64,000 nucleotides of DNA from Stappia sp. (lineage in GTDB: Bacteria > Pseudomonadota > Alphaproteobacteria > Rhizobiales > Stappiaceae). The position numbers and the translations under genes are program-made. The notes under the pieces are model-generated. The model did no database searches. It was given only the letters and a program-made list of their open reading frames with translations, and was not told where the DNA came from. The DNA lies in NCBI RefSeq assembly GCF_040110915.1, contig NZ_CP157793.1:1624939-1688938 (forward strand), read 5' to 3'. Shown in pieces: positions 1 to 64,000 of this stretch. How positions within the stretch are numbered: the first letter of the stretch is position 1; every line of letters begins with the position of its first letter.

Positions 1-21
1 CGTTTGCGCGGAATGCTCCAT
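1..21 (-). CDS. Start of the next gene in the NRPS/PKS operon (partial)
   Basis: An ATG at 21-19 on the minus strand begins a frame reading MEHSAQT that runs off the window edge. A GGAGG ribosome binding site lies 8 bases upstream, and the ATG follows the NRPS/PKS stop codon by about 24 bases. The preceding synthase ends with a ketosynthase and lacks acyltransferase, reductase and release domains, so this gene probably supplies later assembly-line parts. Only seven codons are visible, so the product cannot be identified. Confidence 0.6.
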
Positions 22-45
22 CTCGGGGTCCTCCGGGATGCGGGG

Positions 46-3000
46 TCAGGACTGCGGAGAGCCGGGCGAGCGCACAATCGCATGGGCGTTGGTCCCGCCC
101 ATGCCGAAGGCGCTCACGCCCCCGGTGACGGGAAGATCGCCATCGAAGCGCACGTTCTCCGCCGACACCTGCAAGTGATCGTTGGCGCGCAAGGTCGGGT
201 TCAGGGTTTCGAAGTGGCAGGTTCCGGGGAAGCACCTGTTCGAGACGCTCAGGCACGCCTTGATGAAGCCGGCGATACCGGCGCCTTCGTCCAGGTGGCC
301 GATGTTGCTTTTCACCGACCCCACCACGCAGGGCGTGGCGGCCTTGCGACCCGCAAGGCTCGCGCCGATGGAGGTCCACTCGATGGCGTCGCCGACCACC
401 GTGCCGGTGCCGTGGGCCTCGATGAAATCGAGATCGCTCGCGGTCAGACCGGCCCTGGAGAGCGCGCCGGTCACCACGTCGCGCTGCCCGTTCACGGACG
501 GGGCGGAAAAATTCATCTTGCGTCCGCCATCGTGATTGACCGCGGAGCCCAGAAGCTCGGCATGAATGCGGTTCCCGTAGCTGGTGGCATCGGCCGTCCG
601 CTTCAGGACCACGAGCCCGCCGCCGTTGCCGAAAACCGTCCCGTCGGCGCCGGCATCGAAGGGGCGGCACCGCCCGTTCGGACTGCGCACCGACCCTTCC
701 ACGTAGTCGTAGCCGTCGGGCTCCGGCCAGATCACCGACACGCCGCCGGCAATCGCGATGTCGCATTCGTCGTTCAGGAGCGCCAGACGGGCATAATGGA
801 CCGCGACGAGCGAGGTGGCGCAGGCGGCCTGCACCGTCACGCTCGGACCGGTGAAGCCGAACCGGTAGGAGGCCGCCGAGGTCAGATAGTTGCGGTCGTT
901 TCCAAGGCGTTGCGGCAGGGTGTTGTCTTCGCGAAAGACGTCGCTGGACGCCGCCCGGCGGGCGGGCTCGAGCTCATTCATCAGATAGGTGCTCATCCCG
1001 GCCCCGGCGAAAAGGCCGACCCGCGCGTCGGCGTCGCAATCGGCATCGCCGGACTGCTCCATCGCGGTCCAGCACAGCTCCAGGAACAGCCGCATCTGCG
1101 GATCCATGCGGTAGGCCTCCGCCGGCGACAGGCCGAAGAACTCGTGATCGAAGCCGTCGACGTCGCCGAGCCGGCCGAAGCTCGGCACGAAGAACCGCGA
1201 CGCGTCCCCGCCGCCCGCCGCTTCGGCCGAAGCGATGGCGCTGCTGCGCGCCGTCAGGGCCCGCCACAGATCGTCGACATCCGCCGCCCCCGGGAACCGC
1301 CCGGCCATGCCGACGACGCTGACGGTATCGTCGGCCTCCCGGCGCCCGGTCGGGCGCTGGCGCGGTGCCGGTGCGGCCCCGGTCAGATGCCGGCGCAGGG
1401 CCCCCACGGTCGGATGCGCGAAGAAGTCGGCAATGGTGAGCCTGGGAAAATGCGGGGCAAGGTCGACCTCCAGTTCCATGAACCCCAGGGAATCGATCCC
1501 CAGATCGCCGAGGCGGCTCGCCTCGTGCACGGCCACCCCGGGCACACGTTTGCGGATCGCCGCGCTCAGGACATCGTCCCCGCCCTGCCCGGCGGCCGCA
1601 GGTTCGCCCGTGTCCACGCTCTCGGCGGCGGCCCGTGCAAGGTCTTCGGCGCGCCGCATCAGATGTTGATAGTCGGTCTTGCCGTTCTTCAGCCTCGGCA
1701 ACTCCGGCAAGGGAACGAGCCGGCAGCGGGCCTGGGGGCCGAGGCGCGCAACGAGCCCCTCCACAAGCTCGTCCTGAACGCGGCTGTCGGCCTCGGCCCA
1801 TGCTCCGGTCGCGAAGACCCAGGGATCCTGCCGCACCGCACCGGGCGGCGCGGCAACGGCCGCAGCCGCGTCGACGGTATCTTGCGCGCACAGGCTCGCC
1901 TCGATCGCTTCCAGCGAGAGGCGAAAGCCCCGGACCTTGATCACCCGGTCCCCGCGTCCCAGCACGTGGATGCTGCCATCGTCGCCCTCATAGCCGATAT
2001 CGCCCAGGATCATGCGACGCTCTTGCGGCATGTCCGCGAAGCCGACCGCCAGCTGTCCGACGACCCCGGCCGGCAGCGGTTGATTGCGCGTGCCCACGAC
2101 CCGCACCTCGGTTCCGGCAATCGCCCGGCCGGCATGCGGGCGATCCGGCCAGCTCTCCGGGTCGCCGAACATCATGTTCGCGGTGATGTCCTGCGTTTCG
2201 GACATGCCGTAGTGATTGGCCAGGACGGCGCCGGTTCGCGCGAACCAGTCGCGGATCGGACGGGTCACCGTCAGCGCCCCGCCCGCCACGATCACCATGC
2301 GCAGCGCGGAACAGGCATGATCGCGCGCCAGCGCGGCGCGGGCCACGCCGTCCAGCATCACCGTCGGCAGATAGATCCGGTCCACCGCCATCGCGTCGAC
2401 GAAAGCGATCAGCTCCGAAGGGCTTTGCCTCAGGCCCGGCCCGGCGAAGACCAGGGTCCGCCCCGCCGACAGGGCGGCGAAGATCTCGTGAAAGGCGACG
2501 TCATGCATCAGCGACGACAGTTGCAGCATCCGCTCGCCCTGCGGGAGCCGGTCGATGTGCCAGTCGATCAGCCGGGCCAGCTGGCGCACGGGAAAGCGGA
2601 TGGCTTTCGGCTCACCGGTCGACCCGGACGTCATCACCACATAGGCATCGCCGGGCCGGGCACGGTGGGCCGCAGCCTCCGCCACGCCGAACCGGAAACC
2701 GGCGACTTCACAGGGCCGGGCCTCGAAGCAGGCCGGACAGGCCGGGTCGTCCGCGCCAGACCCGTCCGCGGCGGAGCGGATCAGGAGATCGACGCCGGCG
2801 GCCTCGATCTGGGCGGCATGCCGCGCGCGGTCCGTTTCATCCAGGCGCAGGAAAGACGCGCCGGCTATCTGCGTCGCGAGAAAGGCGATGATCTCGTCGC
2901 GATGGCGTGGCCCGGCGAAGGCGACCGTCGCCGGCCCCTCCCCGAGCGCCGCGCGCAGCGCAGCCGCCAACGTTCCCGCCCGCTCGGCGACGGCGCCATA

Positions 3001-4344
3001 GCTGACCGGCGCCGCGCCAGACGACAGGATCGCCGGCGCATCGGGTTCCTGCGTGGCGTGATCGAGAAACCGGCGAACGGGGCATGACGGGCCGGGGTCC
3101 GCGATCTGGAAATCTCGGAGCTGCGCGACCTCGAGCCGTGGTGCCGGCACGGCGCCGCCGAGACGCGCCAGCAGGCGATCGGCGAGATCGTCCAGCGCCG
3201 CCTCGCTCACCAGCCCGGCGGTCGTCTCGATCCGCACCGCCAGATCGCCCGGCGCGTCGAACCAGTAATTGACGGTGAAGAGATACGGCGTGCGCGACGG
3301 CACCGGCTCGAACGCGCGGGAGACCAGATCGTTTCGCAGGCCGAAGAGCTTGCGTTCGACCAGCAGCACATCGAACAGCCGCTCCGGACTGGCGACGGTT
3401 TCAAAGTGCGGCGAGGACACGATGTCCTGATAGGAGATGCCACCGATCAGCGACGCCTGCCGGCTCTGCGTCACGGCCCAGTTCGCCGGCATGGCGCTGT
3501 CGTCAGGCGTGGCGTCGAGCGGGGGAACGAGCCCGAGACCGGGCGTGCCGAAATAGCCGAAGGCATTGCTGTCCGGCGCGACGCCGTCGCACGGCACGCC
3601 GATGACGATCTGATCGTCGCGCAAGAGATTGGCCGTGGCCGCCTGCAGCGCGGTCATCACGGCGGCCGCCGCCTGTTCCTCCGGCCAGTCGCGATCCTCC
3701 GCGCGCAGAACGACCTCCCGGCTGAGCGACCCGACCGCCCCGCACGCGGCAAACACCGCGCGCAGATCGGCCGGGCTTTCCAGATCGGCGGCGAACCGGG
3801 CTACGGCGGCCCAGTTCGCCTCCCCCGGCGTCGCGATCTCGGGGTGAATGGCGACCTTGTCCGGGCGCGAGCCAAGCCCGGCGAGCGCATCGAGGAACAG
3901 GATCAGCGAGCGGTCGCCATCGCAGATGGCGTGGTGGAAACTGCAAAGCAGAAACTGGCGGTGTTCCACCCGCACCAGCTGGACGCGCCAGGGATGACGG
4001 CTGGCCAGATCCGAGGCGCCGGTCGAAAACGCCGCGTAGTGGGCGGCCAGATCGGCTTCGGTCCGGCAGACGATCTCCGGCAGCACCGCCTGAATGAGGA
4101 TCCGGCTTTCGGGCGACAGCCGCCAGACCCGCCGGCCCTCGTGTCGGGAGAGCCGGACATTCAGAAAGGGAAAGGCGGGCAGAATGTCCGTCAGCGCCGC
4201 GTGCAACGCGCGGGTGGTCATCGGCCGGTTCAGCTCGACCGCGCAGGAAATGTTCAGATCGGTCCGCTTGGGGTCCCGCGCATCGAGGAACGCCATGCGC
4301 TCCTGCGCCGCATTCAGGGGGATATGGGTAAACGTGTGTTCCAT
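46..4344 (-). CDS. Hybrid NRPS/PKS: condensation-adenylation-carrier-ketosynthase
   Basis: This 1432-residue assembly-line enzyme activates an amino acid, condenses it, and passes the chain to a ketosynthase. Condensation domain, about 1-430, has the active HHAICDG motif near residue 136. Adenylation domain, about 450-900, shows MTSGSTGEPK near 573, NHYGMSETQ, GRGDRVIKVRG and the terminal NGKTDY lysine motif. The carrier has GIDSLGF with the pantetheine serine near 951. The ketosynthase, about 1008-1428, has Cys in QAACATS, His in EAHGTGT and His in KSNIGH. The A6-A7 stretch is short, missing the usual RGYxxRPELT arm. No acyltransferase or thioesterase follows in this protein. The ATG at 4344 is 5 bases after the transporter stop; the frame stays open upstream but there it reads the neighbouring genes out of frame. 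Confidence 0.9.
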   Translation of the reverse strand: MEHTFTHIPLNAAQERMAFLDARDPKRTDLNISCAVELNRPMTTRALHAALTDILPAFPFLNVRLSRHEGRRVWRLSPESRILIQAVLPEIVCRTEADLAAHYAAFSTGASDLASRHPWRVQLVRVEHRQFLLCSFHHAICDGDRSLILFLDALAGLGSRPDKVAIHPEIATPGEANWAAVARFAADLESPADLRAVFAACGAVGSLSREVVLRAEDRDWPEEQAAAAVMTALQAATANLLRDDQIVIGVPCDGVAPDSNAFGYFGTPGLGLVPPLDATPDDSAMPANWAVTQSRQASLIGGISYQDIVSSPHFETVASPERLFDVLLVERKLFGLRNDLVSRAFEPVPSRTPYLFTVNYWFDAPGDLAVRIETTAGLVSEAALDDLADRLLARLGGAVPAPRLEVAQLRDFQIADPGPSCPVRRFLDHATQEPDAPAILSSGAAPVSYGAVAERAGTLAAALRAALGEGPATVAFAGPRHRDEIIAFLATQIAGASFLRLDETDRARHAAQIEAAGVDLLIRSAADGSGADDPACPACFEARPCEVAGFRFGVAEAAAHRARPGDAYVVMTSGSTGEPKAIRFPVRQLARLIDWHIDRLPQGERMLQLSSLMHDVAFHEIFAALSAGRTLVFAGPGLRQSPSELIAFVDAMAVDRIYLPTVMLDGVARAALARDHACSALRMVIVAGGALTVTRPIRDWFARTGAVLANHYGMSETQDITANMMFGDPESWPDRPHAGRAIAGTEVRVVGTRNQPLPAGVVGQLAVGFADMPQERRMILGDIGYEGDDGSIHVLGRGDRVIKVRGFRLSLEAIEASLCAQDTVDAAAAVAAPPGAVRQDPWVFATGAWAEADSRVQDELVEGLVARLGPQARCRLVPLPELPRLKNGKTDYQHLMRRAEDLARAAAESVDTGEPAAAGQGGDDVLSAAIRKRVPGVAVHEASRLGDLGIDSLGFMELEVDLAPHFPRLTIADFFAHPTVGALRRHLTGAAPAPRQRPTGRREADDTVSVVGMAGRFPGAADVDDLWRALTARSSAIASAEAAGGGDASRFFVPSFGRLGDVDGFDHEFFGLSPAEAYRMDPQMRLFLELCWTAMEQSGDADCDADARVGLFAGAGMSTYLMNELEPARRAASSDVFREDNTLPQRLGNDRNYLTSAASYRFGFTGPSVTVQAACATSLVAVHYARLALLNDECDIAIAGGVSVIWPEPDGYDYVEGSVRSPNGRCRPFDAGADGTVFGNGGGLVVLKRTADATSYGNRIHAELLGSAVNHDGGRKMNFSAPSVNGQRDVVTGALSRAGLTASDLDFIEAHGTGTVVGDAIEWTSIGASLAGRKAATPCVVGSVKSNIGHLDEGAGIAGFIKACLSVSNRCFPGTCHFETLNPTLRANDHLQVSAENVRFDGDLPVTGGVSAFGMGGTNAHAIVRSPGSPQS

Positions 4345-4349
4345 GGCCC

Positions 4350-5276
4350 TTACCCCGTTTCTTTCATGCGTTTGTCGAGAGGGATCGTCTCGCGTCGAAG
4401 ACGCCCGAGGAAGTAGACGAGCAGGGACGCCACCACCACGCTGCCGCCAAGCACCGTCGCCAGGCTGGGCCGCTCCAGCAGGACGAGCCAGACCCAGAGC
4501 GGCCCGAGCACGACCTCGAGCAGCCAGAGCACCGAGACCTCGGGCGCGGAGATGTAGCGCGGCCCGATGAAGGTGAAGGTGTTCGCCAGCGGCATCACCA
4601 CGCATCCCAGCAGCACGGCATAGCCGATCTGGGTGGCGTTCATCTCGCCGACCTGCGCGAAGGGCAGCGCCATCAGCGCGGCGACGATCCCGCCCAGCAC
4701 AAGCCCGGGCATGCTGTCCTCCATCCGCGACATCCGCCGCAGGACCATGTTCAGCCCGATCAGGGCCGATGCGAGCATGGCGACGAGACAGCCGAGCAGG
4801 CTTTCGAGGTCGAGGGCACCGTTCGCGCCGGAAAACTGCCGCCAGAACTCGTTGCTGACGATGATGCTCACGCCGACGAAACACGCCATGATGGTCAGCG
4901 CCAGGCGGTAGGAGACGGGCTCGCCCAGGATCAGCTTGGCGAAACTGGCCGAGAACAGCGGCCCCAGGGCGATCATCACCAGCACGTTGGCGACGCTGGT
5001 CATGCCGAGGGAGGAGACGAAGGCGAACATGGTGAGGGCGAAGATGACGCCGAACGCCACGTCGATCCCGCCGAAGCTCTGCCACATCCTGCGCAGTTGC
5101 CCGCGATGCAGGAGCCAGATGCAGGGGATGAGCGCCACCGACATCAGGCCTCCCTTGAACATGATCATCGAATAGACGTCCGTGTGGATCAGCCGGACGA
5201 GCAGCGCGTCGGGCGAAAACGCGATCACGCCGAGCAACGTCAGCAGCACGCCCTTCTGTTTTCTGGTCAGGACCAC
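4350..5276 (-). CDS. EamA/DMT-family membrane transporter
   Basis: A 308-residue, mostly hydrophobic protein with about ten membrane segments in two EamA-type halves, as in drug/metabolite exporters. Its place between the redox gene and the NRPS/PKS gene suggests export of the pathway product or a precursor; this is inference. The GTG start at 5276 gives a protein beginning VVLTRKQKG. An upstream TTG at 5282 that overlaps the previous stop is the alternative. The longer in-frame extension is the neighbouring gene read out of frame. The stop is 5 bases before the synthase start, so the two are probably translated together. Confidence 0.85.
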   Translation of the reverse strand: MVLTRKQKGVLLTLLGVIAFSPDALLVRLIHTDVYSMIMFKGGLMSVALIPCIWLLHRGQLRRMWQSFGGIDVAFGVIFALTMFAFVSSLGMTSVANVLVMIALGPLFSASFAKLILGEPVSYRLALTIMACFVGVSIIVSNEFWRQFSGANGALDLESLLGCLVAMLASALIGLNMVLRRMSRMEDSMPGLVLGGIVAALMALPFAQVGEMNATQIGYAVLLGCVVMPLANTFTFIGPRYISAPEVSVLWLLEVVLGPLWVWLVLLERPSLATVLGGSVVVASLLVYFLGRLRRETIPLDKRMKETG

Positions 5277-5278
5277 GA

Positions 5279-6601
5279 TCAATCCCCCGCACCGGCACAA
5301 GCGCCGCAGGCACCGGCGGAAGACCGCCGCCGGCAGGTGCTCGCTGGAGGCGGAACGATCTCCGGCACCAGCGCTTGCGCCCGCCGCAGGGTGCCGGAGG
5401 CCTGGTCCTCGTTGAACGCGCGCGGCATATCCTCGGCCAGCTGGCGCAGCCGGAGCCGTCGGGTTTTCGGATACAGCCGCCCGCCGCGGCGCAAGCCTTC
5501 CAGCCGGGCCCATGCGGCGTATTTCTTGTCATGCTGGTGCGGCTGATAGGCGTTCAGCTCGCTGGGCCCGACCTCCTCCCCAAGGGTCAGAAAGCCGGCC
5601 TTCGCCGCCGCCTCGACCAGCGCGCACCCCGCCGCCGTGCGCACGATCAGCGCATTGGTGCCCGGGTCGGTCTCTTCGGTCTCCGCGTCCGGCCCCCCGC
5701 CGATCCAGGTGTCCGACACGGCGATGTCGGCGATCTCGCCGATCCCGTCGGGGCAGATCTTGCAGCGAAACGGCATCGGCCAGCTGCCGCCGTCGGGATC
5801 GAGAAAGTCCACATAGCGCTTGTTGACCTCGGTCCCGTCGCCGGTGACCATCGTTGTCGGTCCCGGACAGCCGCGGCCGCGGTAGCGCATCGACACCAGG
5901 GCGTCGGGATCGACGCCCGCGTTTCTGACCATCCGGTCGATGTCCAGGGACACGGTCGGCCCGCCGCAGACGAAGGCCAGCCGGTACCGGATCAGTTCGG
6001 CGATCCTCGGCTCCGTGTCCGACAGGTTCGCCAGCGCCGAAAGATCGCAGGGACGGCCGATGAACGCGAAGGGCTGGCCGAGATCGAGCGCCTCCGTCAA
6101 GCGTGTGAGCGGCGCGGCGGGGCCGTATCGCGACCCGGCCGCCTGGAGCACGTCGGCCTCGGTGAAACTCATGGTCGAGACGCCGAAGGTCGGCTGCTCT
6201 TCGCACGCCTTCACATGCAGGACGAAGCGCACCTCGCCGGTCGCGAGCATCATCGCCGCCAGACCGGTCAGGACCCCGCCGGTCGAGCCTTCCCAGCGAT
6301 GCAGCGGCTTGCCGGCATGCGCCAGGACGATGGTCTTGTAGTGCCCCCAGACCGGGTCCGTCCTGGTGTCGGCTTCCCGGGCGAGGTCTTCCGGCGGCCC
6401 TTCGACCCGCAGTCCGGGACAGATCCGCTCCACGACCTCGTAATCCGCGTCGTCGAAGGCGTCGGTCGCGCTGGGTCGCAGTTCCTTTTGGTCGGAGACC
6501 GCCATCTGGACCTTTTCGGGCCCGAGAACATCCGCGCAAAGCCCGCAATTGCTGCAAAGGTGCTGATCGACGATGGCTTGAAGTCTGTCGCGAGCCGCCA
6601 T
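5279..6601 (-). CDS. FrhB/FdhB-like iron-sulfur flavoprotein (coenzyme F420 hydrogenase beta-subunit family)
   Basis: A 440-residue redox protein. The N-terminus carries a ferredoxin-type cluster with Cys16, Cys19, Cys22 and Cys61. A second set appears around RGRGCPG and FRCKICPDG, followed by ADIAVSDTW, typical of FrhB/FdhB C-terminal domains that bind FAD and an iron-sulfur centre. Such proteins occur outside methanogens as redox partners of sugar or natural-product enzymes; the substrate here is unknown. The ATG at 6601 has an AAGGA site about 6 bases upstream. The C-terminus carries an extra Arg/Cys-rich tail of about 20 residues. The stop overlaps or abuts the transporter start. Confidence 0.8.
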   Translation of the reverse strand: MAARDRLQAIVDQHLCSNCGLCADVLGPEKVQMAVSDQKELRPSATDAFDDADYEVVERICPGLRVEGPPEDLAREADTRTDPVWGHYKTIVLAHAGKPLHRWEGSTGGVLTGLAAMMLATGEVRFVLHVKACEEQPTFGVSTMSFTEADVLQAAGSRYGPAAPLTRLTEALDLGQPFAFIGRPCDLSALANLSDTEPRIAELIRYRLAFVCGGPTVSLDIDRMVRNAGVDPDALVSMRYRGRGCPGPTTMVTGDGTEVNKRYVDFLDPDGGSWPMPFRCKICPDGIGEIADIAVSDTWIGGGPDAETEETDPGTNALIVRTAAGCALVEAAAKAGFLTLGEEVGPSELNAYQPHQHDKKYAAWARLEGLRRGGRLYPKTRRLRLRQLAEDMPRAFNEDQASGTLRRAQALVPEIVPPPASTCRRRSSAGACGACAGAGD

Positions 6602-6652
6602 GCGGAGTTCCTTTCGCTCGACCGCGCGAGGCGGCATCGGACAACCGGCCGC

Positions 6653-6688
6653 GATGACCGCACTGATGACCGCACCGATGACCGCACT
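6653..6688. repeat. Three tandem 12-bp repeats in the operon leader
   Basis: Three head-to-tail copies of GATGACCGCACT (the middle copy ends in C) lie in the 188-base gap between the dioxygenase stop and the FrhB-like start. The position is within the operon transcript, so the repeats could affect expression of the downstream genes through slippage or RNA structure. No larger element is visible. Confidence 0.8.
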
Positions 6689-6789
6689 CTGGGCACGGAT
6701 CCGCGCAGGCTCGATGGTTTGCGGCATGGAAGGCACGGGGGCGCCGGGTCGACGCCGCCGCGAGAAGGCCGTCAGGTCGGGATCGCGCC

Positions 6790-7629
6790 CTAATAGAGGA
6801 TCGTGCCCTTCACGAGGTTCAGCTTCTTGTTGTCCATGAACTCGTGGCCGGCGAAAACGGTATCGTAGAGCCCGTCCGCCAGATAATTGTCCGGCAAACG
6901 TTCGGTCTTGCGATACTGGCGGTGTTCCTGGCCAGGCACGGCGATCGGCACGTTGGACTTCGCATTGTAGGTGCAATGGGCCACCGTGCGCCGCTCGGCC
7001 CCTTCCGCGAACTGCTCGGAGCAATGCAGGGCGAGCGGGTGGAACACCAGAACGTCGCCGGGCTCCATCTCGCAGTCGACCACCTCGTGCCCGCGCGACA
7101 GGATCTCGTTGACACGGGCCTCATCGGCCATCAGCACGTTGCCGCGGTCGAAGTCGATCCGCCCGAGCTTGTGGGTGCCGCGGGCGATGCGCACGCAGCT
7201 GTTGGCCCGCGAATTGCGGTCGACGGCAACCGAACAGGACACCAGGTCCGGGGTCAGCGCCGTCTCGTACCAGAACTGGTAATCCTGGTGCCAGTCGACC
7301 TTGCCGCCCGCGTCCTTGTCCTTGCGCACCAGCTTCATGTGCCAGAAGTATCCTTCGTCCTCCAGCACATCCTCGACGATGTTCATCATCTTGTTCAGGC
7401 GCGGCAGACAGCCGATGTAGCTGTTGTCGGTCACGGTCGAGACGGACGTGTTCCACTTTCGGCCCATCGAGTCCGGAATGCCCTGTTCGGAACCGTCGAA
7501 GGTCGGATCGTGGTCGATCGCCGTGCGCAGCGGCGCCAGTTCTTCGTCGGAAAACAGCCCGCGAACGATGACGAACCCGTCGTCGTTGTAAGCATCGAGC
7601 TGCTCTTGTGTCAGGCCTTTGGGCGGCAT
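6790..7629 (-). CDS. Phytanoyl-CoA dioxygenase-family Fe(II)/2-oxoglutarate oxygenase
   Basis: A 279-residue protein of the PhyH fold. The iron facial triad is visible as His114 and Asp116 in WHQD and His202 in LALHCS; an arginine after it (ERRTVAHC) fits 2-oxoglutarate binding. Bacterial relatives hydroxylate or halogenate small molecules, and as first gene of the NRPS/PKS operon it probably tailors an amino-acid precursor or the product (inference). The ATG at 7629 has a GAGGAAGG site about 6 bases upstream; the longer frame reaching 7698 lacks such support and would enter the LysR promoter. A 114-base divergent promoter region separates it from the LysR gene. Confidence 0.88.
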   Translation of the reverse strand: MPPKGLTQEQLDAYNDDGFVIVRGLFSDEELAPLRTAIDHDPTFDGSEQGIPDSMGRKWNTSVSTVTDNSYIGCLPRLNKMMNIVEDVLEDEGYFWHMKLVRKDKDAGGKVDWHQDYQFWYETALTPDLVSCSVAVDRNSRANSCVRIARGTHKLGRIDFDRGNVLMADEARVNEILSRGHEVVDCEMEPGDVLVFHPLALHCSEQFAEGAERRTVAHCTYNAKSNVPIAVPGQEHRQYRKTERLPDNYLADGLYDTVFAGHEFMDNKKLNLVKGTILY

Positions 7630-7743
7630 GTCGCACCTTCCTCTGCGTTGAAAAACGCTTGCGACATTGATCTGAGGTTGTGCTTTGGGCAAACACAATT
7701 ATCCTTATACTCTGTAGGAAATTGTTTCAGACGGGCGCCCTGC
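7630..7743. promoter_or_regulatory. Divergent promoter region between biosynthetic operon and lysR
   Basis: The 114-base gap between the two divergent starts is AT-richer than its surroundings. It holds an inverted repeat ACAATT (7695-7700) and AATTGT (7720-7725) with a 19-base spacer around TTATCCTTATAC. This is a reasonable LysR-type site controlling both directions, but the assignment is by position only. Confidence 0.5.
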
Positions 7744-8625
7744 ATGACGTCTATCCTGCGGAAATTGAATGCCATTCGCGCCTTCGACGCGGCCGGCCGG
7801 CACGGCAGCCTCACCGCCGCGGCCGAGGAGTTGAACGTCAGTCACCCCTCCGTTGGCCGTCACATCCGCGAGCTGGAGCAGCATCTGGGGGTCGCCCTGT
7901 TCAAGCGCTCCTATCAGGGCATGAAACTCACGCTGGCCGGACGCGAGTTTCTCAAGCGCGTCACGCCGGCCTTGCGGGAAATCATCGAGGCGGCCGATCT
8001 GGTCAGTTCGACCAATTACTGCTCCATCGTGGTCAACTGCGAACCCGCGTTCGGACTGAAATGGCTGGTTCCGAACATCCGGAAATTCGAGGAAAAGCAT
8101 CTCGACATCGACGTGATGATCGTTGCGTCGCGGGAACTGGTCGACCTGCAGAAATTCGAGGCGGATCTGGCCATTCGCCACTCCGGCAGCCGGCTCGAGG
8201 ACGAGGCGCTTCTGCTTTCGGATTCACCGATGCACCCCTATGGCCCGCCGGGCTGCATCGCCGATCCGTCGCCGGAAAACATCGCGCGTCAGACGCTCAT
8301 CTTCGAGGAGCGGTCGAAGTTCTGGTTGGACTGGTTCGACCGCGCCAATGTCACGCGCTACCAGCTTCCCAGGCGGCGCAAGAAACTCCCCATCGAAATG
8401 GCCATCGAGGCCTCCTGCGCGGGATCGGGAATCGTTCTGGCGTCGAGGGAACTGGTTCACGAGGACGTCTTGCGCGGCCGTCTCGAACGTCTTTGCGATA
8501 TCGGCTCTCCGAGCGGCGGCTACTATCTGATCAGACGCAAGGACTCCTTGAAGAAGAACGCGGTCGACCTGTTTTGCGCGTGGCTGCTTTCGGAGACCCG
8601 GATCTTCCGGGAAAGGGAGACCTGA
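7744..8625 (+). CDS. LysR-family transcriptional regulator (GcvA-like)
   Basis: A 293-residue regulator. The N-terminal winged helix-turn-helix (about 5-65) reads GSLTAAAEELNVSHPSVGRHI, and the C-terminal two-lobed substrate-binding domain follows from about 90. The arrangement resembles GcvA-type LysR proteins, which typically sense small amino compounds. It is transcribed away from the dioxygenase/NRPS operon and most likely controls it and itself through the shared gap. The ATG at 7744 precedes the helix-turn-helix by the usual distance. Confidence 0.93.
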   Translation: MTSILRKLNAIRAFDAAGRHGSLTAAAEELNVSHPSVGRHIRELEQHLGVALFKRSYQGMKLTLAGREFLKRVTPALREIIEAADLVSSTNYCSIVVNCEPAFGLKWLVPNIRKFEEKHLDIDVMIVASRELVDLQKFEADLAIRHSGSRLEDEALLLSDSPMHPYGPPGCIADPSPENIARQTLIFEERSKFWLDWFDRANVTRYQLPRRRKKLPIEMAIEASCAGSGIVLASRELVHEDVLRGRLERLCDIGSPSGGYYLIRRKDSLKKNAVDLFCAWLLSETRIFRERET

Positions 8626-8679
8626 CATCGGTCCGACATCGCTCGTAGCGTAGTCTTGTCTGGAGCGGAGAAAGAGACA

Positions 8680-9177
8680 GTGACGGACAACCGAAGATCG
8701 CGTGACGACTTCGCCCCTGCCCCGCCCGTCCCGGTCAGGGTCGAGCATGGCAACCCCGCCTATCCCGAACCCTTTCGCGACCCCGTTCGCGGGCTTGTCC
8801 GCAAGCGCCTCGGCGAGGCCTTCGGGCTGACCGCCTTCGGCACCAACCTGCTCGAGCTGGAACCCGGCGGCCTGTCGTCCCACAAGCACTGGCATTCCCT
8901 GCAAGACGAGCTTGTGTTCGTGCTGGACGGCCAGGTCCGGCTGATCACCGACGCCTTCGAACTGGATCTCGGACCGGGCGACTTCTTCGGCTTCAAGGCC
9001 GGCGTGCAGAACGGCCACCACCTCAAGAACACCGGCACGGCAACGGCGCGGCTGATCGAGATCGGCAGCCGCGAGGCCGGAGACCGCGTGATCTACAGCG
9101 ACATCGACATGATCTGGATCGGCGACGGCACCGACGGACGCGGCGGCTTCTTCCGGAAGGACGGCAGCCGGTACTGA
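8680..9177 (+). CDS. Cupin-domain protein
   Basis: A 165-residue single-cupin protein. The first cupin motif is seen in SSHKHWHSLQDELVFVLDG with metal-type histidines and glutamate, and the second in GPGDFFGFKAG...GHH. Such proteins are sugar isomerases, dioxygenases or binding proteins; nothing here fixes the substrate. A GTG at 8680 is chosen because a GGAG site lies 9 bases upstream. A TTG at 8656 in the same frame would add eight residues. It follows lysR by about 54 bases on the same strand and may share its transcript. Confidence 0.85.
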   Translation: MTDNRRSRDDFAPAPPVPVRVEHGNPAYPEPFRDPVRGLVRKRLGEAFGLTAFGTNLLELEPGGLSSHKHWHSLQDELVFVLDGQVRLITDAFELDLGPGDFFGFKAGVQNGHHLKNTGTATARLIEIGSREAGDRVIYSDIDMIWIGDGTDGRGGFFRKDGSRY

Positions 9178-9342
9178 TCCGGGATGTCGTCGCGAGGACT
9201 GTCATGCCTTGGGGAAACTGAACGAAGTCTCTGATGACAATAGGACTTCCACATCCTACGGTGCGATTGTGAGTACTGACGCCTGCTGCCGGACAAGGCA
9301 GCTTGAGTCTCCTCTGAGTTTTGATTTTTACGGAATTCAACT

Positions 9343-10941
9343 ATGCATTTTGCGGCCAAAGACCTGCTGTCCGCCCTACTCGAAGCAGTGCCACGTCCGA
9401 CGATACAGGCCCCGCGTGACGCACGCGGGCTTTACGGCCTCGTCGATCACCTTGGCGATCTCCGGTACATCGGCTCGACCAGTTCGACTGATCAAACGTT
9501 TTTCCAGCGTATCCACCAGCGCCACCGAACCGGTTCGGAGGGCATGAGCCATTACTTCTCCCAGATGTATAACACCGGCCGAATGTGGCGAGATCGCAAG
9601 GATGAGCTAACCAAGGCCGATGGCGGTATCGCAAAGGCGCTACGCAATGAATTCGTCGTCGATCACTGTCGCGCTGTCTGGCTCCCTCTACCTGACACTG
9701 CAGATATCGGGCGCCTGGAGGCAGAGGTGCTTGCTCTCGCGCCGGACCACGCGATTTCTTGGAATCGGCGCCGGATGCAGCCCTACGAAGAACCCGCCGA
9801 TCTGGTCGAGGCCACGCTGCACCGCCTAGGGTGGGGCGCCAATGAACTGGCCGCTATCGAACGGCAACGCCTTCGCTACCTTGCATCGAAGGTTGGCCCC
9901 GCAGTGGCACCGGCACCGAAAGCCGCACTCATCCGGCAAAGCCGTGTCAAACCCTTTCCCGTGGGCCCGTTCCGTTTCTTTGCACTGGACGTCGAGACGG
10001 CGAACAATGATCGCGGTAGCATCTGCCAGATCGGCGTTGCCTGTGTGCGCCCCGACAACTCCGTCGAGACTTGGGTGACCTATGTCGATCCGCTGGTGGA
10101 TCGATGGGTTTTCACTTACCTGCATGGGATCAACGCCCAAACCGTTCTGGGCGCTCCGACCTTTGCCGAGGTGCTGAACGTCCTTCGCGATGCGCTGTCA
10201 GGCGCAATCGTCTACCAACACTCGGGTTTTGATCGCAGTGCGATTGCTGCGGCTTGTGGAAACAACGGGCTCCCGATCCCGCGATGGAACTGGCGCGACA
10301 GCGTTCACGTCGCACGCACCGCTTGGCCTGAGTTGCGGGGAAACGGCGGCCACGGCCTGGCAAGTCTAAAGCAGCATCTTGGCCTCGTGTTCGAACATCA
10401 CGATGCTGGAGAAGATGCTCGGGCAGCCGCTGAAGTTGTCCTTCGCGCCGAGGGCGTTCAACCGGTTCGTGTACCGGCTCCACCCAGGCAGGCCCCGGTG
10501 GCAAACGCAGGCCATGCGCCTCATGATCTTATCGACACCACCGGTCGTTTGGAAGCTATGTCTCAGCCTACGACGGCGGTGACGCCATCAGATTCAATAG
10601 TGCGCGCGCGAACATATCGCCACATTGGAACGACAAAAATCACGCAAGGCAGTATCGACAACAACTACATCAATCTTCGGGAATTCTTCGAGAAGTTCCC
10701 GGTCGACGCAATCGGTGGATCGAACCACGCCTCGGCAGCATCGCGCGAGATTACCGTGGACTGGGGAGGAAAAACGGTTGCGATGACCGATCTTGATTGC
10801 ACCAAGCGTTTTTTCCGCAAGCGTGGCTGGATAGGCGAATTTTTCAAACTGCATGACATTCGCGCAGGGGACATGGTGACGATTGAGGAGATAGCTCCCT
10901 ACAGCTATCGCATCACACGGCTGAGACGGATCAAGTCTTAA
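9343..10941 (+). CDS. GIY-YIG nuclease fused to DEDDh exonuclease and a probable DNA-binding barrel
   Basis: A 532-residue three-part protein. Residues 25-145 show a GIY-YIG nuclease: GLY at 29-31, exactly ten residues, then YIG at 42-44, an arginine in FQRIHQRH and a catalytic-type glutamate near 126-128. Residues 205-370 are a DnaQ-like 3'-5' exonuclease: Asp216 and Glu218 in DVETA, Asp297 in GFDRS, and His353 with Asp358 in HDAGEDA. Residues about 425-530 contain RGWIGEFFKLHDIRAGD, resembling the B3/EcoRII-N pseudobarrel that binds DNA; this last call is tentative. Codon use is AT-richer than in neighbours and the gene stands alone, suggesting acquisition. A role in defence or repair is inference. 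Confidence 0.8.
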   Translation: MHFAAKDLLSALLEAVPRPTIQAPRDARGLYGLVDHLGDLRYIGSTSSTDQTFFQRIHQRHRTGSEGMSHYFSQMYNTGRMWRDRKDELTKADGGIAKALRNEFVVDHCRAVWLPLPDTADIGRLEAEVLALAPDHAISWNRRRMQPYEEPADLVEATLHRLGWGANELAAIERQRLRYLASKVGPAVAPAPKAALIRQSRVKPFPVGPFRFFALDVETANNDRGSICQIGVACVRPDNSVETWVTYVDPLVDRWVFTYLHGINAQTVLGAPTFAEVLNVLRDALSGAIVYQHSGFDRSAIAAACGNNGLPIPRWNWRDSVHVARTAWPELRGNGGHGLASLKQHLGLVFEHHDAGEDARAAAEVVLRAEGVQPVRVPAPPRQAPVANAGHAPHDLIDTTGRLEAMSQPTTAVTPSDSIVRARTYRHIGTTKITQGSIDNNYINLREFFEKFPVDAIGGSNHASAASREITVDWGGKTVAMTDLDCTKRFFRKRGWIGEFFKLHDIRAGDMVTIEEIAPYSYRITRLRRIKS

Positions 10942-11013
10942 GCTGGCAAAAACCGGCTTGGCTGCCCGTTCCACCTGCTCGGCGACAAGGCGACCAAAAC
11001 GCGGATTGCGTTG

Positions 11014-11460
11014 TCACCTCGGGTCATTTGGCGGCCTCCGTGCCGCGCGATGCAATCCGCCGAGGGGCGCTCGCCGCTCCCTCAGGCTCGATGTCGGGCG
11101 ACGTCCCGCCTCTCCCGCCGAGAGGATCAGGCAGCCGCCGGCGATCGCCCAGTTCTTGACCAGGATGGACATCTGCCACGGGTCGGAGGGGATGAAATGG
11201 AGATAGCTGGTCGCGAGGCAGTATAGCGCCAGCGCGCGGGCGAGCGGGCGGAGGCGGATGTTCGCCACCAGCATCACCGCCGCCCCGGCATTGAACGCCA
11301 TGGCGGGCCAGACCAGCCAGGCGGCCAGCGCCGCCGGCAGGCCGGCGTCGATCAGCAGGTCCTGCGCCGGGGCCGGGTCCAGCGCCTTCTGGAGGGCGCC
11401 GGCGGCGAAAAGTATCGCCAGAAGGCAGCGGCCGGCGAGGTGTTCGGCGCGGGCGATCAT
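11014..11460 (-). CDS. DoxX-family membrane protein
   Basis: A 148-residue protein with four predicted membrane helices, starting MIARAEHLAGR, matching the DoxX/DoxD group. Its ATG (11460-11458) overlaps the msrB stop as ATGA, so the two are coupled and probably work together; a DoxX protein next to an exported methionine sulfoxide reductase suggests a membrane electron-supply or redox-stress role (inference). The last 30 residues are Arg/Pro-rich and unlike the rest of the family, possibly a recent read-through extension. Confidence 0.8.
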   Translation of the reverse strand: MIARAEHLAGRCLLAILFAAGALQKALDPAPAQDLLIDAGLPAALAAWLVWPAMAFNAGAAVMLVANIRLRPLARALALYCLATSYLHFIPSDPWQMSILVKNWAIAGGCLILSAGEAGRRPTSSLRERRAPLGGLHRAARRPPNDPR

Positions 11461-11924
11461 GCCGCCGGCTTGAAGAGGAGGCTCACCCCGTTCAGGCAAT
11501 GCCGCTTGCCGGTCGGCGGCGGCCCGTCGTCGAATATATGGCCCAGATGACCGCCGCAGCGCCGGCAATGCACCTCGGTGCGCACCTGGAAGAGCAGCGT
11601 GCGATCCTCCTTGGTGCCGACCGCCCCGGGCAGGCTCTTGGTGAAACTCGGCCAGCCCGTGCCACTGTCGTATTTCGCTGCCGCGTCATAGACGGGAAGC
11701 TCGCAGCCGCGGCAATGATAGACGCCGGGCCGCGTCTCCTCGTTCAGGGGGCTTGTGTAGGGGCGCTCGGTCTCTTCCTCGCGCAGCACCCGAAAGGCCG
11801 CGTCGCTCAGGCGCGCGCGCCACTCGGCCTCGCTGCGGCAGATCTCGAAGCCGCATTCGGCGGCCCGGACCGGGCGGGCGATCATCGCCGCGCTGACGCT
11901 CAAGAGGAATGTTCTCCGGTTCAT
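11457..11924 (-). CDS. msrB: Exported peptide-methionine (R)-S-oxide reductase MsrB
   Basis: A 155-residue protein. An N-terminal signal segment (MNRRTFLLSVSAAMIARPVRA) with a twin-arginine-like start indicates export to the periplasm. The MsrB domain carries zinc ligands Cys71, Cys74, Cys120 and Cys123 and catalytic Cys143 in RHCLNGVSL. It repairs R-methionine sulfoxide in proteins. The ATG at 11924 is chosen because it begins the signal peptide; the longer frame to 12047 would precede it with unrelated sequence. It is coupled to the DoxX gene and sits beside an ECF sigma locus, consistent with oxidative-stress control. Confidence 0.92.
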   Translation of the reverse strand: MNRRTFLLSVSAAMIARPVRAAECGFEICRSEAEWRARLSDAAFRVLREEETERPYTSPLNEETRPGVYHCRGCELPVYDAAAKYDSGTGWPSFTKSLPGAVGTKEDRTLLFQVRTEVHCRRCGGHLGHIFDDGPPPTGKRHCLNGVSLLFKPAA

Positions 11925-11961
11925 GACGACACTCCTGCACTCGGCACTTGGAAGAAAGAGC

Positions 11962-12001
11962 CCCGGGCAGCCTCGCGCGTGTGCGCGGGAGGCCGCCCGG
12001 G
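11962..12001 (-). terminator. Rho-independent terminator after the fasciclin gene
   Basis: A long GC-rich hairpin pairs CCCGGGC with GCCCGGG and GCCTC with GAGGC around a GTGT loop, 14 bases past the fasciclin stop. On the minus strand it is followed by CTCTTTCTTC. It separates the fasciclin gene from msrB. Confidence 0.7.
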
Positions 12002-12015
12002 AGATCGGGTGCGGC

Positions 12016-12567
12016 TTACTTGGGCACCAGAACGCTGTCGACGACATGGATCACGCCGTTCGACTGATCGACATCCGCGATGGTCACGCGACCGGCATTG
12101 CCGCTCTCGTCGTAGATATAGACGTTGCCGCCCTTGACCTGGGCCGACAGGGCATCGCCCGACACGGCCTTGAAGTGATAGAAACCGTCGGACGAATTGC
12201 GCGCCCGCCGGGCGATCTCGGCGGCGGACCAGTCGCCCGCGACCACATGGGCGGTCAGCACCTTGACCAGCATCTCCTTGTTCTCGGGCTTCAGCAGCGT
12301 GTCGACCGTGCCGTCGGGCAGAGCGGCGAAGGCCTCGTTCACCGGCGCGAAGACGGTGAAGGGACCGGGGCTTTGCAGCGTGTCCACCAATCCGGCCGCC
12401 TTGACGGCGGCAACGAGGGTCGTGTGGTCGGCCGAATTCACGGCATTCTCGACGATGTTCTTGCTCTCGAACATCGCGGCGCCGCCGACCATCGGGTTGT
12501 CCGCCTGCGCGGCGGTGGCGAGCGTCAGGGCCACGGCGGCGGTGGCGAGCTTGGAAAGGGTTTTCAT
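12016..12567 (-). CDS. Secreted fasciclin (FAS1) domain protein
   Basis: A 183-residue protein with a clear signal peptide (MKTLSKLATAAVALTLATAAQA) and one FAS1 domain, with GPFTVFAPVNEAFAALP near residues 85-100 and the closing GVIHVVDSVLVPK. FAS1 proteins are extracytoplasmic and mediate adhesion or surface interactions; they often occur in ECF-sigma regulons. A TGAAACTTTC-N13-CGT promoter lies 53 bases upstream of the ATG and is repeated upstream of the DUF4394 gene, so the neighbouring ECF sigma factor is the likely regulator. Confidence 0.92.
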   Translation of the reverse strand: MKTLSKLATAAVALTLATAAQADNPMVGGAAMFESKNIVENAVNSADHTTLVAAVKAAGLVDTLQSPGPFTVFAPVNEAFAALPDGTVDTLLKPENKEMLVKVLTAHVVAGDWSAAEIARRARNSSDGFYHFKAVSGDALSAQVKGGNVYIYDESGNAGRVTIADVDQSNGVIHVVDSVLVPK

Positions 12568-12619
12568 GTGTCCTCCGTCAGGGTTTTCGGCCGCAGCCAT
12601 GTGCGGCAACACCGGAGAC

Positions 12620-12645
12620 ACGGGGACGCGCGGGAGAAAGTTTCA
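12620..12645 (-). promoter_or_regulatory. Predicted ECF-sigma promoter of the fasciclin gene
   Basis: On the minus strand TGAAACTTTC (12645-12636) is followed after 13 bases by CGT (12622-12620). The same ten bases, same spacing and same CGT occur at 15005-14980 before the DUF4394 gene. The form, a GAAACTT-like -35 and a CGT -10, is typical of ECF sigma factors. Confidence 0.7.
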
Positions 12646-12701
12646 GATCGGCGGCAAAAAAGTTCCTGGCCCTCCGGAGATCGCGTCAGGCGTCGACGCG
12701 A

Positions 12702-13400
12702 TCAGACATCGAAGAAGGCGTCGGTCGCCAGGATCTCCCCCGTCGGCGCGCCGGTCGGCGATCCGCCTTCCGGCTCGTCCGACACGGCAAGGGTTCCGCC
12801 CTCGATCAGGGCGGCGATCTCCGGACTGATCTCGAACAGGCTTTCCCTATCGACCGGGATCACGCCGAGCGAGACCGGTGCGTCGGCGCCCTCGCCGATC
12901 ACCCAGAGCTCGAAATCGCGGCCCGGCCGCGGCGCGCCCTGTTCCGGGATCACCTTGAAGAGGCTCCCGTCCGGCGCGTAGCCGGCCTCGATGCGCACCG
13001 CCCCGTCGGCGGAGATCAGCGTGGCATGGAACGCCGGGTCGAAGGCGGGCCCGCGCAGCATCGGCGCGAAAACGAGGAACGCGGCCACGGCGACCGCGAC
13101 CAGCGAGGGCAGCGCGACCCAGCGCCATGACCACCACGCGCGTCGCGCGACGGGTGCCTGCTGCGTCTCGCCCGCGAGCCTTGCCATGAGCCCGGCCTTG
13201 ACCGCCGGCGGCGGGGCGACCTCCGGAAGATCGTCGGCGAGACCGGCGGCTTCCGCCTCCCAGAAGTGGACGAGCGCGCGCAACCGAGGCTCGGCCGCAA
13301 GCCGTGCCTCGAAGGCGCGGCTTGCCTCCGCGTCCAGCAGGCGAAAGACGTATTCGGCGGCCAGCGCCTCGTCCTCCGGCATGTCCTGATGGTCGCTCAT
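12702..13400 (-). CDS. Anti-sigma factor, RskA-like
   Basis: A 232-residue membrane protein with a cytoplasmic N-terminal helix region (about 1-90), one membrane segment near 98-117 (WVALPSLVAVAVAAFLVF), and a periplasmic RskA-type C-terminal domain containing FELWVIGEG and VSLGVIPVD. It should hold the adjacent ECF sigma factor inactive until a signal causes release. Its ATG overlaps the sigma stop as ATGA, the normal arrangement for a sigma/anti-sigma pair. Confidence 0.9.
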   Translation of the reverse strand: MSDHQDMPEDEALAAEYVFRLLDAEASRAFEARLAAEPRLRALVHFWEAEAAGLADDLPEVAPPPAVKAGLMARLAGETQQAPVARRAWWSWRWVALPSLVAVAVAAFLVFAPMLRGPAFDPAFHATLISADGAVRIEAGYAPDGSLFKVIPEQGAPRPGRDFELWVIGEGADAPVSLGVIPVDRESLFEISPEIAALIEGGTLAVSDEPEGGSPTGAPTGEILATDAFFDV

Positions 13401-13939
13401 CGCGAAAGGCACTCCTTCAGGGCGATCAGGCTGCGGCGCAGCCAGGTGCGCATGGTGTTCAGCGGCACGTCGAAGCGATCCGCGAGGGCCTGATAGGTGG
13501 CGCCGTCGAGATAGGCGGCGCGCACGGCGCCGGCCCGGTCGGCCGGCAATTCCTCGAAACAGGCGCTGAGCCGGCGCTGCTGGGAGGCGGCGATGCTCGC
13601 GGCCTCCGGACCGGGGCGATGCTCGACCAGCTCGCCGACGCTGTCGAGGTCGACCTGACCCGAGGCCCTGGCGCGCAGCCGGTCGATGGCCAGATTGCGC
13701 GCCACGGTGATCAGCCATGTCATGGGGCTGTGTCCGGTCACCGCGTAGCGGTCGGCCTTGTCCCAGATCCGCAGATAGATGTCCTGCAGCGCTTCCTCGG
13801 CTTCATGCCGGTTCTTCAGAACGCGCAGGCAGATCGCGAAGAGCTTGCCGCTGGTGGCATCGTAAAGCGAGGCAAAGGCCGTCCGGTCGCCGAGCGCGAC
13901 CTGCCCGATCAGAGTCTCGATGTCCTCCCGGCTCGTCAT
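13397..13939 (-). CDS. ECF RNA polymerase sigma factor, SigK-like
   Basis: A 180-residue sigma-70 family protein with region 2 (GKLFAICLRVLKNRHEAEEA, then LQDIYLRIWDKADRY) and region 4 (AVRAAYLDGATYQALADRF, then TMRTWLRRSLIALKECL). The pairing with an RskA-like anti-sigma factor places it in the SigK/SigL-like group. The ATG at 13939 (MTSREDIETLIGQ) gives the usual length; a longer frame to 14044 adds a non-conserved stretch. Its probable targets nearby are the fasciclin and DUF4394 genes, which share a promoter motif. No copy of that motif was found before the sigma gene itself. Confidence 0.92.
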   Translation of the reverse strand: MTSREDIETLIGQVALGDRTAFASLYDATSGKLFAICLRVLKNRHEAEEALQDIYLRIWDKADRYAVTGHSPMTWLITVARNLAIDRLRARASGQVDLDSVGELVEHRPGPEAASIAASQQRRLSACFEELPADRAGAVRAAYLDGATYQALADRFDVPLNTMRTWLRRSLIALKECLSR

Positions 13940-13992
13940 TCGCTCGCTTGACCGCTTGAGAAATGGGTGTCTCCCCGTTTCCTGACACAGCA

Positions 13993-14026
13993 CGGCCCGG
14001 ACGGCAATCTCTTGCCGCCCGGGCCG
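13993..14026 (-). terminator. Hairpin after the DUF4394 gene
   Basis: CGGCCCGG-A-CGGCAA pairs with TTGCCG-C-CCGGGCCG around a TCTC loop, giving a 14-pair stem with one mismatch. It lies between the DUF4394 stop and the sigma-factor start. No T-run follows, so it may be Rho-assisted. Confidence 0.55.
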
Positions 14027-14067
14027 CTGCGCATTCCGTGGCACCGCGCTTCGGTCGAACCGCCGCG

Positions 14068-14919
14068 TCAGCTGCCGAGCGAGGCGGCAAAGCCCGTGAT
14101 GCCGCCCATGCCGAGATCGGCCTTCATCGTCGCCGCGCCGGTGTCGAGGTCGATTTCATAGAGCCCGGCGGTCTGCGCGCCCTCAAGCTGGAGAATGGCG
14201 AACCCTGTGTTGTCGCCTTCCGAGCGCGAAACGATATCGAAGCCGCCCATCGGCGCGAGATCGACCTTTGCGCCGTCGACGGTGATCATGGCGACGGTTT
14301 GCAGGGTGCCGGCATTGTTGGCAAGGCTGACCAGCGCATCGGTTTCCGCGTCGAGCGCGTATTGGAAGGTCTCGCTCGCCGTCTTTCCGTTGATCGCATT
14401 GGTATAGGCGTTGGCGAAGACCATCGGCGTCGCGTCCGCCATCCGGTCGTCTTCCGCGTAGGCCAGGCTCGTGAAGCGGCGCACGGAGCCCGCGCGCTCG
14501 TCGTTGTCGCCGAAGCCTTCGGGGAAATAGACCAGATTGTCGCCGGTCGAGGTCACGGCGCGCACGGCGTCGATCTTGTTGTTGAAGTCGAAGGCCACGG
14601 TCTTGCCGCCGCCGATCATCGTGTCGTCGGCGAAGCTTGCCTTCAGATCGGTCATCTCGCCCGTCATCGGATCGATCCGCGCGATCATCCCGTCGGCGAA
14701 ACCGAGCAGTTCGCCGGTCACGGGGCGCCAGGCGATCGCCTTCAGCGGCGCGCCGAGAGCATGGGTCTTGACGTCGCCGGGGCTGTCGAGGTCGCTCATG
14801 ACGACCAGCGTCGCGCCGTCATTCGCAAGGGCATAGCCGGAGACGGTCGCGGAAGTGTCGGCGAAGGCCGGGGTGCATGCCAGGGCGATCAGCGATGTCA
14901 TAAGAGCCTGAACTTTCAT
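14068..14919 (-). CDS. Secreted DUF4394 (beta-propeller-like) protein
   Basis: A 283-residue protein with a signal peptide ending near FADTS and repeats of the DUF4394 type, for example ALANDGATLVVMSDLDSPGD, IAWRPVTGELLGFADG and RIDPMTGEMTDL. Function is unknown; the fold is probably a beta-propeller outside the cytoplasm. It has the same ECF-type promoter as the fasciclin gene, 61 bases upstream of its ATG, so the two secreted proteins are likely co-regulated by the adjacent sigma factor. Confidence 0.85.
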   Translation of the reverse strand: MKVQALMTSLIALACTPAFADTSATVSGYALANDGATLVVMSDLDSPGDVKTHALGAPLKAIAWRPVTGELLGFADGMIARIDPMTGEMTDLKASFADDTMIGGGKTVAFDFNNKIDAVRAVTSTGDNLVYFPEGFGDNDERAGSVRRFTSLAYAEDDRMADATPMVFANAYTNAINGKTASETFQYALDAETDALVSLANNAGTLQTVAMITVDGAKVDLAPMGGFDIVSRSEGDNTGFAILQLEGAQTAGLYEIDLDTGAATMKADLGMGGITGFAASLGS

Positions 14920-14979
14920 AAACCTGCCTTTCCAAAACGGGTCGGCGCACAGCGGTGTGCGTGCGCTTCGACCACAGCC

Positions 14980-15005
14980 ACGAAAGGCGGGCCGCGAAAG
15001 TTTCA
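14980..15005 (-). promoter_or_regulatory. Predicted ECF-sigma promoter of the DUF4394 gene
   Basis: TGAAACTTTC (15005-14996, minus strand), a 13-base spacer and CGT (14982-14980) match the fasciclin promoter exactly in motif and spacing. Confidence 0.7.
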
Positions 15006-15069
15006 GCGTGCCCGGACTTTTTTTTCTGAGGAGCGTCCTGACAACCGTTGATACGCCACGATCTTTCGC

Positions 15070-15993
15070 TCAGGACGAGCCCGACGCCTCGAGCGCGGAA
15101 ACCGCCCGGCGCAGGTCTCCGGAACTTTTCTCCAGCAGCGCGGCGGCCGCGTCCGGTGTCGCGCCCTTGAGCACCAGGATCGCCTGCTTGACGTCCTCGT
15201 TGCAGGTCTCCAGCGCGCGATGCGCCGTGTCCTCGTCGCAGCCCGCGATGTCCGCGACGATGGCGCGGGCACGCTTGCGCAGCTTGGCGTTCGTCGCGCG
15301 CATGTCGACCATATGCCCGCGATAGACCCGGCCGAGCCGCATCATCACCGCCGTGGAGAAGGTGTTGAGGCAGATCTTCTGGCTCGTGCCCGCCGTGAGT
15401 CGGGTCGAGCCGGCCAGAACCTCCGGCCCGGTCTCCAGCAGGATCGGACAATCGACGGCGCCGAGCAGCGGCGCGCCGGGATTGTTGGCGATGCCGATGG
15501 TGGTCGCGCCGGCCGCGCGCGCGCTCGCCATGGCCTGCAGCACGAAGGGCGTCGTGCCGCTCGCCGCCAGACCGATGACGACGTCATCGCGGCCGACCTT
15601 GAGGGCGGCGAGATCGCGCGCCGCCGCCTCGGCATCGTCCTCCGCCCCCTCCTGCGCCTCGCCGAGGCTTTGCACGCCGCCGGCGAGCAGCACATGCATC
15701 CGGTCCTTCGGCCAGTTGAAGGTGGGGTGAAGCTCGACCGCGTCCAGCAGGGCGACCCGGCCGGAGGTCCCCGCCCCGCAATAGATCAGCCGGCCCCCCG
15801 GCGCGCGCAGTACCGCGAGCGCGGTCGAAATGGCGCGCTCCACATCCGGCAGCGCGTGGCGCATCGCGGTCAGGGCCGCCGCCTGACTGTCGACCAGCGT
15901 CGCGGCGAGATCGCCCAGCGGCAGGTCGTCCAGATCGCGGTGGTCGGCGCCAAGCGATTCCGTTTGCGGGCGCGGCGCCCCTGAGCCTTGCAT
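15070..15993 (-). CDS. murQ: N-acetylmuramic acid 6-phosphate etherase
   Basis: A 307-residue SIS-domain enzyme that removes D-lactate from MurNAc-6-phosphate to give GlcNAc-6-phosphate. Family signatures are the phosphate-binding LIYCGAGTSGRVALLDAVEL, VIGLAASGTTPFV, and the long SGRVAL/GTSQKICLNT segments, with a C-terminal helical UBA-like tail. It faces away from the murA-kinase-GntR-SIS-nagA operon across a 350-base gap containing paired TGG half-sites, so both units are probably controlled by the GntR protein at 18546. AnmK at 32769 would supply its substrate from anhydro-MurNAc. Confidence 0.95.
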   Translation of the reverse strand: MQGSGAPRPQTESLGADHRDLDDLPLGDLAATLVDSQAAALTAMRHALPDVERAISTALAVLRAPGGRLIYCGAGTSGRVALLDAVELHPTFNWPKDRMHVLLAGGVQSLGEAQEGAEDDAEAAARDLAALKVGRDDVVIGLAASGTTPFVLQAMASARAAGATTIGIANNPGAPLLGAVDCPILLETGPEVLAGSTRLTAGTSQKICLNTFSTAVMMRLGRVYRGHMVDMRATNAKLRKRARAIVADIAGCDEDTAHRALETCNEDVKQAILVLKGATPDAAAALLEKSSGDLRRAVSALEASGSS

Positions 15994-16026
15994 CGATCCG
16001 GACTCCCGAGTCTGCAGGTTGCAATT

Positions 16027-16044
16027 AAGACCAGAATATTACCA
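16027..16044 (-). promoter_or_regulatory. Putative GntR/NagQ-type operator on the murQ side
   Basis: On the minus strand TGGTAAT and TGGTCTT start at 16044 and 16033, exactly 11 bases apart, in the murQ leader. Direct TGGTATT-like repeats are the described site type of alphaproteobacterial NagQ regulators (established knowledge, recalled). The rest of the gap from 15994 to 16343 also holds a GCCTC-AA-GAGGC palindrome at 16184-16195. Confidence 0.45.
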
Positions 16045-16200
16045 ATCTCACGACGACAGTTTCAAGAACCTCCGCGTGCAATCCCGCACATTCGGCGCTT
16101 CTTGGTGTTGTACGCGTGTCATGTCATCCGGATTGGATCACGATGGGCCGGCAGCGTCGATGGCCAATTACCCGGACCGCCTTGCCTCAAGAGGCCAAAG

Positions 16201-16218
16201 TGGACGATAATTGGAATT
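16201..16218 (+). promoter_or_regulatory. Putative GntR/NagQ-type operator on the murA side
   Basis: TGGACGA and TGGAATT start at 16201 and 16212, again 11 bases apart, about 125 bases before the murA start. The spacing equals that of the pair at 16027-16044 and of the pair before the transporter operon at 23764-23781. Confidence 0.4.
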
Positions 16219-16343
16219 ACAAAGGCTGACGCGGACTCCCGGACTTCCTGCCGGATTGCCCGCCGGACCGCGCGAGCGCATCGCGCCACCGAACCGCACT
16301 TGCACCGCACGTGCACCGCATCAGGGGGTCAACGGACGCATCG

Positions 16344-17603
16344 ATGGACACATTCGTCATCCACGGCGGCTCTCCCTTTTCCGGCTCGGTCCAGATCGCC
16401 GGAGCGAAGAACGCCGCGCTTCCGATCCTCGCCGCCTCGATCCTCGGCGGCGGGCCGGTGTCGCTCGCCAATGTGCCCGAGGTGTCGGACGTCCGCTCGA
16501 TGCTGGAATTGCTGTCCGGCCTCGGCGCCGAGGTCGGCGAATTGCGCAACGGCCGCCTCGCCCTCTCCACGCAAGGCGTGACACGGTCCGAAACCGCCTA
16601 TGACATCGTGCGGCGCATGCGCGCCTCCTTCCTCGTGCTCGCGCCGCTGGTCGCGCGTTTCGGACAGGCCCGCATCTCGCGCCCCGGAGGCTGCGCCATC
16701 GGCACCCGCCCGGTCGATCTGCATCTCGAGGCCCTGCGCAAGCTCGGGGCCGATGTCGCCTTCGAGGCCGGGGAGATCGACGTCACCGCGCCGCAGGGCC
16801 TGACCGGCGCGCGCATCGTGTTCCCCACGCCCTCCGTCGGCGCGACGCACACCGCGCTGATGGCGGCCGCCAGCGCGAAGGGCGAGAGCGAGATCGTCAA
16901 CTGCGCCCGCGAGCCGGAGATCGCCGATACGGCGGCCTTTCTTTCCGCCATGGGCGCCACCATCGAGGGCGCGGGCACACACAAGATCCTGGTGCAGGGC
17001 ACGAACGCCTGGCGCCCGGCCCGCCACACGATCCTGCCCGACCGGATCGAGGCGGCGAGCTACATGGTCGCCGCCGGCCTGACCGGGGGCCGCGTGGAGG
17101 TGATCGGCGGACGACTGGAGCACCTCGGCGCGGCCTGCCATCTGCTCGAGGCGGCGGGCCTGTCGATCTTCCCCTCCGACCGGGGTCTGATCGCCGAACG
17201 CACCGGCGCGCTGCACAGTGTCGACGTGACGACGGAGGCCTTCCCGGGCTTTCCCACCGATCTGCAGGCCCAGTTCATGACCCTGATGTGCCTCGCCGAC
17301 GGAGCCTCGGTGATCCGCGAGGGCATCTTCGAACAGCGCTTCATGCATGTGCCGGAACTGCAGCGCATGGGCGCGGACATCACGCTGTCGGGCTCCGCGG
17401 CCACCGTGCGCGGCGTGCCCCGCCTGCAGGGGACGCAGGTCATGGCGACCGACCTGCGGGCGTCCATGTCGCTCGTGCTCGCCGGTCTCGTCGCCGAGGG
17501 CGAGACGGTGGTGCATCGCGTCTATCACCTCGACCGGGGCTACGAGGACATTCAGGGCAAATTGACCCGCTGCGGCGCGCGGATCGAACGGGTGCGCCAA
17601 TGA
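16344..17603 (+). CDS. murA: UDP-N-acetylglucosamine 1-carboxyvinyltransferase (MurA paralogue)
   Basis: A 419-residue EPSP-synthase-fold enzyme that adds enolpyruvate to UDP-GlcNAc, the first step of peptidoglycan synthesis. Residues match functional MurA: Lys22 and Asn23 in AGAKNAALP, the fosfomycin-target Cys near 116 in RPGGCAIGTRPVDLH, FPTDLQAQ, and RGYEDIQGKL. The ATG at 16344 is chosen; a GTG 33 bases earlier is possible. It is the first gene of an amino-sugar recycling operon and overlaps the kinase gene as ATGA. A housekeeping murA would be expected elsewhere, so this copy is probably a regulated second one. Confidence 0.92.
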   Translation: MDTFVIHGGSPFSGSVQIAGAKNAALPILAASILGGGPVSLANVPEVSDVRSMLELLSGLGAEVGELRNGRLALSTQGVTRSETAYDIVRRMRASFLVLAPLVARFGQARISRPGGCAIGTRPVDLHLEALRKLGADVAFEAGEIDVTAPQGLTGARIVFPTPSVGATHTALMAAASAKGESEIVNCAREPEIADTAAFLSAMGATIEGAGTHKILVQGTNAWRPARHTILPDRIEAASYMVAAGLTGGRVEVIGGRLEHLGAACHLLEAAGLSIFPSDRGLIAERTGALHSVDVTTEAFPGFPTDLQAQFMTLMCLADGASVIREGIFEQRFMHVPELQRMGADITLSGSAATVRGVPRLQGTQVMATDLRASMSLVLAGLVAEGETVVHRVYHLDRGYEDIQGKLTRCGARIERVRQ

Positions 17604-18562
17604 CGCAAGACATCGGGTCCGGCGACCTCTTCATGGCCGTGGACGGCGGCGGCACCGGCTGCCGCGCCCGGCTGGAGCGGGCCGACGGCACGATCCTCGG
17701 CCGGGGACTGGCCGGCCCCGCCGCGACCCGCTTCGGCATCGACGCCTCCTGGGCGGCAATCGAGACCGCCTTCACCAATGCCTTCGCGGAGGCCGGCATC
17801 GCCGCCCCCGACCGGCTGCCCGAGGGGGTGCGCGTGCACGCCGGCATCGGCGTGGCCGGCCTGTCGCGCGCCGGTGCACTGGAAGGACTGGAAGCCCGCC
17901 CGCATCCCTTCGCGTCGCGCGCCTTCGCCAGCGACGGGGCGATCGCCTGCCTCGGCGCGCATGACGGCGGCGACGGCGGCATCGTGATCGTGGGAACGGG
18001 AAGCTGCGGCATCGCGCGGGTGGACGGTCGGGACATCAAGATCGGCGGCTACGGCTTTCCGATCTCCGACGAGGGCAGCGGCGCCTATCTGGGCCTGCGG
18101 GCGATCCGCCTCGCGATGCTCGCCCACGACGGGCGGGCCGAACCGACCGCGCTGCTCGGCGAGATCCTCCAGCATTTCGACCGGGATCCGCGCAAGGTGG
18201 TCGGCTGGATGGACACCGCGACGGCAACCGATTACGCGACCTTCGCGCCGGCGGTGGTGCGCCACGCGGACGAGGGCGACACCGCCGCCCGGCGCCTCAT
18301 GCAGGACGCGGCCGCCAAGATCGACGGCATCTGCCGCGCGCTGCGCGATCGCGGCGCGCCGCGCCTGACGCTGCTCGGCGGCCTCGGCAGCGTGATGGAA
18401 ACATGGCTGGCGCCGGACCTGCGCCGCAAGCTCACCCCGCCCATCGGCGACGCGCTCGACGGCGCCGCCATCCTGGCCGGCAGACCTCCCTTAGACGCCG
18501 CCTCTCGCCAGCACCCGGGCCACCAGGAACCACGGAACCGAAAAGATGACAGAAACCGATAG
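17600..18562 (+). CDS. BadF/BcrA-type amino-sugar kinase
   Basis: A 320-residue ASKHA-fold kinase with phosphate-binding FMAVDGGGTGCRARL near the start, IVGTGSCGIA, GGYGFPISDEGSGAYLGLRA and LLGGLGSV. The family includes N-acetylglucosamine kinase and MurK, which phosphorylates MurNAc and GlcNAc. Placement between murA and nagA supports GlcNAc or MurNAc as substrate, giving the 6-phosphate used by NagA or MurQ. It starts inside the murA stop and its 3' end overlaps the GntR gene by 17 bases, which indicates one transcript. Confidence 0.88.
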   Translation: MTQDIGSGDLFMAVDGGGTGCRARLERADGTILGRGLAGPAATRFGIDASWAAIETAFTNAFAEAGIAAPDRLPEGVRVHAGIGVAGLSRAGALEGLEARPHPFASRAFASDGAIACLGAHDGGDGGIVIVGTGSCGIARVDGRDIKIGGYGFPISDEGSGAYLGLRAIRLAMLAHDGRAEPTALLGEILQHFDRDPRKVVGWMDTATATDYATFAPAVVRHADEGDTAARRLMQDAAAKIDGICRALRDRGAPRLTLLGGLGSVMETWLAPDLRRKLTPPIGDALDGAAILAGRPPLDAASRQHPGHQEPRNRKDDRNR

Positions 18563-19325
18563 CCTGTTCCTCGACGAGGCGCCCTTCGACGCGACCAATC
18601 CGACGCCGCGCTACATCCAGCTGGCCAACCGCCTGCGCGACATGATCCGCACCGGCACGCTCAAGCCGGGCGAGGCGCTGCCGTCCGAACGCGCCATTGT
18701 CGCCGCGACCAGCCTGTCGCGCGTCACCATTCGCAAGGCGCTGGAGCTTCTCGTGCGCGAGGGGCTGCTCAACCAGCGCCATGGATCGGGCACCTATGTG
18801 AGCGAGGAGCCGGGGCGCATCGAGCAGTCGCTCGGCGTCCTGACCGGCTTCAGCGAGGACATGGTCTCGCTCGGCCATGTGCCCTCCGCCCGCTGGCTGC
18901 AGCGCAGCTACGCGCTTCCCTCGACGCAGGAAGCGATGATGCTCGGCCTGTCGCCGGGCGAGAAGGTGCTGCGGCTGCACCGCCTGCGGCTCGCCGACGA
19001 CCTTCCGCTCGCGGTGGAACTCGCCGTGGTTCCGGCGAGCCTGCTGCCGTCCATCGAGAAGATCGGCGATTCCCTCTATGAAGCCCTCGCGGAGGCCGGC
19101 GCGCTTCCCGAAAAGGCGCTGCAGCGCATGCATGCCTGCCGCCTGCCGGCCTTCGAGGCGGAGTTGCTCGGCGGCGAGGAAGGCGAGACCGCGCTCTACA
19201 TCGAACGCCTGTCGCGCACCGGGTCGGGCCGCACGGTCGAGTTCACCCGCTCCTACTACAAGGGCGACCGCTACGATTTCGTCGTCGAGCTGACGCTTCC
19301 CAAACCGAAAACCGCTCTGCAATGA
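18546..19325 (+). CDS. GntR-family regulator with UTRA domain (NagR/NagQ-like)
   Basis: A 259-residue regulator. The winged helix-turn-helix lies at about 20-88 (LKPGEALPSERAIVAATSLS, then RVTIRKALELLVREGLL). The UTRA effector domain follows from about 105 to 250 with ERLSRTGSGRTVEFTRSYYKGDRYDF. UTRA proteins of this type bind GlcNAc-6-phosphate or GlcN-6-phosphate. It is embedded in the operon it probably represses. Candidate sites are the paired TGG repeats before murQ, murA and the ABC transporter operon. Confidence 0.92.
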   Translation: MTETDSLFLDEAPFDATNPTPRYIQLANRLRDMIRTGTLKPGEALPSERAIVAATSLSRVTIRKALELLVREGLLNQRHGSGTYVSEEPGRIEQSLGVLTGFSEDMVSLGHVPSARWLQRSYALPSTQEAMMLGLSPGEKVLRLHRLRLADDLPLAVELAVVPASLLPSIEKIGDSLYEALAEAGALPEKALQRMHACRLPAFEAELLGGEEGETALYIERLSRTGSGRTVEFTRSYYKGDRYDFVVELTLPKPKTALQ

Positions 19326-20407
19326 CGTTGACATCAGGCCCGCGCAAGACCCTGCTGCGGCAGGAAACCGAGGAAATCCCGGAGAGCGTCGCCCGTCAGG
19401 CGGCGACCGGCGGGCCGGATCTGGCGCGCGCCGGCGCCGCACTCGGCGACCTCGATCCCGCATTGTTCGTGACCGCCGCGCGCGGCTCGTCCGATCACGC
19501 CGCGACCTATTTCAAGTATCTCGTCGAGCTGCTGGCAGGTCGGCCGGTCGCCTCCGTCGGCCCCTCCATCGCCTCGGTCTACGAACGTCCCCTGGCGCTC
19601 GCCGGCGCGGCCTGTCTCAGCGTGTCGCAATCCGGCAAGAGCCCCGACTTGAACGCCTTTCAGGACATGGCGCGCGCCTCCGGCGCGCTGACCCTGGCGC
19701 TGGTCAACACCCGCCCCTCGCCGCTGGCGCAAGGCGCGGATCTCGCCATCGATATCTGCGCCGGACCGGAGCGCGCGGTCGCCGCTTCCAAGTCCTACGT
19801 CTGTTCGCTGGCGGCGATGGCCGGGATCGTCGGCGCCTGGACGCAGCACCCCAAGATGCCGGAGGCGCTGGCCGCCCTTCCCGAGCGCCTGTCCTTGGCG
19901 CTCTCCTGCGATTGGTCGCCGCTGGTGGAGGCCGCCGCCGGGGCGCGCTCGCTCTATGTCATCGGACGAGGCCCGGCCTTCGCCATCGCCCAGGAAGCGG
20001 CGCTCAAGTTCAAGGAAACCTGTCAGATCCACGCGGAAAGCTACAGTTCCGCCGAGGTGATCCACGGACCGATCCAGCTTGCCGCCGGCGGACTGGTCGC
20101 GCTTGTGTTCCTCAGTCGCGACGCGGCACGCCCGGGCCTGCTGCAGACCGCCGAACGCCTCGCGGCGGCCGGCGCCCGTGTCTTCGTGGTCGATCCGCTC
20201 GGCGCCGATGCGGCCCGAAGCGGAACCGCGCTCCCCCGTATCGCGCTTCCCTTTACCGCGCTTCCCTGTATCGCGGCCCCCGATCCGCTGCTCGATCCGC
20301 TCAGCCAGATCACCGCCTTCTATCGCTTCATCGACACGCTGGCGGGCGTGCGCGGGTTCGATCCCGATGCCCCGCAACTCCTCAACAAGGTCACGGAAAC
20401 GCTATGA
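19322..20407 (+). CDS. SIS-domain glucosamine-6-phosphate deaminase, NagB-II type
   Basis: A 361-residue protein with two SIS domains resembling the isomerase half of GlmS without the glutaminase. Sugar-phosphate motifs are AARGSSDHAATYFKYL and SVSQSGKSPDLN, with HAESYSSAEVIHGP in the second domain. In nag operons such proteins convert GlcN-6-phosphate to fructose-6-phosphate and ammonia. It is joined by ATGA overlaps to the GntR gene before and nagA after. A short internal repeat (ALPRIALPFTALPCIA near residue 305) is coded by nearly repeated 15-base units. Confidence 0.9.
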   Translation: MTLTSGPRKTLLRQETEEIPESVARQAATGGPDLARAGAALGDLDPALFVTAARGSSDHAATYFKYLVELLAGRPVASVGPSIASVYERPLALAGAACLSVSQSGKSPDLNAFQDMARASGALTLALVNTRPSPLAQGADLAIDICAGPERAVAASKSYVCSLAAMAGIVGAWTQHPKMPEALAALPERLSLALSCDWSPLVEAAAGARSLYVIGRGPAFAIAQEAALKFKETCQIHAESYSSAEVIHGPIQLAAGGLVALVFLSRDAARPGLLQTAERLAAAGARVFVVDPLGADAARSGTALPRIALPFTALPCIAAPDPLLDPLSQITAFYRFIDTLAGVRGFDPDAPQLLNKVTETL

Positions 20408-21582
20408 GCGACACGAACGGCAGCGGCGTCACGGCGCTTCTCGCGCAAGAGGTCTTCGACGGCGCGCGGATGCAGGCGCAAGGCGCGGTCGTGATCGAGG
20501 GGGAGCGCGTGCGCGCCGTCGTGCCGCTGTCGGAGATCCCCGCCGGGGCTGAGCGGATCGAGACCGGCGCGGCGCTGCTCTGCGCGGGCTTCGTCGACTG
20601 GCAGGTCAACGGCGGCGGCGGCGTGCTCTTCAACGAAACACCGACGCGCGCAGGGCTCCGGGCCATCGCGGCGGCGCACGCGGCGTTCGGCACGACGACG
20701 CTGTTGCCCACCGTCATCACCGATGCCCGGGAGGTGACCGAGGCGGCCGCGCAAGCCGTGGCCGAGGCGATTGCGGACGGCGATCCGGCCATCGTGGGCA
20801 TTCACTTCGAGGGCCCGCATCTGTCGCTGGAGAAATGCGGTGTCCACGCGCCGGGCTTCATCCGGCCGCTGGAGGACGCCGACCGGGCGCGGCTGACGCG
20901 CCCCGATCTCGGTGCGGTCGTCGCCACGCTTGCACCGGAAAACGCCGCGCTTTCGGACATGCGCGATCTGGCCGCCGCCGGGGTTCACGTCAGCCTCGGC
21001 CACAGCAACGCGGATTACCGCACGGCGAAGGCCGCCTTTGCCGCCGGGGCGCGGTCCGTGACGCATCTTTTTAATGCCATGAGCGGGTTGCACCACCGCG
21101 ATCCCGGGCTCGCCGGTGCCGCGCTGGAAACCCCGCATGTCCATCTGGGGATCATCCCCGACGGCCATCACGTTCATCCGATGATGCTCGATCTCGCGGT
21201 GCGGGTCGCCGGTCCAAAGCGGCTCACGCTGGTGACGGATGCCATGTCGTCCGTCGGGCACCCGGCCGACCGGTTCGAGCTGAACGGGCGTACCGTGGAG
21301 CGCAAGGACGGACGTCTGACTATCGCCGACGGCACGCTCGCCGGCTCCGATCTCGACATGGCCTCGGCGGTCCGCATCATGGCCGCGTCCTGCGGCGCGT
21401 CGCTTCCCGAGGTGCTGCGCATGGCCTCGCTTCAGCCCGCCCGCATGCTCGGCCTCGCCGACCGGGGGCACCTGCAACCGGGTGCGCGCGCCGATGTCCT
21501 CGCGCTCGACGCGGACCTCGGCCTCCTGGCGGTGTGGATCGCGGGCCGGCGTCAGGAGACGGAGGTCTTCTCCGCCGTCTGA
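20404..21582 (+). CDS. nagA: N-acetylglucosamine-6-phosphate deacetylase
   Basis: A 392-residue amidohydrolase that removes acetate from GlcNAc-6-phosphate. Visible family motifs are GFVDWQVNGGGG, GIHFEGPHLS, the metal-binding LGHSNADY and THLFNAMSGLHHRDPG, IIPDGHHVHP, and catalytic Asp in TLVTDAMSSVG. The ATG at 20404 overlaps the SIS-gene stop. Its 3' end overlaps the convergent ABC ATPase gene by 31 bases. It links MurQ and kinase products to the deaminase step. Confidence 0.95.
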   Translation: MSDTNGSGVTALLAQEVFDGARMQAQGAVVIEGERVRAVVPLSEIPAGAERIETGAALLCAGFVDWQVNGGGGVLFNETPTRAGLRAIAAAHAAFGTTTLLPTVITDAREVTEAAAQAVAEAIADGDPAIVGIHFEGPHLSLEKCGVHAPGFIRPLEDADRARLTRPDLGAVVATLAPENAALSDMRDLAAAGVHVSLGHSNADYRTAKAAFAAGARSVTHLFNAMSGLHHRDPGLAGAALETPHVHLGIIPDGHHVHPMMLDLAVRVAGPKRLTLVTDAMSSVGHPADRFELNGRTVERKDGRLTIADGTLAGSDLDMASAVRIMAASCGASLPEVLRMASLQPARMLGLADRGHLQPGARADVLALDADLGLLAVWIAGRRQETEVFSAV

Positions 21583-22607
21583 CTGTCGGGTGTCTGACTG
21601 GCGGGTGTTTGACCGTCCCTCGTCTCAACCTCCGCCGGCGGCCCCTCGCCTGGAAAATGGCAGGCGCAGAGCCGCGTCGTGGCGGGCTCCGCGTCCGGCG
21701 GCAGCAAGGCCGGCGCCTCGTGCCGGCAGATCTCGCGCATCACGTAGCAGCGGGGGTGAAACAGACAGCCTTCGGGCCGCAGGGCGAGATTGGGCACATC
21801 GCCCTTCAGCACGATCCGTTGCCGGGAGCCGCCCTCGCTTGCGCTGCCCGGAAGCCTGGGGATCGCGGACATCAGCGCGCGCGTGTAGGGATGGAGTGGC
21901 GCGCGGAAGAGATCCTCCGCCGGCGCGGTCTCCACGAACTTCCCGAAATACATCACCGCGATCCGGTCGCTCACATGGCGCACCACCGACAGATCGTGGC
22001 TGATGAAGATCATCGACAGGCCCAGCTCGCGGCGCAGATCGGCGAAGAGATTGATGATCTGCGACTGGATCGACACGTCGAGCGCGGACACGGCCTCGTC
22101 GGCGACGATGATCTTCGGCGACAGGGCGAGCGCCCGGGCGATCGCGATGCGCTGGCGCTGCCCGCCGGAGAATTCATGCGGCAGACGCGACGCCGCCGCT
22201 TGCGGCAGTCCGACCAGGTCGAGCAGCTCGCGCACGCGTTTTTCTCGATCCGGCCGTCCATGCACCACCAGCGGCTCGCCGACGATGGTGGCCACGCTGT
22301 GGCGCGGGTTGAGCGATCCGAAGGGATCCTGAAACACCATCTGGATGTCGGCGCGCGCCGCCTTGAGCGCCCGGCCCTTCAAGCCCGCCAGATCGGTGCC
22401 GCGATAAAGGATGCGCCCGGACGTCGGCCGGGCGAGGCGCATGACCGTGCGCCCCAGCGTGCTCTTGCCGCAGCCCGATTCCCCGACCACGCCCAGCACT
22501 TCTCCTTCCGCGAGATCGAAGCTGATGCCGTCGAGCGCCAGAACCTTGCCCGCGCCGCCTGCGGGATAATGCTTGACCAGATCGACGACGGACAGAAGCG
22601 GGCTCAT
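21552..22607 (-). CDS. Peptide-type ABC transporter ATP-binding protein (DppF/OppF-like)
   Basis: A 351-residue ATPase with Walker [10 protein letters not shown], signature [15 protein letters not shown], Walker [13 protein letters not shown], and the oligopeptide-transporter C-terminal extension with Cys residues ([17 protein letters not shown]) that may bind an iron-sulfur cluster. It is coupled by ATGA to the second ATPase. The last 20 residues come from imperfectly repeated TGTCTGACTGGCGGG-like sequence and overlap the end of nagA. With the binding protein and permeases on the other strand it forms one importer, probably for muropeptides or amino-sugar peptides. Confidence 0.92.
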
Positions 22608-23548
22608 GAGGCCGGGTTCCAGCACAGGGCCACGTGGTCGCCATGGACCTCGCGCGGCGGTTTCTCATCGGCGCAGCGCGAAAGCGCATGCGCGCAGCGT
22701 TCGGCGAAGGCGCAGCCCGGGGGCCGCGCGCCGGGCGGCGGCACGGTGCCGGGGATTGCCGGCAGCGCGGAGCCGGGCCGGTTGGCCGCCGGAATGGTGC
22801 TCAGCAGCGCCTGGGTGTAGCGATGGCGCGGGGTGCGGAAGACCTCGGCGACCGGCCCCTGCTCCACGATGCGCCCGGCATACATGACCGCCACCGCGCC
22901 GCAGGTCTCGGCCACCACGCCGAGGTCGTGGGTCACCAGAATGCAGGCCATGCCGAAGCGGGCACGCATCTCGCCGATGAGATCGAGGATCTGCGCCTGG
23001 ATCGTGACGTCGAGCGCGGTCGTGGGTTCATCGGCGATCAGCAGCGCGGGCTCGCAGGCGAGCGCCATGGCGATCATCACCCGCTGACGCTGACCGCCGG
23101 ACAGTTGATGCGGATACTTGCGCCGCTGCGCGGGGCCGTTCGGCAGCCCGACCAGCGCGAGCAGGCGGTCGACCTCCGCGTCGCGGGCCGCGCCGTCGAG
23201 AGCGCGGTGAAGCGCAAGCCCCTCGCCGATCTGGTCGCCCACGGTCATCACCGGATTGAGCGAGGTCATCGGCTCCTGAAAGATCATCGAGATGTCGTTG
23301 CCGCGCACGGCGTTCATCTCGTCCTCGCCGAGCCCCGCGAGATCGCGGCCGTTGAAGAGGATATGTCCGCGCGTCAGGCGCACGGCATGGCTCGGCAGCA
23401 GGCCCAGAACGGAGAGCGCGGTGATCGTCTTGCCGCAGCCCGATTCCCCGACGAGACCGAGCATCTCGCCCTCCCCGACGGCGAGGTCGATCCCGTCGAC
23501 GAGCACGTTTCCGCCCGCCTCGAGACATAGATCCCGGATCGTCAGCAC
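22604..23548 (-). CDS. Peptide-type ABC transporter ATP-binding protein (DppD/OppD-like)
   Basis: A 314-residue ATPase with Walker [10 protein letters not shown], signature [15 protein letters not shown] and Walker [13 protein letters not shown], plus the Opp/Dpp C-terminal region ([14 protein letters not shown]). The GTG at 23548 ([13 protein letters not shown]) is preferred because it begins the fold and has a GGGGGA site about 8 bases upstream. The much longer open frame to 25699 is antisense to the binding-protein gene and is discarded. It is divergent from the binding protein across a 306-base regulatory gap. Confidence 0.9.
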
Positions 23549-23726
23549 GCCGGCATCCCCCGGAGGCGACGCGGCTCGGCAAGGCCCGACGGGCAAGCCC
23601 ACGCGCCCGCCACAGCCTGTGCAGGCGAAAGACGTGCCTGCAACCGGCCTGTCACATCCGGCGGGTTTGTCTGATAGACTTGCGCTCGCGGCGGTATCGA
23701 CCCGGTGTCGCCCATTGAAGTTGTCA

Positions 23727-23781
23727 TTCACTGGTACCTGTGAAACGGCAATGCGCTTGTAAATGGTATTGAGGTGGACTA
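23727..23781 (+). promoter_or_regulatory. Putative operator region for the divergent transporter genes
   Basis: The gap 23549-23854 contains an inverted repeat TTCAC-TGGTACCT-GTGAA (23727-23744) and a direct pair TGGTATT (23764) and TGGACTA (23775), 11 bases apart. The direct pair matches the spacing of the TGG pairs at murQ and murA. Both suggest a GntR-type regulator acting on the transporter. Confidence 0.45.
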
Positions 23782-23854
23782 GCCTATCAGCCGAAGTCCG
23801 GCACCGGCAAGGCGGACCCACAAGAATTGTCATCCAGAGGGGAGTTTGGGGTTC

Positions 23855-25363
23855 ATGGACAGGTTGCGCAAATCCTTCATCGCGTCCGGCACCGCGCTGG
23901 CACTCACCCTTTCCCTCGGGGCGCAGGCCGCTCCGCTGGAGGTTGCGGTGGACAGCTCGCCCTCCGGTCTCGACCCGCACATCGTGACCGCCTTTTCCTC
24001 CTTCCAGATCATCGACGGCACGATCTATGAAGGCCTGACCGCGCTCGACGCCGACCTGGCGATCGTGCCGGGTCTGGCCAGCGCCTGGGAGATCTCCGAG
24101 GACAAGACAACCTACACCTTCACCCTGCGCGAGGGCGTCGCCTTCCACGGCGGCGGGACGATGACCTCGGCCGATGTGGCGGCGAGCCTCAACCGCGTGC
24201 TCGACGAGGACACCGGCTCGCCGCTCGCCAGCCGGCTTGCCGCCGTCGAGGCGATCGAGACACCGGACGACAGCACCGTCGTCATCCGGCTGAAGGCCCC
24301 CTCCGCGCCGCTCCTCTCCTCGCTGACGACCATCGCCATCGTTCCCGCGAAATACGCCGAGGACACGGAGACGCTGCAGCGCGCGCCGGACGGCACGGGC
24401 GCCTTCCGCTTCGTGGAATGGCAGCCCAATGTCGCGATCCGGCTGGAGGCCAACGACAGCTACTGGCAGGACGGCCTGCCGAAGCTGGAGGGCGTCAATT
24501 TCAACATCGTGCCGGAAGCCGCGACCCGGCAGGTCGGCCTGACCAGCGGGCAGTACCACATGCTGCCCAACACAGACGCGGTGACGGCGCTGCAGCTCCA
24601 GTCGCAGCCGAACGTCAAGCTGCAGGACACGCTGGAGCTCGCCTATTCGCTCACCGGGCTCAACGTCACCCGCCCGCCGCTCGACAATCCGAAGGTGCGC
24701 GAGGCGCTGAACTACGCGATCAACCGCGACGATCTCGTCCAGGCCGCGCTCTTCGGCGCCGGCGTGCCGGGCGGGCCGCTGTCGCCGGCGCTCACGGGCT
24801 TCGCCCTGCCCACCGAGGAACTCGCCTGCTTCTCCTCCGATCCGGAAAAGGCCAAGGCGCTTCTGGCCGAGGCCGGGGTCGAGACGCCCATCGAGCTTGA
24901 ACTGCTGGTCCTGCCGCGCGACGACACCAAGGCGATGGCCCAGGTGATCCAGCAGCAGCTCGCGGCCATCGGCGTGAACCTGACGCTCGACATTCCGGAA
25001 ATCGGCCAGTTCGTGCAGGACTGGCGCAATTCCGAGTTCGACATGTTCGTCTCGCTGAACTCGGGCACAATCGAGCCGGACGACTATTTCTACCGCACGT
25101 TCCGCACCGGCGGCTCGACCAATGTGTTCAAATACTCCAATCCCGCGCTCGACGCGCTGCTCGACGCGGGCCGCGAGGAGACCGACGTCGACGGGCGGCG
25201 CGAGATCTATGCGCAGGTGCAGTCCGCACTCGCCTGCGACGGGCCGGCGCTGTTCCTTGCCTACGGCCAGCTCTATACGGCCATGCGGACCTCGGTGGAG
25301 GGCTACGAGATCTATCCCAACCGCTCGCTCGGATCGCTGAAGTCGGTCACGCTCGACAACTGA
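23855..25363 (+). CDS. Periplasmic substrate-binding protein of the peptide ABC transporter (SBP_bac_5)
   Basis: A 502-residue family-5 extracellular solute-binding protein with a signal peptide (MDRLRKSFIASGTALALTLS, cleaved after AQAA) and family motifs LDPHIVTAF, PGLASAWEISEDKTTYTFTL, GTGAFRFVEW and NPKVREALNYAINRDDL. The ATG at 23855 has AGGGGAG 10 bases upstream; a TTG three codons earlier is possible. It should capture peptides or muropeptides; the recycling genes next to it argue for cell-wall fragments. Confidence 0.93.
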   Translation: MDRLRKSFIASGTALALTLSLGAQAAPLEVAVDSSPSGLDPHIVTAFSSFQIIDGTIYEGLTALDADLAIVPGLASAWEISEDKTTYTFTLREGVAFHGGGTMTSADVAASLNRVLDEDTGSPLASRLAAVEAIETPDDSTVVIRLKAPSAPLLSSLTTIAIVPAKYAEDTETLQRAPDGTGAFRFVEWQPNVAIRLEANDSYWQDGLPKLEGVNFNIVPEAATRQVGLTSGQYHMLPNTDAVTALQLQSQPNVKLQDTLELAYSLTGLNVTRPPLDNPKVREALNYAINRDDLVQAALFGAGVPGGPLSPALTGFALPTEELACFSSDPEKAKALLAEAGVETPIELELLVLPRDDTKAMAQVIQQQLAAIGVNLTLDIPEIGQFVQDWRNSEFDMFVSLNSGTIEPDDYFYRTFRTGGSTNVFKYSNPALDALLDAGREETDVDGRREIYAQVQSALACDGPALFLAYGQLYTAMRTSVEGYEIYPNRSLGSLKSVTLDN

Positions 25364-25433
25364 CGATCCGCCTCGCAGGGGCCGCCGGCGGCAATCGCCG
25401 GCGGTCTTCCCCGTCGAACCGAGTGCGCCGGCC

Positions 25434-26383
<950 letters not shown>

Positions 26384-26387
<4 letters not shown>

Positions 26388-27241
26388 GCGCGCCGGCCAG
26401 CCCGACCGGGACGCGGGGCCACAAGCGGCGCCGGCCGTTGCTGTCGCTTTACTCGATCGCGCTTGGCATGATCGTCGCGCTGACGCTCGTCGCCCTGGCG
26501 GCGCCGGTGATCGCGCCCTACGATCCGCTCGCGCAGGACATCCTCCAGCGCCTCAAGGGTCCTTCCGCCGCCCATTGGCTCGGCACCGACCAGCTCGGTC
26601 GCGACGTGCTTTCGCGCATCATCTACGGCCTGCGCTCCTCGCTCTCGATCTCGGCGAGCGCCGTCTTCCTCGCCTTTCTCGGCGGCAGCGTGCTGGGGCT
26701 GATCGCCGCCTATTATCGCGGCTGGCCCGAACGCATCATCATGCGGCTGATGGATGTCCTCTTCGCCTTTCCGGTGATGCTGCTCGCCATCGGCGTGATC
26801 GCCGTCATGGGTCCGGGCGCCGTGCCCACAGCCGCCGCCATCGCCATCGTCTACACGCCGATCTTCGCCCGCCTGCTGCGCGGGCCGGCGCTTGTGGTGG
26901 CCGAAAGCGATTTCGTGATGAGCGCGCGCTCCATCGGCGCCTCCGACCTGCGCATCATCCTGCATCACATATTGCCCAATCTCGTCAGCGTCATCCTGGT
27001 GCAGTTCAGCCTGCTTCTGTCCTCGGCGATCCTGGTGGAAGCCTCCCTCTCCTTTCTCGGCCTCGGCACCCAGCCGCCGACGCCCTCGCTCGGCATGATG
27101 CTGTCGGAGGGGCGCAACTTCCTGTTTCTCGCCCCCTGGGCGGCGATCTTCTCGGGCGTGGCGATCCTGATCGTCGCCTTCGCGCTGAACCTCTTCGGCG
27201 ACGCCCTGCGCGACGACCTCGACCCCCGGCTGCGGACCTGA
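26384..27241 (+). CDS. Peptide-type ABC transporter permease (DppC-like)
   Basis: A 285-residue inner-membrane permease with the DppC signature HWLGTDQLGRDVLSRIIYG and the coupling loop SARSIGASDLRIILHHILPN. It completes the importer with the DppB-like permease, binding protein and two ATPases. The stop is 15 bases before the small Gly-Gly protein gene, with the same orientation, so the ubiquitin-like/E1 pair is probably co-transcribed with the transporter. Confidence 0.95.
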
Positions 27242-27256
27242 AAGGGAGTGCCTTCG

Positions 27257-27493
27257 ATGGACGACAGACTGGAAATCACCATCAACCGACGCCGCTTCGA
27301 CCGCGCGGCCGGCGTCGCGGCAAAAATGACCGCCGACGATCTGGCCACCCTTGCCGGCATCCCGGCGCAAAACGCCATCGTGGAACGGGAAACGGGACCG
27401 CGCACCTATGAGCCGGTGGCAGGCGACGAGGCGCTGACCGTGCGCTCGGGCATGCATTTCCTGGTGACCCGCAAATTCGTCATGGGCGGCTGA
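27257..27493 (+). CDS. Small ubiquitin-like (multiubiquitin-fold) protein ending in Gly-Gly
   Basis: A 78-residue protein with a predicted beta-grasp pattern. LEITINRRRF begins the first hairpin, MTADDLATLAGI gives the helix, and GDEALTVRSGMHFLVTRKF gives the closing strands, as in single units of multiubiquitin proteins. It ends exactly in MGG, the tail needed for adenylation by an E1. The next gene, 29 bases downstream, is a ThiF-type E1, which strongly supports a modifier/activator pair. The ATG at 27257 has GGGAG 8 bases upstream; a GTG nine bases earlier is possible. No thiazole or molybdopterin genes are adjacent, so it is unlikely to be ThiS or MoaD. Confidence 0.75.
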   Translation: MDDRLEITINRRRFDRAAGVAAKMTADDLATLAGIPAQNAIVERETGPRTYEPVAGDEALTVRSGMHFLVTRKFVMGG

Positions 27494-27522
27494 GCGCGGC
27501 GCGCCCGAAACAGGACCCGGCG

Positions 27523-28890
27523 ATGACCACGACCCACCCGGAGCGCACCACCATCCTGAGGCTTTCAAGGCGGGACGCCGAGACTCTGCGCGCGGACGCC
27601 CTGCCGCAGATGCCGCCGCGCGCCTTTGCCGCGACGCTCGCCGTGACCGAGACCGCCGGGGCGCGCATCTGGACCCTGCGCCCGCTTGCCCTCGGCCTGC
27701 CGCAGAACCACCCGGGCGCGGCCGCCGAGATCATCGTCCTGGGCCTTGCCGACGCGGCCGGGTTCCGCGCCGCGCTCGACACCCATCTCCCGGAGGCCGA
27801 AGACGGCGCGGACACGCCGGATCCCACCACCGTGCGACTTCTCGTTGGGGTCTGCGCGGACGGTACGGTGCAGGCGGCCGGCCGGCATCGCGCGGACGGC
27901 GGCTGGCACGACATCGACCGCATCTTCATCGAGGGCGAACCGGGCCTTGCGGTCTGGCATGGCGGCGACCCGCCCGCCGAACCGCCCCTGCCGCCCGAAC
28001 GGGTCGCCCGCTTCACCAGCTCCTTCGGCGTCGAGGCCTATCAGCGGCTGCGGCGCTCCACCGCCGTCGTCATCGGCGCCGGCGGCACCGGATCGGTCGC
28101 CATCCCGATGCTGGCGCGCGCCGGCGTCGGCAGGATCGTGATCGTCGATTCCGACCTGATCAGCCCGTCCAATCTGGAACGCACCCACGCGAGCTTTCCC
28201 GAACACATCGAAACGCCGACGCTGAAGGCTGCGCTTGCCCGCGATCACGTGCAACGGATCGATCCCGACATCGAGGTCATCGCCTACGACGGACGTTTGC
28301 CGCAGCGCGCAATCGTGGAGGAAGTGGCGCGGGCCGACGTTCTGCTCGGCTGCACCGATCAGCATACCAGCCGGCTCGCGTTGAGCGACATGGCGCGGCG
28401 CTATCTCGTGCCCGCCATCGATTGCGGCGGGCTGATCGAGGGCGCGAACGGCCTCGTGACCGGGCAGATCATCCAGCTGGTTCTCTTTCGCCCGGACGAC
28501 CCCTGCCCGCGCTGCCGGGGCATGGTGGATGACCTGCGCATGCGTCAGGAGCTGATGTCGCCGCAGGAGCGGCAGGCGCTGATCGAGGCGGCCGGCGATG
28601 CCGCCCCGCCGCCGGAGGCGCATGAGATCCCGCAGATCGACACGGTCGGCTACATCACCACGGTGAGCGGCACGCTGGCCGCCGGCTATGCCATCGGCTG
28701 GCTGACCGGGCGCTTCGACCCGCCGTTCGAACGCATGCAGATGAACCTCATCGCCGAGTGCCTCGACGTGACCGACCGCCCGCAAACGGTGGACCCGGCC
28801 TGCGGCTGCCAGAACGCGCGCGGCCTCGGCGATGCCGGCGTGCCACCTTTCGCGATTCCCGACCATTGGGCGGAGGCGCGCAGATTGTGA
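27523..28890 (+). CDS. ThiF-family E1-like adenylyltransferase with extra N-terminal domain
   Basis: A 455-residue protein. Residues 165-440 are an E1/ThiF fold: ATP loop GAGGTGS at 185-191, NLER at 217-220, Lys235 in TPTLKAAL, Asp279 in GCTDQ, and a zinc-type CPRC at 328-331 with a partner CGC at 427-429. It should adenylate the C-terminal glycine of a small protein, here presumably the 78-residue protein just upstream. Residues 1-160 are an additional domain I do not recognise with confidence. It resembles degenerate JAB-like N-termini seen on some bacterial E1s but has no HxHP...D metal motif. The end is 9 bases from the convergent TIM-barrel gene. Confidence 0.85.
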   Translation: MTTTHPERTTILRLSRRDAETLRADALPQMPPRAFAATLAVTETAGARIWTLRPLALGLPQNHPGAAAEIIVLGLADAAGFRAALDTHLPEAEDGADTPDPTTVRLLVGVCADGTVQAAGRHRADGGWHDIDRIFIEGEPGLAVWHGGDPPAEPPLPPERVARFTSSFGVEAYQRLRRSTAVVIGAGGTGSVAIPMLARAGVGRIVIVDSDLISPSNLERTHASFPEHIETPTLKAALARDHVQRIDPDIEVIAYDGRLPQRAIVEEVARADVLLGCTDQHTSRLALSDMARRYLVPAIDCGGLIEGANGLVTGQIIQLVLFRPDDPCPRCRGMVDDLRMRQELMSPQERQALIEAAGDAAPPPEAHEIPQIDTVGYITTVSGTLAAGYAIGWLTGRFDPPFERMQMNLIAECLDVTDRPQTVDPACGCQNARGLGDAGVPPFAIPDHWAEARRL

Positions 28891-28899
28891 GACCGGCGC

Positions 28900-29907
28900 T
28901 CAGCCGGAGCCGAACAGCCCGCGCAACCTCTTGAGCGACCGCGCCTGCGCAAGGTTCGCGCGGTGGCTTTCGCCCTCCCCCGGCTCGACCTCCAGCACCA
29001 GACAGGTGTCGGCGTCGCGCCCGAGACGGTCGGGAAAGTCGGCCCAGGGCAGATTTCCGGCGCCGACCTCCAGCCCCTCGCTGATCAGCGCGTCGAGCGG
29101 AATGCCGGGCCCCGCGCGGCCCGGATCGGCATAAAAGATACTGTCGCTGACGTGCAGCCAGGGCATGTCGCCGTCGACGAAATCGAAGGGGTGAAGCCGC
29201 TCGGCGCGCTCGAGATCGGAGTCGAGCACGGCGCCAAAGCGCGGATCGTCTTTCGTGTGCGCAGGATATGCCCGGCGCCAGTTGAAGAGATTGGCCGACA
29301 GCGTCGCATGGGCGGTGTCGACGAAGGGCGCGACATTGGTCAGTCCCTCGGCCGCGACGAAGGCGCGGAAGTCCGCGATCTCCCACGGGAAAAAGTGATC
29401 GAGCGGCCCGGCGAGATAGGACGTCCCGTCGCGCGGCAGCAGCGAATAGTGGCCGACGTTTTCAACGAGCAGCAGACTGTCCGGCGCGAGCCGCGCCAGC
29501 CGCGCGATCTCGGCATTGAAGGCGGCGGTCGCCTCCGCCCGGTCGATGCGCTGTGGCGCGCCGCCCTGCACCAGCCCCCAATAGCGGTGAACCACCACGC
29601 GCGGGACCCGCGCCTCTTCCGCGAAGCGCAGGGCGTCCTCCACCTGGTCGGCATCGAACGCGGATTCCGTCACCCGCGCGACCTTTTGCAGGGGCACATG
29701 CACGGTGAGATCCAGCGGCCCGTGGCTTGCGCGCAGCCGCTCGACGTTTTCCAGACACCGGCGCCGGGTGGCCCGGTCCTCGATGTCGCGCGGGCCGAAG
29801 GTATGCAGTTCGAGCCGCACGGGCAGCCCCATCCCCGCAAGCGCCTCGGCCCGATCCGTGAGCTGCGCCGCCTCCATCGCGGCGGCCTTCAGGGCATATC
29901 CCGGCAT
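28900..29907 (-). CDS. Sugar phosphate isomerase/epimerase-like TIM-barrel protein
   Basis: A 335-residue protein of the AP-endonuclease-2/xylose-isomerase-like barrel family. Probable metal ligands sit at strand ends: Glu in LLLVENVGH, Asp and His in VDTAHATL, His in WLHVSDS and Glu in LVLEVEPG. The substrate is unknown. The ATG at 29907 has GGAGG 13 bases upstream; a GTG at 29919 lies too close to that site. It follows the CoA-transferase gene on the same strand by 57 bases, and the two probably form an operon. Confidence 0.75.
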   Translation of the reverse strand: MPGYALKAAAMEAAQLTDRAEALAGMGLPVRLELHTFGPRDIEDRATRRRCLENVERLRASHGPLDLTVHVPLQKVARVTESAFDADQVEDALRFAEEARVPRVVVHRYWGLVQGGAPQRIDRAEATAAFNAEIARLARLAPDSLLLVENVGHYSLLPRDGTSYLAGPLDHFFPWEIADFRAFVAAEGLTNVAPFVDTAHATLSANLFNWRRAYPAHTKDDPRFGAVLDSDLERAERLHPFDFVDGDMPWLHVSDSIFYADPGRAGPGIPLDALISEGLEVGAGNLPWADFPDRLGRDADTCLVLEVEPGEGESHRANLAQARSLKRLRGLFGSG

Positions 29908-29964
29908 GAACGAAAACACCTCCGACGTGGGCGACGGCGACAGCCTACCCCATCGAGACCCGAT

Positions 29965-31158
29965 CTACAGGCAGCCGGTCGCTTCGATTTCCCGAAACTC
30001 GGCGTCGTCGATCCCGAGCCACTCTGCCAGCACGGCGCGCGTGTCGGCGCCAAGCGCGGGCGGCCCGCGATGCACGGCCGGCGGGGTCGCCGACATCTTG
30101 ATCGCGCTGGCGGGCACCGGCACGCTTCCGCCGGCCGGATGCGGCACCTCGACGATCTGGCCGCGATGGGCGAGATGCGGGTTGTCGACCACGTCGGCGA
30201 TGCTGGCGACCGGCTCGCAGGGCACGCCGACGGCATGCAACGTCTGAAGGATATCTGCCGCGTCCCGCTCCCGACCCCAGGCGTCGATGATCGCTTCCAG
30301 CGCGTCGACATGGGCATTGCGGGCGAAGAAGGTCGCGAACCGGTCGTCGGCCGGCAGCTCGGGCATGCCCATCGCCTCGCTGAGTTTCACGAAGTGATGG
30401 TCGTTGCCGGCCACCACATAGATCCATTTGTCATCGCGGCTCTTGAAGCAATGGGAGGGCGAGAGATAGCGGTCGCGATTGCCGAGGCGCGCCGGCTCCG
30501 TGCCGAAGAGTTTCGATTCCGCGATGGCGGTTGTCAGCATCGACAGGGCGCTGTCCATCAGGGTCGCCTCCACCACCTGGCCCTTGCCCGTGTCGTGGCG
30601 CGACTGCAGCGCGGCAAGCGCCGCGATCGTCGCATAGAGCGCGCTGGAATAATCGGCCACGAAGACCCCCGACATGGTCGGCGCGCCGCCAGCCGGGCCC
30701 GTCAGGGCCATGACCCCGCTGTGCGCCTGAGCCGCACCGTCGAAGCACGGATGGGAGGCCATCGGCCCCTCCTGACCGAAACCGGAGACGCGCACGAGAA
30801 TAAGCCCGGGATTGGCCGCCGACAGAACGTCGTAACCGCACCCCATCTTCTCCAGCGTGCCGGGGCGAAAGTTCTCGATGACGATATCGGCCTGCGCCGC
30901 CAGCCGGCGCAGCAGGGCCTGCCCCTCGGGATGACGGAAGTCGAGGGTCAGGCTGCGCTTGTTGCGGTTCGCGCCCATGAAGAACAGGGTCTCGCCGTCG
31001 ACCATTTCGCCGACGCGCCGCCCCTCCTCGCCCCCCTCGATGCGTTCGACCTTCACCACGTCCGCACCAAGATCTCCCAGAACCTGACCACAGAACGGCC
31101 CGGCTATATACCTGGAAAGATCAAGAACCTTTATGTTGTTCAATGATTTATTCTGCAT
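29965..31158 (-). CDS. CaiB/BaiF family (class III) CoA-transferase
   Basis: A 397-residue protein with family motifs KVLDLSRYIAGPFCGQVLGD, GADVVKVE, NRNKRSLTLDF, VIENFRPGTLEKMG and an aspartate in VEATLMDSAL that fits the catalytic position. These enzymes move CoA between carboxylic acids. Acceptor and donor are unknown here. It is divergent from the MoaD-like gene across a 60-base AT-rich promoter gap, so the two may be co-regulated. Confidence 0.92.
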   Translation of the reverse strand: MQNKSLNNIKVLDLSRYIAGPFCGQVLGDLGADVVKVERIEGGEEGRRVGEMVDGETLFFMGANRNKRSLTLDFRHPEGQALLRRLAAQADIVIENFRPGTLEKMGCGYDVLSAANPGLILVRVSGFGQEGPMASHPCFDGAAQAHSGVMALTGPAGGAPTMSGVFVADYSSALYATIAALAALQSRHDTGKGQVVEATLMDSALSMLTTAIAESKLFGTEPARLGNRDRYLSPSHCFKSRDDKWIYVVAGNDHHFVKLSEAMGMPELPADDRFATFFARNAHVDALEAIIDAWGRERDAADILQTLHAVGVPCEPVASIADVVDNPHLAHRGQIVEVPHPAGGSVPVPASAIKMSATPPAVHRGPPALGADTRAVLAEWLGIDDAEFREIEATGCL

Positions 31159-31218
31159 TTACTGTTTTCTTTCCGAAAAATAGTTCGTATCATGAGATCT
31201 GTTTAAGGAGGTTTTGAC

Positions 31219-31470
31219 ATGAAGGTTAAGTTTCATACCTGGCTCAAGACGAAGACGGGCTGCGGCGAGGAAGAGATCGACCTGCCCGACCACGTCCGCA
31301 CCATCTCGGATCTGACCGCCTTTCTGGCCGAACGCCACGCGGAGGCCGCACCGCTCTTCGCGATGCCGCAGGCGCTGCGCTATGTGATTGACCGGCGCTA
31401 CGTCGATACCGACCATGACATTTCCTCCTCGCCCGTGGTGGAGATCTACCCGCCGGTCACCGGCGGGTGA
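31219..31470 (+). CDS. MoaD/ThiS-like sulfur-carrier protein ending PPVTGG
   Basis: An 83-residue beta-grasp protein with the MoaD-type ending VEIYPPVTGG. A terminal Gly-Gly is adenylated by a MoeB/ThiF-type E1 and then converted to thiocarboxylate. The E1 gene lies directly opposite, with a SufE-like gene behind it, so adenylation and sulfur supply are both present. No MoaE partner is seen, which argues against a normal molybdopterin role. The start has a perfect AAGGAGGT about 7 bases upstream. The last 25 bases overlap the convergent E1 gene. Confidence 0.88.
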   Translation: MKVKFHTWLKTKTGCGEEEIDLPDHVRTISDLTAFLAERHAEAAPLFAMPQALRYVIDRRYVDTDHDISSSPVVEIYPPVTGG

Positions 31471-32279
31471 GCCAGCGTCCGTCCATCCGCCGCCGGCGCC
31501 GTCCCGCAGCAGGGGCACTGCGGGCGGCGGGCGAGCGGAATCTCGCTGAAACCGGCCGACAGGCCGTCGTAGAGGACGATCCGCCCGGACAGCCCCTCGC
31601 CGACGCCCAGGATTTCCTTCACGACCTCCATCGCCTGAAGACCGCCGATCACCGTCAGCACCGGCCCGGCCACGCCGACCTGCGAACACGTCGGGGTGAC
31701 GTCCGGCGGCAGCGGTGCGGGATAGAGGCAGCGGAAGCAGGGATGGTCGCCGCCGCGAAAGGCGGCGAAGGTCGTCACCGTGCCTTCCGTCATTTGCGCC
31801 GCGCCGCTGACCAGCGTGCGGCCATGGGCGAAACAGGCCGCGTGCAGCACGTCGCGGGTGGCGAAATTGTCGGTGCAATCGGCGACGATGTCATAGCGGG
31901 CGACCAGATCGTCGGCATTGGCGGCACTGACCGGAAGCATATGCTCCACGACCTCGACATGCGGATTGCTCCGCCTGAGCCGCGCCGCCGCGCTGGTCGT
32001 TTTCGGACTGTCGAGATCCTCCATCGTGTGGATGACCTGACGATGGAGGTTCGAGACCTCGACGAAATCGCCATCCGCGATGCCGATCCGACCGACACCG
32101 GCGGCGCCCAGATACTGCAGGACCGGGGCGCCGAGCCCGCCCGCGCCGACGACCAGAACGCGCGCGGCCTTCAGGCGACGCTGCCCGTCCTCGCCCCACT
32201 CCGGCAGCACCATCTGGCGCTGGTAGTAGACCCGTTCGTCCGCGCTCAGCTCCGCGCCCGTCCTGTCCGAAAGCGTCAT
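31446..32279 (-). CDS. MoeB/ThiF-type E1 adenylyltransferase whose own C-terminus is PPVTGG
   Basis: A 277-residue E1-like enzyme: ATP loop GAGGLG at 45-50, NLHRQ, Lys in SPKTTSAA, Asp in DCTDNF, catalytic-type Cys in TCSQVGV, and zinc cysteines CFRC and CPCC. It should activate the MoaD-like protein. After the second zinc pair there is a tail of about 18 residues ending AHPPVTGG, identical in its last six residues to the MoaD-like partner, because the two convergent genes share a palindromic 3' end. The ATG overlaps the SufE-like stop as ATGA. Confidence 0.9.
   Translation of the reverse strand: MTLSDRTGAELSADERVYYQRQMVLPEWGEDGQRRLKAARVLVVGAGGLGAPVLQYLGAAGVGRIGIADGDFVEVSNLHRQVIHTMEDLDSPKTTSAAARLRRSNPHVEVVEHMLPVSAANADDLVARYDIVADCTDNFATRDVLHAACFAHGRTLVSGAAQMTEGTVTTFAAFRGGDHPCFRCLYPAPLPPDVTPTCSQVGVAGPVLTVIGGLQAMEVVKEILGVGEGLSGRIVLYDGLSAGFSEIPLARRPQCPCCGTAPAADGRTLAHPPVTGG
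31448..31468. repeat. Perfect palindrome shared by two convergent C-termini
   Basis: ACCCGCCGGT (31448-31457), one centre base, then ACCGGCGGGT (31459-31468). Read either way it codes Pro-Pro-Val-Thr-Gly-Gly in the two overlapping genes. As RNA it could also form a GC-rich hairpin acting as a bidirectional terminator. Confidence 0.95.
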
Positions 32280-32725
32280 GGCTCCGCCCTTTCCCCGGCG
32301 AGCGCCGCGCCGTAGCCGTGCACATGCTTCAGCAGCCGATGAAAGCCGTTGGCCCGGCTCGGGGCGAGCAGATCGATCAGCCCCGCCTCGCGCAGCCGGT
32401 CCGGCGGGGCCGCGGCGATCTCGTCGGCACTGCGCCCGTCGTAGAGACCCACCGCGATGGCCAGCAGCCCGCGCATGATGCGGGCGTCGGAATCGGCCGC
32501 CACCCGCACGATCCGCGTGTCCGGGTCGTGGCGCAGATCGAGCCAGACCCGCGACTGGCATCCGTGGAACCGGGCCTCCTCGGTCTTCAAGGCGGACTCC
32601 ATGGGCGGCAGTTCCGCCGCCATTTCCAGCAACACGACCACCGGCCCGCCGCCGTCCGCCCTTGGCGCAAGCCGGTCGGAAAGACGGGCGATATAGGCGT
32701 CGATCGACATCGTCTGCGTGTCCAT
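32276..32725 (-). CDS. SufE-family sulfur acceptor
   Basis: A 149-residue SufE-like protein with the active cysteine Cys56 in FHGCQSRVWL, matching the SufE consensus. SufE takes persulfide sulfur from a cysteine desulfurase. Translational coupling to the MoeB-like E1 and proximity to the MoaD-like carrier suggest it delivers sulfur for thiocarboxylate formation rather than general iron-sulfur assembly; that is inference. The first ATG at 32725 is used; another ATG 15 bases later is equally possible. No desulfurase gene is nearby. Confidence 0.85.
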   Translation of the reverse strand: MDTQTMSIDAYIARLSDRLAPRADGGGPVVVLLEMAAELPPMESALKTEEARFHGCQSRVWLDLRHDPDTRIVRVAADSDARIMRGLLAIAVGLYDGRSADEIAAAPPDRLREAGLIDLLAPSRANGFHRLLKHVHGYGAALAGERAEP

Positions 32726-32768
32726 CCATGTCGGACCGTCGGCCCTCGCGTGGCCGGGCGATCAGGCG

Positions 32769-33896
32769 TCAGGCGGCCGCGCGCGCGCTGGCGAGAACGC
32801 CGCCGCCGAGCGGCTCGGCCACGCCCGTGGTCAGCGGGAAGCTGAGCGGCAGGCCGCGTTTGGAGCGCATCGCCAGAAAGGCGAAACACTCCGCCTCCAC
32901 CGCGTCGCCGCGCAGGCCGACGCTTTCGGCCGGCACCACCTCCGCGCCGGTGCGCTTGGCGATCTCTTGCATCATGACGGGGTTCTTGCGCCCGCCGCCA
33001 CAGACCACGATGCGGCGCGGACGGATCGGCAGCAGATCCAGCGCCTTGCCGACCGAGCCGGCGGTAAAGGCGGTCAGGAGCGCCGCCCCGTCCTCAAGAC
33101 TTGATCCGTCCGCCATGGAGGCGGAGAAGTCGAACCGGTCCAGCGACTTCGGGTAGGGCGCGGCGAGGAAGGGATGCTCCAGCAGGCGCGCCAGCCGATC
33201 CTCGTCGACCGTGCCGCTGGCGGCCAGCGTGCCGCCCTCGTCCATGTCGCCACCGGTGTGCTGGAAGATCCAGTCGTTCACCGGCGCATTGGCCGGCCCG
33301 GTGTCGAAGGCGATCATCTGGTCGCCGTCGCACCAGGTGAGGTTCGCGACGCCGCCGAGGTTCAGCACGGCGGTATCGCCGCCGGCGTTGATCTTGCGAA
33401 GCGCCGCCTTGTGATAGATCGCGGAGAGCGGCGCGCCGTGGCCGCCCGCCTCCATGTCGCGGGAGCGGAAATCGTAGACCACATCCGTGCCGACGATCTC
33501 CGCCATCATCGCACCGTCGCCGAGCTGACGGGTGTGGCCGCGCCGGCCGTTCTCCGGCGCGCGGTGCAACACGGTCTGCCCGTGGAAGCCGACGGCCGAG
33601 ATGTCGGACGCCGAATAGCCGTGCCGCGCGAGGAAGGCATTGACGGCGAGTGCCTGCGCCTCGGTCAGCGCGGCTTCCGCCTCGCGGAAGATCTCCGGCT
33701 CCGGCCCGGTGAACTGCCATTTCAACGCCGCCTCGAAGGTACGCCCGAGAAGGTCGCGGATGTCGACCGGATAGGGCGCGAGCTCCCAGGGCCCGAACGC
33801 GTCGATCGTCTCGCCGTCGGTCTTGATCATGGCGATGTCGATGTATCCGTCGAGCACGGTTCCGGTCATCAGTCCGATTGCCCAGGCAGGCTTCAT
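32769..33896 (-). CDS. anmK: Anhydro-N-acetylmuramic acid kinase
   Basis: A 375-residue ASKHA-fold kinase that cleaves and phosphorylates 1,6-anhydro-MurNAc to MurNAc-6-phosphate, the substrate of MurQ. Motifs are [54 protein letters not shown] and [10 protein letters not shown]. The TGTVLDG form differs slightly from the usual SGTSLDG of enterobacteria. It follows the radical SAM gene by 26 bases, an unusual partner, and belongs functionally with the recycling operon at 15-27 kb. Confidence 0.93.
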
Positions 33897-33922
33897 GTCG
33901 TGTCGCTCCCTTGTGCGCCGCC

Positions 33923-34903
33923 TCAGGCCGCGGCGGCGCGTTTTTCCTGAATGTGTTGCGGGAAGATGCGCCCGGCCGGCTTGCGGCAGTCCTTGCAATG
34001 GCCGACGGCGCTGCGGCCGTGATCGGCCAGGCGGCAGCGGAAGGCGAGCGCTCCGGCCAGCACCCGGTCGACACCGTCGTGCAGGAGGTTGCCGACGATG
34101 CCCGCCTTGCCGTGGCTGATCACGCAGATCGAGACATCCCCGTTCGGCGCGACGCAGAACACATGCCCCGCCCAGAAGCAGGGCAATTGCGGGACGGGCA
34201 GATGCGGCAGAACCTCCTCCGACAGCATGCGGTCGAGCGTGCCGTCGCTCTCCAGGTTCTCCACCTTGTCGATCGCCTGTTCCGCGCCGCCGGGCAGCAG
34301 CGGCTTGACCTTCTCGTACTGGTCGACCCGCTCCAGCAGCTTGAGGAAACGCGGATCGTACTCCTCGATCGGCTCGTCGAGATCGATCTGATAGACCCCG
34401 ACGCGCAGGCCCGGCCGGTGCTGCGCCGCCTCCAGCAGCCGTTCCAGCCCCAGCAGCGATTTCTCGAAATTGCCCTCGCCCCGGTTGAGGTCGTGGGAAT
34501 AGCGGTTGCCGCCGTCCAGCGAGACGAAGATCTTGTGATCGAAGTCGACCGACACGATTTCCGCCACCCGCTTGTCGGTCAGCATCGTGCCGTTGGTGTG
34601 CCATTGCAGCGGAATGGTCGGCATCACCTCGCCCACGGTCGCCAGAAGCTCCGCGAAGCGGGGGTTCATCAACGGCTCTCCGCGCCAGTTGAGATGGATC
34701 GTCTGCACGTCGACCGAGACGCTGTCGCGCAGGTCGGTCAACATGCGCCGCAGGTCCTCCGGCGTCATGTCGTCGGTGCCGTGGCTGAGCTTCGTGTAGC
34801 ACAGGCGGCAGGCCAGGTTGCACCGCGTGGTCGGATCGAGCCAGAGCCAGACGGGCGATCCGGTGAGGGCTGAACTCTCGGTGTGCTTTGCGAGGTCGGT
34901 CAT
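33923..34903 (-). CDS. Radical SAM protein with SPASM-like C-terminus
   Basis: A 326-residue radical SAM enzyme with the cluster motif Cys28-x3-Cys32-x2-Cys35 (CNLACRLC) and GEPLMNP following. The C-terminal part has [19 protein letters not shown] and HCKDCRKP, the cysteine pattern of SPASM auxiliary clusters. Such enzymes often modify peptides or tRNA-like substrates, and here the substrate is unknown. The ATG at 34903 has GGGAG 6 bases upstream. It heads the operon with anmK, the SufE-like protein and the E1, so a role in the sulfur-carrier pathway is possible. Confidence 0.88.
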
Positions 34904-35010
34904 GCAAGCTCCCTGGTCGCCGGCCGCCGGGTGTCCCCGCGCGGCTGATTTCAGTTCATCACACAAATCCGCGTCTTACAATACCTGTTAAATACCACTC
35001 GATATCCAGA

Positions 35011-36042
35011 TCAATCCAGCCGTCTCGGATAATGGATCGGCACGCACCAGTGGTTGGCCGCCACCCAGTCGGTGTTCGGCAGCTCGGCCGGGTCCTTCAC
35101 GATCCGGTGGCAGGGCAGCTCGTAGACCTTGCCGGCGCCGCGCTCGATCGGCTCGAAGACGATGTATTTGTAAAAGCCGCTCTCCATCCCCTCGGGCAGC
35201 CGCAGCCGGTGCGGATAGGCGGGGTCCAGAACGTCGCGCGCATAGGCGCGTTTCCACGCAACGATGTCGGCGAGGCGGCGGGTCTGCACCACGCCCATCG
35301 CGGCGGTGAACTCGTCGATCCGGTGGTTCATGCCCTGAACGGTGTAGCCGGAGCCCCGGCCGTAATCGCGATAGGAGCGCGCGTGGCGGGCAAGGTCCGG
35401 ATTGGCGGTCACCAGCATGCCGCCCTCGCCGGTGGAGATCGTCTTGGTCGGATAGAAGGAATAGATCCCGGCATCGCCGAAGCTCCCCGCCGCCCGCCCC
35501 TTCCAGCGCGCGCCATGGGCATGGGCGCAATCCTCGATCAGCCAGATGCCCTTGTCCCTGCAGTAGGCGGCGATCCGCTCGATGTCGAAGGCGATATGGC
35601 CGCCGACGTGCACGATCCAGGCGGCCTTGGGCCGATGGCGCTCGGCCCTCTCCACGAAGTCGGCGAACGACCCGCACAGATCCTCCCGATTGCAGTCGTA
35701 GAAGACCACCGAGGCGCCGGATTTCTGGGCCGAGCGCGGCGTCGCCAGGAAGGTGTTGGACGGCGAGAGCACCGTCTCGCCGGCCACGCCGACGAAGTCG
35801 AGCGCCGCCAGCGCGCCGCCGGCCCAATTGTTGAAGGCGACCGCCTCGAGCCCCGTCTCCGACGCCCAGGCCGCCTCGAAAGCCCGCGTGTGCTCGCCGT
35901 CGCTCCAGCGGTTGGAGCGCAGGATATCGCGCCACAGACCGAGCAGTTCCGCCTCGTCGCGGGCGTCGAAGGCGACCGAGAACGGCAGCGGCGCGGGGCG
36001 CGCGCCGGCGGGGTCACGGGGGTGTGCGGCCGGTGTGTTCAC
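35011..36042 (-). CDS. DegT/DnrJ/EryC1-family PLP aminotransferase
   Basis: A 343-residue fold-type-I enzyme with the PLP lysine in YPTKTISTGEGG, LIEDCAHAHGARWKG and NWAGGALAALDF. DegT enzymes usually aminate keto-sugars, but some act on other ketones. The GTG start overlaps the stop of the flavin oxygenase gene (GTGA), so the two are coupled. The 107-base gap after it to the radical SAM gene is AT-rich and could hold a promoter. A link to the phosphonate genes upstream is possible but unproven. Confidence 0.9.
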   Translation of the reverse strand: MNTPAAHPRDPAGARPAPLPFSVAFDARDEAELLGLWRDILRSNRWSDGEHTRAFEAAWASETGLEAVAFNNWAGGALAALDFVGVAGETVLSPSNTFLATPRSAQKSGASVVFYDCNREDLCGSFADFVERAERHRPKAAWIVHVGGHIAFDIERIAAYCRDKGIWLIEDCAHAHGARWKGRAAGSFGDAGIYSFYPTKTISTGEGGMLVTANPDLARHARSYRDYGRGSGYTVQGMNHRIDEFTAAMGVVQTRRLADIVAWKRAYARDVLDPAYPHRLRLPEGMESGFYKYIVFEPIERGAGKVYELPCHRIVKDPAELPNTDWVAANHWCVPIHYPRRLD

Positions 36043-37250
36043 AGCAGCATATCCTCCTGCGCGCGCCCGAAAAGCGCCGCGCCGTCGTTTCGGGCGTGGA
36101 GTTCATATTGATTGGCCGCGTGCTGACGCGCGGCGAGCATGTCGTTGAAGGCGCGCAACAAGGGCGATCCGCGGTAGAGCGCGGCGGCCCCCGCGGCGCG
36201 CAGAAGATCGGCGGCATGCGAAAAGCAAAGGTCCGCGACCCGTGTCGCGTTCAGTCGAAATACCCGCCGACGCGCCAGCGGCACGTCCCTGCCGTGCCGG
36301 GCCGCTCGCGCGAGGTCCTCCTGATCGGCCTCCAGGATTTGCCACTGCGCGGCGAGATCCGCCTCGATGCGCGCGCACAGATCCTGCACATGCGGATCCT
36401 CGGCGATGCGCTGCGCCATCATCGAGGTGCGCTCGCGGTTCGCCTCGAGAAAGCCGGCGAGCATGCCGCGCAATCCGCCGAGCGACGACGTCGAGATCGT
36501 ACGGAACAGGATCTGCGGCAACGGCTGCCGGTAAAGCGGGCCGGCGTGGACGCGCAAGCCGGGCGCGGTGCCGTGGAACCGGTGCGCGTGCGCCAGGAAG
36601 CGATACGCGGGCACCCGCGCTTCCGCCACGCGCACGGCATGGCTGCCCGTGCCGCGCAGGCCCGCCACGTCCCAGTCTTCCACGATCTCGATATCGCGGC
36701 GCGGCACGACGCAGGCGCCGGCGAGCGGTTCGCCATCGCCCGTCAGAAGCGCGCCGAGCATCACCCAGTCGGCATGATCGACCCCGCTGGAAAAACGCCA
36801 CTGCCCGGACAGGGACAGCGTCCCGTCCGCCTCGGCATGAAGGCGCCCGCCCGGCATGTTGCTCGACGACAGGATCGTGTCGGGGTCGGTGCCCCACACG
36901 TCGTCCTGGGCGCGGCCGTCGAACAGCGCCAGATGAAAGGCGACGGCCCCCATGTTGGCGAGCACCCAGCCGGCGGACATGTCGATCTCCGACACCGTCG
37001 CCTGGACGCGAAGCAGCGTGAGCGGCGTGTCTTCAAGACCGCCGAAGGATCGCGGCTGCAAAATGCGGAAAAGCCCCGCGCGGCGAAACGCGTCCACCGT
37101 CTCCGGGCTCAACCGGCAGGTCGCCTCCCCCTCCTCCGCCCGGGCGGAGAGGTCGGCCCGCATCGCGCGTGCGGCGGCGAGCAGCGCGTCGGCCGTCCCG
37201 TCCGACGCCGCGCCGGAAGCGGCTTGCGATATGGACACGGGCAGCGACAC
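36039..37250 (-). CDS. Acyl-CoA-dehydrogenase-fold flavin monooxygenase (group D, HsaA-like)
   Basis: A 403-residue protein with the acyl-CoA dehydrogenase fold: N-terminal helices (SPETVDAFRRAGLFRILQPR), the middle barrel (GTLSLSGQWRFSSGVDHADW) and C-terminal helical bundle. It lacks the usual catalytic base context and resembles two-component flavin monooxygenases or DszC-like enzymes that need reduced flavin. No reductase gene is adjacent. The GTG at 37250 is chosen because it follows a GGGAG site and leaves a promoter and palindromic operator upstream. The longer frame to 37316 would translate through them. Confidence 0.8.
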   Translation of the reverse strand: MSLPVSISQAASGAASDGTADALLAAARAMRADLSARAEEGEATCRLSPETVDAFRRAGLFRILQPRSFGGLEDTPLTLLRVQATVSEIDMSAGWVLANMGAVAFHLALFDGRAQDDVWGTDPDTILSSSNMPGGRLHAEADGTLSLSGQWRFSSGVDHADWVMLGALLTGDGEPLAGACVVPRRDIEIVEDWDVAGLRGTGSHAVRVAEARVPAYRFLAHAHRFHGTAPGLRVHAGPLYRQPLPQILFRTISTSSLGGLRGMLAGFLEANRERTSMMAQRIAEDPHVQDLCARIEADLAAQWQILEADQEDLARAARHGRDVPLARRRVFRLNATRVADLCFSHAADLLRAAGAAALYRGSPLLRAFNDMLAARQHAANQYELHARNDGAALFGRAQEDMLL

Positions 37251-37273
37251 GACAATCTCCCGATTGGTGGTGC

Positions 37274-37310
37274 TAGACTGGTAGTCTATTGGAGGTGGTG
37301 AAATTTGCAA
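37274..37310 (-). promoter_or_regulatory. Promoter with a palindromic operator over the -10 box
   Basis: On the minus strand TTGCAA (37310-37305) and TAGACT (37288-37283) are 16 bases apart, a plausible sigma-70 promoter for the oxygenase/aminotransferase operon. The -10 box is the left arm of the perfect palindrome TAGACT-ACC-AGTCTA (37288-37274), so a bound dimer would block transcription. Confidence 0.55.
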
Positions 37311-37347
37311 GAGCACGCTTTGTTATAGTCGCGTGACATCTTCAACC

Positions 37348-37363
37348 CCGCCCGCGCGGGCGG
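37348..37363. terminator. GC palindrome after the alcohol dehydrogenase gene
   Basis: CCGCCCGCGCGGGCGG is a perfect 16-base palindrome in the 218-base gap between the dehydrogenase stop and the oxygenase promoter. It may end the phosphonate transcript. No T-run follows. Confidence 0.35.
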
Positions 37364-37468
37364 CCCCCACGGCGCGGATCCTGCAACGCATTGCTCCCTC
37401 ACCTGCGCCCGCCCGATCTGCCCCCCTGACCTGTCGTCCGCCCGCTGGCACTCGCAACCGCCGCAGGC

Positions 37469-38605
37469 TCACGCCGCGTCGGTCGCCGCCGTCGCCGTGA
37501 AGTCCGCGACCGGAAACAGGTCCGCGAAGTTGCCGAGCCTTTCGGGATCGACCGAGCGCGCCAGGGCCGCGCCGTCGACCTGGGTTTCAAGTTCCGCGAT
37601 CCGGGCCGGCAGGCCGCAGTCCCTGATGAGGGCCGTCCAGGTCCCGGCGCGATAGGAGTCGGCGCCGCACAAGGTCCGGCAGACGTCGCGAAAGGCGTCG
37701 CGATAGGGGGCCGTCATCCGCGTGCGTCCCGCGTCGAGCGCGCGAAGATAGCGTTCGAAGAAGAGGGCCACCGCCAACCCGTGCGGCACCGCGTGAACGA
37801 GCGTCAGATGGTAGGACAAGGCGTGCGGGAGATTGGTCTTGGCGATGTTGATCGCCCGCCCCGCGCAATAGGCGGCGTTCTGGAGATCGGCGAGCCCATC
37901 GGCGGCCGGATCGCGCGCCAGTGCGCGCAGCGCCGGCAACCCGACGGTCAGCGCCTCGCGCGAGAACGCGCGGCTCTCCGCCGTCGCGGCGCGGGAAAAC
38001 TGGCTCTCGATCCCTTGCGCCACCGCATCGAGCGCGGAAATCGTCTTTTGTCTGTGCGAGGCGGAACGCAGAAGCTCTGGACACAGCAGCGCGACATCGG
38101 GCTGCAGCGACGGATGCGCGACGGACACCTTGCGCCCCTTGCGATAGCAGACCGCGAAATGCGTCGCCTCGCTGCCCGACCCGGCCGTCGTCGGCAGGCA
38201 GATCAAGTGCCGCCGGCGGGGCAAGGCGGTCTCGCCCGCATCGATGCGCGCGGCGAGCTCGGCCGGCGGCAGGCCGAGCGCCGTCAGCTTGGCGACATCC
38301 ATGACCTTGCCGCCGCCGATCGCCACCACCGGATGGTCGGGCGCGAGGTCTGGAACGGACTCCACGCCGGGAAGCGGGGCGGCCACCGCGACCACCCGCG
38401 AGCCCGGCACGGCCGAGGTCACGCCGGCGAGGATCGCCGCGACGGCGGGCGCGCGCGCGCAGGTCTCGCCCACGACGAGCGTGGCCGGCGCGCTGGCGAG
38501 CGCCGTGAGCAGCGCCCCGGTCGCCGCCGCACCGTCCTCGACCCTGAGAACCGTGTGGCTCCCGGTCGTATCGCGCGCGAGCGGAGCCGCCCTTGCGGTC
38601 GTCAT
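37469..38605 (-). CDS. Iron-containing alcohol dehydrogenase, phosphonoacetaldehyde reductase-like
   Basis: A 378-residue group III alcohol dehydrogenase with the NAD-binding VVAIGGGKVMDVAKLTALG and metal-site histidines in NLPHALSYHLTLVHAVPHGLA. In phosphonate pathways this family (FomC/PhpC) reduces phosphonoacetaldehyde to 2-hydroxyethylphosphonate. Start and PEP mutase stop overlap as TGATG, strong evidence for a joint pathway. Because no phosphonopyruvate decarboxylase gene is visible, reduction of phosphonopyruvate itself is an alternative. It is the last gene of the minus-strand phosphonate operon. Confidence 0.85.
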   Translation of the reverse strand: MTTARAAPLARDTTGSHTVLRVEDGAAATGALLTALASAPATLVVGETCARAPAVAAILAGVTSAVPGSRVVAVAAPLPGVESVPDLAPDHPVVAIGGGKVMDVAKLTALGLPPAELAARIDAGETALPRRRHLICLPTTAGSGSEATHFAVCYRKGRKVSVAHPSLQPDVALLCPELLRSASHRQKTISALDAVAQGIESQFSRAATAESRAFSREALTVGLPALRALARDPAADGLADLQNAAYCAGRAINIAKTNLPHALSYHLTLVHAVPHGLAVALFFERYLRALDAGRTRMTAPYRDAFRDVCRTLCGADSYRAGTWTALIRDCGLPARIAELETQVDGAALARSVDPERLGNFADLFPVADFTATAATDAA

Positions 38606-39906
38606 CACAGATATTCCGGAATGTACTGGAGAAGCCGCGAGGTGCTGACGATACGCTCCGCGTGCGCCTCCTCGTTGCACAGCCCGTCGTCCAGAATGGC
38701 CTGCGCCATCGCCTCGATCGGCTTCACGATGGCGCGCAGCATCTGGTTGGCGTAGATGACCGCGTCGATGCCATTGTCCTCGAAGGCGGCGAAGGGCGTG
38801 CGCCAATAGGTGGTCGGCACGGCGAAGACCGGCACGTCGATCCCGGCACGCCGGATGTTGCGGGTGAACTCGAAGACCTCGTCGGCGACGGGCGAAATGC
38901 TGTGAATGAGCAGCGCGTCGACGCCGGCCTCCACGTAGGCCTCGGCACGCTTCATCGCGTCGGGCATTCCGTGGTCGAGGATCAGGCTCTCGATCCGGGC
39001 GATCAGCATGATCTCGCCGGACCGCGCGGCACTGCGAAACGCCTTGATCTTGTCGACGAACAGCGGGATCGGCGCCTGAACCTGCGCCTTGCTGGTGCCG
39101 TAGAGCGAATTGCGCTTGGCGCCCGTCTTGTCCTCCAGGCACAGGGCGGAGACGCCGATCTTGTCGAGCGCCCGGGTCAGTTCGAAGACCTGATCCGCCC
39201 CGCCGCCGGAGTCGCCGTCGTAGATCATCGGCAGTTGCGTGCAGTCGAAGATTTCCTCGATCGTGCGAATGCGGTGGCTGCGGTCGACGATCTCGCAATC
39301 CGGCTTGCCCCGGCTCGCCGCGTCGGTGAGGCTGGAATGCCAGAAGGCGTCGAACGCCGCATTTCCGGTGCTGGAGCGTGCTTCCGAGACGATCCGCGCC
39401 GACAGGCCGCTGTGCGCCTCGACGACGCGCAGAGTGGTCTTGGCGGACAGGAGCCGCTTCAGCCGCCCCTGACGGGCACGCGCGGTGATCCCCTCTTCCT
39501 CGTTCGCCTGATGCAGCAAGGTGGAGGAAATGCCCTTGGTGTAGGGAACCTCGACGAGTTCGCCGCCCCATTCGGCGAGAATGTCGATCACCTCCTGGCG
39601 CGCGAACATCTGCTCGCCGTATTTCCAGTCGTCGCCGTGGACCACGCAATCGGGCCGATAGCGGCGCAGGTTCTCCGCGTAGCTGAGGCTTTCCTGCGGC
39701 ACCACGGACGCGACGCCCACGATGTTCTGAACGACGCGCGCGCGTTCCTCGAAGGGCAGGAAGGGCAGCCGCTTGTAGCCGACGACGGCGCCGTCGGTGA
39801 GCACTCCGACGGTCACCTTGCCGAGCCGCGACGCGGTGTTGATGATGTTGATATGCCCGGCGTGGAGCATGTCCCCGACCATGCCGACATAAACCGTTTT
39901 CGTCAT
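38605..39906 (-). CDS. pepM: Cytidylyltransferase-phosphoenolpyruvate mutase fusion (Fom1-like)
   Basis: A 433-residue two-domain enzyme. Residues 1-135 are a nucleotidyltransferase with [14 protein letters not shown] (HAGH at 15-18), like glycerol-3-phosphate cytidylyltransferase. Residues about 140-430 are PEP mutase, with the diagnostic [14 protein letters not shown] near residue 260 and preceding [11 protein letters not shown] mutase makes the C-P bond of phosphonopyruvate. In Fom1 of fosfomycin producers the same domain order is found and the N-terminal domain attaches CMP to 2-hydroxyethylphosphonate. Neighbouring B12 radical SAM and CDP-alcohol transferase genes fit a CMP-phosphonate intermediate. 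Confidence 0.93.
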
Positions 39907-39966
39907 TCGACCGTCCTCCCTCGACCGCCCTTCCCCGACGTCCGACCCCGCGGCGCGCGCAGGGCG

Positions 39967-41583
39967 TCAGTACTGCCCCTGCGACCACTCGCGCCGCGCG
40001 TTGCGCGTCTTTCCGGCGTTGAAGGACGTGTTGAACTGCGCCGCCAGCTCGGCGATCTCCTCGCCCCGCCACAGGCCCGGCACGTTCAACAATCCTTGCT
40101 TGTAGGACATGCGGTAGAGCGGCGTGTCCTTGGCGATGAAGCCCTGTCGCATGGCCTCCGACAGGAGCACCGAGCCGACGATGGGGGTCGCGGCGAAGAA
40201 GGAGGCGCTGTCGAACCCGGCGTCGGCCGCGAAGTCGTAGGTCATGCGCATCTCGTCGACGGTCTCGCCCGGCTTTCCGAACATCGGCGGCATGCCGATG
40301 ATGAAGAAGCCGTGCACCGACATGCCGAGGCTGCGCGCGTAGGCGATGAGATGGCGCGTGCGGTCGAGATCGAGCGGCTTGCGGATCAGGTCGTCGAGCA
40401 CGCGCTGCACGCCGCTCTCGATGGCGAAGGTGATCTGGTAGCAGCCCGACGCCGCCATCAGCTCCAGCAGTTCCTCGTCCATCCGCCATAGCGCCGTGCC
40501 CTGCGGCGTGCACCAGGGCATGTTCAGCTCCGTCAGATACTTGAACAGGTGCTTTGCATGCGCCTTGTCGTTGGTGATGTTGTCGTCCTGGATGTGGAAC
40601 TCGTTGATCCCGTATCCGTCGCGCAGGGCGATCAGCTCCTCGACGACATTCTCGGGGCTGCGCCGGCGCAGCTTGCCGCCCCAGAAGTTGGTCGTGGTGC
40701 AGAAGGTGCATTTCGCCGTGCAGCCGCGGCTGGTGTAGATCTGGCCGACCCGGTCGCCGATCGTGTAGGGCGACTGATAGGCGCCGATCTCGAAGTATTT
40801 TTCCATGTTGTAGAGGTGCCAGGCGGGGAACGGGATGTGGTCGATCTCCGCCCAGAAGCCGTTGGCGTTGCGTTCCTTCTTGCGCACCAGCGCCATCATG
40901 TCGTTGGCGATCAGCGCGCCGTCTTTCTGCGCGATGAGCGATTCCACGTCCTCGATCTCGCCATGGCCGTTGAGCGCCTCGAGGTAGTGCAGGAACGTCG
41001 CCTCGGACTCGCTCAGGAACACCGCGTCGACGTCGAACTCCTCGATGTAATTGTGCGGGAAGTAGCGCGCATGCGCGCCGCCGGTGGCGACATAGGCATC
41101 CGGCGCCGCCATGCGGATCGCCCGGAACACCTCCGCGACCGAATCCGACTGGTTGGAGAAGATGCTCGACACGCCGACGATGTCCGGCCCGAAGGCCGCG
41201 ATCCGCTTCGCGATCTCGGCCCGGTTCAGGCCGTAGGTGAGGAAATTCTCGTCGTCCTTGATCGGCGTGGTGTCGTAATAGCCCTCGACCAGACAGTCGA
41301 GGATCTCCACCTCGTAGCCGCTTTCCAGCAGCACGGCCGCGATGTAGCCGAGGCCGAGCGGATAGGTGCAGCGCGGCAGGTCCCCCTTGTAGAGGGTCGA
41401 CGGCGGCGAGATCAGCATGACGCGCTGAACCTTGCGCGTCTCCGGCCGGCTCGCCGCCGTGAGCGTGTTCACATAGCGGACCGGGCTCTGCTTGTCGGGA
41501 TCGATGAAGAGGTTCTTGAGAGAGTCGACCCTGGCCGTCGTCTTGACCGAGGATGTGGACGGTGCGTTTCCGGTATCGCTCAT
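39967..41583 (-). CDS. B12-binding radical SAM enzyme (Fom3/PhpK-like methyltransferase candidate)
   Basis: A 538-residue protein. An N-terminal cobalamin-binding region (about 50-220) includes LISPPSTLYKGDLPRCTYPL and VGVSSIFSNQ. The radical SAM core has CTAKCTFC near residues 286-293. In phosphonate pathways Fom3 and PhpK of this class methylate carbon or phosphorus, and Fom3 acts on a CMP-phosphonate. It is 60 bases before the Fom1-like gene and overlaps the first CDP-alcohol transferase stop as TGATG. Methyl transfer is inference; other B12 radical SAM reactions are possible. Confidence 0.88.
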   Translation of the reverse strand: MSDTGNAPSTSSVKTTARVDSLKNLFIDPDKQSPVRYVNTLTAASRPETRKVQRVMLISPPSTLYKGDLPRCTYPLGLGYIAAVLLESGYEVEILDCLVEGYYDTTPIKDDENFLTYGLNRAEIAKRIAAFGPDIVGVSSIFSNQSDSVAEVFRAIRMAAPDAYVATGGAHARYFPHNYIEEFDVDAVFLSESEATFLHYLEALNGHGEIEDVESLIAQKDGALIANDMMALVRKKERNANGFWAEIDHIPFPAWHLYNMEKYFEIGAYQSPYTIGDRVGQIYTSRGCTAKCTFCTTTNFWGGKLRRRSPENVVEELIALRDGYGINEFHIQDDNITNDKAHAKHLFKYLTELNMPWCTPQGTALWRMDEELLELMAASGCYQITFAIESGVQRVLDDLIRKPLDLDRTRHLIAYARSLGMSVHGFFIIGMPPMFGKPGETVDEMRMTYDFAADAGFDSASFFAATPIVGSVLLSEAMRQGFIAKDTPLYRMSYKQGLLNVPGLWRGEEIAELAAQFNTSFNAGKTRNARREWSQGQY

Positions 41584-42182
41584 CACATTCTCCAGATAAC
41601 GAGCCCCAGACCGACGAGCGGCATGACGCCCGCCGTCACGGCGATCGATGGTTTCCTGATGCGGATCGACGACACCTGAAGCAGGCCGAGCCCGACCGCC
41701 GCGCCGATCAGAAGCGCGAGGCCGGTCTCGACTAGCGAGGCGCCGATGACCGCGATGACGAAAAGGTAGGCGGCATAGGTGGTCGGCAGGCCGGCGTAGA
41801 GCCGCGATCCGGCGGTCGCCTCGAGCTCGAAGCGCACGAGCCGCAGCGCGCCGCACAGGGCATAGAAGAGCGCCGCCGCGACCGCGGGCGCCGCGAAACC
41901 GCCGAGCCAGGCGAGAAGCACGGCCGGCGCGACGGAAAAGCCGATCAGATCGGCCACCATGTCCAGCGACCCGCCGAAGGCCCGCGCCTGCCTGTCGTCG
42001 GGATTGCGCGCCCGCGCCACATGGCCGTCCATGTGGTCGACCGCCCCGCAGAGCACGATCAGGGCACTGGCCAGCGCGATGTGTCCCGAGGCCGCCGCCA
42101 GAATGGCGCCGACGCCGCCTGCGACGTTTGAAAGCGTGATGACGTTTGCGGCATCCATGTACCGCGATAGCCAGATTGCCAT
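41583..42182 (-). CDS. CDP-alcohol phosphatidyltransferase-family protein
   Basis: A 199-residue integral membrane protein with the CDP-alcohol motif DHMDGHVAR...GGSLDMVAD, all acidic residues kept. The spacer between AR and G is 12 residues instead of the usual 8. The family joins a CMP-activated phospho-compound to an alcohol such as diacylglycerol. In this operon it could transfer a phosphonate from its CMP ester to a lipid. The ATG at 42182 has GAGGGGGG about 5 bases upstream. It is the first minus-strand gene of the cluster, facing the dioxygenase gene. Confidence 0.9.
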   Translation of the reverse strand: MAIWLSRYMDAANVITLSNVAGGVGAILAAASGHIALASALIVLCGAVDHMDGHVARARNPDDRQARAFGGSLDMVADLIGFSVAPAVLLAWLGGFAAPAVAAALFYALCGALRLVRFELEATAGSRLYAGLPTTYAAYLFVIAVIGASLVETGLALLIGAAVGLGLLQVSSIRIRKPSIAVTAGVMPLVGLGLVIWRM

Positions 42183-42284
42183 TCAGCCCCCCTCAATCGC
42201 GGGCATGAAGCCTGGCCGACCTGTCGCACAGTCGACATGATTACGCTTATGACGGGTAATTCACTTTACAACACCCATTGCGTT

Positions 42285-42304
42285 TATGTCAGTCATATGA
42301 CATA
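42285..42304. promoter_or_regulatory. Palindromic operator between the two phosphonate operons
   Basis: TATGTCA (42285-42291) and TGACATA (42298-42304) form an inverted repeat with a 6-base spacer, and GTCATATGAC (42292-42301) is itself a perfect palindrome within it. It lies in the AT-rich 175-base divergent gap 42183-42357 and probably controls both directions. Confidence 0.55.
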
Positions 42305-42357
42305 GCGATACGATCTTTGCTAGTATTATTTCAATATGCACGCGAGGGAGGTGTCTG

Positions 42358-43113
42358 ATGGTCGCTCCGAAGACCGACTGCGTGGAAACCTGCAAGACCG
42401 TCGGCCACGCGCTTGAACGCCAGTTTCTCGACGCGAATCAGCAGGCGGCATTTCGCGACGAGGTGGAGCGGCTGATCGCACGACGGACGACCGACGGCGA
42501 GCCGATGTATTTCTTCGAGGAAACGCCCGACGGCGCGCGCCGCCTCATCCGCGCGGAACGGATCTGGGAGGCCTTGCCGACACTCTCGCAAGGCCCTGTC
42601 GGAAAAGCGCTTTTCGACATCGCGCGGTCCTATTTCGGCACCGAGGCGCGGATCTTCAAGGACAAGGTCAACGTCCGCCACGCGGGCAGCAAGGGCTATG
42701 CGCCGCACCAGGATTCGGCCGCCGGATGGGATGCCTTCGCGCAACGCTTCCTGTCGATCGGCCTGTTCCTCAATCCCTCGACGCCGGAGCGCGGCGGCTT
42801 CGAGGTGGTCGACAAGGCCCATCGGCTTGGGCGCCTCGACAACGATAAGGGCAAGATGTCGATGGAGCTGTTCAACAGCTTCCGGCCCTACGGCATCGAG
42901 GCCGATGCCGGCGACATCATCCTGCTCGACAGCGAGGCGCCGCATCGCACCTACGACAACACGTCGAGCCACGACAGTCTTCACCTTCTCGTCACCTTCG
43001 CGGCCGATCCGAAGATCGATCTGCGCACGGCCTACTACGAGAAGAAGGCGTCGGAATTTCAGGGCGACCGGGGGAAGAATGAGTTCAAGTTTCGTGTTTT
43101 CGAATTTGAATGA
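42358..43113 (+). CDS. Fe(II)/2-oxoglutarate dioxygenase, phytanoyl-CoA dioxygenase family
   Basis: A 251-residue PhyH-fold oxygenase with the iron-binding HQD in GYAPHQDSAAGW and the distal His in EAPHRTYDNTS. Relatives in phosphonate pathways (PhnY, FzmG) hydroxylate the carbon next to phosphorus, so oxidation of a phosphonate intermediate is likely. The ATG at 42358 has GGGAGG about 6 bases upstream. Its 3' end overlaps the exporter gene by 35 bases. It opens the plus-strand half of the cluster. Confidence 0.88.
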   Translation: MVAPKTDCVETCKTVGHALERQFLDANQQAAFRDEVERLIARRTTDGEPMYFFEETPDGARRLIRAERIWEALPTLSQGPVGKALFDIARSYFGTEARIFKDKVNVRHAGSKGYAPHQDSAAGWDAFAQRFLSIGLFLNPSTPERGGFEVVDKAHRLGRLDNDKGKMSMELFNSFRPYGIEADAGDIILLDSEAPHRTYDNTSSHDSLHLLVTFAADPKIDLRTAYYEKKASEFQGDRGKNEFKFRVFEFE

Positions 43114-43711
43114 TCTGGCGCTCCTCGCGGCGCTCCATCTGTCGTCGATGCTGACCCCGGGGCTGAACACGAGCGCGGTGATCACCAACACGGTGGCCGG
43201 CGGCGTCGCGGCGGGCTATCGCACCGCCGGCGCGCTGGCGGTCGGCGCCTTCGCGCTGTCGAGCCTCAGCGTCCTCGCGTTTTCCTCGGTCCTGATGGAG
43301 CCGGCCACGCGCCGGGTCATGGCGGTCGTGTCCATCGCGATCCTGTGCTTCTTCTGCTGGAAGATCGCCCGCAAGCTGCTCAGACCGACCGCCCCGGGCA
43401 TTGGAACCGAAACCATCGGCCCGCCGCAACTCTTCGTGCTCTATATCGCCAATCCGCAATCCATCATCTTCTTTTCCGTGCTCATCTTTTCCACCGGATT
43501 GCAGTTCAACGGCGCAGTTGCCCTGAGCGTCCTTGCCATCCTCACCCTCAACACCTTCCTCTACTACGGGCTGATCGCGCGGCTGTGCGGGGCGCTGTCG
43601 AGCGTCCTGATGAGCCCGCGCATGCAGACGCTCACCAATGCGGTGCTCTTCGCCTTCCTCGCCCTGACGCTCGTCAAGGTCGCGGGCGATCTCCTGACCG
43701 GGACGATCTGA
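43079..43711 (+). CDS. LysE/RhtB-family exporter-like membrane protein
   Basis: A 210-residue membrane protein with LALLAALHLSSMLTPGLNTS at the N-terminus, replacing the usual PGP motif region of LysE, and five to six membrane helices. LysE proteins export amino acids and similar zwitterions. Here it may move a phosphonate or aminophosphonate. The ATG at 43079 lies inside the end of the dioxygenase gene, in a different frame, so the two are translationally linked. Confidence 0.82.
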   Translation: MSSSFVFSNLNDLALLAALHLSSMLTPGLNTSAVITNTVAGGVAAGYRTAGALAVGAFALSSLSVLAFSSVLMEPATRRVMAVVSIAILCFFCWKIARKLLRPTAPGIGTETIGPPQLFVLYIANPQSIIFFSVLIFSTGLQFNGAVALSVLAILTLNTFLYYGLIARLCGALSSVLMSPRMQTLTNAVLFAFLALTLVKVAGDLLTGTI

Positions 43712-43794
43712 GGCGGAGCCCGTCCCGCGGCCGACGGCCACCGACGCACCACATACGACAGCCAACAGGCGACAGGTGAAACGGGGAGCAGTTC

Positions 43795-44457
43795 ATGGAC
43801 GGATATATCTACCGGCCGATGCGCCCGCTCTCCCGCGCGCTCGCGCGGCGTCTCGTCCCCCTGCCCGTCGCCCCGGACGTGTTCACGGCCTGCTGGTTCG
43901 CAAGCTACCTCGGCGCTGCCTTCGCCTTCGCGGAAGGCACGCCGGCGTCGGCGCGGCTCGGCGCCGGGCTGATCCTGCTCGCCGGTTTCTTCGATTGTCT
44001 CGACGGCGATCTCGCACGGGCCCGCGAACGCCCGAGCGTCTCGGGCGCCTTTCTGGAGCAGGTGCTTCACTGGATCAGCCAGGCGAGCCTGATCGTCGGC
44101 ATCGTCCAGGGCTATGGCGCGCAGGTCTTTCCCGAGGTGAGCCCGGTCCTGCTGACGGCCATCCCCCTCGTCGCCGACCAGATGTTTCATCAGGTCTTCT
44201 TCATCATCAACGGCGCCATGCATCCGGAACGCCACTACGGCATGCTGCACCGCATGACGGGCACGCTCCTGCCCCTCATGCCGATCAATTCCAACGTCTT
44301 CTGGATATCGGGCCTCCTCGGCCTTCCCCACTATGGCCTGATCGCCTACACGCTGTTCGCCGCCGCAACCTTCATATGCGTGTCGTCTATTTACTACCTA
44401 TGGGAGAAGGGCTATGATCGCCGCGTTGAAGATGAGCATTCTCCCAGGGAGGAGTGA
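43795..44457 (+). CDS. Second CDP-alcohol phosphatidyltransferase-like protein with altered motif
   Basis: A 220-residue membrane protein with DCLDGDLARARERPSVSGAF followed by LEQVLHW. The DG, AR and G positions and the 8-residue spacer fit the family, but the last two acidic residues (usually D-x3-D) are Glu and His. This could change metal binding or make it inactive, for example as a partner of the first copy. ATG at 43795 with a GGGGAG site upstream. It precedes the small 73-residue protein gene by one base. Confidence 0.8.
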   Translation: MDGYIYRPMRPLSRALARRLVPLPVAPDVFTACWFASYLGAAFAFAEGTPASARLGAGLILLAGFFDCLDGDLARARERPSVSGAFLEQVLHWISQASLIVGIVQGYGAQVFPEVSPVLLTAIPLVADQMFHQVFFIINGAMHPERHYGMLHRMTGTLLPLMPINSNVFWISGLLGLPHYGLIAYTLFAAATFICVSSIYYLWEKGYDRRVEDEHSPREE

Positions 44458-44458
44458 C

Positions 44459-44680
44459 ATGGCAGAGTTCAACGAATTTCAGGATCGGGTCATTGCGTCG
44501 ATGAGCGGAGTAATGCTCAAGATTTCCGAAGGGCCGATGGATGCGCTGAAGCAGGCGAGTTCCGGCAAGAGCCTGGACCCGAAGGTCCTTGCGAGCCTCA
44601 GCGACAATCTCCGCAAGCTCGCCAGCCAGGCCTCGCTCGCCGCCTCTCTCGCCGCGGTGATGGCCAAGGCCAAGCGCTGA
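44459..44680 (+). CDS. Small uncharacterised helical protein
   Basis: A 73-residue protein, all helical by appearance, with no cysteines and two amphipathic stretches (FQDRVIASMSGVMLKISEGP and LRKLASQASLAASLAAVMAK). The ATG at 44459 has a strong AGGGAGGAG site 5 bases upstream and follows the previous stop by one base, so it is expressed with the CDP-alcohol transferase. I do not recognise a family. An accessory role at the membrane is possible. Confidence 0.7.
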   Translation: MAEFNEFQDRVIASMSGVMLKISEGPMDALKQASSGKSLDPKVLASLSDNLRKLASQASLAASLAAVMAKAKR

Positions 44681-44708
44681 CACGAGACCGCGATCGAAAC
44701 GCAGGGTC

Positions 44709-44735
44709 ATCGGTGCCGGTCCGGCCGGCGCCGAT
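44709..44735 (+). terminator. Hairpin after the phosphonate operon
   Basis: ATCGGTGCCGG and CCGGCGCCGAT pair around a 5-base loop, with one G-T pair, 29 bases past the last stop. No T-run is seen. The remaining bases to 45078 contain no credible gene, only the repeat array at 44805-44873. Confidence 0.5.
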
Positions 44736-44804
44736 GCACCGCTTGGCGGCTCATTCCCGCGTACACCCGGCGTGCGAGGGATCCGTCACGTCTGCCTGAT
44801 CCGT

Positions 44805-44873
44805 GTGCCGGACGTGGGTGCCGGACGTAGAGCACCGAACGTAAAGTGCCGGACGTAAAGTGCCGGACGTAGG
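44805..44873. repeat. Array of five 13-15-bp direct repeats
   Basis: Five consecutive copies of a GTGCCGGACGTAAA-like unit, the third diverged to GCACCGAACGTAAA. It lies in the 398-base gap between the convergent phosphonate operon and the P-type ATPase gene. The copies are too short and uninterrupted to be a CRISPR array. Confidence 0.8.
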
Positions 44874-45078
44874 AATGCGGTGTCACAAGCCGCTTTGCAT
44901 GTCAGGCCGCGTGGCAATGGCGGATGCGGCCGAGACTGACGCGGCGTTCAGCGTGCCCGCCCGCCCGCGCGAAATTGCGCTCCTCACGCGGACCCCGAAG
45001 CCTCGCCGTCAGGTCCGCGCGACCGACGGCCCCGAAACGCTGGTCCGAGTCCCTCTTGCGGCCGCCGCCGCGCAAGGC

Positions 45079-47850
45079 TCAGGCCCCCTGCCCCGCCGCA
45101 GACCGACGCCGCAGGACGCGCTTTTCGATCTCCAGGATCAGCAGCAGCAGCGGTCCGACCGCCACCACCGTCAGACCTTGGGCAAGGCTCAGCGGACGGG
45201 TGTCGAAGAACGTCTCCATGAAGGGCGCATAGGTGAAGGCGAACTGCAGGCCGGTGACCGCCGTGATCGCGATCAGGACGGGGCGCGTGCCGAGCACGCC
45301 CTTCAGCGTCAGCGATGTCGTGTTCAGGAAGCGCACCGAGAAGAGATAGAAGATCTCCATCACCACCAGCGTGTTGACGGCGATGGTGCGGGCTTCCGCC
45401 AGGCTCGCGCCTTGCGCCTGCGCAAGCGTGAACATCCCGAAGATGCCCGCGCAGAAGAGAAGCGAGACGAAGGCCACCCGCCACAGCACGAAGCGCGACA
45501 GGATCGGCTCGTCCGGACGGCGCGGCGGGCGGCGCATGATGTCGGCCTCCGCGCCCTCGAAGGCGAGCGCCATGGCGAGCACCACGGAACTCACCATGTT
45601 GACCCAGAGGATCTGCACCGGCGTGATCGGCAGCGTCAGTCCGAGCAGCAGGGCCAGAATGAGCGCCAGCGCCTCGCCGCCGTTGACCGGCAGCAGGAAG
45701 ACGATGGCCTTCTTGAGGTTGTCGTAGACCGTGCGCCCCGCCCGCACCGCCTCGGCGATGGTCGCGAAATTGTCGTCCGCCAGAACGATCTCGGCGGCCT
45801 CCTTGGCGGCCTCGGTGCCGCTGCGCCCCATCGCGACGCCGATATCGGCGCGCTTGAGCGCCGGCGCGTCGTTTACGCCGTCGCCGGTCATGGCAACCGC
45901 CGCCCCGCCGGCCTGAAGCGCCTCGACCAGCCGCAGCTTGTGCTCCGGGCTGGTGCGGGCGAAGACGTCGATGCGTTGCGCGGCGCGTTGCAGGGACGGC
46001 GCATCCAGCGTGTCGATCTCCGCGCCGGTCAGGACCTCCTCGGCATTCTCCAGGCCAAGCGCGCGGGCAATGGCGGATGCGGTGCCCGCATGATCGCCGG
46101 TGATCATCTTCACGCGGATGCCGGCGGCACGGCAGTCGGCCACCGCCGCCACCGCCTCGTCCCGCGGCGGGTCGATCAGACCGACAAGGCCCAGAAGCGT
46201 CAGACCGCCGTCGACATCGGCGAAGGTCAGCGTCTGCCTGGACGCATCGGCCGCCTTGGTGGCGATGGCCAGCACGCGATGGCCCTCGGCCGCGATCTCC
46301 TGCACCCGCGCGGTCCAGTAGTCCGTGTCGAGAGGTTGCGTGCCGTTCTCCTCGCCGTGCTGAAAGGCGCACATGGCGAGGATGCGTTCCGGCGCGCCCT
46401 TGACGTGAATGGCGGCACGCCCCGCGTGATCGTGGTGCAGGGTCGCCATGAAGCGATGCTGCGCGTCGAAGGGAATGGCGTCGGTCTGCGGATTGGCCTT
46501 CCTCAGCGCGTCGGGCTCCATCCCGGCCTTCCAGCCGAAGGACACCAGCGCGCCCTCCATCGGATCGCCGGTGACGGTCCACTGTCCGTCGCTCTCGGCG
46601 ATCTCCGCGTCGTTGCACAGGATCGCGCCGCGCGCCAGATCGCCCAGCAAGGGATAGTCCGCCACATCGGCCTCGCGGCCCTCAAGCGAGAAGCCGCCAT
46701 GCGGCGCGTAGCCGGTGCCGGTCACCCGGAAGATGCGCCGCGCGGTGGCGACGGAGGCGACCGTCATCTCGTTCTTGGTCAGCGTGCCGGTCTTGTCCGA
46801 GCAGATCACGGAGACCGAGCCGAGCGCCTCGATGGCCGGCAGGCGGCGCACGATGGCGCGCCGCGCCGCCATGCCCTGCACGCCGATGGCGAGCGTCACG
46901 GTGAGGATCGCCGGCAGCCCTTCCGGGATCGCGGCCACCGACAGGCCGACGACGGCCATGAAGATCTCGGCGAAGGAGAGACCGCTGGCGAAATAGCCGA
47001 AGCCGAGGATCGCCGCCGCGATCACCAGGATCGCGAAGGTGATCGTGCGGGCGAAGCCTTCCATCTGCCTGAGCAGCGGCGTGGTGGTCGTCTCCACCGT
47101 GTCGAGCATGCCGCTGATGCGGCCGATCTCGGTCGCAGCACCGGTGGCGACCACGACGCCACGGCCGGTGCCGGCCGCGACGAGCGCGCCGCTGAAGGCC
47201 ATGCCGCGCCGGTCGCCGAGCGGCGCCTCCGCCGCGACCGGGTCGCTCGATTTCTCCACCGGCACGGATTCGCCCGTCAGGACCGCTTCCTGGATGCGCA
47301 GCCCATGGGCCGTCATCACCCGCAGATCCGCGGGCACCCGGTCGCCGGGTTCGAGCAGCACCACGTCGCCCGGCACCAGGTCCTCCGCCGGCACCAGCGT
47401 CCTTCGTCCGTCCCGCACAACCCGGGCATCGGGGGCCAGCATGTCCTTGATCGCCGCAAGCGCCTGTTCGGCCCGCCCCTCCTGCACGAAGCCGATGACC
47501 GCGTTGACCAGCACGACGGCGAGAATCACCCCGGTGTCCACCAGATGCCCGAGCACCGCCGTCACGAACGCGGCCGCCAGCAGGACATAGATCAGGAGGT
47601 TGTGAAACTGACGCAGAAACCGGGCGAGCGGCCCGGCGCGCGGCGGCTCGGGCAGACGGTTCGGCCCCGTGGCGCGCAATCGCGTGCCTGCCTCGACCGC
47701 CGAAAGACCGTCGCGCGTCGCGGACAGGCGATCCAGCACATCCTCGACGGATCGGTCGTGCCAGCGCGCCGCTTCGCTCTGCGGAGGCGTCTCGCCCTGT
47801 TGCGGTTTCGAAGGGGCCGGCGTCGGCCGGTCTGCATGAGACGATTTCAT
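45079..47850 (-). CDS. P-type cation-transporting ATPase (P2, CtpF/PMR1-like)
   Basis: A 923-residue membrane pump with the N-terminal cation ATPase domain, phosphatase loop TGES, phosphorylation site CSDKTGTLTKNE, nucleotide-binding KGAPERIL and hinge MTGDGVNDAPALK. Helix M4 has the calcium-type AAIPEGLPA, and M5 keeps Asn and Glu in LPVNGGEALAL. In M6 the sequence is WVNMVSSVV, so the aspartate of calcium pumps is replaced by Ser, as in mycobacterial CtpF-like pumps. The transported ion is therefore uncertain. It stands alone, with its start facing the end of the XRE regulator gene. Confidence 0.9.
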   Translation of the reverse strand: MKSSHADRPTPAPSKPQQGETPPQSEAARWHDRSVEDVLDRLSATRDGLSAVEAGTRLRATGPNRLPEPPRAGPLARFLRQFHNLLIYVLLAAAFVTAVLGHLVDTGVILAVVLVNAVIGFVQEGRAEQALAAIKDMLAPDARVVRDGRRTLVPAEDLVPGDVVLLEPGDRVPADLRVMTAHGLRIQEAVLTGESVPVEKSSDPVAAEAPLGDRRGMAFSGALVAAGTGRGVVVATGAATEIGRISGMLDTVETTTTPLLRQMEGFARTITFAILVIAAAILGFGYFASGLSFAEIFMAVVGLSVAAIPEGLPAILTVTLAIGVQGMAARRAIVRRLPAIEALGSVSVICSDKTGTLTKNEMTVASVATARRIFRVTGTGYAPHGGFSLEGREADVADYPLLGDLARGAILCNDAEIAESDGQWTVTGDPMEGALVSFGWKAGMEPDALRKANPQTDAIPFDAQHRFMATLHHDHAGRAAIHVKGAPERILAMCAFQHGEENGTQPLDTDYWTARVQEIAAEGHRVLAIATKAADASRQTLTFADVDGGLTLLGLVGLIDPPRDEAVAAVADCRAAGIRVKMITGDHAGTASAIARALGLENAEEVLTGAEIDTLDAPSLQRAAQRIDVFARTSPEHKLRLVEALQAGGAAVAMTGDGVNDAPALKRADIGVAMGRSGTEAAKEAAEIVLADDNFATIAEAVRAGRTVYDNLKKAIVFLLPVNGGEALALILALLLGLTLPITPVQILWVNMVSSVVLAMALAFEGAEADIMRRPPRRPDEPILSRFVLWRVAFVSLLFCAGIFGMFTLAQAQGASLAEARTIAVNTLVVMEIFYLFSVRFLNTTSLTLKGVLGTRPVLIAITAVTGLQFAFTYAPFMETFFDTRPLSLAQGLTVVAVGPLLLLILEIEKRVLRRRSAAGQGA

Positions 47851-48016
47851 GAAACGACGTGATCCCGATCAGTGACGGTTGTCGGCTCCCCCCGTGCACC
47901 GCACCGTCTCAGAAGAGTGTGAAAGGCTGTCAACGCACCTGTCGGTTTTCCGACCTGGTCATGTGTCTGTCAACGCGAAGAGATGCGCCAAACCACCGCA
48001 GCGTGTCCGCGCGCGC

Positions 48017-48868
48017 TCACGCAGGGTCATGCCCGGCAGTCGATAGCCCGAGGACACAGGACCGGCTCTCGCCGTCCGCCGGCAGGAAGACGTCGAGACG
48101 CAGGTCGGTCGCCTCTCCCGCCTCGGGCGTCGCAAGAACGGCCTCGAGCGGGCGAAAGGCGAGATCGCGCCCGGCCACGCGGTACCGCTCGGCGATGCCC
48201 TCGCTCGACCCCCGGTCGGCGCCCGTTTCGCCCCGCGCCGCCCCGGGGTCGAGATGCGGGCGGTTGCGCTCCAGCACCGCGCGGGCCGCGTCGGAGCGAA
48301 GTGCGGCCAGCCGCAAGCGCCGGCTGACGCCCGGCAGGATCTCCTCCGGGTTGGCGAGGCACCGGCGCAAGCCGTCCGGATGCACCGACAGATCGAAGAA
48401 ATTGCGCCCGCCGCCCGGCGTCACCCGCGACCAGACGTCCCCGCCGTCGAAGGCAAGGGCGATAAGGGCCTCGAAGGCCGGACTGGCATGCAGGATCTCC
48501 CCCGCCCCGTCGGTGACGCAATGCGGCCAGGGGGAGAGGTCCTGACGCACGATGGCGAGCGCGGCGGCGTGAGGAGGACGGGACGTGTGCCCGAAGGGCT
48601 CATGCGTAGCGGATCGGGCGGACGCCGCCGCGCCCTCGCGCGGCACCGCAAAGCCGGCCGCCTCGAACAGCGCGCGGGTTTCGACGGCGTCAAGCGCAAG
48701 GCCGCCCGCCAGCCGCGCCACCGTCGCCCGGCGCGGCGTGGCGCGGCGGCATTCGAGCAGACTGATCTGCCGCTGGCTGACGCCGGCGCGCAGCGCCAGC
48801 GCGAGCTGCGACAGCCTCCGCTCGCGTCGCAAGGCGGCGAGCACACCTGCGAATGTCGGGCGTCCCAT
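48017..48868 (-). CDS. XRE-family regulator with MmyB-like ligand-binding domain
   Basis: A 283-residue regulator. The N-terminal helix-turn-helix (about 5-65) reads RLSQLALALRAGVSQRQISL, then LECRRATPRRATVARLA. The C-terminal part, with a tryptophan-poor MmyB-like PAS fold (NFFDLSVHPDGLRRCLANPE), probably binds a small hydrophobic ligand. It is divergent from the small membrane protein at 48996 across 127 bases and probably regulates it. Confidence 0.88.
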   Translation of the reverse strand: MGRPTFAGVLAALRRERRLSQLALALRAGVSQRQISLLECRRATPRRATVARLAGGLALDAVETRALFEAAGFAVPREGAAASARSATHEPFGHTSRPPHAAALAIVRQDLSPWPHCVTDGAGEILHASPAFEALIALAFDGGDVWSRVTPGGGRNFFDLSVHPDGLRRCLANPEEILPGVSRRLRLAALRSDAARAVLERNRPHLDPGAARGETGADRGSSEGIAERYRVAGRDLAFRPLEAVLATPEAGEATDLRLDVFLPADGESRSCVLGLSTAGHDPA

Positions 48869-48995
48869 GGCGCGCGTCTCCGGTCTCGGGGGCTTGCAGA
48901 TCGCGTCGATTATGAGCCGCTGATCGTTGCCGACCGGCGGTCCCCAGACGCGATGATGCCCATCGACCCGACAACGTCAACCATGAGGCGACACA

Positions 48996-49433
48996 ATGGC
49001 TTCCTTGAAACTCTGGATCATCCTCCTGCTGGGACTGATGTGCACCGTGCGCGCCGGCCTCGGACTGGCCGGCTACATCGCGCCGGAATGGGTCATGGGC
49101 TCCTTCGGCATCGACCCCGCCGCCAATCCGAACATGGCCTACATGGTCCGCGTCTGGGCGATCCGCGACATCGTCATCGCCGGGCTCGTCGTCGCCACGC
49201 TCGCGCTTGGCTGGCTGGACCGCAGGCTTGTGATCCTGATCCTCGGATGCATCGCGATCGAGCTCGGCGACGTGCTCTCGGCCGGCCTCGCCGCCGCCTC
49301 GCCCGCCTATGACGCGGCGCAAGGCGTGGAGCTTGCGACCACCGCGATCCTGGCGCTGGTGCCCGAAACGCTGGCGCTGCTGTTGCTCCGCCGCCTGCGC
49401 CGGGGCGAGACGCCCGCCCCGGCCGGCGCCTGA
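48996..49433 (+). CDS. Small membrane protein, unknown function
   Basis: A 145-residue protein with about four membrane helices and a conserved-looking loop GSFGIDPAANPNMAYMVRVW. The composition and length resemble DUF4267-like proteins, but I cannot assign it firmly. A GAGG site precedes the ATG. It is divergent from the XRE regulator gene, the usual position for a target. Confidence 0.65.
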   Translation: MASLKLWIILLLGLMCTVRAGLGLAGYIAPEWVMGSFGIDPAANPNMAYMVRVWAIRDIVIAGLVVATLALGWLDRRLVILILGCIAIELGDVLSAGLAAASPAYDAAQGVELATTAILALVPETLALLLLRRLRRGETPAPAGA

Positions 49434-49449
49434 CCGCGCAAGCCGCGCC

Positions 49450-50103
49450 TCAGGCGAGGCGCATCTCCGGCACCTCGGCCGGCACGATCAGCTCGGCCGC
49501 GGTGGCGGCGACGATATCCTCGACCGAAACGCCGGGGCCGCGCTCACGCAGCACGAGACCGTCGTCGGTCGGTTCGATGACGGCCATTTCCGTCACGATC
49601 AGACTGACGCGCCGGGCGGCGGTCAGCGGCAGCGTGCATTCGGGCACGATCTTCGGCGCGCCCTTGGCGGTGTGGACCATCGCCACGACGACCCGGCGCG
49701 CGCCGGAGACGAGGTCCATCGCCCCGCCCATGCCGGGCACCATCTTGCCCGGCACCATCCAGTTGGCGAGATAACCGCGCGCATCGACCTGAAGGCCGCC
49801 GAGCACCGTCATGTCGAGATGCCCGCCGCGAATGAGGCCGAAGCTCATCGCGCTGTCGATGGACGCGGCCCCCGGCACGGCCGTCACGAAGCCGCCGCCG
49901 GCATCGGTGAGGTCGGGGTCTTCCATGCCCTCCTCGGGCCGCGCGCCGAGCCCGATCACGCCGTTTTCCGCCTGGAAAAACACATGCACGTCCGGCGACA
50001 GGTAATTGGCGACAAGGCTCGGCAGACCGATGCCGAGGTTCACCAGCGTTTCCGGCTGGACTTCCTGCGCCACCCGGCGCGCGATGATCTGTTTCGCCTC
50101 CAT
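49450..50103 (-). CDS. atoA: Acetate/acetoacetyl-CoA transferase beta subunit
   Basis: A 217-residue family I CoA-transferase beta subunit. The catalytic glutamate is in FQAENGVIGLG, and VNLGIGLPSLVANYL and GGHLDMTVLGGLQVD are typical. With the alpha subunit it moves CoA to a short-chain or beta-keto acid. The ATG at 50103 overlaps the alpha-subunit stop as TGATG; a GTG one codon earlier is possible. Confidence 0.92.
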   Translation of the reverse strand: MEAKQIIARRVAQEVQPETLVNLGIGLPSLVANYLSPDVHVFFQAENGVIGLGARPEEGMEDPDLTDAGGGFVTAVPGAASIDSAMSFGLIRGGHLDMTVLGGLQVDARGYLANWMVPGKMVPGMGGAMDLVSGARRVVVAMVHTAKGAPKIVPECTLPLTAARRVSLIVTEMAVIEPTDDGLVLRERGPGVSVEDIVAATAAELIVPAEVPEMRLA

Positions 50104-50756
50104 CACGCGGCCCTTTCCAGAAGATGGTCGACCAGGATGCCCGGCGTCTTCACCGCATCGGGAGAGATCACGCCGACGGGCACGATCAGATGCGGCTCGG
50201 CGATCACCGTCGTCGCCGCCATCGCCATGATCGGGTTGAAGTTATGCGCGGTCAGCGAATACTCGAGATTGCCGACGTAGTCCGCCTGGCGCGCGGCGAT
50301 CAGCGCCACATCGCCATGGATCGGCGTTTCCAGAAGATAGCGGGCGCCGTCGATCTCGACGATCCGCTTGCCCTCTTCCACCAGCGTCCCGATCCCGGTC
50401 GCGGTCAGCACCCCGCCGAGCCCCACGCCGGCGGCGCGGATACGCTCCACCAGCGTGCCCTGCGGCACGAGCTCGACCTCCAGCTCGCCCGACATCATCT
50501 TCTGCTGGGTCTCGGGGTTGAGGCCGATATGCGACACGATCGCCTTGCGCACCGCGCCGGCGGTGATCAGCTTGCCGATGCCGTTGCCGGGCGCCGCCGT
50601 GTCGTTGGCCACGATCGTCAGATCGCGCGCGCCCCGCGCCACCAGCGCGTCGATCATGCGATGGGGGGAGCCGACCCCCATGAAGCCGCCGATCAGGACG
50701 GTCGCACCATCGGGCACGAGAGCCGCCGCCTCCTCAACCTTGATTGCGTGTTTCAT
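50103..50756 (-). CDS. atoD: Acetate/acetoacetyl-CoA transferase alpha subunit
   Basis: A 217-residue family I CoA-transferase alpha subunit. The CoA-binding VLIGGFMGVGSPHRMI and the stretches IVANDTAAPGNGIGKLI and SHIGLNPETQQKMMSGELEV follow AtoD closely. It forms a heteromer with the beta subunit encoded immediately after it. The exact acyl substrate cannot be read from sequence. Confidence 0.93.
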   Translation of the reverse strand: MKHAIKVEEAAALVPDGATVLIGGFMGVGSPHRMIDALVARGARDLTIVANDTAAPGNGIGKLITAGAVRKAIVSHIGLNPETQQKMMSGELEVELVPQGTLVERIRAAGVGLGGVLTATGIGTLVEEGKRIVEIDGARYLLETPIHGDVALIAARQADYVGNLEYSLTAHNFNPIMAMAATTVIAEPHLIVPVGVISPDAVKTPGILVDHLLERAA

Positions 50757-50816
50757 GTCGCCTCGCGTCGTCTGCCGTCCGGCACAGACGAAACGCGCCG
50801 GACTTCCTGCAGATCT

Positions 50817-50828
50817 ACACCAGGGTGT
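50817..50828. promoter_or_regulatory. Small palindrome in the atoDA promoter gap
   Basis: ACACC-AG-GGTGT, flanked by GCAGATCT and GCAGATTCT, lies 61 bases upstream of the atoD start in the 115-base gap after the desaturase gene. It is a possible operator; there is no further support. Confidence 0.3.
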
Positions 50829-50871
50829 GTGCAGATTCTGCGACAGATGCGAGCCCCGACTTTCGTCGCCG

Positions 50872-52008
50872 TCACTCGGCCGGCGTGACCCGCGGACAGC
50901 GCTCGGACTGGTCCTGGCCCTGCAGCGGATTGCGCCGCGAGGTCTTGAAGTCGCCGCGCACATGCTCCCACCAGTATCCGAGATAGGACTTGTCGGCGCG
51001 CGCGGTGAAGACCTCCGGCGCGCCTTTCGTCAGCGCCGGCAGGCGCGTCCAGGCGACATTCGGGAAGGTGTGATGCTCGTTGTGATAGCCGGTGTTGAAC
51101 AGGAACCGGTTGATCCAGCCGTAGGTCGAGCGCGTCGGCGTCTCGACGTCGTCACCGGCGTGTTCGCTCAGCGACTGCCCCAGATTGGAGATGCCGAACT
51201 TGCCGAGAAACAGCGACAGCGCCCAATTGTGATAAAGCCAGCCCCAGGGGCCGAACAGCACGAGAAGCAGCAGGTTCACGGCCACCGACCAGCCGATGAA
51301 GAGGCGCTTCTGCCAGACGGGCGCCGAGCTTGCGCCGATGTCGCGCCGCCGGTCCCTGGCGACGCGACCGGTCAGCTTCTCGTAAAGCCGCGGGAAGATC
51401 TCGTCGCTGATGATGAAGCCGAAGGGCAGCAGATGCACGAAGAGCGTCGCGACGGTGAGCACGCGCTGCAGGCGCGGCCGATCGTGCACCAGCATCTCGC
51501 GCGCCTTGAAGGCGCACAGGTCCTCATGCTCGTAGTCGCGCTCGTAGTCGCCGACGAAGGGATGGTGGCTCGACAGGTGTTCGTGCTGGTAGGTCAGCTG
51601 CTTGCCGAAGGAGCCGAGGATCGTCTCGAGCCCCAGGTCGAAGGCGAGCTTCGCCTTTTCGCCGCGAAAGATCAGCCGGTGCGCGGTTTCATGCACCAGC
51701 GCCCCGGTGGCGTGGATCAGGAATTGCCCGACGAAGAAGGCGGCGAGGAACACGACCAGAAGCCCGCCGTCGGAGACCGCCCAGGCCATCCCCCAATGGG
51801 CCGCGAGCAGGACCGGGACGGCCAGCGCCGTGCGCCGGTCGGGCCCCGCGAGCGCGCGAAGGTCGGGATGCGCGGCGAGCGCGTCCTTGCGCATCTGCAG
51901 GTGGCGCCGCGATTGCGGCGAGATGCTCGCCTGCGGCGCGGTCCGTTCCGCGCCCTCGTCAATCCGGTCCCGTATCGCCGTTTCGCCGACCCTGTCGATC
52001 TTGTCCAT
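50872..52008 (-). CDS. Membrane fatty acid/sphingolipid desaturase (dihydroceramide delta-4-like)
   Basis: A 378-residue di-iron membrane desaturase with three histidine boxes: HETAH, HEHLSSHH and HNEHH. The order, box sequences and N-terminal cytosolic segment resemble dihydroceramide delta-4 desaturases more than acyl-CoA or phospholipid desaturases. The substrate would be a ceramide-type or fatty-acyl lipid in the inner membrane. The C-terminus after PRVTPAE ends normally. It is divergent from the cache protein gene. Confidence 0.88.
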   Translation of the reverse strand: MDKIDRVGETAIRDRIDEGAERTAPQASISPQSRRHLQMRKDALAAHPDLRALAGPDRRTALAVPVLLAAHWGMAWAVSDGGLLVVFLAAFFVGQFLIHATGALVHETAHRLIFRGEKAKLAFDLGLETILGSFGKQLTYQHEHLSSHHPFVGDYERDYEHEDLCAFKAREMLVHDRPRLQRVLTVATLFVHLLPFGFIISDEIFPRLYEKLTGRVARDRRRDIGASSAPVWQKRLFIGWSVAVNLLLLVLFGPWGWLYHNWALSLFLGKFGISNLGQSLSEHAGDDVETPTRSTYGWINRFLFNTGYHNEHHTFPNVAWTRLPALTKGAPEVFTARADKSYLGYWWEHVRGDFKTSRRNPLQGQDQSERCPRVTPAE

Positions 52009-52294
52009 TTGACGCCCCGCTGACTGCGCGTTTCAAGCCACAGCCGCGCGCGTGTGTCAAATCCGATATCGACCGGATCGCGATGGCGCCGTCCCCTTCG
52101 TTCGGCACCGCCGCGAGACGTCCAGGCGACGACCTCGTGAAAAAGACGAGTAGTAGAAATTACCAGAAGGATATCTTTCGTTTTTCGTTGAAAGAAACGT
52201 GAATTGATTTCTCTGACATCGTGAAAACAAATTCGACGTTTAAATGATATTTTACGACTCGAATGTATAATAATAACATATACTGGAGATCGGC
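52009..52294. promoter_or_regulatory. AT-rich divergent promoter gap
   Basis: The 286 bases between the desaturase and cache protein genes are markedly AT-richer than their surroundings from about 52140 on. A consensus TATAAT lies at 52266-52271, 24 bases before the cache protein start, but no convincing -35 box is 16-18 bases upstream, so an activator may be needed. Confidence 0.45.
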
Positions 52295-52852
52295 ATGAAA
52301 AATATCCTGCACCTCCTGGCTGCAACCGGGCTCGCTGTCGTCGCCGGCAGTTTGGGAGTACGTGCAGAGTCTGTCCCGCCGCGCCCCGAAACGTCGACCT
52401 CCACGCCGAGCATCGAGGAGATCAACGCGCGCTCCGCCGGCGCCGATCTGGATCGGTTGAGGGAGGATGTGCTTGCGCTCGCGGATCTGGCCGAGGCGCA
52501 TATAAAGCACGCCGGCCTGGTGCCGGCGCTGGACGCCTTCGAGGCCGCGCCCTGGAAGCGGAAGGCCAACGGCCTGCACATCTGGGGCGTCACCACCGGC
52601 GGCATCAGCTGGTATGATGTCGGCCATCCCGATCTGGTCGGGATCGACGTCAGCAACATCACCGACATCGAGGGACGACACTGGGCGCGCCTTGCCCGCG
52701 CGTCCGCGGATGGCACGGGTGAAGAGGTGTTCGGTCTCGTGTTCCCGCATCCGGAAACGAACCGCTCCGCGCAGGGCCTTCACACCTGTTTCCTGTTGCC
52801 GGACGGCGAGCGGATCCTGTGCGCGGGCGGATTTGTCGATGAAGAGCGATAG
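52295..52852 (+). CDS. Secreted cache-domain sensor protein
   Basis: A 185-residue protein with a signal peptide (MKNILHLLAATGLAVVAGSL) and a single cache-type domain containing HIWGVTTGGISWYDVGHPD and GEEVFGLVFPHPETN. Cache domains bind small ligands outside the cytoplasm. It ends 14 bases inside the next gene, a GGDEF/EAL protein with its own periplasmic loop, so it is probably a separate ligand-binding partner for that enzyme. Confidence 0.82.
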   Translation: MKNILHLLAATGLAVVAGSLGVRAESVPPRPETSTSTPSIEEINARSAGADLDRLREDVLALADLAEAHIKHAGLVPALDAFEAAPWKRKANGLHIWGVTTGGISWYDVGHPDLVGIDVSNITDIEGRHWARLARASADGTGEEVFGLVFPHPETNRSAQGLHTCFLLPDGERILCAGGFVDEER

Positions 52853-54995
52853 GGCCGGGAGAGCGGGGTCCCGAACCTCGAACTGGCCGATCCTGGCCAA
52901 GGTCATGGCCGCGCCGCTGGTCGTGCTGATCGCACTCGCCGCGCTTTCGTTTTTCGCCTGGCAGGCGCTCAGTCTGCAGCGTCAGATGATCGCCGAAGGT
53001 TATCAACGCATCGAGCCGATCCTGGAGAACGCCTTCGAGATCCCGCACTCCCTCGCCCGGGTCGAGGCGGATCTCTACAAGCTGTCGATCTGGAGCCAGA
53101 TCGATGTGCGCGGTGCGGAGCTGGAGCGCACCCTTCGCTCGATCCGCCTCAATCTCAAGGAAGCGGATCAGGGAATCGCCGCACTGTCGGGCAGCGGGCT
53201 CGACGGGGTAGACGAACTGCGCGCGGCCTACGATCTCTACCGCAAGGCCGCCGATCAGGCGATGGAACTCATCAGCCGCAACCCCACGTTGGGAGCCGTC
53301 GCCACAAGAGGCAGCCAGGCCATCTACGCCGAAGCCGAGGCGATCGCGCAGGACATCGCCGCGCGCGCATCCGCCGAGTTTTCCGAACGCACGGCGCGAA
53401 CCATTGCGGCTGCGGACCGGATGGCCTTCGAGTTCATTCTCATTTCGGTGCTCGCCGGCATTGCCGCCATCGCCATCAGCTTCGCCACCGCACGCCGGCT
53501 GGTCCGTCCGGTGCGCGGGCTCGTGCGCGTCATCCGGCTGCTGCTTCAGGGCGACCTCTCGGTAACCGTGCCCTTCGTGGAGCGGCGCGACGAATTCGGC
53601 CGCATCGCGCAATCGGTTCAGGAGTTGCAGCGGCTTCTGCTGCGCAATCGCGAACTGGCGGACGCCCAGGAGCAACGCCGGGCGGAGCTGGAATATCACG
53701 CAACGCATGATGCGCTGACGGGCATCGCCAACCGCAAGGGCTTCGACGGCTATCTGGAAGCGATGGAAGGCAGCCCGAACGCCGACGCCCTGCTCTATCT
53801 GCTGATCGATCTCGACGGATTCAAGCCGATCAACGATTCCCACGGCCACGAAGCCGGCGACGTGGCCCTGCGCACCATCGCCCGACGGCTCCAGAAGCTC
53901 GTGCGCCGCAACGATATCGTCGCCCGCATCGGCGGCGATGAGTTCGGTATTCTGGTGGATACCAGCGACGGGGCGCCGGACGCCGAGACGCTCGCGCAGC
54001 GCCTGCTCGCGGCCATCGAGTCGCCCATCTCGCACAACGGGCGAACCCTGAGCGTGGGGGCGAGCATCGGACTGGTCCGCCGCCAGGACGTGGAAGGCGA
54101 CATGTCCGCCTTTCTCGCCGCCGCGGACCAGGCGATGTACGCCGCCAAGCAGGATCCCGACACCGCCTACCGCATCCACCGGGCCCGCACGGACCAGCCG
54201 ACGGTCGTCCAGCGCGAACGCGCGCAGATCGAGCGCGCGCTGGAGACGGGCGAATTCGTGCTCCACTACCAGCCGAAGATCGATCTCTGGACCGGCCGCC
54301 CGACGGGCTACGAGGCCCTGCCGCGCTGGCAGCACCCCGAGGACGGGCTGCTGTTGCCGAGCGCCTTCATGCCGCTGCTCGAACGCCACGGCCTGAAGAC
54401 GCAGTTCAGCCTCATGGTGGCGCAACAGATCTTCGCCGACGCCGCCCGTCTTGCCGCGACGGATCTTCCGATCGTCGACCTGTCCTTCGATCTCGACGAG
54501 GCGGTGCTGGCCTCCGACCGCGACGTGGACGCGCTGTGCGACCTCGTGATGGTCAACCTCAGGCATGCCAGCCGGGTCACCATCGAGATCCCGGAGGACA
54601 CCTTGCTGACGCGCGCCTCGGAGCGCATCCGCACGCATGTGCACACGCTGCACCGGCACGGGCTGCGCATCTGCATCGACCGCGTCGGCGCGGGCCATGC
54701 CTCGATCCGCAACTTTCGAAAATTTCCCTTTCAGGAAATCAAGATCGACAAGAGCTTCATCGGCCCCATCGGTCAGGACCGGTCCACGGAGGTCATCATC
54801 GAGGGCTTCCTGGCCATCGCCACCGGGCTCGGCGCGGATGTCATCGCGGAAGGGATCGAGACGGAGGCGCAGGAACGCTACCTGCAAATGCGCGGTTGCC
54901 GCACCGGCCAGGGCTACCGCTACGGTCCCGCCCTGCCCTTCGACGCCATGCTCGATCACCTGACGGCGGCATCCGCCCACGAGGAGGCGAGCTGA
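52839..54995 (+). CDS. Membrane diguanylate cyclase with HAMP, GGDEF and degenerate EAL domains
   Basis: A 718-residue protein: membrane helix near 20-42, a periplasmic helical sensor, second membrane helix near 195-215, HAMP near 215-270, GGDEF at about 290-450 and EAL at about 465-710. The GGDEF site RIGGDEFGIL is intact, so c-di-GMP synthesis is expected. The EAL domain keeps GYEALPRW, TIEIPE, IKIDKSF and AEGIETEAQ. It has VDLS in place of the usual NLS and CIDRVGAGHAS in place of DDFGTG, so phosphodiesterase activity is doubtful. The start at 52839 overlaps the cache protein gene. Confidence 0.92.
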   Translation: MKSDRAGRAGSRTSNWPILAKVMAAPLVVLIALAALSFFAWQALSLQRQMIAEGYQRIEPILENAFEIPHSLARVEADLYKLSIWSQIDVRGAELERTLRSIRLNLKEADQGIAALSGSGLDGVDELRAAYDLYRKAADQAMELISRNPTLGAVATRGSQAIYAEAEAIAQDIAARASAEFSERTARTIAAADRMAFEFILISVLAGIAAIAISFATARRLVRPVRGLVRVIRLLLQGDLSVTVPFVERRDEFGRIAQSVQELQRLLLRNRELADAQEQRRAELEYHATHDALTGIANRKGFDGYLEAMEGSPNADALLYLLIDLDGFKPINDSHGHEAGDVALRTIARRLQKLVRRNDIVARIGGDEFGILVDTSDGAPDAETLAQRLLAAIESPISHNGRTLSVGASIGLVRRQDVEGDMSAFLAAADQAMYAAKQDPDTAYRIHRARTDQPTVVQRERAQIERALETGEFVLHYQPKIDLWTGRPTGYEALPRWQHPEDGLLLPSAFMPLLERHGLKTQFSLMVAQQIFADAARLAATDLPIVDLSFDLDEAVLASDRDVDALCDLVMVNLRHASRVTIEIPEDTLLTRASERIRTHVHTLHRHGLRICIDRVGAGHASIRNFRKFPFQEIKIDKSFIGPIGQDRSTEVIIEGFLAIATGLGADVIAEGIETEAQERYLQMRGCRTGQGYRYGPALPFDAMLDHLTAASAHEEAS

Positions 54996-55113
54996 GCGCA
55001 GACTTCGCCCGCATGGGCGGCCGAAGAGGCAAGCTTGCGGCTTTTCCCGTCTTGTTCGGCCCCCCGCCCATCCGGCATCATGATCGCGACGATTCGCTGC
55101 ACGAGGTCGGCCC

Positions 55114-56364
55114 ATGCTTTTCCTGTCCCGCTCCCGCCTCTCTCGCTCGCGCCTGTCTCGCTCCCGCGCGACCCCGCCACGCCTGCTTCCGACCGCTGCG
55201 ACGCTGCTTGCGCTCGTCGTGAGCGGCGGCTGGACGGGCAGCGCCGCCGCCACGCCCTGCGGCGGCGATTTCCGCGCCTTTCTCGACGGCGTGGCGCAGG
55301 AGGCCCGCGGCCTCGGGCGCTCCGAAGACGCGATCCGGCGCACGCTGGCCTCCGCACGCATCGACCGAAAAGTCCTGTCGCGCGACCGGGCGCAAGGCGT
55401 CTTCAAGCAGACCTTCCTTACCTTCTCGCAGCGCTCGGTGAACGGTTATCGGCTGAAGCACGGCGCGGGCAACCTGCGCAAATACGCCAATGTCTTCGCG
55501 AAAGCCGAGCGCGACCACGGCGTCCCCGGCCCCGTGATCGCCGCCTTCTGGGGGCTGGAAACGGATTACGGCGCCGTTCAGGGCGATTTCAACACGGTGA
55601 ACGCGCTCGCCACGCTGGCGCATGACTGCCGAAGGCCGCATCTCTTCCGGCCGCAGCTGCTGGCGGCCATCGAGATGGTCGAGCACGGCGATCTCGATCC
55701 GGCGCGCACCACCGGCGCCTGGGCCGGCGAGATCGGCCAGGTGCAGATGCTGCCCGACGACATCATCCGCTTCGGCGTCGACGGCGACGGCGACCGCCAC
55801 GTCGACCTCAAGGGCAGCGCGCCCGACACCATCCTGACGGCGGCGCGCTTCATCCGGCATCTCGGCTGGCGGCCGGGCGAGCCCTGGCTGCAGGAGGTGC
55901 GCCTGCCCGCGTCGCTGCCCTTCGAGAAGACCGGCCTGTCCTTCGACATGACGGCCGGCGAGTGGGAACGTCTTGGTGTACGCCCGCGCGAGGGCGCGCT
56001 TGCCGCAAACCTGCCGGCCGCCCTGCTTCTGCCGCAGGGACGCAAGGGCCCCGCCTTCCTCGCCTATCCGAATTTCCGTGTCTATCTGGAGTGGAACCAG
56101 TCCTTCATCTACACGACATCCGCCGCCTATTTCGCGACGCGGCTCGCCGGCGCCAGCCGGTATGACGCGGGCAATCCCGATCCCGCCCTGTCGGACGCAC
56201 AGATGAAGGACCTGCAAGCGCGGCTGCAGGCGCGCGGGCACGATGTCGGCAAGATCGACGGCATCTGGGGCGCGGGAACGCGCGCCGCCGTGCGCGCGGA
56301 GCAACTGCGTCTGGGGCTTCCGGCCGATGGATGGCCGACGCCCGATCTGCTGCGCCGCCTCTGA
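55114..56364 (+). CDS. Lytic murein transglycosylase, MltB family with peptidoglycan-binding domain
   Basis: A 416-residue exported enzyme that cleaves peptidoglycan to 1,6-anhydro-MurNAc products. The SLT_2/MltB domain has the catalytic Glu in WGLETDYG and GEIGQVQMLPDDIIRFGVDG. A C-terminal PG_binding_1 domain reads LQARLQARGHDVGKIDGIWG. Its products would feed AnmK and MurQ. The N-terminus before the membrane segment is a repeated LSRSR stretch coded by repeated DNA, so the exact start is uncertain. Confidence 0.93.
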   Translation: MLFLSRSRLSRSRLSRSRATPPRLLPTAATLLALVVSGGWTGSAAATPCGGDFRAFLDGVAQEARGLGRSEDAIRRTLASARIDRKVLSRDRAQGVFKQTFLTFSQRSVNGYRLKHGAGNLRKYANVFAKAERDHGVPGPVIAAFWGLETDYGAVQGDFNTVNALATLAHDCRRPHLFRPQLLAAIEMVEHGDLDPARTTGAWAGEIGQVQMLPDDIIRFGVDGDGDRHVDLKGSAPDTILTAARFIRHLGWRPGEPWLQEVRLPASLPFEKTGLSFDMTAGEWERLGVRPREGALAANLPAALLLPQGRKGPAFLAYPNFRVYLEWNQSFIYTTSAAYFATRLAGASRYDAGNPDPALSDAQMKDLQARLQARGHDVGKIDGIWGAGTRAAVRAEQLRLGLPADGWPTPDLLRRL

Positions 56365-56440
56365 TAACCGGCATGCGATCACCCGCCGAGACGCGGGGGC
56401 GGGAAGGATGTCTGGAGAGCGCGGCGCTGTCTTGCGGCGC

Positions 56441-56752
56441 TTAGGCGTCCGTCGGCTCCCTGGGTTTTGTCGCGGCGGCGGCGGCCTGAGCATGCAGGAA
56501 GCGCAAGCCGGCCTCGTCGCCGTTGAGCCAGACGAGCTCGGCCGGCACCGAGATCCCCCGTTTGGGAAACTCGAAGAGAAAGGTCTCGCTCAAGGCCGTG
56601 TGGCTGCCGAGCCGCACCCGGCACCCGGTGATGCTCAGATCCTCCACCACGCAGGCGATGGACACGCCGTTGTCGTGGATCACACCCGGCACCGTGCAGT
56701 CGACGCGGGGCGTCGAGCGGATTTCCCCCCGCACCGTCGGCTTTCTGATCAT
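56441..56752 (-). CDS. PilZ-domain protein (c-di-GMP receptor candidate)
   Basis: A 103-residue single PilZ domain. The c-di-GMP contacts RSTPR (RxxxR) and EDLSITGCRV (D/NxSxxG) are both present. It is 76 bases from the convergent transglycosylase stop and about 1.4 kb from the diguanylate cyclase gene, so it could be one output of that signal. ATG at 56752. Confidence 0.9.
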   Translation of the reverse strand: MIRKPTVRGEIRSTPRVDCTVPGVIHDNGVSIACVVEDLSITGCRVRLGSHTALSETFLFEFPKRGISVPAELVWLNGDEAGLRFLHAQAAAAATKPREPTDA

Positions 56753-56948
56753 CGGGTAGGCTCCTGATTGATTTGAGCGATGGGCCGGTTTGCCTACGGC
56801 GACCGGTCGATCCTAGATCGCCCCGCCTCAACAACGGGTAAATCCGCCCCCTCGAACGCAAGACGTCGACGTCAACGCGCGGGCATCCGTTTGCGGCGTC
56901 CTGACGTAAGGAAAAGCGAGATGCACGTAAGCCCGGAGGGAGGACCCG

Positions 56949-57377
56949 ATGTTTCGCCGACCCATCCTGTCGCTGGTGAGTGCCTGCGCGCTCACGCTGG
57001 CGACCCTGCTGCCGTCTTCCGCCATTGCCGGGGACACCGCGACCTTCAGATCCGTCATCGAGGGGCAGATCGCGGCCTTCCGGGCCGGCGACGGCGCCGC
57101 CGCCTATGGCTTCGCCGCCCCCGTGATCAAGCGCATGTTCCCGAACCCCGACCAGTTCATGGCGATGGTCCGGCGCGGCTATCAGCCGGTCTACAATCCC
57201 TCCTCGGTCTCCTTCGGACAGATGCGGCAGACGGACGGCGGTCCGGTGCAGGAGGTCTTCGTGACGGATGCGAAGGGCCGCGAGTGGCTGGCGCTCTACA
57301 GCTTCACGCAAGCAGCCGACGGAAGCTGGAAAATCTCCGGCTGCGTGCTGACGGCGAGCCCGGGCGCCTCCGCCTGA
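56949..57377 (+). CDS. Secreted DUF4864 protein
   Basis: A 142-residue protein with a signal peptide ending near SSAIAG and a DUF4864/NTF2-like domain (IEGQIAAFRAGDGAAAYGFA, GSWKISGCVLT). Function is unknown. A GGAGG-like site precedes the ATG. The 196-base gap before it contains the palindrome GACGTCGACGTC at 56862-56873 and no other clear element. Confidence 0.88.
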   Translation: MFRRPILSLVSACALTLATLLPSSAIAGDTATFRSVIEGQIAAFRAGDGAAAYGFAAPVIKRMFPNPDQFMAMVRRGYQPVYNPSSVSFGQMRQTDGGPVQEVFVTDAKGREWLALYSFTQAADGSWKISGCVLTASPGASA

Positions 57378-57396
57378 CGCGGGACGCCGCCGCGCG

Positions 57397-58548
57397 TCAG
57401 TCGAGCGGGGCGAGATCGCCCTTCGCCCAGGCGGCCCGGGTTTCCTGCCGGAAGTCCTCGAAGCGCCCCGCCTCGATGGCGTCGCGCATGCCCTGCATGA
57501 GCTGCTGGTAATAGGCGAGATTGGCCCAGGTCAGCAGCATCGCGGCGAGCCCCTCGCCCGCCTTGACCAGATGATGCAGATAGGCGCGCGAATAGTCGCG
57601 CGCCGCCGGACAGTCCGAGGTTTCGTCGAGCGGACGCGGATCCTCCGCATGGCGGGCGTTCTTGAGATTGACCTTGCCGAACCGTGTGTAGGCAAGCCCG
57701 TGCCGCCCGGCCCGCGTCGGCAGCACGCAATCGAACTGGTCGATGCCGCGCGCGACGCTTTCCAGAATGTCCTCTGGCGTGCCGACCCCCATCAGATAGC
57801 GCGGCTTGTCCACCGGCATCGCGGGCGTCGTCTCTTCCAGCATCTTCAGCATGACGTCCTGCGGCTCGCCCACCGCCAGCCCGCCGACCGAATAGCCCTC
57901 GAAGGGCATCTCGGCGAGCCGGGTCGCGGACGTCACGCGCAGGTCCGGCACATCGCCGCCCTGCACGATCCCGTAGAGCGCCTGACCGCGTGCGGGGCCG
58001 CCCATTTCCTCGAACTTGCGGCGCGAACGCGCCGCCCAGCGAAGGGAGAGCTGCATGGCGCGCTCCACATCCTCGCGCGGCGCGGGCAACGCGATGCATT
58101 CGTCGAGCTGCATCTGGATGTCGGAGCCGAGCAGTTGCTGGATTTCCACCGAGCGCTCCGGCGTCATGAAATGCCGGCTGCCGTCGACATGGCTCTGGAA
58201 GGTCACGCCGTCCTCGGTGAGCTTGCGCAATTGCGCCAGCGACATGACCTGAAAGCCGCCGGAATCGGTCAGGATCGTGTGCGGCCAGTTCATGAAGGTG
58301 TGCAACCCGCCGAGCCGGGCGACGCGTTCCGCCCCGGGACGCAGCATCAGGTGATAGGTGTTGCCGAGCACAACATCGGCGCCGAGCGCGCGCACCTGAT
58401 CGGGATACATGGCCTTCACCGTCGCCTGGGTGCCCACCGGCATGAAGGCCGGCGTGCGCACCTGCCCGTGCGGCGTCGTGATCTCGCCGCGCCGGGCCGC
58501 GCCGTCGGTGGCGATCAGGCGAAAGGAAAACGGCTTGGCATCGCTCAT
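57397..58548 (-). CDS. tgt: tRNA-guanine transglycosylase
   Basis: A 383-residue TIM-barrel enzyme that replaces guanine with preQ1 in tRNA for queuosine. DSGGFQVMS carries the base-pocket aspartate and [17 protein letters not shown] the catalytic one, with LHHL near the C-terminus. The zinc site, normally CxCxxC before SRAYLHHL, reads [17 protein letters not shown], so two of three cysteines are missing. The ATG overlaps the queA stop as ATGA. Confidence 0.95.
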
Positions 58549-59636
58549 GACGGGCTCTCGGGAAACAGCAGCGACGCATCGCCATAGGAATAGAAGCGGT
58601 ACTTCTCCGAAACCGCATGGTCGTAGGCCCGACGCATGGTCCCGAGCCCCGACAGCGCGCTGACCAGCATGAAGAGCGTGGAGCGCGGCAGATGGAAATT
58701 GGTCATCAGCGCGTCGATGGCGCGGAAGCGGTAGCCCGGCGTGATGAAGATCGAGGTCTCGCCGCGAAACGGTGCAAGGCCCTTCGCCCCCTGCGCGGCG
58801 CTTTCCAGAATGCGCAGCGACGTGGTGCCGACGGACACGACCTTGTTGCCCCGCGCGCGCACCGCCTGAAGGGCGGTCGCCGTCTCGGCGCTCACCTCGC
58901 CCCATTCGGCGTGCATCTTGTGGTCTTGCGTGTCCTGCGCCTTCACGGGCAGGAAGGTGCCGGCGCCCACATGCAGCGTCACCAGATGACGCTCGATCCC
59001 CCGCGCGTCCAGCGCCTCGAGCAGGCGCGGGGTGAAATGCAGCCCGGCCGTGGGCGCGGCCACCGCGCCGTCCTTCGCGGCGAAGATCGTCTGGTAGTCT
59101 TCCCGGTCCTGTGCGTCCTCGCCGCGCTTGGCCGCGATATAGGGCGGCAGCGGGATGTGGCCGACGCCGGCGATCGCCGCGTCGAGATCCGGGCCCGCGA
59201 GATCGAACACCAGGAGCACCTCGCCGCTGTCGCGTTTCTCCGCGACCGTGGCGTCGAGATGGCCGAGCAGGCAGGCGGTGTCGGCCGCACCCTCTCCGAA
59301 GCGGACCCGGTCGCCGACCACGAGCTTCTTGGCCGGGCGCACGAAGGCCCACCACCGGTCAGCCCCGGCGCGAAGGTGCAAGGTGGCGCCGATCCGCGCG
59401 GTGGCCGCGCCGCGCGTGCGCGTGCCTTCAAGTTGCGCCGGGATCACCCTGGTGTCGTTGAAGACGAGCGCGTCGCCCGGCTCCAGCAGACGCGGAAGAT
59501 CGAGAACACCGCGATCGTCCAGCTCGGGGCTGGCGCCGGGGCGCACGACCAGCAGGCGCGCCGCGTCGCGCGGACGCGCGGGCCGCAGAGCGATCAACTC
59601 GTTGGGAAGGTCGAAATCGAAGTCGTCAACGCGCAT
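58545..59636 (-). CDS. queA: S-adenosylmethionine:tRNA ribosyltransferase-isomerase
   Basis: A 363-residue enzyme that makes epoxyqueuosine in tRNA. Motifs are [12 protein letters not shown] at the start, [26 protein letters not shown] and [18 protein letters not shown]. It is coupled to tgt, the preceding step of the same pathway, and follows the VOC protein gene on the same strand. Confidence 0.96.
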
Positions 59637-59672
59637 GCGGTGTCGCGATCCATCACTGCCGGGGACTGCGGA

Positions 59673-60097
59673 TCACAATGTCCAGGGTCGGTTCTGGAAG
59701 ACGAGCCGGTAACCATCGGGATCCTCGAACGTGCGCCCCGCGGCGTCCCAATACGGGTTGTGCGAGGGCACCGGCTCATACCCGTGCGCCGTCATGCGGT
59801 CAACCGCGACCGCCCAGTCCCGCGCCTCGGGCAGATAGAGCACCAGCAGGCATTCCGGGCTTGGCGCGCGCGGCGCGACCGTTCCGGCCTCGCGGACCAG
59901 TTCCAGATGCCAGGACGCCCCGGGATGCCCGAGGATCACGCCGGAAAACCCAGCGTGATCCTCGAAGGACGTCAGACGCCGCAATCCGGCGCCGTCGACA
60001 TAGAACCGCTCGAGCGCCGCCAGATCGTTCGCCGGCCGCGCGACCCTCAGGGTCGGAGCGGCGGCCGGCGGATCGCGCCTTTCGGTCTGCGGCCCGC

Positions 60098-60101
<4 letters not shown>
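59673..60101 (-). CDS. VOC-family (glyoxalase/dioxygenase-fold) protein
   Basis: A 142-residue single VOC module with LAALERFYVDGAGLRRLTSF, HLELVREAG and a C-terminal FEDPDGYRLVFQN. Possible metal ligands are His and Glu in the paired strands, but the function cannot be assigned. It begins 3 bases inside the upstream PPIase gene and is part of the coaD-ppi-queA-tgt operon. Confidence 0.85.
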
Positions 60102-60568
<467 letters not shown>

Positions 60569-60625
60569 GTGCTGTCTCCTTGTTCGTTCGCGAAAGCTGT
60601 TGGGTGACGTTCTGGTGTCGAGAGA

Positions 60626-61168
60626 TCAGGACGCGTCGGCCGCGACCTGAAGCTTGAGGATCTTGTCCGGGTTCTGGACCGGCTCGCCGCGCTTGATCGC
60701 GTCCACATGTTCCATGCCCTCGACCACCTCGCCGAAGACCGTGTACTGGCCGTTCAGCCAGTCGCCATCGGCGAACATGATGAAGAACTGCGAATTGGCG
60801 CTATCGGGGGACTGCGCGCGGGCCATGCCGAGCGTGCCGCGCTTGAAGGGGGCGTTGGAAAACTCCGCGCCGAGATCGGGCAGATCCGAGCCGCCCCGGC
60901 CGGTGCCGGTCGGATCGCCGGTCTGGGCCATGAAGCCGTCGATCACGCGGTGAAACACGATCCCGTCGTAGAAGCCCTGCCGCGTCAGCGTCTTGATGCG
61001 CTCGACATGGTTCGGCGCAAGGTCCGGTCGCAGGCGGATCACGACGCGCCCGTCCTTCAGGTCGAGAAAGAGCGTGTTCTCCGGATCGAGATCGGACGCG
61101 CCGGCGGACACGGTCAGGCCGAGCGCGACGACGAAGGCGGACACCACCGCCAGAATGCGAGACATCAT
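60626..61168 (-). CDS. Periplasmic cyclophilin-type peptidyl-prolyl isomerase
   Basis: A 180-residue cyclophilin with a signal peptide ending near VSAGAS, so it acts in the periplasm. It shares GIVFHRVIDGFMAQTGDPTG and SQFFIMFADG with the cytoplasmic copy and probably arose by duplication. The first of two ATGs at 61168 has GAGGAGG 5 bases upstream. Confidence 0.95.
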   Translation of the reverse strand: MMSRILAVVSAFVVALGLTVSAGASDLDPENTLFLDLKDGRVVIRLRPDLAPNHVERIKTLTRQGFYDGIVFHRVIDGFMAQTGDPTGTGRGGSDLPDLGAEFSNAPFKRGTLGMARAQSPDSANSQFFIMFADGDWLNGQYTVFGEVVEGMEHVDAIKRGEPVQNPDKILKLQVAADAS

Positions 61169-61212
61169 GAAACCTCCTCAGGTGCCGGCACGCAGCGTGC
61201 CTGCGAAACGGA

Positions 61213-61719
61213 TCAACGCGCCTGCGAGAGGCGCTCGGCCAGACGCTCCACGACATGCGCCGGGACGAAGTGGGAGACATCGCCGCCCATCTTCGCGATC
61301 TGGCGCACCAGCGTGGCGGTGATGTGGCGCACCTCCGGCGAGGCCGGCAGGAACACCGTCTGAACCTGCGGCGCCAGCGAGCGGTTCATGCCCGCCATCT
61401 GCATCTCGAAATCGAGATCCGTGCCGTCGCGCAGCCCGCGCACCAGAAAGGTCGCGCCGTTGTCGCGCGCCGCTTCCACGACCAGATTGTCGAAGGCGAT
61501 GACCTCCAGCCGCCCGGCATCCGCCGCGCCAAAGGCGTCGATGGCCACGGAGCGGATCATCGCGACGCGCTCCTCGAAGGCGAAGAGCGGCGTCTTGCCG
61601 GGATGGATTCCGATCGCCACCACCACCCGATCCGCCAGATCGAGCGCATGACGCAGGATATCGATGTGCCCGTTGGTAACGGGGTCGAAGGAGCCGGGAT
61701 AAAGCGCGGTGCGTGTCAT
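61213..61719 (-). CDS. coaD: Phosphopantetheine adenylyltransferase
   Basis: A 168-residue nucleotidyltransferase making dephospho-CoA, with [12 protein letters not shown] near the N-terminus, [18 protein letters not shown] and [17 protein letters not shown]. It heads the PPIase-VOC-queA-tgt operon on the minus strand. A GTTGCG-CAAA-CGCAAC hairpin lies upstream at 61803-61818. Confidence 0.96.
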
Positions 61720-61833
61720 GGGCTCTGTCTAGCCGGGCCCGTCGCACAGGACAAGCGCGCCATGCAGCGGCAACGACATGGCGTTGCCGTGGCGGATCGA
61801 AAGTTGCGCAAACGCAACAAGTAAAGAATTATT

Positions 61834-61861
61834 TTTACGCAGGGTGACTTTGTGCTAGACT
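61834..61861 (+). promoter_or_regulatory. Predicted promoter of the first C-x11-C protein gene
   Basis: TTTACG (61834-61839) and TAGACT (61856-61861) are 16 bases apart, with a TG two bases before the -10 box. The AT-rich block lies 28 bases before the start codon. The same TAGACT -10 form occurs in the promoter at 37283-37288. Confidence 0.5.
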
Positions 61862-61888
61862 GTTGCACATAAACATAAGGAGGCGAAC

Positions 61889-62203
61889 ATGCGTAGCGTC
61901 CTGAACCGCAAGCCCTGGGGGCTGGCCACAGCGGCGGCCGTCATTGCCCTGGCGGGCGCGGGCTTCATTGTGCAGTCGCAGTCCATCGGTCCCTTTGCCC
62001 CGGCAACCGCTTCGGCCACCAAGGGCGACCGGCTCCCGCGCGTGGTGCAGGTCGCCTGCGACGACACCACCCTCAGCGACAGCCTGCCCGGCTGCGCCGA
62101 TCTGGCGCGCAGCGTAGCGCCCGCGGCCGTCCCGACCTTCGAAACGGTCGCCGTGACCCAGGGGCAAAGCACCATCTTGATCCGCCGGCCTGTCGCCGAG
62201 TGA
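61889..62203 (+). CDS. Small membrane-anchored protein with C-x11-C (copy 1)
   Basis: A 104-residue protein with an N-terminal membrane or signal segment (residues 10-28) and an exported part holding two cysteines eleven residues apart (VACDDTTLSDSLPGCADL). The end reads FETVAVTQGQSTILIRRP. Two more genes downstream code proteins of the same plan. AAGGAGG precedes the ATG by 6 bases. Function unknown; the cysteines could form a disulfide outside the cytoplasm. Confidence 0.75.
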   Translation: MRSVLNRKPWGLATAAAVIALAGAGFIVQSQSIGPFAPATASATKGDRLPRVVQVACDDTTLSDSLPGCADLARSVAPAAVPTFETVAVTQGQSTILIRRPVAE

Positions 62204-62274
62204 TCCCGCACCCGCGTGACGGGTGCCCAGGTTTCCAGAGCGCTCCGAATGTCCTGACCTCGGGCCTCTCGATC

Positions 62275-62309
62275 GTGTGGCGGCGGGCTCCCCCGCCCCG
62301 CCGCCACAC
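62275..62309 (+). terminator. Intrinsic terminator after copy 1
   Basis: GTGTGGCGGCGGG (62275-62287) pairs perfectly with CCCGCCGCCACAC (62297-62309) and is followed by GTTTTC. A second hairpin, GCACCC and GGGTGC, lies at 62208-62226. The rest of the 347-base gap to 62550 holds the tandem duplication at 62436-62471 and no gene. Confidence 0.8.
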
Positions 62310-62435
62310 GTTTTCGCACCCCGGCCGTCGCGCCGCTCCGCTTTGTCCCGCATGTCGCCCCGGCGCAGCGACGGCATCACGGGCGCCTGCCGCACGCCGC
62401 GACCGCATCCTGCGTCAAACGGTTCCGCCCTCTCC

Positions 62436-62471
62436 CTCCCGGATACTGGTCACCTCCCGGATACTGGTCAC
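62436..62471. repeat. Perfect 18-bp tandem duplication upstream of copy 2
   Basis: CTCCCGGATACTGGTCAC occurs twice with no gap, then GGTGAGGTGACC follows, giving further GGTCAC/GTGACC symmetry. The element ends 79 bases before the copy 2 start, a position suited to a repeated regulator site. Confidence 0.85.
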
Positions 62472-62550
62472 GGTGAGGTGACCACACTGTTCACCGCTTT
62501 TATCGGGTGCACACCTTGCGTTTGCGCGGTCACGGGCCATATGTGACACC

Positions 62551-62880
62551 ATGATGACGGTTTACGAAAAATATCAGACGTCGCTGCCGATCGCTCTCTG
62601 GGTGTCCGGCATGCTGGCGCTCGCCGGGCTTCTGGCCCTTGGCGTCCCCTTCTACGGAAGTGCCGCAAACGCGCGCCACACGACGGTCGAGGTGTCTCCG
62701 CCCGCGCCCGCCCAGACCTTTGCCGGTCCGGGCGGCGCCAGGTGCACCGGCGTGATCTTCCGGGAAGAGGATCCGGCCTGCTTCGGGTCCCGCGCGGTGC
62801 CGCACCCGGAAACGCGCGCGCTGCCCCGGGTCGCCGCCCCGGCCGGCGACGAGACGGAGGGCAAAGCCGCCGGATCGTGA
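62551..62880 (+). CDS. Small membrane-anchored protein with C-x11-C (copy 2)
   Basis: A 109-residue protein with one membrane segment at about 13-35 (LPIALWVSGMLALAGLLALG) and an exported Pro/Ala-rich part with ARCTGVIFREEDPACFGS, again two cysteines eleven residues apart. The tail is Arg/Pro-rich. I do not recognise a family. It is the middle of three same-strand genes of this plan. Confidence 0.7.
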   Translation: MMTVYEKYQTSLPIALWVSGMLALAGLLALGVPFYGSAANARHTTVEVSPPAPAQTFAGPGGARCTGVIFREEDPACFGSRAVPHPETRALPRVAAPAGDETEGKAAGS

Positions 62881-62955
62881 TGCCCGTCACGGTTTCCTTG
62901 CTGCGGATCCGGCACGGTGGTGCCATCGAAGAACGCAAAGCAGGGAGTGACGGAC

Positions 62956-63312
62956 ATGACGTTCGAGAAGGAATTTGCCCATCGCCGCCAACCCGGGCTG
63001 GCCGCCCGCGAGACGATCTATGCCATCGTGGCCGCCGCCCTCGTCTTCGCCGCCATCCTGGCCATCGGCCAGACGATCCGCGTCGCGGCCGCCGACGGCA
63101 CGACACCGCCGGCAACCACCCAGAAGAGCGACCGCATGAGCTCCGCCCTGCCCGCCTCCTGCCAGGGCGAGACCTGGGGCAACTGGTCGCCGGACTGCGC
63201 CGCCGCGCTGAGCGGTCAGGACACGCTGCGTCAGGTCCGCTTCGAGACCTTCGAGACCCGCCCGGCCGCCGACAATGTGTCGATCCTGGAGCGCGTCCCG
63301 ACCCGCTCCTGA
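62956..63312 (+). CDS. Small membrane-anchored protein with C-x11-C (copy 3)
   Basis: A 118-residue protein with a membrane segment at about 20-43 and an exported part with ASCQGETWGNWSPDCAAA, two cysteines eleven residues apart. Its end, FETRPAADNVSILERVP, resembles that of copy 1, so the two are likely paralogues. The ATG at 62956 has AGGGAG about 9 bases upstream; an in-frame start 39 bases earlier is less likely. A hairpin terminator follows. Confidence 0.75.
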   Translation: MTFEKEFAHRRQPGLAARETIYAIVAAALVFAAILAIGQTIRVAAADGTTPPATTQKSDRMSSALPASCQGETWGNWSPDCAAALSGQDTLRQVRFETFETRPAADNVSILERVPTRS

Positions 63313-63356
63313 CCGGCGCTCCCCGTCCGGTGACGCGCCACCCGAATCGCACTGCA

Positions 63357-63391
63357 AAAGGCGACGCGCCGAGAGATCGGGCGTCGCCTTT
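63357..63391 (+). terminator. Terminator after copy 3
   Basis: AAAGGCGACGC (63357-63367) pairs with GCGTCGCCTTT (63381-63391) around a 13-base loop, 44 bases past the stop. The A and T ends allow function in both directions. Confidence 0.7.
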
Positions 63392-63437
63392 GCCGTTCCT
63401 GCCCCCGCCTTCGATCCCCTCCCTGCCGCCTGTCGCA

Positions 63438-63465
63438 AAAAAGGCGCCCCGAAAGGCGCCTTTTT
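63438..63465 (-). terminator. Terminator of gyrA
   Basis: AAAAAGGCGCC and GGCGCCTTTTT form an 11-pair stem around a 6-base loop, 26 bases past the gyrA stop. The T-run on the minus strand is the complement of the A-run, a classic intrinsic terminator. Confidence 0.85.
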
Positions 63466-63490
63466 CCAGGTTCATGCCAATGCGTGCGGC

Positions 63491-64000
63491 TTACGCGCCC
63501 GTGTCGGGGGCGTCCTCGGGACCCGGGCTCTCCGGACCGGCCTCCTCCGCCTCGCCGTTCTCGTCGGCATCGGCCTCCGAGATCCGCGACACGGAGACGA
63601 CCTTCTCGCCCTCCGACGTGTTGAAGACGATCACGCCCTGGGTCGCGCGGCCGGCGATCCGGATGCCGTCGACCGGACAGCGGATCAACTGGCCGCCGTT
63701 GGTCACCAGCATGATCTGGTCGCTGTCCTCCACGGGGAAGGAGGCAACCAGCGGACCGTTGCGGCTCGTGACCGCCATCGCCGTGATGCCCTTGCCGCCG
63801 CGCCCGGTCACCCGGTACTCGAAGGACGACGAGCGCTTGCCGTAGCCGTTCTCGGACAGGGTCAGGATCACCTGCTCGGCCGCACTCATCGCCGCGTAGC
63901 GCTCCTGCGACAGCTCGCCGGCCACCGCCGTCTCCTCCTCCCCGTTGGCCTCGGCGGTGTCGTCGCCCTCGCCGCGCATCAGCCGGCGCAGACGCAGATA
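63491..64000 (-). CDS. gyrA: DNA gyrase subunit A, C-terminal part (partial)
   Basis: The last 169 codons of GyrA; the frame continues past the window edge upstream of residue YLRLRR. Beta-propeller blades of the DNA-wrapping domain are seen in VTGRGGKGITAMAV and QLIRCPVDGIRIAGRATQGV. The tail is acidic (ADENGEAEEAGPESPGPEDA), as in many alphaproteobacterial GyrA proteins. It is followed by a strong terminator. Confidence 0.95.
   Translation of the reverse strand, partial: YLRLRRLMRGEGDDTAEANGEEETAVAGELSQERYAAMSAAEQVILTLSENGYGKRSSSFEYRVTGRGGKGITAMAVTSRNGPLVASFPVEDSDQIMLVTNGGQLIRCPVDGIRIAGRATQGVIVFNTSEGEKVVSVSRISEADADENGEAEEAGPESPGPEDAPDTGA

Follow-up and report, generated by a model that had tools for sequence, protein, structure and literature searches.

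Gene content and limits of the island

The DNA analysed here, a 64,000-nucleotide stretch from a Stappia sp. (the window), carries a compact island of eight genes between positions 37469 and 44680, flanked by native chromosome blocks (Table 1). An initial annotation had described this stretch as early fosfomycin-type genes joined to CDP-alcohol transferases; all of the genes it named are real and lie where it placed them, with coordinates that are nearly exact. Of 14 genomes from the genus, one has the island's Fom3. In comparison with island-free relatives, collinearity stops on the left at 37142 (G083) or 37320 (G085) and returns on the right at 45120-45339 (G081, G084 and G075), the two edges being defined from different genomes. 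No empty site without the island was seen among the relatives compared at these edges, and a search for a plasmid home gave no match at E 1e-60.

Table 1. Features of the island, with their positions in the window.
Feature	Position	Strand	Evidence and remarks
FeADH, FomC-like, predicted phosphonoacetaldehyde reductase	37469-38608	-	Fe-ADH 73.1 bits; overlaps pepM stop
CyT-PepM fusion, Fom1-like	38605-39906	-	PEP_mutase 163.4 bits; CTP_transf_like 40.1 bits
Fom3, B12 radical SAM, predicted C-methyltransferase of CMP-hydroxyethylphosphonate	39967-41583	-	
CDPOH_1, CDP-OH_P_transf, phosphatidylserine-synthase-like	41583-42182	-	48.2 bits
Divergent intergenic region	42183-42357	.	promoter-like site on each strand
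PhyH-type Fe(II)/2-oxoglutarate oxygenase, candidate epoxidase in place of HppE	42358-43113	+	45.5 bits
LysE-family exporter (predicted)	about 43079-43711	+	PF01810 45.8 bits; start and ribosome-binding site
CDPOH_2, rare CDP-alcohol-transferase-fold protein	43795-44457	+	CDP-OH_P_transf 31 bits
Small protein, up to 88 aa	44414-44680	+	matches no Pfam family

The 8-kb region holds three promoter-like sites where 0.8 would be expected, each a consensus match only; two of them lie in the divergent intergenic region. The neighbouring minus-strand genes at 28900-37316 (HsaA-like, DegT, radical SAM-SPASM, AnmK, SufE, ThiF, CoA-transferase and TIM barrel), together with MoaD, were considered as part of a larger cluster and dropped because two members of the genus that lack the island have them in collinear order at about 80%.

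Genes for the early steps

The CyT-PepM protein is a fusion in the order of Fom1, as had been proposed for this locus. It is 47% identical to S. wedmorensis Fom1 over the aligned parts, and its EDKxxxxxNS and HxGH (here HAGH) motifs are intact. Among solved structures, the CyT domain has a match in PDB 5x3d (PDB name phosphoenolpyruvate phosphomutase) with E 9e-52; we take 5x3d to be a Fom1 domain, and the sequence listed for it is consistent with that of the S. wedmorensis protein. A phylogeny of the PEP mutase, called for in the initial annotation, provides further evidence for a Fom1-like enzyme. The FomC-like character of the iron dehydrogenase is borne out by 40% identity, across residues 76-365, to the FomC of S. 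wedmorensis; its best NCBIfam match, TIGR03405, scores 118.9, far under the cut-off of 423.7. The B12 radical SAM protein is 59% identical to S. wedmorensis Fom3 over the aligned parts and falls inside the clade of authentic Streptomyces Fom3 proteins with support of 96/89, in agreement with its first description as Fom3-like. The clade also takes in proteins from metagenome contigs (P0002, P0004-P0007). Because of this identity and tree placement, the best NCBIfam name for the protein, Sden_1168 P-methyltransferase (307 bits, cut-off 575), was set aside.

By the logic of Fom1, FomC and Fom3, the predicted intermediate is CMP-hydroxypropylphosphonate. Homology, the tree and the motifs lend good support to this donor logic of the initial annotation and to the route as far as CMP-2-hydroxypropylphosphonate. 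A point missing from that annotation is that the window cluster contains no match to Ppd/Fom2. A Ppd is found elsewhere in the same genome (403.8 bits, cut-off 312.5), beside a PepM-NTP fusion at a second phosphonate locus.

Late genes and MurA copies in related clusters

The PhyH protein has the HxD...H iron site and the PhyH-type Fe/2OG fold. Its sole NCBIfam match is the methylphosphonate hydroxylase PhnY* (79.5 bits, cut-off 500). No relative was found in the PDB by sequence at E 0.001; in a fold search the nearest solved structures are hydroxylases, and the 50 listed matches to the PhyH model include no phosphonate-specific structure. Related clusters were compared from Telmatospirillum, Neorhizobium and Burkholderia, and PhyH and CDP-alcohol genes are common to all four proteobacterial clusters. 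Neither Fom4/HppE nor FomD gave a match at E 0.001 in any of the four genomes (own, Telmatospirillum, Neorhizobium, Burkholderia) in searches with the S. wedmorensis query sequences only, for which the S. viridochromogenes control was positive. FomA and FomB likewise had no match in the window or in the three related loci.

The canonical CDP-alcohol phosphotransferase motif, which we take to be DxxDGxxAR...GxxxDxxxD and checked on the sequences, is complete in CDPOH_1, with all four Asp present in the window protein and in that of locus L020. CDPOH_1 also matches PDB 7pow and 7b1k (E 3e-11 and 4e-11). Judged by its sequence, CDPOH_2 is a member of a rare subfamily with an altered motif. Its best fold match is the CDP-alcohol phosphotransferase AF2299, at about 20% sequence identity, but it has Glu and His where the third (D3) and fourth (D4) motif Asp are expected. 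The same Glu and His occur in the Neorhizobium protein (L021) and in all six database hits, one of which is 95% identical to the window's; these positions hold Asp and Asn in L023, and Asp and Ser in the archaeal L027. The small protein, which was aligned with its counterparts in L021 and L023, is also paired with CDPOH_2 in Neorhizobium (L021, 44% over 63 aa, E 2e-13), and in Burkholderia a weaker but alignable 102-aa ORF lies at the same place.

A CDP-alcohol-family gene lies beside Fom3 in all four proteobacterial clusters and in the archaeal loci L026 and L027, which have similar early genes. CDP-alcohol-type sequences also occur within about 3 kb of separate PepM-NTP loci in Telmatospirillum and Burkholderia. 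Given the company that a CDP-alcohol-family gene keeps with Fom3 in the four proteobacterial clusters and two archaeal loci, a transfer in which an acceptor takes over the phosphonate from CMP is plausible. The initial annotation had a CMP-phosphonate passed to a lipid or polymer; such a transfer stays plausible, but the phosphonolipid end-product is not supported, in view of the MurA paralogues in two of the three related clusters and the loss of two of the four motif Asp from CDPOH_2.

These MurA paralogues belong to the Telmatospirillum and Neorhizobium clusters; no MurA is linked to the cluster in the window or in Burkholderia. The Telmatospirillum copy (13169-14518) follows pepM and has Asp at the position of the fosfomycin-reactive Cys, a change by which MurA loses its sensitivity to fosfomycin (PMC4790336 and PMC5652432, excerpts). 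None of 40 relatives of the Telmatospirillum MAG has a match to it above 54% (36 at 45-54%, four with none), and the 19 MurA sequences examined from these relatives are all Cys-type. Asp-type MurA is nevertheless a wide natural family, with Asp in all 120 homologues listed of the 7827 above threshold. Recruitment of a naturally Asp-type paralogue has accordingly replaced point mutation as the explanation of this copy. With a family so wide, the Telmatospirillum copy may have been taken up for some other reason, which counts against MurA as the target. In Neorhizobium a divergent MurA (6366-7652) lies within the operon, with FeADH on one side and CDPOH_2 on the other, all on one strand and separated by short gaps. 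Two of 39 relatives have a counterpart of it above 60%, in both cases away from any Fom3. The protein retains Cys, so that its insensitivity to fosfomycin is a presumption, which again counts against a MurA target. The MurA nearest to the window cluster (16311-17603) is a canonical Cys-type protein 20 kb away; it was dropped as a resistance copy because it occurs in eight of the 14 genus members, seven of them without a Fom3 match. Burkholderia has two MurA hits, both on replicons other than that of the cluster.

Proposed pathway, alternatives and known systems

The reading we put forward, with a probability of just under one half (about 0.48), is that the island encodes the fosfomycin pathway in a third version, a proteobacterial one, in which an epoxide-type MurA inhibitor would be finished by PhyH and the CDP-alcohol-family proteins rather than by HppE and FomD. 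The extra MurA in two related clusters suggests a fosfomycin-like antibiotic made by a different ending, and not a membrane lipid alone. The PepM domain would convert PEP to phosphonopyruvate, which the chromosomal Ppd of the second phosphonate locus would decarboxylate. Reduction by FeADH would give 2-hydroxyethylphosphonate, to be activated with CMP by the CyT domain and C-methylated by Fom3 to CMP-(S)-2-hydroxypropylphosphonate. PhyH would then carry out an oxidation, probably a ring closure; CDPOH_1, and CDPOH_2 with the small protein, may release the product from CMP or transfer it to an alcohol acceptor, and LysE would export it. We infer the reactions of these particular enzymes, above all the steps past CMP-hydroxypropylphosphonate, the epoxide and the MurA target. 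A more speculative and improbable extension would have the 2OG oxygenase close the epoxide on CMP and the His-type CDP-alcohol transferase, together with the small protein, move it to a membrane alcohol. The result would be a masked, lipid-held MurA inhibitor, activated later, which producers would tolerate through divergent or Asp-type MurA.

The missing FomA and FomB matches in the window and related loci, and the CDP-alcohol-type sequences near the separate PepM-NTP loci of Telmatospirillum and Burkholderia, weigh against the fosfomycin-type reading. Archaea, to our knowledge, have no MurA-dependent wall, and the CDP-alcohol-type archaeal loci, like the lack of a linked MurA in the window and Burkholderia, count against a MurA target and make surface transfer a strong rival. 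In this rival, in outline the reading of the initial annotation, CDPOH_1 and CDPOH_2 would attach the phosphonate to a lipid or glycan, taking it from CMP-hydroxypropylphosphonate that PhyH has hydroxylated. The recurrence of CDP-alcohol genes at Fom3 and PepM-NTP loci, the complete motif and phosphatidylserine-synthase likeness of CDPOH_1, and the fold match of CDPOH_2 to AF2299 all suit it. Surface tailoring is the predicted role of most pepM clusters (PMC6697681, in part), and a phosphonolipid with a phosphonate head group has been suggested for Burkholderia (PMC12723261, excerpt). It gives the two cluster MurA paralogues no role, however; CDPOH_2 lacks D3 and D4, a LysE exporter suits a small soluble product, and the archaeal Fom3-like proteins fall outside the Fom3 clade. 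We regard surface tailoring as a serious but less probable reading.

Hydroxylation of hydroxypropylphosphonate by PhyH to a diol or similar compound, then conjugated and exported, would fit the PhnY* match and the hydroxylases nearest to PhyH in structure; as it does not account for the Asp-type MurA next to the cluster in Telmatospirillum, such a soluble non-epoxide product seems unlikely. Very unlikely is an ordinary Streptomyces-type pathway with HppE and FomD too diverged for detection. Its early steps would be the Fom-type ones seen here, and remote homologues can escape single-sequence searches, but four whole genomes gave no HppE or FomD match with a working control, and all four clusters have PhyH and CDP-alcohol genes instead.

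If the preferred fosfomycin-type reading is true, the island would be a third solution, one that has its own candidate for the epoxidase, moves the phosphonate from nucleotide to alcohol and protects the producer by a copy of the target. Fosfomycin-type chemistry would then reach further bacteria, and the part of CDP-alcohol transferases in phosphonate pathways would become directly testable. Two fosfomycin routes are described, in Streptomyces and Pseudomonas (PMC8158854, excerpt), and the reported fosfomycin resistance of producers consists of kinases (PMC4790336, excerpt). We found no description of clusters such as this one in the open-licence literature, most subscription journals lying outside the search. 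With the Streptomyces fosfomycin clusters (S. wedmorensis NRRL 3426, L028; S. viridochromogenes NRRL 3413, L022) the island shares the CyT-PepM fusion, the FomC-like reductase and a Fom3 of the same clade; in place of Fom2/Ppd, Fom4/HppE, FomD, FomA and FomB, to which the window has no match, it has PhyH, two CDP-alcohol-family proteins and LysE. In Pnt pathways, too, a nucleotidyltransferase domain fused to PepM activates a phosphonate with CMP, but these use AEP and a MobA-like domain (PMC6697681), whereas the island has a Fom1-type CyT and a predicted C-methylation; the other pepM locus of the host is itself a MobA-like, Pnt-type fusion. FfnD, the 2OG-dependent oxacyclase that forms an epoxide-type ring on the way to fosfonochlorin (PMC10764440, excerpt), resembles the proposed PhyH step, by description only, in its three-membered ring closure within a phosphonate pathway; FfnD is fungal, whereas the island is proteobacterial.

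Organisation and boundaries of the island

The eight genes of the phosphonate island form two divergent sets, both starting at a 175-bp gap with a promoter-like site on either strand. The leftward set encodes CDPOH_1 (a CDP-alcohol-transferase-family protein), a B12 radical SAM enzyme (Fom3-like), a cytidylyltransferase-PepM (CyT-PepM) fusion and a FomC-like iron alcohol dehydrogenase (FeADH), with neighbours overlapping by one to four bases or separated by 60 bases. The rightward set encodes PhyH, LysE, a second CDP-alcohol-transferase-family protein (CDPOH_2) and a small ORF, and the LysE gene overlaps the end of the PhyH gene. Pfam backs every assignment but that of the small ORF, and the gene list and coordinates of the initial annotation proved correct.

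Features and their coordinates (window positions unless a contig or locus is named)
Feature	Location	Strand
Phosphonate island	37469-44680	
Intergenic gap	42183-42357	
Left block collinear with G083	15087-37142	
Left block collinear with G085	15101-37320	
Resumed collinearity, right	45120-45339	
ThiS/MoaD-like sulfur carrier	31219-31470	+
ThiF	31446-32279	-
Radical SAM-SPASM gene	33923-34966	
Own-genome MurA	16311-17603	+
Own-genome MurA	C1:3246270-3247541	
Own-genome Ppd	C1:3288863-3289948	
Second phosphonate locus (PhyH-like, PepM-NTP transferase fusion, Ppd)	L035 10846-14625	
Telmatospirillum cluster MurA	L020 13169-14518	
Neorhizobium cluster MurA	L021 6366-7652	
Burkholderia radical SAM-SPASM gene	L023 17303-18160	-
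CDP-alcohol-transferase-type sequence, Telmatospirillum	L115 ~9942	+
CDP-alcohol-transferase-type sequence, Burkholderia	L116 ~15183	-

This region is an island. Fom3 occurs in one of the 14 genomes of the genus, and a family-wide search of 87 genomes (E 1e-40) matched the fusion protein in 16, the host included, with the other 15 matching in the PepM part only. The left flank is collinear, at about 80% identity, with two relatives lacking the island (G083 and G085), and collinearity returns on the right in three further genomes; the two edges are therefore defined from different genomes, and an empty site was seen in none. The left block maps to about 4.20 Mb in G083, where part of the right one maps to about 1.58 Mb; this places the island at a junction. 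GC content drops from 68.8% and 68.2% in the flanks to 66.0% across 37321-45078 and 64.5% across 38605-44680.

Genes for the sulfur carrier, AnmK and the radical SAM-SPASM protein, which adjoin the island on its left, were considered as members of the system and rejected; their block is collinear in island-free genomes, and they are therefore ancestral neighbours. The ThiS/MoaD-like carrier and ThiF genes are convergent and overlapping, and both proteins end in PPVTGG. Nearby are genes for SufE, AnmK, DegT, a radical SAM-SPASM protein and a CoA-transferase, and the block that contains the pair is collinear with two members of the genus.

Early pathway and related clusters

In the published route (PMC8158854), Fom1, Fom2 and FomC convert PEP to CMP-hydroxyethylphosphonate, from which Fom3 makes CMP-hydroxypropylphosphonate. 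Over their aligned parts, the window proteins are 59% (Fom3), 47% (Fom1) and 40% (FomC) identical to those of S. wedmorensis. A profile scan with Fom3 over genome contigs gave 15 loci, among them those of two Streptomyces strains with the whole fom set. In a 56-row Fom3 tree (43 database matches, P0002-P0044, minus two duplicates, plus 12 window and locus rows and 3 outgroup rows) the window protein falls inside a 49-row Fom3 clade (support 96/89, with long branches flagged among the outer rows) and in a 9-row set with those of Telmatospirillum and Neorhizobium (99/96). The Burkholderia protein lies in the same proteobacterial half on a weakish branch (94/85), and the archaeal Fom3-like proteins lie outside the clade. 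These identities and the tree support the CMP-linked donor proposed in the initial annotation. In a 15-row PepM-domain tree CyT-PepM fusions separate from PepM-NTP fusions at 100/99; the window domain, on a long branch (1.03) with motifs retained, groups with Telmatospirillum and Neorhizobium (97/94), and the Burkholderia domain with Fom1 and the archaeal rows (90/86).

Genes for PhyH, FeADH, Fom3, PepM and a CDP-alcohol-family protein are common to all four proteobacterial clusters, the window counted. In Telmatospirillum, FeADH and PhyH run leftward and CDPOH_1, Fom3 and PepM rightward, followed 284 bases downstream of pepM, on the same strand, by MurA. In Neorhizobium, PhyH, FeADH, MurA, CDPOH_2 and a small ORF share one strand, opposite Fom3, PepM and Ppd; gaps of 138 and 54 bases separate MurA from FeADH and from the CDPOH_2 match. 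The Burkholderia cluster comprises PhyH, Fom3, PepM, FeADH, a 102-aa ORF, a CDP-alcohol protein, a glycosyltransferase, an aminotransferase and a radical SAM-SPASM protein, the last 38% identical to the window's counterpart outside the island.

The window has no Ppd. Beside the host's Ppd, at its second phosphonate locus, lie a PhyH-like gene and a gene for a PepM-NTP fusion; 12 of the 13 other genus members have a PepM match whose open frame is longer, which fits a locus of this kind. Ppd, with PepM-NTP, lies upstream on the cluster's contig in Telmatospirillum and on another replicon in Burkholderia; in Neorhizobium Ppd is within the cluster. CDP-alcohol-transferase-type sequences also occur near separate PepM-NTP loci in Telmatospirillum and Burkholderia.

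Three nanoarchaeal and woesearchaeal loci (L026, L027, L031) carry Fom1-, Fom2-, FomC- and Fom3-like genes and an extra stand-alone cytidylyltransferase. In an Omnitrophota locus (L025), Fom3 is accompanied by a PepM-NTP fusion and a stand-alone CyT domain that is 54% identical to that of the window, and the stretch also encodes a sugar-nucleotide dehydratase and a sulfotransferase.

MurA types and the proposed target of the product

MurA, the fosfomycin target, is encoded in two of the four proteobacterial clusters (Telmatospirillum and Neorhizobium), and both Burkholderia MurA matches lie on replicons other than the cluster's. The Telmatospirillum cluster MurA has Asp at the fosfomycin-reactive Cys position, and that genome's other MurA has Cys; this Asp renders MurA insensitive (PMC4790336, PMC5652432). 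The cluster copy is a naturally Asp-type paralogue rather than a recent mutant: the best 120 of 7827 homologues above threshold are all Asp-type as well. Of 40 relatives of the Telmatospirillum MAG, four gave no match and the remaining 36 gave one at 45-54% identity; the 19 matches retrieved are all Cys-type. The Neorhizobium cluster MurA is divergent, with Cys retained and the loop altered; of 39 relatives, two have a 64% counterpart, in each case away from any Fom3, four a match at 36-37%, and 33 none.

All but one of the 14 genomes of the host genus have a divergent MurA with an AKGCALG-like loop, and the one without it is 89% complete and lacks both types; the canonical type is present in eight. 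The host's divergent MurA shares 67% identity with that of the Neorhizobium cluster. Perhaps because the genus already has this putatively insensitive type, the window cluster might be spared an extra copy.

The placement of two different MurA types in two related clusters argues that the product acts on MurA. The initial annotation had reasoned from the CDP-alcohol-family proteins that a CMP-phosphonate could be passed to a lipid alcohol; a lipid product is possible and is our second choice, ranked lower since the MurA genes of the two related clusters favour MurA as target. The best reading, to which we give slightly less than an even chance, is a fosfomycin-like, MurA-directed phosphonate with the late steps replaced.

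Comparison with the fosfomycin pathway

A search of open-licence literature found no account of these Fom3/CDP-alcohol/PhyH clusters, nor any paper that treats jointly Fom3 with CDP-alcohol, CDP-alcohol phosphatidyltransferase with phosphonate biosynthesis, or fosfomycin and phosphonate with phytanoyl-CoA dioxygenase.

In the later steps of the published route (PMC8158854), FomD gives hydroxypropylphosphonate and Fom4 (HppE) fosfomycin. S. wedmorensis HppE and FomD queries matched none of four genomes (the host, Telmatospirillum, Neorhizobium and Burkholderia) at E 0.001 in single-sequence searches, which may miss very remote homologues such as Pseudomonas-type HppE; both matched the positive control, S. 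viridochromogenes. The kinases FomA and FomB were found neither in the window nor in the three related loci. Compared with the fosfomycin pathway, the window holds equivalents of Fom1, FomC and Fom3, and on the MurA-directed reading its cluster would be a variation on a known fosfomycin-type pathway in which the late steps differ from the described route.
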